DNA from: a virus
IMG/VR virus record: IMGVR_UViG_3300017986_000154
Location: 1 to 22,465 of that record
Length of the DNA: 22,465 nucleotides
Strand: one strand, 5' to 3'
The translations under genes and the position numbers were made by a program. Positions 1 through 22,465 of the stretch are shown here, piece after piece; the first letter of the stretch is position 1; each line of letters starts with the position of its first letter. The notes below the pieces were generated by a model. That model worked only from the letters and a program-made list of their open reading frames with translations. It ran no database searches and was not told where the DNA came from.

Positions 1-2
1 CT

Positions 3-1022
3 GGCAACTTAAATGTTGACGGCGATGTTGTAATTGAAGGTAACATTCAGCATACTGGAGGTAGTTATAATATTGGTACTTCTGGTAATCCTTATACAAA
101 TGCTTATATAACAAATTTAAATGTTGGAACAGTTAATGCAACTAATATTGTAGGTAGTATCACAGGTAATGCTACAAAAGCATCAGAACTAGTAAGTTCT
201 ACTACATTTAATATGACAGGAGATGTAAGTTCGTCAGGATTTACATTTAACGGTGCAGGTTCGTTAACAAAAACATTTAATACAACAATTAGTAGCACTT
301 TCCTTACAGACAAAACAGATATTACAACTACCTATGCCGGCGGAAGAATTATTAGCTCTGACGAGTTATTGATAAACAGACCGACAGCAGATACCATTGA
401 TGGTACTAGCACCACTGGTGTTCATAAAGTAACATATGGCGATTTAATAACAAACTTGCCGGTATTTCCTTTAGGTACAATTATGCCATATGCAGGATTG
501 TATGAACCAGCAGGCTGGAAATTCTGTAACAACCAAGAATTAACTTTTGCACAATATGCAGCATTGGCAGCAGCATTAGGAATTACTAGTGATGCAGTTA
601 CACATGTTTACGGTATTCCAAGCAGTTATTTAACACACTTTAGATTGCCAGATCTAAGAGGTAGATTTATTTTAGGCAAACTTGACGGATCGGAAGCAAC
701 ATTGAACAATAGAATTTCAGATAGTGCAGGATATGCATTAGGCGGTGTTGCAGGTGAAGAAACAACAACACTTGATGAAGCAAACTTACCAAGTCACACA
801 CACGATCTACAAAGTTCACTAGGCGAGCAATTTTATGCAACAACAACAGCAACAAACAGTACAGTACCTCCAGAAGTTACAGCAGGAGGATCGTTTGATG
901 CAGGATCAGGAACACGATTGGAAAACAGCGGAGATATTACAGGCGGAGCAGATAACGATCCTTTAAATGTAACTAACCCGTTCTTAACACTTAATTACAT
1001 TATGTATGTCGGAGAAGTTTAA
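3..1022 (+). CDS. Phage tail fibre protein with tail-collar domain (5' partial)
   Basis: The reading frame is open from base 3, so the start lies left of the window; about 339 residues are visible. The first ~150 residues are low-complexity, rich in G, N, T and S, as in fibre shafts. A phage tail-collar domain follows at about bases 465-690, with the motif LGTIMPYAGLYEPAGWKFC and then FRLPDLRGRFILG. A glycine-rich tip then carries LPSHTHDL, an HxH motif like those that bind metal in T4-type fibre tips, and ends LNYIMYVGEV, a usual collar-protein ending. This is a structural component of the tail, probably involved in host recognition. Its stop codon overlaps the next ATG by one base (TAATG), so translation of the two is probably coupled. 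An ATG at 213 is internal, because the frame before it encodes matching fibre-like sequence. Confidence 0.88.
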   Translation, partial: GNLNVDGDVVIEGNIQHTGGSYNIGTSGNPYTNAYITNLNVGTVNATNIVGSITGNATKASELVSSTTFNMTGDVSSSGFTFNGAGSLTKTFNTTISSTFLTDKTDITTTYAGGRIISSDELLINRPTADTIDGTSTTGVHKVTYGDLITNLPVFPLGTIMPYAGLYEPAGWKFCNNQELTFAQYAALAAALGITSDAVTHVYGIPSSYLTHFRLPDLRGRFILGKLDGSEATLNNRISDSAGYALGGVAGEETTTLDEANLPSHTHDLQSSLGEQFYATTTATNSTVPPEVTAGGSFDAGSGTRLENSGDITGGADNDPLNVTNPFLTLNYIMYVGEV

Positions 1023-2914
1023 TGAGTTATGCACTTAATAAAACAGATGGTTCGTTACTGTTAACATTAGTTGACGGAACAATTGACTCATCTACAACAG
1101 ACCTAATTTTTATAGGTAAAAACTATCAAGGGTTTGGTGAAATACTAAATGAAAACTTTATTAAACTTTTAGAAAATTTTGCTAACACAAGTGCTCCAAG
1201 CAAACCTGTTGAAGGACAATTATGGTATGATAAAGGTGCTGGAAGATTAAAAGTATATGACGGTTCTACATTTAGAAACACAGATAATATAGTATTAGGT
1301 GCTCAAAACCCAATTGACAAAGTCGATGGAGATATATGGATAGATTCAAATACCAAAAGATTATATTTCTATGATGGTTCGGATTGGCAGTTAATTGGAC
1401 CACACTATGATTATAGCCAAGGTATCAACGGATGGGTAACTAGAACTCTTAAAGATAAAAACGGCCAAAATAAAATTGTTAATGACTTGTTTATTGGTGG
1501 TAGTAGAGTAGCAATATATGCAAAAGAAACTTTTATTCCACAAATTCCTATAACAGGGTTTACAACTATTAAATCAGGGATTAATGTTAGCACAGCATTT
1601 TCTGATTGGAAGTTTCATGGCCAAGCAGAAAGTGCATTGCAAATTGTTGATAGTCTAGGAAACGTATACACTGTTGATAATTTTGTATCAACTGCTGGCG
1701 ATACTATGAACGGTCAATTATCTATATCACATCCTGTACCGTTGGTAATTGGTGACACATTAGATCACAAATTTACAGTCGGTTCATCTAGTACTGTTGT
1801 ACAAAACGTTAGAGATGGTGCTGATTATATTGTTAGATTAAAAAGCGGTGCTGACTACGATGCAATAACAATCAAAGCAACTGAGAAAAGAATTGGTATA
1901 CAAAACAGCAATCCTCAAGCAGAATTGCACATTGGCGACGGAACTCCAGGACTTGGTAATGTTATTGTTGAAGGCGATTTAACAGTTCGTGGTATAACTA
2001 CAACACTTGATGTTAATAATTTAAGAGTTAATGATAAACAAATTCAACTTGCTATATCTGAAGATAGTACTGTACCTGACAAATCGGTGCTTGACGATGC
2101 TGGTATTGTAATTGAGTCTAGTGAAGGAAGTATTGACTGGACTTGGATGAATGCAACTAGTGCGTGGACAACCAGCGAAAACATTGAAATTGATGACAAT
2201 GCAAAGGCATATCGAATTGGAAACTCTGATGTTTTAAGTAAAACAGAATTAGGTTCGACAGTTGTTAACAGTAGTTTACGATCAGTTGGAAACTTGGATA
2301 GTTTAAATGTTGTTGGCAATATTTCACTTGGCGGCAACATTATACAAGCAGGCCCGCTGAACATAAACACCGGAGGTGTTGTTACATTTAGCAATGTTCA
2401 GCTAAGAGGTTTGTCAAATCCAAGTCAGACTAACGATGCTGCAACCAAAGGATATGTTGATAACGAGTTACAAGCGTTTCCGATTATCTTGTCAGTTGAT
2501 ATTACTGGTCTAGATTATTCAACAACAGTTAATCTAGGTAGTGCAGACCAAGTTTGGCAACTATTAAATGCACTAATTGATCCAGCAGATAAAGCAAATG
2601 GAACAGTAGTTAAACTTATTGGTACTGTTGCAGATGAGTATCTAGTAGGTACTACAACTAATCCGTATCCAGGTACAGGCGAATTGTATGATGCTAACCC
2701 AGATAATATAATGGGTAATGTTAATATAACAAACGTTCCTGTTGATGCTGGTGGTACACAAAACCAGAGTGTTGTTGAATCGTTTAGTATTACAGATCCA
2801 TATGTTTACACAACTCCTTCTGTGTCGAGGGTAATAATTGAATTTGAAAGAGCAGAAGTATTATCGGTGCCTACATGGACATGGCAAAGCACTACACCTT
2901 GGTCTCCGACATAA
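1022..2914 (+). CDS. Tail-fibre-like virion structural protein
   Basis: A 630-residue protein. Residues 1-127 match the N-terminus of the gene at 2948: both have DGTID, then FIGKN, GEI.NEN, LLENFA and SPSK/APSK in the same order. This part holds two copies of a short motif of the form G.(L/I)W.D....L..Y.G..(F/W), near residues 65-85 and 103-123, a motif common in phage fibre proteins. The middle is a repetitive fibre-like region including IGDGTPGLGNVIVEGDL. Around residues 460-485 is a linker of the DAATKGYVDNEL type, typical of tail fibres. The C-terminal ~140 residues are not recognised. Start and stop overlap the preceding collar gene, so it belongs to the same late cluster. The structural role is well supported; its exact position in the tail is not known. 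Confidence 0.8.
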   Translation: MSYALNKTDGSLLLTLVDGTIDSSTTDLIFIGKNYQGFGEILNENFIKLLENFANTSAPSKPVEGQLWYDKGAGRLKVYDGSTFRNTDNIVLGAQNPIDKVDGDIWIDSNTKRLYFYDGSDWQLIGPHYDYSQGINGWVTRTLKDKNGQNKIVNDLFIGGSRVAIYAKETFIPQIPITGFTTIKSGINVSTAFSDWKFHGQAESALQIVDSLGNVYTVDNFVSTAGDTMNGQLSISHPVPLVIGDTLDHKFTVGSSSTVVQNVRDGADYIVRLKSGADYDAITIKATEKRIGIQNSNPQAELHIGDGTPGLGNVIVEGDLTVRGITTTLDVNNLRVNDKQIQLAISEDSTVPDKSVLDDAGIVIESSEGSIDWTWMNATSAWTTSENIEIDDNAKAYRIGNSDVLSKTELGSTVVNSSLRSVGNLDSLNVVGNISLGGNIIQAGPLNINTGGVVTFSNVQLRGLSNPSQTNDAATKGYVDNELQAFPIILSVDITGLDYSTTVNLGSADQVWQLLNALIDPADKANGTVVKLIGTVADEYLVGTTTNPYPGTGELYDANPDNIMGNVNITNVPVDAGGTQNQSVVESFSITDPYVYTTPSVSRVIIEFERAEVLSVPTWTWQSTTPWSPT

Positions 2915-2917
2915 TAC

Positions 2918-2925
2918 GATAAATA
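2918..2925 (+). promoter_or_regulatory. Putative T4-type late promoter (GATAAATA)
   Basis: GATAAATA lies 22 bases before the ATG at 2948, directly after the stop of the previous gene. It resembles the T4 late consensus TATAAATA and the NATAAATA form described for cyanophages. An ACGAGG ribosome site follows. The same octamer, similarly spaced, precedes the fibre gene on the minus strand at 16246, which strengthens the call. Confidence 0.6.
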
Positions 2926-2947
2926 ACATAAACTACGAGGAATCAAA

Positions 2948-4471
2948 ATGGCATATATAATTAACAGGTATTCAGGAGCTCAAATTACCGCAGTTGAAGA
3001 CGGTACTATTGACCAAACTACTGACCTAAAATTTATTGGTAAAAACTTTTCAGGATACGGTGAAATACAAAACGAAAATATTATGTTTTTGTTAGAAAAT
3101 TTTGCCGGAACAACATCACCGTCTAAAGCAATTGATGGGCAAGTATGGTACGATAGTGCTAACGAAAAACTAAAATACTATACTGGTATTACATGGAAAA
3201 ATGCAGGTGGTGCAGAAGTTTCTCCTAGTGAACCAGCAGGCGTTAACGAAGGCGACCTTTGGTGGAGTACAACAAACAATCAATTATATGCTCGCTCAGG
3301 AAACAATGAATGGATTCTCGTAGGTCCACAAAGTGCTGGTACTGGTACTACACAGCTACTATCAATTGAAATTTATGGTCCTGGCGAAGTATTAAAACCT
3401 GTTATTATTGCATTAGTTGAAAATGAACCAGCATATATTATTGCAGATGAAAACTTTACACCTGCTACAACACAACCTACAGCAGTAGAAGATTTTGATA
3501 TTCCTGGTAACTTTAGTGTAATCAAGAAAGGCATTACACTTAAAAAGTCAAGCACACTAGGTGTATCACAAATTGATACTGACGGTGTTACTCCTTATTT
3601 CTGGGGTACTGCAAGTGATGCACTACGTTTAGGTGGCAACCTTGCATCAGATTTTGTAACAACAGCAAATTCATCATTCCCAAGTGTAGTTAATTTTGCA
3701 GATGCAGGCCTATTATTAGGCGACGGTAATGATTTTGAAATTTCGATTACTGGCGGTAATATTGTACAGATGTTTAACAACAAAGGTACAGATATTCGCT
3801 TTGGTGCAAGTGCAGATGGCATTACAACAAATAGAGTTGTAGATATTGTTTATAGCGGAACTACAAAAGGTGTTGTTCCTGCAACAAATAATACATTTAC
3901 ATTAGGTACTGGTGCTCTTAAATGGGCAAACGTTGTAGCAACTACATTTACAGGTCAAGCAACAGGTGCAGATACATTAAGCGTTGGCGGAACAAACAGA
4001 TCAGCAGCAACAGCAGCAACACCAAACACTATTGCAGCAAGAGATGCAAGCGGAAACTTAACAGCTACAATTTTTAATGGTACAGCTACAACAGCACGTT
4101 ATGCAGACTTAGCTGAAAAATATACAACTGCTGAGGAATATCCAGTAGGAACAGCAATGGCAGTTGCAGGAGAAGGGTCAGTTGATAATCCAACAGCAGA
4201 AACCCGCCCTGCTAATTCTAGCGATTTTGCAATAGGTGTAATCAGTGCAGAGCCAGCATACTTAATGAACAATGATTGTGAAGGTCAAGCAATTGGTCTA
4301 AAAGGTCGTGTTCCGGTACGTGTTAAAGGCGTTGTCAAAAAAGGTCAAGCAGTATATGCATTATCAGAAGGTGTTTGTACAACATTAGCAACTAGAGCAT
4401 TAGTTGGTATTGCATTAGAATCAAATGACAACGAAGAAGAAAAATTAGTTGAATGCGTATTAAAGGTATAA
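2948..4471 (+). CDS. Tail-fibre-like virion structural protein (paralogue of 1022-2914)
   Basis: A 507-residue protein. Residues 1-126 repeat the N-terminal module of the preceding gene, with two G.(V/L)W......L.Y..G..W motifs near residues 64-83 and 102-122. The middle is fibre-like, low-complexity sequence rich in T, A, G and N. The C-terminal ~125 residues start at ARYADLAEKY (ADLAEK from residue 386) and continue through PVGTAM and AIGVISAEPAYLMN to the end; this resembles a compact C-terminal domain seen at the end of many phage fibre proteins. A shared head with a different tail suggests modular fibres that dock at the same site. ACGAGG at 2935-2940 is the ribosome site, and a late-promoter-like element lies just upstream. 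A role in host attachment is inferred. Confidence 0.8.
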   Translation: MAYIINRYSGAQITAVEDGTIDQTTDLKFIGKNFSGYGEIQNENIMFLLENFAGTTSPSKAIDGQVWYDSANEKLKYYTGITWKNAGGAEVSPSEPAGVNEGDLWWSTTNNQLYARSGNNEWILVGPQSAGTGTTQLLSIEIYGPGEVLKPVIIALVENEPAYIIADENFTPATTQPTAVEDFDIPGNFSVIKKGITLKKSSTLGVSQIDTDGVTPYFWGTASDALRLGGNLASDFVTTANSSFPSVVNFADAGLLLGDGNDFEISITGGNIVQMFNNKGTDIRFGASADGITTNRVVDIVYSGTTKGVVPATNNTFTLGTGALKWANVVATTFTGQATGADTLSVGGTNRSAATAATPNTIAARDASGNLTATIFNGTATTARYADLAEKYTTAEEYPVGTAMAVAGEGSVDNPTAETRPANSSDFAIGVISAEPAYLMNNDCEGQAIGLKGRVPVRVKGVVKKGQAVYALSEGVCTTLATRALVGIALESNDNEEEKLVECVLKV

Positions 4472-4493
4472 GTACATAAAATAGGATAATATA

Positions 4494-5405
4494 ATGGCAA
4501 AAGCACTAATTTCATCAGGTAGATATAATGTACTTCAAGGAAGACTAAATCAAATTATGGGAACTGGAACCAGCGGTTACGGACAAGTTGTTTTAAGTAA
4601 CCAAGTTGCAGCTACCGAAAGAGTTTTAGAATCAGATATTAATTCATTATATCGAGATATGGTTAATGCTAGAACGCACCAAACAGGTACAGAACCGACT
4701 AGCATACAAGAAGTAACCACTGCTGATTTAATTGCTGATGATAATAGTTTAGATCCTACTATTCCTATTGAACAAACTTGGAGTTCGTATGAAAGTCTAA
4801 TGACAACTATTGAAACAGACAAACGTGTTATACATAGTTCTCAAGCAGACTTAGTTAATGCCGGTGCTAATGCAGTTAGAACAACTGCATGGGGTGGTCC
4901 AGCTTCAGCACCGCAAGAAATTATACATAGAGTAAAATTTACATTTGTAAGTGCAACTGCAATACGTCATTGGTTTAATGCAGGCGGCGAATTGCGTATG
5001 TCTGCTACTCTTACTGGTTATACAAATACCAAAGGTGGTAACTGGGCAGCAATGTTTACTGCTATGGGAAATATTAGGTTTAATTATACAGGAATGTTTA
5101 GTACAAACTCTGTAGGAACAAGCACAACTCTTACTCCATACAACTTAACAACAACAGAAACACTAGGATATTCAAAAGCTGGTAGTGCTGTGTATGCAGA
5201 TAACTTATATTCGGTTTATGCAAATACAGAAAATTCAGGTAAAACACTTGTAATTACTATAAGATTAACAGACGATGCTAACGGCAGCGGCGGTGCAGAT
5301 GAACCTGTTGATGGAACATTAACAAGTATTATTGATTTTTACAAACCTGATGGCACATATGTAGATCTTGATGTTCCAAGTTCTAATAAAGTAAATAGTT
5401 TATAG
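4494..5405 (+). CDS. Putative phage virion protein (paralogue of 5455-6522)
   Basis: A 303-residue protein without a named domain that I recognise. It aligns with the next gene along most of its length: GTSGYGQVVLS versus NSTGYGRALLS near the N-terminus, a shared (Y)LYRDM/ELYLDM helix, the HRVKFTF/HRITISF strand, (W)FNAGGELR versus YLNAGGLIRF, and NWAAMFTAMG versus DWARILSAMG. The strand-rich, T/S/G/N-rich composition fits a virion protein, and the position directly after the fibre genes supports this. AGGA at 4483-4486 is the ribosome site, seven bases before the ATG. It could be a fibre, decoration or neck-associated protein; the sequence alone does not decide. Confidence 0.65.
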   Translation: MAKALISSGRYNVLQGRLNQIMGTGTSGYGQVVLSNQVAATERVLESDINSLYRDMVNARTHQTGTEPTSIQEVTTADLIADDNSLDPTIPIEQTWSSYESLMTTIETDKRVIHSSQADLVNAGANAVRTTAWGGPASAPQEIIHRVKFTFVSATAIRHWFNAGGELRMSATLTGYTNTKGGNWAAMFTAMGNIRFNYTGMFSTNSVGTSTTLTPYNLTTTETLGYSKAGSAVYADNLYSVYANTENSGKTLVITIRLTDDANGSGGADEPVDGTLTSIIDFYKPDGTYVDLDVPSSNKVNSL

Positions 5406-5406
5406 T

Positions 5407-5427
5407 ACTTGATTTTTAAATTCAAGT
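5407..5427 (+). repeat. Imperfect inverted repeat (ACTTGA...TCAAGT)
   Basis: ACTTGA and TCAAGT form a 6-bp stem extended by two A-T pairs after one mismatch, with a three-base loop. It lies two bases after the stop of the preceding gene. No T-run follows, so it is a weak candidate terminator. Its left arm overlaps the -35 element of the promoter at 5409-5437. Confidence 0.35.
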
Positions 5428-5437
5428 GTGTTATAAT
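5409..5437 (+). promoter_or_regulatory. Sigma70-like promoter before the gene at 5455
   Basis: TTGATT (5409-5414), a 17-base spacer and a perfect TATAAT (5432-5437). Transcription would start near 5444, giving a leader of about 11 bases that keeps AAGG before the ATG at 5455. The -35 matches four of six consensus positions. Confidence 0.5.
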
Positions 5438-5454
5438 TTGAAAAAAGGTATAGT

Positions 5455-6522
5455 ATGGCAGTAAATGACTTAATAACAGCGTTGAATTATAACAACATCC
5501 GTTCGGCAGTTGATCCAACTATCGGAAGAAATTCAACGGGTTATGGTAGAGCATTATTAAGTAGTACAGTTGCAGGCGGTGCAACTCAGTTAGTTACGTC
5601 TCAGCAACAACGTGAACTGTATCTTGACATGGAAGCAGGTTACGTGCATCAAAATAATGCAGTATCTCCATCAGCAGCCACTGACCTAGGCAAAGTAGAT
5701 TCGACAGATTTAATTGAGTGGTCTGATATTACAACATGGCAAAGTTTGCAAGGTCTAGTAACAGGGTTCGACGATAGCTCTCCGTTTAACTTTCCAGAAG
5801 CAAGTTTTTCAACAGACTTTGTACGTGCAAGTTATCCAAGTGGTACTACTATGGTATCTACAAAAGCAGGCAACACATGGGGTGATACTGTTGATATTAT
5901 TTCTCATAGAATTACAATTTCATTTCAAAACCAGAATTTTAGAAACTGGTATTTAAATGCAGGCGGCCTAATTAGATTTAATGCTAGTGCCACCGGCGGC
6001 ACAAGCGGAACAGCAACTACCAAAGACGGCGATTGGGCACGTATCCTAAGTGCAATGGGAACACTAAGTATTGGCCGCAAACAAAACGGTAACTGGGTTT
6101 GTTATAGCAGCGGTTCTGCTTCGTTGAGTTATGACAGTGCTACGATGAGCGGTAACAGTACTGTAAGTGGCGGCTTTTTAACAGCCGGTACAACAGTTTA
6201 TAGTATCAACGGCGGCTTCTTTAATCCTACGTTTGGCCAAAATATTTATAGCAATAACCAATTTAGATTAGTTATGGTTGTACCTAACAACTCTCAAATA
6301 ATATTGGAAGCAGTATTTGATGACAGTGATCAAGGTACTGGCGGTCAAGTTGAAGGTTATGTACCTGGTAGAATCGATGAACCTGTAACTGCAACCATTA
6401 CTAGTGAATTTAGAACACGTTATCCTGATAGCGAGTTTACTATTACAGAAGGCGGCACACCTACTACATACGATGCTATCAAACTAGATCCTCCAACTGG
6501 TGCTACTGATAAAAATCTTTAA
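5455..6522 (+). CDS. Putative phage virion protein (paralogue of 4494-5405)
   Basis: A 355-residue protein homologous to its upstream neighbour: the TGYGRALLSSTVAGG segment near residues 28-43, ELYLDMEAGYVHQ near 58-70, HRITISFQNQNFRNWYLNAGG mid-protein, then DGDWARILSAMG, GTTVYS and a C-terminal DDSDQGTGG segment that matches DDANGSGGADEPV in the paralogue. It is longer through loops in the middle. Strand-rich and polar with no membrane segment, it fits a virion protein at the end of the fibre cluster. An AAGG ribosome site and its own sigma70-like promoter precede it. The function is not recognised beyond membership of this duplicated family. Confidence 0.65.
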   Translation: MAVNDLITALNYNNIRSAVDPTIGRNSTGYGRALLSSTVAGGATQLVTSQQQRELYLDMEAGYVHQNNAVSPSAATDLGKVDSTDLIEWSDITTWQSLQGLVTGFDDSSPFNFPEASFSTDFVRASYPSGTTMVSTKAGNTWGDTVDIISHRITISFQNQNFRNWYLNAGGLIRFNASATGGTSGTATTKDGDWARILSAMGTLSIGRKQNGNWVCYSSGSASLSYDSATMSGNSTVSGGFLTAGTTVYSINGGFFNPTFGQNIYSNNQFRLVMVVPNNSQIILEAVFDDSDQGTGGQVEGYVPGRIDEPVTATITSEFRTRYPDSEFTITEGGTPTTYDAIKLDPPTGATDKNL

Positions 6523-6533
6523 CCAGTATTTCA

Positions 6534-6562
6534 TTGACAATTTTAAAAAAGTTGTATATACT
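6534..6562 (+). promoter_or_regulatory. Strong sigma70-type promoter for the 6589-11451 operon
   Basis: TTGACA (6534-6539), exactly 17 bases, then TATACT (6557-6562); a second overlapping TATACT follows at 6562-6567. Predicted start near 6569 leaves a 20-base leader with the ribosome site TACGGAG (6576-6582) six bases before the ATG at 6589. It sits in the only real gap between the fibre cluster and the first auxiliary operon. Confidence 0.75.
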
Positions 6563-6588
6563 ATACTAACAATTCTACGGAGATTAGT

Positions 6589-6936
6589 ATGGACGAACGC
6601 TTGGAAAAAGCATTAGATATTAGTAACTATATGGTTACATTAAATAACCAAAAACGTTTACTTAAAGAACAACATCAAGAAAATTTAGTCTACTATCACA
6701 ACGGTGGACAATTTAAGGTTACACAACAACTGGTAAGTTTTTGTCAAAGTTTGTTAGCAATGGAACAAACAAGCACTATTCTTGTAGACGATAATGATAT
6801 TCCGGTTGAAGTAACAGATTTAGAAAGTTTTACAAGTTCAGTAGTTAGTAAGTACTTTGAAGCAACTAATACTTATTTCACTGAATATAACAAATTAAAG
6901 AAAAACCGTTCTGTTGAAAGTATAATGGATTTATGA
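6589..6936 (+). CDS. Hypothetical small protein, first gene of the auxiliary operon
   Basis: A 115-residue protein that I do not recognise. It is acidic to neutral and largely predicted helical: residues 1-32 (LEKALDISNYMVTLNNQKRL) and 84-108 look like helices, the latter K/N-rich. No signal peptide or membrane segment is visible. The start is well fixed by a TACGGAG site six bases upstream and a consensus promoter. Its stop overlaps the next ATG (ATGA), so it is coupled to the glycosyltransferase-like gene behind it. As first gene behind a strong host-like promoter it could be an accessory or regulatory partner of the enzymes that follow, but this is position-based inference only. Confidence 0.7.
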   Translation: MDERLEKALDISNYMVTLNNQKRLLKEQHQENLVYYHNGGQFKVTQQLVSFCQSLLAMEQTSTILVDDNDIPVEVTDLESFTSSVVSKYFEATNTYFTEYNKLKKNRSVESIMDL

Positions 6937-7766
6937 GCAAAGGCGTATTATTATTTGCATATAACAACGAAAGCATAGACTATGTAAAGCAAGCTAATTT
7001 CCTTGCCTCACGCATAAGCAAGTATTTAGACTTGCCCACTAGTATTGTGACCGACGTTGATATTGTTGCAAAATATCCAAACTATGTAGAAAACTTTGAT
7101 AAAATTATATTTTTATCATCTGAAACTTTATCAACTAAACGTTATCAAGACGGTGCATTATATAAGACAAAACTTAATTTTAAAAATGCCGGCAGAGAAA
7201 TGAGTTACGAGTTATCTCCTTATGAAGAGACACTTGTAATGGATACAGATTATATTATTGCCAGCAATACATTAAGTAATTGTTTTGTACAACATAAAGA
7301 TCTTTTGCTGTACAAGGATGCAGTACATTTAGGAATCTATAGTGATACTCCTGAATTTAAAACTATCAGCGATACTAGTGTAGACTTTTATTGGGCTACT
7401 GTTATTTTCTTTAGAAAAACTGAATTAAACAAAATTTTCTTTGATCTTGTAAAGCATATCAAGGAAAATTATTGGCATTATAGAAGTGTATTTCAATTTA
7501 GTAATACAACATATAGAAACGACTTTGCATTTAGTATAGCAGCACATATTATGAATGGTTATCAACAAGGTAATTTCGTTGGTAAAATGCCTGGCACAAA
7601 ATTTTATACTATTGATAGAGATGTACTTGTTGATATAACAGACAATACTTTTAAATTCTTAGTTGAAAAAGAAAACAGATTAGGTGAGTATACACTTGCA
7701 CAAATAAAAGACAATGATATACATATTATGAACAAGTTTAGTTTGGAGAGATGCATTGACGACTAA
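6933..7766 (+). CDS. Glycosyltransferase-like protein (GT-A-like, DTD motif)
   Basis: A 277-residue protein. The N-terminal strand KGVLLFAYNN, a middle segment SIVTDVDIV and the motif ETLVMDTDYIIA (DTD at residues 104-106) resemble the nucleotide-sugar domain of GT-A glycosyltransferases, where the DxD binds metal and the sugar-nucleotide phosphates. The next gene has the same layout with TVVMDTDMLV, so the two are distant paralogues. A later YWATVIFFRKTELNKIFF segment matches YSGFHWFKKSELAHEF in the paralogue. It is probably cytosolic, as no signal or membrane segment is visible. Donor and acceptor are unknown; phage DNA, host surface glycan and virion glycosylation are all possible. It overlaps the previous gene by four bases (ATGA). 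Confidence 0.6.
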   Translation: MSKGVLLFAYNNESIDYVKQANFLASRISKYLDLPTSIVTDVDIVAKYPNYVENFDKIIFLSSETLSTKRYQDGALYKTKLNFKNAGREMSYELSPYEETLVMDTDYIIASNTLSNCFVQHKDLLLYKDAVHLGIYSDTPEFKTISDTSVDFYWATVIFFRKTELNKIFFDLVKHIKENYWHYRSVFQFSNTTYRNDFAFSIAAHIMNGYQQGNFVGKMPGTKFYTIDRDVLVDITDNTFKFLVEKENRLGEYTLAQIKDNDIHIMNKFSLERCIDD

Positions 7767-8604
7767 GAACTTTACTTTTTTAGCACAAAATACAGAAAAT
7801 TCAAATTATATCGAACAAGCATGTCTTGCTGCAATGAGTATACATGCTACTAATACTGATGTAAGTATTTGTTTAATTACCAATGACACTGTTCCAGATG
7901 AATATCAGAAGTTGTTTGATCACATTGTAGAAATACCTTGGGGAGATCATGCTGAAAACGAAACATGGAAAGTAAGCAATCGTTGGAAAATATATCATGC
8001 TATTCCTTATACAGAAACAGTTGTAATGGATACAGATATGTTGGTTTTACAAGACCTAACCACATGGTTTGAATTTTTACAAAATTATGATCTGTATTAC
8101 ACTAGCAAAGTACTAACTTATAGAGGCGAAGAAGTATCTGGAACGTATTATCGTAGAGCCTTTGATAAATTTAATTTGCCAAACTTGTACAGCGGATTTC
8201 ATTGGTTTAAAAAATCTGAACTAGCTCATGAATTTTATACCTGGATGGAAATGATAACAAACAACTATCAGCAGTTTTACAAGCAACATGCAGGTGGCAA
8301 AACTTATCAAAATTTTTGTAGTATGGATTTAAATGCAGCTATTGCAGCACGTATTATGGATTGCGAAACACAAATTACAAATACTAGATCGTCGTATCCT
8401 ACTTTTGTACATATGAAATCAAAAATACAAAACTGGAATAACAACTATACCCATCGTTGGCAAGACAATGTTGGAGTATATTTAACAGATGATTTAGTTT
8501 TAAAAATTGGAAATTACAAACAAAGTGGAGTGTTTCATTACACAGAGAACGACTTTGTTACAGAACGCATTGTAAACAAGTATAAAACATATTTAGGATT
8601 ATAA
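7756..8604 (+). CDS. Glycosyltransferase-like protein (GT-A-like, DTD motif), TTG start
   Basis: A 282-residue protein with FTFLAQNTENSNYIEQA at the N-terminus, SICLITNDTVPDEYQKLF, and ETVVMDTDMLVLQDL, with DTD at residues 92-94. This order (Rossmann-like strand, acceptor-loop region, DxD) fits GT-A fold enzymes, close in style to family 8. The start is a TTG at 7756, because GGAGAG (7745-7750) stands five bases before it and no ATG is available in frame near the expected N-terminus; the ATG at 7751 is in another frame. It overlaps the previous gene by 11 bases, so coupling is likely. Specificity is unknown. The general enzyme class is moderately supported. Confidence 0.62.
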   Translation: MTTKNFTFLAQNTENSNYIEQACLAAMSIHATNTDVSICLITNDTVPDEYQKLFDHIVEIPWGDHAENETWKVSNRWKIYHAIPYTETVVMDTDMLVLQDLTTWFEFLQNYDLYYTSKVLTYRGEEVSGTYYRRAFDKFNLPNLYSGFHWFKKSELAHEFYTWMEMITNNYQQFYKQHAGGKTYQNFCSMDLNAAIAARIMDCETQITNTRSSYPTFVHMKSKIQNWNNNYTHRWQDNVGVYLTDDLVLKIGNYKQSGVFHYTENDFVTERIVNKYKTYLGL

Positions 8605-9165
8605 ATGAGTATCACTATAGATCAAAAAAGATATGTCTCGTTTGATAAAAATGGAGTCATTCATAGAATTGGCAGACGTCCTGATGAGCTATTAGATAGC
8701 TTTGAAATTGAGTTTGAAAAAATTCAGCCTATCTTAGACGGCCGTGAAAGATTAATTGATTATATTGTTGATTATGATTTTATTGAAAAAAAGTATGTGT
8801 TGAAATCTCGAATTGAATTTGAAAATGCATATTCTAAAGAAGCGTTTATATATGAAGTGCCTTCAACACTTGATGACGATTATGCTGAAATAAAAATTGT
8901 ACAAGATAATATTAAAAAATGTTGGCGTATAGAAGTACACAAACAGTTAGATAGTTATTTACAAGAACAAAACATTTCGGTTGTTCCGCAAAAACAATTT
9001 TACAGTATAACAAAAAAAGGTGATCCAAATATATTATATCGTTTGTTAAAGTTTGATGGAAACGAAATTCCTTTTGATTACGACTTTGAGTTTGACAATC
9101 TAGACATTAGCATTTATACTATAAGAAGATTCGGATCTTATTTACACGAGGTAATAAATGAGTAA
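8605..9165 (+). CDS. Hypothetical protein in the glycosyltransferase/radical SAM operon
   Basis: A 186-residue protein that I do not recognise. It is acidic, rich in D, E, I, Y and F, with alternating strand-like segments (YVSFDKNGVIHRIG, KKYVLKSRIEF, EIKIVQDNIKKCWRIEV, NLDISIYTIRRFGSYL), which suggests a small beta-rich fold. No signal peptide, membrane segment or catalytic motif is evident. AGGA at 8595-8598 is the ribosome site; the ATG directly follows the stop of the previous gene, and its own stop overlaps the next gene by eight bases. It may be a virion or accessory protein; nothing in the sequence assigns a role. Confidence 0.65.
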   Translation: MSITIDQKRYVSFDKNGVIHRIGRRPDELLDSFEIEFEKIQPILDGRERLIDYIVDYDFIEKKYVLKSRIEFENAYSKEAFIYEVPSTLDDDYAEIKIVQDNIKKCWRIEVHKQLDSYLQEQNISVVPQKQFYSITKKGDPNILYRLLKFDGNEIPFDYDFEFDNLDISIYTIRRFGSYLHEVINE

Positions 9166-10078
9166 CACTTTTCGTGTCGTTGACTACGATATTATATACT
9201 TGAGCTATGATGAGCCTAACGCAGAACAAAACTATGCCGACCTTTGCAAAAAAGTACCTTGGGCAGAACGTGTACATGGTGTAAAAGGCAGTGACAGTGC
9301 TCACAAAGCAGCCGCTGAGAAATCTACCACAGACAGATTTATTACAATCGATGGCGACAATAGAATACGCGATGATTTTCTTACGCAAGTGATCAACTTT
9401 GACGAAAACACAGATTTAACTAATAAAGTTATTAGCTGGACTGCTGAAAATACCATCAACGGACTCAAGTACGGAAATGGTGGCATTAAATGCTGGCCTA
9501 AGCAACATGTACTTAACATGCGTACACATGAAAACGCAGATCCAAACAATCCACATGCACAAGTAGATTTTTGTTGGGATACCGAATATGTTCAAATGAA
9601 TGGAACATTTAGTGACATTTATAATAACGCTACACCAAAACAAGCATGGAGAGCAGGATTTCGTGAAGGTGTTAAAATGGCACTAGATCAAGGCTTGCGT
9701 GTTAGTGTAGAAGATTTCCATAAAAACCATTGGAAAAACTTGCATCGTTTGTATATCTGGCTAATGGTAGGTGCAGATGTAGAAAACGGTCGTTGGGCTA
9801 TCTATGGTGCTAGAGAAGGTTTGTACAAAACAATGTGTACAGACTGGGACTTTATTAATGTACGTGACTTTGACTGGCTCAATGAATATTGGGATAGCAA
9901 AGACATTGATGAAGATCAAATGGAAGAAGATACAGTTGATCTTGGTTACAAGTTAATTGAAGAACTTGATTTGCCTATTGCTGCTGAACCGCTCAACGGT
10001 AATCAAAGTTTGTTCTTTAAAACAGTGTATCAAAATCCTGCACGTGATAACAGCAAACAATTTTTGGATAGAGAATAA
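9158..10078 (+). CDS. Glycosyltransferase-like phage protein (IDGD motif)
   Basis: A 306-residue protein. It begins with YDIIYLSYDEPNAEQNYADL, then RVHGVKGSDSAHKAAAEKS and FITIDGDNRIRDDF, where IDGD at residues 64-67 sits where GT-A enzymes carry their metal-binding DxD. INGLKYGNGGIKCWP follows. The same block recurs as the second half of the protein at 16321 (SYNEPNADENYAKL, RIHGVKG, WIIDGDAQLMDDF, GLVYGYGGIKLFP), so this is a phage family present twice here. I recall T4-like marine phage proteins of this type annotated as glycosyltransferases; the reaction is not proven. The C-terminus is W- and D/E-rich (DFDWLNEYWDSKDIDED), and DFDWL is also at the end of the paralogue. It ends in TAATG, coupled to a radical SAM gene. 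Confidence 0.62.
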   Translation: MSNTFRVVDYDIIYLSYDEPNAEQNYADLCKKVPWAERVHGVKGSDSAHKAAAEKSTTDRFITIDGDNRIRDDFLTQVINFDENTDLTNKVISWTAENTINGLKYGNGGIKCWPKQHVLNMRTHENADPNNPHAQVDFCWDTEYVQMNGTFSDIYNNATPKQAWRAGFREGVKMALDQGLRVSVEDFHKNHWKNLHRLYIWLMVGADVENGRWAIYGAREGLYKTMCTDWDFINVRDFDWLNEYWDSKDIDEDQMEEDTVDLGYKLIEELDLPIAAEPLNGNQSLFFKTVYQNPARDNSKQFLDRE

Positions 10079-11451
10079 TGGAACGTAGCGAAAGCGAAGA
10101 AATCAAACGCATTGATGCTATAACAAAAGAAATTTCTCCTACATTTTGTTTTGCTAAATGGTATCATGCTAACATCTATTTTCAAACAGGCGAAACACAC
10201 AGTTGTTATCATCCTGCTCCTCATAAGATTGATGTAGAAGAAATTAAAACTAATCCTAGTGCAATTCATAACACTGCTATCAAAAAAGCAGAGCGTCAAG
10301 AAATGATGGAAGGTAAACAGTGTGCTGGATGTCAGTATTGCTGGAACATTGAAAACATGGGTGCAGATTACATTAGTGATCGTAAACAGCGTAACCAAAC
10401 TATTTTCTTTAAACATAGACTACAAGCAGTCAAAGAAGGTGGATCGCAGTTTAACGTAAATCCAGAGTATTTAGAAGTGTCATTTGGTAATGAGTGTAAC
10501 TTCCGTTGCGGCTACTGTCACCCTAAAGCAAGCAGTAGATATTATCAAGAAATTGCACAACACGGTCCTTATACTAATGTACGCAACCACCGTTGTGACA
10601 TCGACTGGTTTAACATTTACCCTGAAGAGAACAATCCATACCTTGATGCATTTTGGAGATGGTGGCCTGAGCTTAGTAAAGAGCTTACTATTCTGCGTAT
10701 TACAGGCGGCGAACCTACAATACAGCAAAGTACATATAGATTGTTTGACGCTCTAGATGCAGACCCTAAGCCAGACTTGGAACTTAATTGTAATAGTAAC
10801 TTAGGTGGCAAACCACGTCAATTAGAAAAGTTTACTAACCGTGTAAACGATTTGTTAACAAATAATAAGATTAGACGTTTTAAGTTGTTTAGTAGTATTG
10901 ACACTTGGGGTAAACGTGCGGAGTATATTCGTGATGGACTAGATGTAGAAGTATTTGAACGTAATCTAGATTATTGGATGCGTAACACTACAGCACCTAT
11001 GACACTGATGATTACATTCAACATCTTTAGTGTAACAACATTCCGCAGTTTGCTTGAAAAAATTCTTGAATGGCGTGCCAAGTACAACAATGTTGACACA
11101 TATCGTTGGCAGCGTTTAGGCTTTGACACACCTTACCTTAAGGAGCCATTACAGTATGATATTAATATACTTCCAAAAGAATATATGAGTTACATGCGTG
11201 ATCACTTGCAATTTATCAAAGAAAATGTTGACGATAATCGCAAGGACAAGTTTAGTACTATTGAGTATGAAAAGTTTCGTCGTGTAGTTGATTACATGGA
11301 TAAGACTGAATATCCATTAGAAAAGATTATGCAAGGCAGAGCAGATTTTTATAACTTCTTTACTGAACAAGATAAACGCCGCGGTAATGATTTTAACGCA
11401 GCGTTTCCTGAAATGGCAGACTTTTTTGAACTTTGTAAAAAGTATGTTTAA
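10078..11451 (+). CDS. Radical SAM protein with N-terminal twitch domain
   Basis: A 457-residue enzyme. Residues 140-147 (CNFRCGYC) are the CxxxCxxC motif that binds the radical SAM [4Fe-4S] cluster, and ITGGEP near 208-213 is the SAM-binding GGE motif. Before it, Cys24, Cys43, Cys82 and Cys85 (FCFAKW, HSCYHP, QCAGCQYC) match the layout of the N-terminal twitch domain that carries an auxiliary cluster; the partial gene at 21312 has the same order. Such enzymes reductively cleave SAM to start radical modification of a peptide or other substrate; here the substrate is unknown. It is the last gene of its operon, after an IDGD glycosyltransferase-like gene. Its stop overlaps the stop of the convergent gene (TTAA, 11448-11451). 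Confidence 0.88.
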   Translation: MERSESEEIKRIDAITKEISPTFCFAKWYHANIYFQTGETHSCYHPAPHKIDVEEIKTNPSAIHNTAIKKAERQEMMEGKQCAGCQYCWNIENMGADYISDRKQRNQTIFFKHRLQAVKEGGSQFNVNPEYLEVSFGNECNFRCGYCHPKASSRYYQEIAQHGPYTNVRNHRCDIDWFNIYPEENNPYLDAFWRWWPELSKELTILRITGGEPTIQQSTYRLFDALDADPKPDLELNCNSNLGGKPRQLEKFTNRVNDLLTNNKIRRFKLFSSIDTWGKRAEYIRDGLDVEVFERNLDYWMRNTTAPMTLMITFNIFSVTTFRSLLEKILEWRAKYNNVDTYRWQRLGFDTPYLKEPLQYDINILPKEYMSYMRDHLQFIKENVDDNRKDKFSTIEYEKFRRVVDYMDKTEYPLEKIMQGRADFYNFFTEQDKRRGNDFNAAFPEMADFFELCKKYV

Positions 11452-12035
11452 CTAAACAAAGGAATGGCTTGTTCAGCTTCGGGCCATCTTGCTTCTTTTA
11501 ATAATTCGTACATTCTATCTACATCGATGCGTCTAAATGTTTGGAATGTGCCTTTGTATTCAATTTCAATACTATCAGTAGTAATACCTAGTTTATTTGT
11601 AAAGTACGTCCATACTTTGTGTACACGATCTTGACTGCCTACTCCGCCTTCGTGTGTGCTGATATAAACTGGTTTATCTCTACCTACATGCTCAATACAC
11701 ACAGGTAATAGCATTTGTACAGTGTGATGATTTACCGGACCATTAGCAGGTGCATATACTCTATTACCATCAATATGGTCTCGTATCAAACAAGTTCTTG
11801 CACCGATACGATATGCATCTTTACCAAGTATGCTTAATTCTTTTAAACTATGTACAACACTATTACCAACAATTCGATCATTGTAATAAAGCAAAAACAG
11901 TGTTGCATCTTCGTATTTTGCAATATAATCAATTAGCATTTCCTTACTACTGTTGTTGTAGTATCCGTGCTCTTTTGCGTCTTCGAACCATTGTGTTAAA
12001 TCTTGACTGCCGTCATAGATTTCAAATTTATACAT
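11448..12035 (-). CDS. Putative GNAT-like acyltransferase
   Basis: A 195-residue protein. TLFLLYYNDRIVGNSVVHSL (residues 45-64) resembles the beta-2/beta-3 hairpin of GNAT enzymes, followed by a central strand ARTCLIRDHI and a later VHKVWTYFTNKLGI helix with an IEIEYKGTFQTFRRID strand. The usual acetyl-CoA signature Q/RxxGxG/A is not clear, so the family call is tentative; a GNAT-like fold with another role is possible. It is the last gene of the minus-strand operon and overlaps the halogenase gene by eight bases, with an ACGGAG ribosome site upstream of the ATG. Next to an adenylating enzyme and a halogenase, it could transfer an acyl or aminoacyl group, but this rests on context. Confidence 0.5.
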   Translation of the reverse strand: MYKFEIYDGSQDLTQWFEDAKEHGYYNNSSKEMLIDYIAKYEDATLFLLYYNDRIVGNSVVHSLKELSILGKDAYRIGARTCLIRDHIDGNRVYAPANGPVNHHTVQMLLPVCIEHVGRDKPVYISTHEGGVGSQDRVHKVWTYFTNKLGITTDSIEIEYKGTFQTFRRIDVDRMYELLKEARWPEAEQAIPLFS

Positions 12036-13539
12036 TATGAAACTCCGTTATAAACTGTTTGTAATCTTGTGCGTTCTTCATTACATTATGCATTTGTAAT
12101 TTTCTTATGTCAACAATTTCTTTAAATTTTTTTATTGTTTCTGCAGGAATATCTTTTTTAAACTTATCTATATTTTTAGTCCATCCTGCTGCAAGTTCTA
12201 ACCACATATAATCTGGAAACATAGTCCAGTATTCAACAGCATGTCCTATGTTGTGATATTTGCTGTTGTATTTTTTTAACAGCATATCTACATGGTTTTG
12301 TTCTATGCCTCTTTGACGTTGTGCGTTCCAAAATTCACTTGAACCTTTGTTACAAAGTGTGTAATGCACATCGATAAAATCGGCAATGTCATCAATAGTA
12401 AATCCAACTCTACGATTGTATTCGTCTATGTTGTTATTGTTTAATGCACGTTCAACACCTTTAATAGTTGCAATAGTAATGTATAGTGCATTTGCTTCCA
12501 TTGGTTCAACAAATCCTGCACTCATACCTATTGCAAATGTATTTTGTACTGCTGGTGTTTTGTATCGTTTTGGCTCCCAAGTTATTAATCTAGGTTCTTT
12601 GATATTACGATTTTCTGCTTGTTTTAAAAATTCTTGTTTTGCATCTTCAGGGTCTGTATATCTTGTATCGAATACAAGTCCGCAGCCTTGTCTATTTGTT
12701 AGACCTATTTTAAATATCCATCCGTATTTGTTCCAAATACTTTGTGTATAGTTTTTCATTTGTGTATCGTTGGTATACTCCAACGGTGCAACCCAACTAG
12801 CATTGCCTGGAGTATCGTAATGCACAAATTCGTTAGTTAATTGTCCGATAAGAACTCTATGAAATCCACTAGCATCTATCCAAACATCGCTGGTAACTAT
12901 TTCGCCAGTATCTAATTCTACACTTTTGATGCCATTGTTGATATTTGTTTTAGTTATAGTACCTACTATTTCTTTTACACCGAGATCTTTGCAAACTGTT
13001 TTTAAATATTCTCCTAGTGCTTCTGCATCTATATGATATGCATAACTGTATGGTGTTCCTAAATAACGATTATACATATAAGGAGCCTTAAGGTCTTCCA
13101 TGAAACAATGCAATTGATTGAAATCATCACTAAAATATGTTGATTCGCCATTGCAGTACAAACTTGTCCACACATCGGTAGATCTTATATCATTAGATGT
13201 AACACATTTTATGTCATCCCACGATAATGTTTTATTTTGTAAAACTTTGTCAACTGGTTCGTTATAAGTGAATGCAAAAAAATGTTTAAGATTGTCGTCT
13301 GTCCAATCTTCGAAGCAATTACCATATTTGTAAATGCTGTTTGTTTTTTGCATCCACTGTTGTTCGTCTAGTTCTAAATCATTTAAGAATCTAGTAACAT
13401 AAGGTGTAACACTTTCTCCAACACCAATTGTAGGAACACTATTGCTGTATAACAAACACACATCAGCATTTAATTTTTTCTTCAAGTATGCTGCTGCCAT
13501 TACTCCAGCAGTGCCTGCTCCTACAACTGTTATTTTCAA
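12028..13539 (-). CDS. Flavin-dependent halogenase (tryptophan-halogenase family)
   Basis: A 503-residue enzyme. An FAD-binding GAGTAG stands at residues 7-12. GVGESVTP (39-46) matches the GVGEAT.P motif. YKYGNCFEDW (70-79) contains Lys71, which aligns with the lysine of PrnA/RebH that carries the halogenating species. IDASGFHRVLIGQ follows at 221-233, and AGFVEPMEANALY (341-353) holds the conserved E-P-x-E of the family. The usual GWxWxIP motif is degenerate here: GWIFKIG (273-279). The family uses FADH2, O2 and halide to halogenate tryptophan, phenols or other aromatics; a cyanophage member (VirX1) is known to iodinate varied aromatics. The start is TTG, inside the ANL stop (TTGA overlap), with AAGGA ten bases before it. 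Length fits the family. A partner flavin reductase is not in the window. Confidence 0.9.
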   Translation of the reverse strand: MKITVVGAGTAGVMAAAYLKKKLNADVCLLYSNSVPTIGVGESVTPYVTRFLNDLELDEQQWMQKTNSIYKYGNCFEDWTDDNLKHFFAFTYNEPVDKVLQNKTLSWDDIKCVTSNDIRSTDVWTSLYCNGESTYFSDDFNQLHCFMEDLKAPYMYNRYLGTPYSYAYHIDAEALGEYLKTVCKDLGVKEIVGTITKTNINNGIKSVELDTGEIVTSDVWIDASGFHRVLIGQLTNEFVHYDTPGNASWVAPLEYTNDTQMKNYTQSIWNKYGWIFKIGLTNRQGCGLVFDTRYTDPEDAKQEFLKQAENRNIKEPRLITWEPKRYKTPAVQNTFAIGMSAGFVEPMEANALYITIATIKGVERALNNNNIDEYNRRVGFTIDDIADFIDVHYTLCNKGSSEFWNAQRQRGIEQNHVDMLLKKYNSKYHNIGHAVEYWTMFPDYMWLELAAGWTKNIDKFKKDIPAETIKKFKEIVDIRKLQMHNVMKNAQDYKQFITEFHNV

Positions 13540-14594
13540 AATGTTTGTGTCCTTATAATTTTCTTTAGATTGTCATCTACTGCAATTTCATTTACAGCAC
13601 GTAAACGGAATCTAGGAATATGTTTAAACTGTTCAACAAATTCGCTTTCGTTGTGTATATTACCTGTGTAGTGCAATACACAATGATTGCCTACTTGTTG
13701 GCACAGTGCTAATTCTGCACCTGCAGATACTGCTGCCTTTTCTACTTGTTCAGGATATACTCTAACATTGTTTTGTTTAAACATATTAGGCACACGACCG
13801 TTAAGAGTAAAACGATCGATGTTGCCTTCTACACAATCTCCACTAGTCCACCAAATATCTTGACTGCTCCATTTGCATTGTATTTGATTATCTACAATAC
13901 GAACTTCACAACCTACAGGAACACTGTCTTTGGTATAAGTGTTTTCTTCTTCACTGTACAACACAATCGGTGGAACTTCTGTACTACCGTATACGTTGTA
14001 TACCTTTTGAGCTCCATGTTCACGCAGTTCATCTAACATACCATTTGGAGTAAAGTCGCTTCCGGTAATTAACGTATCACAACTACTGTAATCAATTTCT
14101 TTCCAACGTGGATGTCTATATAATGTTTTCCAGATATTAGGAAGTATTAGTGTGTGAGTAGGTTTAACAGTATTGATTCTATCAATGTAGCTCAATCCGT
14201 TAAAGTTTTCAATGTACAGCTCACATCCTAGCTTTTCTGCTATGAACAAACTTAATGTTGTAAAAGCAATTCCTCTAGGACTGTACAAACTTACAATTCT
14301 ACTATTCTTGTTTAAGTTTAGTAGTTTAATATTGCTATCAACAACTTGTTCAATAGTTTCTCGACTATGTGAAATTCGCTGTGGATGCCCAGTTGTACCA
14401 CTGGTTGTTACATTAAGAAAGCCAGGGCCTTCTTCTCCAATACCGTAGCCTGTGTTGTTAGCCCAAGCATGGAGTGCTCCGTGAATATTGTCTGTCCACT
14501 CTGTGTTGTGTACATCAACGTATTCAGGATCTTGACGTTTGATAATGTCAATGGTATTGCTATCTAGTTGATCGCCGTTTATGTAGATTTTCAT
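13536..14594 (-). CDS. Shortened ANL-superfamily adenylate-forming enzyme
   Basis: A 352-residue protein with the core motifs of acyl/aminoacyl-adenylating enzymes in order: A3 TSGTTGHPQR (64-73), A5 NVYGSTE (200-206), A7 WTSGD (249-253), A8 NGRVPNMFKQNNVRVYPEQVE region (265-285), and an A10-like NLKKIIRT (342-349), in which Lys345 aligns with the catalytic lysine. The family activates a carboxylate with ATP and usually passes it to CoA or a carrier protein. It is about 150-200 residues shorter than usual: only ~60 residues precede A3, so much of the N-terminal subdomain is missing. The A3 lysine is Gln72. No carrier-protein gene is visible in the window. It abuts the gene before it and overlaps the halogenase by four bases, so activation and halogenation of one substrate is a fair inference. 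Confidence 0.85.
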   Translation of the reverse strand: MKIYINGDQLDSNTIDIIKRQDPEYVDVHNTEWTDNIHGALHAWANNTGYGIGEEGPGFLNVTTSGTTGHPQRISHSRETIEQVVDSNIKLLNLNKNSRIVSLYSPRGIAFTTLSLFIAEKLGCELYIENFNGLSYIDRINTVKPTHTLILPNIWKTLYRHPRWKEIDYSSCDTLITGSDFTPNGMLDELREHGAQKVYNVYGSTEVPPIVLYSEEENTYTKDSVPVGCEVRIVDNQIQCKWSSQDIWWTSGDCVEGNIDRFTLNGRVPNMFKQNNVRVYPEQVEKAAVSAGAELALCQQVGNHCVLHYTGNIHNESEFVEQFKHIPRFRLRAVNEIAVDDNLKKIIRTQTF

Positions 14595-14813
14595 TTACTT
14601 CTCGTTGACACAAGCAGGAAAATTCTTTTCCGTGCCATCAGTGATCTTTTTAGCAAGTTTGTAGGGTGTAAACCCAAACATAAAAGGAAAGAACGCATGT
14701 AATATACCCATTACAAATACGCCTAATCCGAGAAAACTATAACACACTGCAACAAAGCAATGTGTAAAATAGTCGGTATTCGCTTTCTTTAAATGATTCC
14801 ATTCAAATAACAT
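14595..14813 (-). CDS. Small membrane protein, DUF6356-like
   Basis: A 72-residue protein. HLKKANTDYFTHCF at 7-20 leads into a strongly hydrophobic stretch at about 19-48 (VAVCYSFLGLGVFVMGILHA, then FFPFMFGFTP), which could be one long or two short membrane helices. The HL...Y..H...A and LHA.FPF(L/M)F pattern matches what I recall of DUF6356, short proteins sometimes annotated as capsule biosynthesis, mostly in marine bacteria and phages. Function is unknown. It has a full AAGGAGG ribosome site and is the first gene behind a near-consensus promoter. The next gene starts directly after its stop. It could anchor or assist the enzymes downstream at the inner membrane; that is inference. Confidence 0.65.
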   Translation of the reverse strand: MLFEWNHLKKANTDYFTHCFVAVCYSFLGLGVFVMGILHAFFPFMFGFTPYKLAKKITDGTEKNFPACVNEK

Positions 14814-14848
14814 ATTAACCTCCTTACCAAGATTTCTAATATGTTATT

Positions 14849-14877
14849 ATTATAGCAAAGAACTTAGTGCAAGTCAA
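14849..14877 (-). promoter_or_regulatory. Sigma70-type promoter of the halogenase operon
   Basis: Reading the minus strand: TTGACT (14877-14872), exactly 17 bases, then TATAAT (14854-14849). Predicted start is near 14842, 29 bases before the ATG at 14813, with AAGGAGG in the leader. The -35 overlaps the last codons of the fibre gene upstream, so the operon can be switched on apart from that gene. Confidence 0.72.
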
Positions 14878-16246
14878 CCCAATTTGAGCCAGTAAATCCT
14901 TGGAATTTTTTAGTATTAGTATTAAAGATAATCATACCTTCTTGTGCAGCCATTGAATCTCTAGTAACAAAGTCTGTTGGCATTGCTCTAAATACATTAG
15001 CACTTGCTACACCATCACCGTTTACACTAAATTTCTTAGACAAGTCTGGACCAAACGCACCATCAAACATTTTAATACTAAATTCACCTGGTAAAAACGG
15101 TGAAGTGTTGTTTATAGGTTTTGATTGATCAACACCAAATTCGATATAACCAATTTTTTTATCTGAATCATCATATGTTGCAGTTGATTCTATTCTTAAT
15201 GTTTTTTGTGATAGATTAATGTTTCCTGGATTACCTTCTGCATCAACGCTTGTAGAGTGGAAAATATAATCTGACAATGCACTAGTTTGTTTTGTGTAAT
15301 GTCTAATTTGTTTGTTAAAAAACTTTAGTGTGCGTAAATCTTCATAGGAACCAACAGATATATTTGCCTGGTTACCAATTATCCAGTCATCGCCTGATTT
15401 TTGCAATACAGACTTACCGTTAGCGTCAGTTATATCACCTTGTAATCTACCTTTGAATACAGGACTTGATTCACCAGGTCTGCCTAAATCAATTACTACA
15501 TTTCCTTCGTAATCCACAACATTTGCTTTTATATATACATCATGACGTTCTGGCCCGCTATTTAAAATAATGTCGCTGCCACTAGCACCAGTCCAAGCAA
15601 TACTACCTAGCCATGCACTTTTATTATTAATATCGTCTATTGCTGTCATAGGTGTATTTTCGTCATATAACAATTGTCCTATTAGACTACCAGTTACATC
15701 ACCTATTGTTCTGCCTATATGTATACCAGTAAATTCACCGTCGAAGTTACCGTTGAAATTACCACTAAACGAACCATACCCATTACCGTTAAAGTCGCCT
15801 TCAAGGCTTCCGTATATTACACTATCGCTGCTCAGTGTACCGTAAAAATTACCAAAAAAGTCTCCGCTAAAACTGTCGGCAATAACACTGCGATTTGCAA
15901 CATCTATTATAGCTTCGTTGAATTCATCAACAATATTACCATTGACATTTGCATACAATGTGTTGTTATCAGCATCTAAAACTATTTCGTTTTCACTATT
16001 GTATACGTCACCGTATAATACACCAGTAAACTGTTTATTTTCTGTATCTAAAATTGTTTCGCCTGCAAGTGTTTCTACATTACCAACTAGTGGTCCGTAT
16101 ACTTTGTTTGCTGCTACATCAACAATTAGTTCACCGTTGTGCCCGACAATGTCAGCTCTGACTTGCCCTGTCCAACTGTCAACAATAATGGTGCTATCAG
16201 CACCTATAATATCTAATCTATACTGATCGCCTGGTATGAATTCCAT
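14864..16246 (-). CDS. Repeat-rich tail-fibre or adhesin-like structural protein
   Basis: A 460-residue protein on the minus strand, away from the main fibre cluster. Residues 11-124 hold five repeats of 20-24 residues, each with an (E/T)-x-I-(I/L)-D strand and a G-(D/N)-(V/I) turn. Residues 125-190 form an x-Phi-x-G tetrapeptide array (SFSG, DFFG, NFYG, SLEG, DFNG and so on). From ~238 a YIKANVVDYEGNVVIDLG unit echoes the first repeat type. The C-terminus, EGMIIFNTNTKKFQGFTGSN followed by W, matches the G...(D/N)......G..W motif in the fibre genes at 1022 and 2948. It is therefore a likely fibre or adhesin subunit. GGAGGAATACC before the ATG is a strong ribosome site, and a late-promoter-like element lies upstream. 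It is acidic, with no signal peptide. Confidence 0.72.
   Translation of the reverse strand: MEFIPGDQYRLDIIGADSTIIVDSWTGQVRADIVGHNGELIVDVAANKVYGPLVGNVETLAGETILDTENKQFTGVLYGDVYNSENEIVLDADNNTLYANVNGNIVDEFNEAIIDVANRSVIADSFSGDFFGNFYGTLSSDSVIYGSLEGDFNGNGYGSFSGNFNGNFDGEFTGIHIGRTIGDVTGSLIGQLLYDENTPMTAIDDINNKSAWLGSIAWTGASGSDIILNSGPERHDVYIKANVVDYEGNVVIDLGRPGESSPVFKGRLQGDITDANGKSVLQKSGDDWIIGNQANISVGSYEDLRTLKFFNKQIRHYTKQTSALSDYIFHSTSVDAEGNPGNINLSQKTLRIESTATYDDSDKKIGYIEFGVDQSKPINNTSPFLPGEFSIKMFDGAFGPDLSKKFSVNGDGVASANVFRAMPTDFVTRDSMAAQEGMIIFNTNTKKFQGFTGSNWVDLH
15677..15874 (-). repeat. x-Phi-x-G tetrapeptide repeat array
   Basis: Residues 125-190 of the fibre-like protein: SFSG DFFG NFYG, one ten-residue interruption ending in YG, then twelve four-residue units with glycine at every fourth position (SLEG, DFNG, NGYG, SFSG, NFNG, NFDG, EFTG, IHIG, RTIG, DVTG, SLIG preceded by the YG end). 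The first and third residues are polar or small and the second mostly F, L, V or I. The regular glycine spacing suggests a tight repetitive shaft or a glycine-helix-like fold. Confidence 0.7.
15875..16216 (-). repeat. Five tandem 20-24-residue repeats in the fibre-like protein
   Basis: Residues 11-124. Unit cores are STIIVD, GELIVD, GETILD, NEIVLD and NEAIID, each followed by 6-9 residues and then a DIVG, LVGN, LYGD, VNGN or SFSG turn. The last three units are 24 residues each. The even spacing fits a beta-solenoid shaft. Confidence 0.7.
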
Positions 16247-16265
16247 GGTATTCCTCCGTCAAATA

Positions 16266-16273
16266 TATTTATC
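16266..16273 (-). promoter_or_regulatory. Putative T4-type late promoter (GATAAATA)
   Basis: The minus strand reads GATAAATA 19 bases before the ATG at 16246, with GACGGAGG between. It is the same octamer as at 2918-2925, and both precede fibre-type genes, which fits the phage late transcription signal. Confidence 0.6.
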
Positions 16274-16285
16274 TAAATTCTAAAC

Positions 16286-16314
16286 TTGACAGCAATGTGC
16301 ATATATTATATAAT
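16286..16314 (+). promoter_or_regulatory. Perfect-consensus sigma70 promoter for the 16321 operon
   Basis: TTGACA (16286-16291), exactly 17 bases, TATAAT (16309-16314). The predicted start point, seven bases after the -10, is 16321, the A of an ATG. This rules out the ATG at 16297, which lies inside the promoter, and implies a leaderless mRNA. Confidence 0.78.
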
Positions 16315-16320
16315 TACTGT

Positions 16321-17355
16321 ATGTATGATGTTTATTTTATAGGCGATCCGTCTGAACAATTATTTTTAGATTTGAAACAATTAGTGCCTATGGCCAAATG
16401 TGCAAGCACAGTGCCAGAAGCAAAACAAAGATGTTTAACCAAGTTTGTTTGGATTGTATATAACAATCTAGTAGTAAAAGACGATTTTGAATTTGATTAT
16501 GTACCAGATGATTATAGTCAAGATATAACACACGTTTTTTTAAACGGCAACTTTTATGATGGCATAGCACTGATGCCTAAAAACAGTCATCACGGGCCTG
16601 GCGAATTAAAAGCACGTTTTTATATTAATAAAAAATTTGTTGAAATACAAGCAAGTGAACCGGTTGTTAGTGATTTTGATAAAGTTTTTATCAGTTATAA
16701 TGAGCCAAATGCTGACGAAAACTATGCAAAATTATTAGAACGTTTTCCAGATGTAAAACGCATACACGGTGTTAAAGGTATTCATCAAGCACACATTGCC
16801 GCAGCAAGTTTATGTGAAACAGAAATGTTTTGGATTATAGACGGCGATGCACAATTGATGGATGATTTTGCATTTGATTATATTCCGGAACATCATAATA
16901 AAGGTGCTGTCCATGTGTGGAGAAGTTTGAATCCAGTAAATGGGTTAGTATACGGCTACGGTGGTATAAAATTGTTTCCTACAGAACCAACTCTAATGAT
17001 GGATACAAGCAAACCTGATATGACAACAAGTATTAGTGACAAGTTTGTAGCTATGAATAAAATTTCTAATATTACTGCTTTTAATACTGATCCATTTAAT
17101 ACGTGGAAAAGTGCGTTTAGAGAATGTGTTAAATTAAGCAGTAAAGTAATTGATAGACAAAAAGATGAAGAAACAAATAAAAGATTGAGAACATGGTGTA
17201 CGTATACAGAAAACAATCCTGCTTTTGGTGAATATGCATTAAAAGGAGCAAAAGCTGGTGCTGCTTATGGTGCTCGCTATAGAAACAATACCAACGAATT
17301 GAAACGTATCAATGATTTTGACTGGCTAAAGGAAAAATTTGATGGAAATATTTGA
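16321..17355 (+). CDS. Two-domain glycosyltransferase-like protein with a degenerate first copy
   Basis: A 344-residue protein from the chosen ATG at 16321. Residues ~118-345 match the protein at 9158: SYNEPNADENYAKL, RIHGVKG, WIIDGDAQLMDDFAFDYIPE, GYGGIKLFP and, near the end, DFDWL. Residues 2-90 are a diverged copy of the same domain: DVYFIGDPSE aligns with KVFISYNEPN, and WIVYNNLVVKDDFEFDYVPD with WIIDGDAQLMDDFAFDYIPE. In the first copy the metal-binding IDGD has become VYNN, so that copy is probably not catalytic. The longer start at 16297 is rejected because it lies within the promoter and adds residues outside the domain. No ribosome site precedes the ATG. The substrate is unknown. It overlaps the methyltransferase gene by 14 bases. 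Confidence 0.65.
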   Translation: MYDVYFIGDPSEQLFLDLKQLVPMAKCASTVPEAKQRCLTKFVWIVYNNLVVKDDFEFDYVPDDYSQDITHVFLNGNFYDGIALMPKNSHHGPGELKARFYINKKFVEIQASEPVVSDFDKVFISYNEPNADENYAKLLERFPDVKRIHGVKGIHQAHIAAASLCETEMFWIIDGDAQLMDDFAFDYIPEHHNKGAVHVWRSLNPVNGLVYGYGGIKLFPTEPTLMMDTSKPDMTTSISDKFVAMNKISNITAFNTDPFNTWKSAFRECVKLSSKVIDRQKDEETNKRLRTWCTYTENNPAFGEYALKGAKAGAAYGARYRNNTNELKRINDFDWLKEKFDGNI

Positions 17356-18382
17356 ACTAGTTGACAGATTTGAAATCTTATATCCTGATCAAGAAGTATT
17401 TGCTGACATACGCAGAGCATACATTGATAAAGATTTAACAAGTATATTTCGCATAGACGACAAAGACGAATTACGAAAAGCTATCGTAGAAAAAAATATA
17501 CACAGTATTTTTCGTTGTGTAGATAACAAACGATGTGTAGGCGAATTAGAAGATCTACGCAAAGCAGTTATTGAACATAATTTACACAGCTTGTTTAGAC
17601 TACTTCCAGGCAATGAAGATTTGCGTAAGGCTGTTACTGAAGATAATATGCATAGTTTGTTTAGGGTACTAGGAAACGAAGATCTTAAAAAAGTTGTAAT
17701 GGATGACAACAAATGGAGTTTGTTTAGACTTTACGAAAAGTACACAGATACAAACTTTGTAAATGCATTTAGAACTTTTATGCGAGATGAAATACCTTAT
17801 GATAGTGATTGTTTCAGTAGAGGACAACTTCAGAGTAAACTGTGGTTAGTAAATGAATTATCTAAATTAGATGTAAAACTTGGAACAGTATTTTTATGTG
17901 CAGGCTGGTATGGCACACTAGCAACTATGCTTTTTGAAAGCAACATCGATTTAGACAAGATTGTAAGTTTTGATATTGATCCAACTGTAAGGACTGTTGC
18001 TGAAATTTTTAACAAACCATGGGTAACTGATGGTTGGAAGTTTAAAGCAGTAACACAAGACATACACGAAATACGTTTTGAAGAGCACATATACGATGTG
18101 TTAAAAAATGACGGTACCACAGAAACACTTTGGGATACGCCAAACACTGTTATTAATACAAGTACTGAGCATATTGAAGATTTTGCATCTTGGTATGAAA
18201 AAATACCCGCTGGCACATTGGTTATTATGCAAAACAATGATTACTTCGAAATTGATGAACACGTAAATTGTAGTAAGACATTGTACGAGTTTGAACAAAA
18301 GACACCGATGACACAAGAGTTGTTTAGTGGTAAATTGCAATTAAGAAAATACAAAAGGTGGATGAGAATTGGATATAAGTAA
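17342..18382 (+). CDS. Putative SAM-dependent methyltransferase with N-terminal repeat array
   Basis: A 346-residue protein. The C-terminal half looks like a class I methyltransferase: GTVFLCAGWYGTLATMLF (181-198) as the glycine-rich SAM loop, KIVSFDIDPT (206-214) with the acidic ribose-binding residue, and later TVINTSTEHI (269-278) and LVIMQNNDYF (293-302). Before it lie five copies of a 16-residue motif, consensus (D/E)LRKAV.E.N.HSLFR, at residues 22-37, 43-58, 71-86, 93-108 and 114-129, probably helical and perhaps for binding a partner. The start is ATG 17342 with AAGGAA upstream; a TTG one codon earlier adds nothing. The methylated substrate is unknown. It belongs to the operon from 16321 and overlaps the small gene behind it. 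Confidence 0.7.
   Translation: MEIFELVDRFEILYPDQEVFADIRRAYIDKDLTSIFRIDDKDELRKAIVEKNIHSIFRCVDNKRCVGELEDLRKAVIEHNLHSLFRLLPGNEDLRKAVTEDNMHSLFRVLGNEDLKKVVMDDNKWSLFRLYEKYTDTNFVNAFRTFMRDEIPYDSDCFSRGQLQSKLWLVNELSKLDVKLGTVFLCAGWYGTLATMLFESNIDLDKIVSFDIDPTVRTVAEIFNKPWVTDGWKFKAVTQDIHEIRFEEHIYDVLKNDGTTETLWDTPNTVINTSTEHIEDFASWYEKIPAGTLVIMQNNDYFEIDEHVNCSKTLYEFEQKTPMTQELFSGKLQLRKYKRWMRIGYK
17405..17728 (+). repeat. Five tandem LRKAV..N.HSLFR repeats in the methyltransferase
   Basis: Five 16-residue units separated by 5-12 residues: DIRRAYIDKDLTSIFR, ELRKAIVEKNIHSIFR, DLRKAVIEHNLHSLFR, DLRKAVTEDNMHSLFR and DLKKVVMDDNKWSLFR. The middle three are most alike and the outer two are diverged, as expected for an array grown by internal duplication. 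Confidence 0.85.
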
Positions 18383-18593
18383 TTTAAGTGTACGTGAGTT
18401 GCAAAAAGAGAGTGCAAGAGCATTGAGTACTATGCAAGCCACAAACAATAACATACACCAATTTAATAAAAAAGCACATCATAACAGTCATAATTGGTAT
18501 ATTGCAGTTATTGAATGGTATATTAGCCAATACGGCGGATTGCCAAGTCACGTAGGTCCTGGTAAAGATGTAAAGTTGGTATGTGATGTATAA
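18369..18593 (+). CDS. Small hypothetical protein upstream of radical SAM pair
   Basis: A 74-residue protein from a TTG at 18369 with AAGGTG upstream; it overlaps the methyltransferase by 14 bases. It is not recognised. The N-terminal half is polar and helical (LSVRELQKESARALSTMQAT), then comes an N/H-rich segment (NNNIHQFNKKAHHNSHNWY), an aromatic stretch (WYIAVIEWYISQY) and a short tail beginning GGLPSHVGPG with one cysteine near the end. Its stop overlaps the start of the radical SAM gene. A gene this small and directly before two SPASM-like radical SAM genes might encode a partner or substrate peptide, but no leader/core signature is clear. An ordinary phage hypothetical protein is the safer reading. 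Confidence 0.6.
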   Translation: MDISNLSVRELQKESARALSTMQATNNNIHQFNKKAHHNSHNWYIAVIEWYISQYGGLPSHVGPGKDVKLVCDV

Positions 18594-19665
18594 GTACGAA
18601 GATATACGTGTTATTCATTTAGAAAATACACAAAACTGTCAAGCAAGTTGCCCTATGTGTGACCGTAGTCAAAACGGCGGTGCATTAAATCCGCACATTG
18701 ATCTTAGTGAACTTACACTTGAAGATGCTAAACGTATTTTTGAACCGGATTTTATCAAACAACTTAAAACAATGTATATGTGTGGTAATCTAGGGGATCC
18801 TATTGTTGCTAATGATACATTAGAAATATTTGAATACTTTAGAGAGCACAACAAAGACATGTGGCTTTCTATGAATACTAATGCAGGAGCAAGAGATGAA
18901 GAATGGTGGAAACGACTGGCTAATACCTTTGGCCGTATGGGGGCTGTTATATTCAGCGTCGATGGCCTATCTGATACTAATCATATTTATAGGCAGGGAG
19001 TTAACTGGGCTGCGGTAGAACGCAGTATGCGAGCATTTATCTCTGCTGGAGGTAGAGCTCGTTGGGACTTCCTTATATTCGAACACAACCAACATCAAGT
19101 TGAAGAAGCCGAACGCATTGCCAACGAATGGGGATTTGAAAAGTTTGTTGCTAAAAAGACTGGTCGGTTTATGACTGCTAGTAGTGAAAAGAAAGAATCA
19201 CATCAAGCAGTAAACCGCAAAGGCAAAGCAACGTCTCAACTTAAAAAGCCTGATGAAAAATATCAAAATGTCGCTATTAAACAATATGACAAGGTAAAAG
19301 AAAAACACGGTAGTATGGATGCATATTATGACCGTGCCGAAATACACTGCAAGGTAAAAGACGAAGGCAACTTGTTTATTACAGCAGAAGGACTTGCATT
19401 ACCGTGTTGTTGGACAGCCGGGCGTATGTACAAGTGGTGGCATCCTAAACCACAAGTAGAACAAATTTGGGATTTTATTGATGCTGCCGGAGGCAAAGAT
19501 GCAATTAATGCTAAAAAACATGGTCTAAAGGCTGTATTTGAAACTGGTATATTTGATAGCATTGAAGAAAGTTGGACTAAAGCAAGTGTTGCAGAAGGCA
19601 AGCTCAAGGTATGTTCAATGAAATGCGGCAAAGAATTTGATCCGTTTGGAGCACAGTTTAAGTGA
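18586..19665 (+). CDS. Radical SAM protein with SPASM-like C-terminal cysteines
   Basis: A 359-residue enzyme. CQASCPMC at residues 18-25 is the CxxxCxxC cluster motif. YMCGNLGDP (64-72) stands where GGEP lies in other members, and SVDGLSDTNHIYR (124-136) is a typical mid-barrel segment. Cys255, Cys274, Cys275, Cys343 and Cys347 form a C-terminal cysteine set that suggests one or two auxiliary iron-sulfur clusters, as in SPASM or twitch domains. The next gene repeats the same layout. Members with such domains often modify peptides or proteins, but the target here is unknown. ATG 18586 is chosen because it begins MYKYEDIRVIHLEN and the GTG one codon before adds nothing; no strong ribosome site is seen, so coupling to the previous gene is likely. 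Confidence 0.87.
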   Translation: MYKYEDIRVIHLENTQNCQASCPMCDRSQNGGALNPHIDLSELTLEDAKRIFEPDFIKQLKTMYMCGNLGDPIVANDTLEIFEYFREHNKDMWLSMNTNAGARDEEWWKRLANTFGRMGAVIFSVDGLSDTNHIYRQGVNWAAVERSMRAFISAGGRARWDFLIFEHNQHQVEEAERIANEWGFEKFVAKKTGRFMTASSEKKESHQAVNRKGKATSQLKKPDEKYQNVAIKQYDKVKEKHGSMDAYYDRAEIHCKVKDEGNLFITAEGLALPCCWTAGRMYKWWHPKPQVEQIWDFIDAAGGKDAINAKKHGLKAVFETGIFDSIEESWTKASVAEGKLKVCSMKCGKEFDPFGAQFK

Positions 19666-20705
19666 TACGCAAAGTAGAGTTAGAAATTACCAGTGATTGT
19701 AATGCAGCCTGTCCAGGGTGTGCTAGAACACTGAATAAAGAATTGTTGCAAATAAGTTCATTTACGTTGCAAGATTTGCAACGTATTTTTCCTGTTGCTG
19801 ATTATACAGGTGTTGAGTTTAAGTTTTGCGGTGTATTAGGTGATCCTGCAATGAATGTTGAGTGCGTAGACATGGTTGAGTACTTAACAGGGTTAGGTGG
19901 ATATTGTGAATTAAGCACTAACGGTGGTGTACAAACTGCTGAGTGGTGGGAACGCATGGGTAAAATTAGTTCTATACATCCCGGACTTGTACACATACAT
20001 TTTTGTATTGACGGACACAAAGAAACTAATCATATCTATCGTGTAAATACTAAATGGAATGTAGTAGAACGTAATATTGCAGCATACGCTCAAGCAGCAC
20101 CAAATCATACTGCTACTTGGATTTACATTATATTTGATCATAATGAACATGAATTGGAAACTGCTAAAACACATGCAACAGTATTAGGTTTTGATTTTGC
20201 TACACGCACAGGTATGCGTAACAGTTATCACGATTGGGTAGCACAGCTAGGCAAGAAAAACAACAAACAAACAAAAGTTATAACTACAACTGGTTCCAAA
20301 GAACATAGTAAAAAGGAAGTTGTAAAAGACCTTGATAAATTTATTGCAGAGTACAAAACAAAACGTGCAAGTGACAATAAAACTAAAGAAATTTTAAATA
20401 GCATTGTATGTAAATACATACATGAAGATGAAATTTTCATAGCCAGTGATCAAACTATGTGGCCTTGTTGTTTTCTTTGGGATAGTGCATTTAAAAACAA
20501 AGAAGGCATACTAGACAAACTTAATCAATTTGAACCTAATTGGAACAGTCTAAAACATCACAGCATAGCTGAAATTCAAGAGCATCCGTGGTTTAAAGAA
20601 CTTTTAGGTGCAAGTTGGGATCCTACTCATGAATTACATTTTAGTAGATGTATAAGAACTTGTGCTAAAAACAAAGCATATCACAACGAGATAACATATA
20701 CATGA
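19662..20705 (+). CDS. Radical SAM protein, paralogue of 18586-19665, GTG start
   Basis: A 347-residue enzyme. CNAACPGC at residues 13-20 is the CxxxCxxC motif. KFCGVLGDP (54-62) replaces GGEP as in its neighbour, and IDGHKETNHIYR (116-127) matches VDGLSDTNHIYR there. Cys250, Cys269, Cys270, Cys330 and Cys334 reproduce the C-x18-CC and C-x3-C layout of the upstream protein, so the auxiliary cluster region is conserved and the two are a tandem duplication. The start is GTG at 19662, overlapping the previous stop (GTGA), with GGAG ten bases before. The substrate is unknown; two paralogues side by side may act on the same target or on each other's product. Confidence 0.87.
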   Translation: MIRKVELEITSDCNAACPGCARTLNKELLQISSFTLQDLQRIFPVADYTGVEFKFCGVLGDPAMNVECVDMVEYLTGLGGYCELSTNGGVQTAEWWERMGKISSIHPGLVHIHFCIDGHKETNHIYRVNTKWNVVERNIAAYAQAAPNHTATWIYIIFDHNEHELETAKTHATVLGFDFATRTGMRNSYHDWVAQLGKKNNKQTKVITTTGSKEHSKKEVVKDLDKFIAEYKTKRASDNKTKEILNSIVCKYIHEDEIFIASDQTMWPCCFLWDSAFKNKEGILDKLNQFEPNWNSLKHHSIAEIQEHPWFKELLGASWDPTHELHFSRCIRTCAKNKAYHNEITYT

Positions 20706-21298
20706 GTCTTTTTTATATACACAAAAATAAAAAAGAAAAAACAATTATATTTTGTCCTCCAAAATGTGGTAACAGGACATTGATTCGTGCAGGATTAACG
20801 CAAACCGATGGTGTACTAAAAAGACATAAAAGAGTAATAATAATACGTGACCCTTTAAAAAGACTAATCAGTGCATATTTCTTTATGTCCCGTGCAGGAA
20901 AGTTATCAGTTAACTGGGGCAACGGAAACACAATACCGTCTCATGAGCATTTAACCAAGCAAACCTTTAATGCTTGGATTAGAAATAATTTGTATGTTAA
21001 TGAAAAATGGTGTGATGGACACGTAATTCCTCAAACAACATATTATAAACAGTCAGGAATCAAACATTTGCAAAATTGGACACCTATACCTACATATAGT
21101 TTAGGAAAATTTTTAAATGATTTAGATCCTGAAAATATAAATCAAGATATTATAGCAAATAAAACAGAAATAAAATGGATATGGGCGGACGAAGAACTTT
21201 TTGATAACGACAGTAAAATTATATATGAAAAATTATATCATGATGATATACAGTTGTATAAAGAGTTTCTAAAAAGAGTAGACCAACAGTACAGGTAA
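20702..21298 (+). CDS. Sulfotransferase-family protein
   Basis: A 198-residue protein. TIIFCPPKCGNRTLIRAG (14-31) fits the 5'-phosphosulfate-binding loop of PAPS-dependent sulfotransferases (PKxGTT-like, here PKCGNRT). RVIIIRDPLKRLISAYFF (44-61) matches the 3'-phosphate-binding motif R-D-P-x-x-R-x-x-S-x-Y. These motifs are at the usual spacing for the carbohydrate-type (Sulfotransfer_2) enzymes, though the protein is short. It would move sulfate from PAPS to a hydroxyl or amine, probably a glycan in the company of the glycosyltransferase-like genes. No signal peptide or membrane anchor is visible, so action in the cytosol is likely. It overlaps the previous gene by four bases (ATGA). Confidence 0.78.
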   Translation: MSLFYIHKNKKEKTIIFCPPKCGNRTLIRAGLTQTDGVLKRHKRVIIIRDPLKRLISAYFFMSRAGKLSVNWGNGNTIPSHEHLTKQTFNAWIRNNLYVNEKWCDGHVIPQTTYYKQSGIKHLQNWTPIPTYSLGKFLNDLDPENINQDIIANKTEIKWIWADEELFDNDSKIIYEKLYHDDIQLYKEFLKRVDQQYR

Positions 21299-21311
21299 AA
21301 TAAGTATTAGT

Positions 21312-22465
21312 ATGAGCAAAAAAGTAAGTGACACATTCTGTATCCTCCCATGGGTACACCTAAGTACAAGACCTGATGGTAGTATGCGTGTATGTTGTAC
21401 AGCAAACGCAAGTAGTGTTGGTCCAACAAATGATAAAGTACATGGCGGCCAGGTAGGTATACTCAAAGACGATGAAGGCAAGCCAAACAATCTAAACGTA
21501 ACAGATTTTCAAACTGCTTGGAACAGCAAGTATATGAAAAACGTTCGTAAGCAAATGATGAACGGCGAGATACCGCCTAGTTGTGCTAAGTGCTTTAAGG
21601 AAGAAGCAGCAGGACATAATAGTAAGCGTATGTGGGAAACAGCATATTGGAGTCAACGTGTGAACGTAGATGACTTAATTGCTAATACTACAGAAGACGG
21701 TGAAGTACCTCCGCAGTTAGCATATATTGATTTGCGTTTTGGTACTAAATGTCAACTTGCTTGTGTAATGTGTAGCCCACACGATAGCAGTGGTTGGGTT
21801 AAAGACTGGAAAGCAATGTTTCCGGCTGTAAAAAATGAAAGCCTCAAAGAAACTATGCAATGGGATAACAAAGGCAGTTATAACGGTAGTAGTTATAACT
21901 GGCACAAACAAAATCCTGTATTCTGGCAACAGTTTTATGAGCAAATGCCAAACATGCAGCAAATATATTTTGCTGGTGGCGAAAGTCTTATCATTGAAGA
22001 ACATTACGAAATACTTGAGGAGGCAATACGTCAAGGCATTGCCGGTGATTTAGAATTGCGTTACAACTCAAACGGTGTAGAGTGGCGTGAAGATTTATTT
22101 GACTTATGGAAACATTTTAAACTTGTACGTTTTCATTACAGTGTAGACAGTATACACGAAATGAACAGCTATATCCGTTATCCAAGCAAATGGAAACGCA
22201 CAGAAGAAGTATTTCACATACTAGATAATGAAACTAGTAACAATGTAGAAATTACAGTTGCTTGTGCAGTACAAGCACTTAATATCTATTATTTGCCTGA
22301 TTTTATCAAGTGGAAGTTAGAGCAAGGATTTAAAAAGATCAACATGTGGCCATTTGGTGCAGGAGGTATCAACTATCACTTTGTGTATCATCCACCTCAT
22401 CTTAATGTTAAAGTGTTACCTAAGTGGTTCAAAGAAGAAGTGCGTAAAAAGTATGAAGAGTTTTA
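21312..22465 (+). CDS. Radical SAM protein with N-terminal twitch domain (3' partial)
   Basis: The frame is open to the right edge; 384 residues are visible and the protein is cut. Residues 147-154 (CQLACVMC) are CxxxCxxC, and YFAGGES at 219-225 is the GGE motif. An N-terminal twitch-like domain precedes it: Cys10 in FCILPWVHL, Cys28-Cys29 in RVCCTA, and CAKC at 91-94, the same order as in the gene at 10078. The C-terminal half of the barrel is visible (HYSVDS, ITVACAVQALNIYYL). No clear ribosome site precedes the ATG; 13 bases separate it from the sulfotransferase stop. It is probably the next gene of the operon begun at 16321. The substrate is unknown. Confidence 0.87.
   Translation, partial: MSKKVSDTFCILPWVHLSTRPDGSMRVCCTANASSVGPTNDKVHGGQVGILKDDEGKPNNLNVTDFQTAWNSKYMKNVRKQMMNGEIPPSCAKCFKEEAAGHNSKRMWETAYWSQRVNVDDLIANTTEDGEVPPQLAYIDLRFGTKCQLACVMCSPHDSSGWVKDWKAMFPAVKNESLKETMQWDNKGSYNGSSYNWHKQNPVFWQQFYEQMPNMQQIYFAGGESLIIEEHYEILEEAIRQGIAGDLELRYNSNGVEWREDLFDLWKHFKLVRFHYSVDSIHEMNSYIRYPSKWKRTEEVFHILDNETSNNVEITVACAVQALNIYYLPDFIKWKLEQGFKKINMWPFGAGGINYHFVYHPPHLNVKVLPKWFKEEVRKKYEEF

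Follow-up and report, generated by a model that had tools for sequence, protein, structure and literature searches.

The locus described here raises the question whether a phage halogenase that lies between an adenylate-forming enzyme and an acyltransferase-like protein works together with these neighbors or is merely lodged beside them. The window, a 22,465-nucleotide stretch of virus DNA, carries a minus-strand operon with the gene order DUF6356, ANL, halogenase and GNAT. Our preferred reading, to which we give a probability of about 0.5, is that the operon serves large marine tailed phages as a modular unit for acyl activation and transfer, in which the halogenase is optional.

A sequence-only reading of this DNA had proposed a four-gene operon without gaps, and all four reading frames were indeed found in place, each abutting or overlapping the next. 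These minus-strand genes encode a small membrane protein of 72 amino acids (DUF6356, Pfam PF19883; positions 14595-14813), a predicted compact acyl/aryl adenylating enzyme of 352 amino acids (ANL, PF00501; 13536-14594), a predicted flavin-dependent halogenase of 503 amino acids (PF04820; 12028-13539), which is a facultative cassette gene, and an acyltransferase-like protein of 195 amino acids for which structure prediction gives a GNAT fold (11448-12035). The DUF6356 and ANL genes abut at a TAAATG junction, the ANL and halogenase genes overlap by four bases, with the TTG start codon of the latter overlapping the stop codon of the former, and the halogenase and GNAT genes overlap by eight bases. 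Direct reading of the sequence places a Shine-Dalgarno motif (AAGGAGG; 14819-14825, minus strand) five bases 5' of the DUF6356 ATG. A tail-fiber-like gene (14864-16246, minus strand) flanks the operon upstream, and a convergent gene for a twitch-domain radical SAM protein (10078-11451, plus strand; NCBIfam NF033640, E 7e-91) is the neighbor of the GNAT gene, an arrangement that is conserved among relatives.

The sigma-70-type promoter previously noted at 14849-14877 (minus strand; TTGACT-17-TATAAT) matches the consensus at 11 of 12 bases and has an extended -10 element, TG preceding the -10 hexamer; its -35 sequence is contained in the last codons of the tail-fiber-like gene. Since promoter-like sites across the region are not more numerous than in shuffled sequence (15 versus 16.3), the evidence for this promoter lies in its conservation: all 14 relatives compared have retained the -35/-10 pair, although the gene downstream of it varies, and in two of them (L029 and L074) the -35 element has arisen anew outside the coding sequence of the tail gene, which contains it elsewhere. 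Pairwise dN/dS values of 0.02-0.32 were obtained for all four genes; purifying selection acts on each of them. PADLOC returned no match for any of the four, and a defense role was rejected on this ground.

The composition of the operon varies among relatives. We define the slot as the site between the tail-fiber and radical SAM genes, and sampled it in 61 related contigs bearing this GNAT; a GNAT gene stands in every slot found. Forty-two slots hold ANL-GNAT, 10 GNAT alone, seven ANL-halogenase-GNAT, one GNAT-halogenase and one TauD-GNAT; DUF6356 is variably present. The 10 contigs with GNAT alone and the one with TauD-GNAT indicate that GNAT need not always have an ANL gene nearby; these contigs, together with the predominance of ANL-GNAT slots devoid of a halogenase, sit uneasily with a module. 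Where the slot holds both ANL and a halogenase, the halogenase is an exact insertion between the ANL and GNAT genes. In near-isogenic phages (83-100% identical otherwise) the halogenase and the GNAT allele have been swapped as one block whose borders fall at gene ends. On the GNAT tree, the halogenase requires three changes and the upstream module six, so that the association between halogenase and GNAT allele is by cassette; strict tracking of the halogenase by the GNAT allele was rejected on these counts. A screen of 50,697 phage records gave no DNA match and no match for the ANL, GNAT or radical SAM proteins. Pattern scans of genome contigs, which reach only the chosen peptide patterns, recovered neither ANL nor GNAT relatives from cellular sequences, and we found no phage halogenase paired with an ANL enzyme or an acyltransferase in the literature.

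Two further genomic settings bear on the optional status of the halogenase. Some relatives without a slot halogenase carry a related one beside gp46, where it stands alone in 25 contigs. Contigs that span both slot and gp46 have exactly one halogenase if they carry ANL (5/5) and none if they do not (2/2, both from one related group). A second locus was found 80 times in the same and in further large phages. Among these loci, a minimal ANL and a GNAT appear together in 12/12 cases, which represent about five sequence types; DUF6356 is present at 10 of these 12 loci and never without ANL and GNAT, and a halogenase at two of the 12 as compared with none of the other 68. One of the loci (L193) carries a contiguous, very divergent GNAT-halogenase-ANL trio. 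The C-terminal domain, which bears the A10 lysine, is missing from the minimal ANLs at the second locus; this observation counts against a module. On the basis of the slot counts, the cassette swap and the second-locus co-occurrence, we consider the conserved unit to be ANL plus GNAT, usually with DUF6356, to which an interchangeable tailoring enzyme is added. The four-gene unit as first proposed thus stands in part: it shares one promoter, its halogenase and GNAT move as a cassette and a divergent trio exists, but an obligate association of the four genes is not supported, as 42 of the 61 slots contain ANL-GNAT only. The related gp46 copies stand alone, and the annotated cultured-phage halogenases that we examined have no ANL neighbor.

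These same data invite the explanation that the halogenase is a passenger in a variable slot collecting unrelated enzymes, and acts on a substrate of its own independently of ANL and GNAT. Its absence from most slots, the solitary gp46 copies, the lack of an ANL neighbor beside the annotated cultured-phage halogenases examined and the acceptance of TauD by the slot would all fit. This explanation is at odds with the joint exchange of halogenase and GNAT allele at gene ends, with the second, divergent trio, with the restriction of second-locus halogenases to loci with ANL and GNAT, and with the single halogenase copy per ANL-bearing contig spanning slot and gp46. We regard it as somewhat unlikely.

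The halogenase matches PF04820 with 260.9 bits (E 3e-77; cut-off 21), has the FAD motif GxGxxG in the form GAGTAG, retains GVGES and, when aligned with solved halogenases, conserves the catalytic lysine and glutamate positions (SIYK71YG and EPME348A), which correspond to PrnA K79 and PrnA E346. The family profile and these residues thus bear out the earlier identification as a predicted flavin-dependent halogenase. In place of WxWxIP the window protein reads GWIFKIG; this motif is absent or varied in other halogenases too (PMC8407142). No flavin reductase of family PF01613 was found in the phage. Phylogenetically, the window halogenase groups with its slot relatives and the copies of the gp46 type in one separate clade (support 100/100), within which monophyly of the slot enzymes relative to the gp46 copies is poorly supported (58/32).

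Adenylation activity of the ANL protein, also anticipated by the sequence-only reading, is suggested by its match to PF00501 (E 1.3e-16) and by the motifs T64-SGTTG-P71, YGSTE, SGD253 and GR267, among them A3, A5 and A7, and an A10-type lysine (K345), all invariant in 18 distinct sequences. Its best family matches are acyl-CoA ligases, and its predicted structure resembles acyl/aryl-CoA ligases and the amide bond synthetase McbA (E ~1e-15). The N-terminal subdomain is shortened, so that a full N-terminal domain is not present: in proteins of 352 or 329 amino acids, ~62 or ~30 residues precede the P-loop, as compared with ~120-180 in typical relatives. AMP-binding_C (PF13193) was not detected in a Pfam profile search.

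The window GNAT-like protein has no Pfam match, and an NCBIfam search yielded nothing useful. Its predicted structure (pLDDT 85) supports the proposed GNAT fold, with Foldseek matches to GNAT enzymes at a probability of 1.00 (E 2.8e-6); acetyltransferases are among the top matches, which also include the CoA-dependent acyl-homoserine-lactone synthases BjaI and RpaI and the N-acyl amino acid synthase FeeM. Weak Pfam FeeM (PF21926) matches occur in 11 of 22 members, the best having an E-value of 0.0047 and one member scoring 14.9 against a cut-off of 27. Inspection of the aligned GNATs by eye revealed no canonical RxxGxG/A CoA pyrophosphate loop between strand 4 and helix 3; this, like the sub-threshold FeeM match, speaks against a module. 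Identity as an acyl-homoserine-lactone synthase was rejected, as hhalign against one Roseobacter phage enzyme found nothing. The DUF6356 protein matches PF19883 with 34.7 bits (cut-off 24.4). In the literature searched, a single paper mentions this family, which to our knowledge has no assigned function; its recurrence beside ANL and GNAT at the second locus gives it a strong functional association with them.

Taken as an acyl-activation and transfer module, the operon might operate as follows. The compact ANL would adenylate a carboxylic acid and pass the acyl group to CoA or straight to an acceptor, the GNAT-fold protein would join it to an amine acceptor to form an amide, and DUF6356 would probably position the ANL-GNAT pair at the membrane. 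The halogenase, using host FADH2, would halogenate the acid or the acceptor as an optional tailoring step and would come and go with particular GNAT alleles; ANL, halogenase and GNAT may share one substrate. Candidate acceptors are an envelope glycan or aminolipid, a phage structure or a free small molecule.

A different acceptor distinguishes a sub-case of this module, in which the product is a diffusible N-acyl amine, such as an N-acyl amino acid, that serves as a signal or bioactive compound and not as a decoration of envelope or virion. The weak FeeM similarity and the structural matches to FeeM, BjaI and RpaI point this way, but the FeeM match lies under the curated cut-off, no exporter was seen, and surroundings with tail-fiber, sugar-transferase-like and sulfotransferase genes suit decoration of envelope or virion; we hold this sub-case to be unlikely. 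It is a little harder still to credit ANL and GNAT with separate activities, the former as a ligase that joins CoA to fatty or aromatic acids of the host, the latter as an enzyme that draws on host acetyl-CoA to acetylate a protein, a sugar or a small molecule. The acyl-CoA ligases among the ANL matches, the acetyltransferases among the GNAT matches and the 10 contigs with GNAT but no ANL agree with such a division, against which stand the joint presence of a divergent ANL and GNAT in 12/12 cases at the second locus, the missing canonical CoA loop and the expectation that CoA thioesters are unlikely products of minimal ANLs that have no C-terminal domain. That the genes are decaying or chance reading frames, for which their compact size alone would speak, is refuted by the dN/dS values, the invariant catalytic motifs and the conserved promoter.

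A bolder and rather doubtful version of the acyl-transfer module is that the trimmed ANL hands its acyl-adenylate directly to a GNAT held at the membrane by DUF6356, dispensing with CoA or a carrier, and that halogenase, TauD and P450 are swapped to vary the installed group in the manner of tail fibers. If the module does decorate envelope or virion, it would be a chemical counterpart of tail-fiber switching. With a module for acid activation and transfer that recurs next to a distinct clade of phage halogenases, a concrete, assayable candidate pathway is at hand, and a natural comparison is offered by the near-isogenic phages that differ in whether they carry the halogenase.

Several known systems resemble parts of this operon. 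FeeM, BjaI and RpaI, when fed by an acyl-CoA ligase, follow a similar logic of acid activation by an ANL enzyme and amide formation by a GNAT fold, but the FeeM matches among the GNATs lie under the cut-off, and no match to the phage acyl-homoserine-lactone synthase was obtained. The window ANL has the fold and the A3, A5, A7, A8 and A10-type motifs in common with MenE, feruloyl-CoA synthetase, 4-chlorobenzoyl-CoA ligase and McbA, from which it differs in its shorter N-terminus and undetected AMP-binding_C. Bacterial carrier-protein halogenation, as in pyoluteorin-type pathways, combines an ANL enzyme, a carrier and a halogenase. The window operon likewise brings together ANL and a flavin-dependent halogenase but has GNAT and DUF6356; as the sequence-only reading had remarked, no carrier protein is visible, PF00550 being found in none of 10 long relatives, all of them possibly incomplete records. 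VirX1 of cyanophage Syn10 and the tryptophan halogenases of cyanophages and pelagiphages share with the window halogenase PF04820, GxGxxG and a PLE-type glutamate motif and, like its lineage, belong to T4-like marine phages with tail or gp46 neighborhoods, but they are less than 30% identical to it and fall outside its clade, and the window enzyme has WIFKIG in place of WxWxIP. Marine phage halogenases were first recognized years ago, and we know of none for which a native substrate or pathway has been established; VirX1 was characterized using a panel of test compounds (PMC8407142). Unlike the annotated cultured-phage halogenases that we examined, the window enzyme adjoins genes for ANL and GNAT.

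The four tightly packed minus-strand genes that the sequence-only reading had described as an operon without gaps are present at 11448-14877 of the window, a virus record of 22,465 bases that is probably a fragment. They encode, in order of transcription, the small membrane protein DUF6356 (14595-14813; 72 aa), the compact adenylating enzyme ANL (13536-14594; 352 aa), a halogenase with a TTG start (12028-13539), and a GNAT-like protein (11448-12035; 195 aa); the first two genes abut with 0 bases between them, ANL and the halogenase overlap by 4 bases, and the halogenase and GNAT-like genes overlap by 8. The last gene also overlaps by 4 bases a convergent twitch-domain radical SAM gene on the plus strand (10078-11451). 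Upstream, and on the same strand as the operon, lies a tail-fibre-like gene (14864-16246), whose final codons contain the −35 element of the operon promoter (TTGACT-17-TATAAT, with TG ahead of the −10 region; score 11/12). Since promoter-like sites in the region were not enriched over shuffled sequences, we compared relatives: the −35/−10 pair after the tail gene is kept in 14 of 14 loci, regardless of whether DUF6356 or ANL follows, and a GGTTGACTTACAC copy is found immediately downstream of the tail gene instead in loci L029 and L074. This retention and the copy provide good evidence that the proposed sigma70-type promoter is real. The surrounding DNA (6933-10078 and 16297-21298) contains paralogous pairs of sugar-transferase-like genes (judged by eye; no Pfam match), two further radical SAM genes and a sulfotransferase gene.

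In 18 distinct ANL relatives, the P-loop, the YGSTE, SGD and GR motifs, and the lysine of the A10-like NLKKIIR sequence are invariant. The window enzyme has only about 62 residues ahead of the P-loop, and the type II enzyme of 329 aa about 30, whereas typical relatives have about 120-180; the structure model (pLDDT 78) matches MenE, McbA and aryl-CoA ligases. The GNAT protein is modeled with a GNAT fold (pLDDT 85, pTM 0.85); no Pfam family scored over cut-off, weak FeeM matches occur in 11 of 22 members (best E 0.0047), and the canonical CoA loop was not seen. The halogenase carries the FAD motif, GVGES, and the catalytic residues Lys71 and Glu348, while its WxWxIP motif is altered to WIFKIG. 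Pairwise dN/dS lies at 0.24-0.32 for the halogenase, and at 0.02-0.11 for the other three genes, DUF6356, ANL and GNAT.

Scanning IMG/VR with ANL, GNAT and the halogenase yielded 60 GNAT contigs and locus L086. The slot bounded by the tail-fibre-like gene and the radical SAM gene holds ANL-halogenase-GNAT in seven contigs, of which one is cut inside the halogenase. A further 42 have ANL-GNAT, their ANLs being of two types that share only 42-44% identity, and 10 have GNAT alone, on the opposite strand and immediately following the radical SAM gene. GNAT is accompanied by a TauD-type oxygenase in one contig, and one more (L086) has GNAT-halogenase without an adjoining ANL; these are contig counts that include many near-copies and not independent events. 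At L071:5286-7008, the place ahead of GNAT that ANL and the halogenase take elsewhere is filled by the TauD-type oxygenase together with an unknown 218-aa gene. DUF6356 occurs independently of the other slot genes and is missing from L002, L008 and L024. On the GNAT tree, the halogenase requires three changes and the upstream module six. The expectation that the four genes stay together in relatives is hence not borne out for a fixed unit, but ANL does stand beside GNAT in most contigs.

Loci L003 (with halogenase) and L005 (without) share 92% DNA identity as far as the end of ANL, and 97-100% from a point at most about 140 bases past the GNAT stop; in between, they differ in the presence of the halogenase and in the GNAT allele (56% aa identity), so that both were exchanged as a single block. 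L003 and L024 have the halogenase-GNAT-radical SAM stretch in common (98-100%), and their ANL genes form a mosaic (75-100% by stretch). These comparisons tie the halogenase more closely to GNAT than to ANL.

A related, free-standing halogenase (547 aa) of the same subfamily follows gp47-gp46, flanked by a small gene and an endonuclease-like gene, in 25 contigs without ANL (loci L163-L187; also L116:4473-6116). Cyanophage S-B64 likewise has a halogenase directly after recombination endonuclease genes. Seven contigs span both places. In G001 and G008 the halogenase is in the slot and the gp46 site is empty; in G005, G021 and G026 it is at gp46 and absent from the slot; and G006 and G013, which have no ANL at all, have a halogenase at neither, the gp46 site being close to the contig end in G013 and G026 and the absence in G013 resting on about 300 bases. 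The ANL of G008 is a canonical 460-aa enzyme at another place (L115). One halogenase copy with ANL and none without is suggestive only (n = 7, a single ANL-less group). The island at L115:155-11084 encodes a thiolase, the 460-aa ANL, a sulfotransferase, a nitroreductase, an aspartyl/asparaginyl hydroxylase-like protein and radical SAM proteins.

Contig G025 has ANL-GNAT in the slot and a second enzyme cluster at 34000-41500 (L193), in the order radical SAM, P450, GNAT, halogenase (395 aa), ANL (255 aa) and B12-type radical SAM. A scan with its first radical SAM protein (L193:302-1414) found at least 594 contigs, of which 80 were retained as loci; this highly conserved family, whose longest viral contig exceeds 300 kb, stands at the head of an enzyme island of variable content in those loci that were read. 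GNAT is present in 12 of the 80, and a minimal ANL (225-255 aa) in exactly the same 12, which represent about five sequence types and thus fewer independent cases; the profiles used were built from other loci except for L193, so that the remaining 11 cases are not circular. Slot-GNAT profiles match six second-locus GNATs (1e-7 to 2e-9), and the GNAT families are therefore related. DUF6356 occurs in 10 of these 12 loci, two of the proteins being confirmed by a Pfam score over the cut-off, and is missing from all of the other 68; the order GNAT-DUF6356-ANL with overlapping reading frames is found in L221, L222, L238 and L268. A halogenase occurs in two of the 12 (L249 and L194, the latter being the L193 trio) vs. 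none of the 68. The minimal ANLs (L249:17283-17981; L221:4026-4712 and relatives) end at the GR of motif A8, without the C-terminal domain and the A10 lysine. L223 and L272 additionally carry full-length ANLs (470-475 aa), two of which, of 470 and 475 aa, are neighbors at L272:15948-18768. A P450 gene lies directly upstream of GNAT and ANL at L193:1414-2661 (Pfam-confirmed; a halogenase follows) and L199:11112-12359, and the GNAT/DUF6356/halogenase/ANL cluster of L249 includes a class IV aminotransferase and an IMP dehydrogenase/GMP reductase-type gene (13562-17286).

The sequences show gene association, motifs, folds and exchange; every chemical step is inferred. Most likely, the module serves carboxylate activation and transfer to an amine at the membrane: ANL would adenylate a carboxylate, GNAT would transfer it to an amine, DUF6356 would place this transfer at the membrane, and halogenation would be added in some phages. 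In agreement with the sequence-only reading, which had seen no carrier protein, neither a carrier nor a flavin reductase was found in the records searched, which are possibly incomplete; this fits CoA or direct transfer, and FADH2 supplied by the host.

Phage halogenases are already known, e.g., VirX1 of cyanophage Syn10 (PMC8407142); the subfamily of the window forms a separate clade. Our literature search, conducted largely without subscription journals, found no description of a phage ANL-GNAT or DUF6356 module. The enzyme families are known; the novelty appears to lie in the phage module and in the modular way in which it is used.
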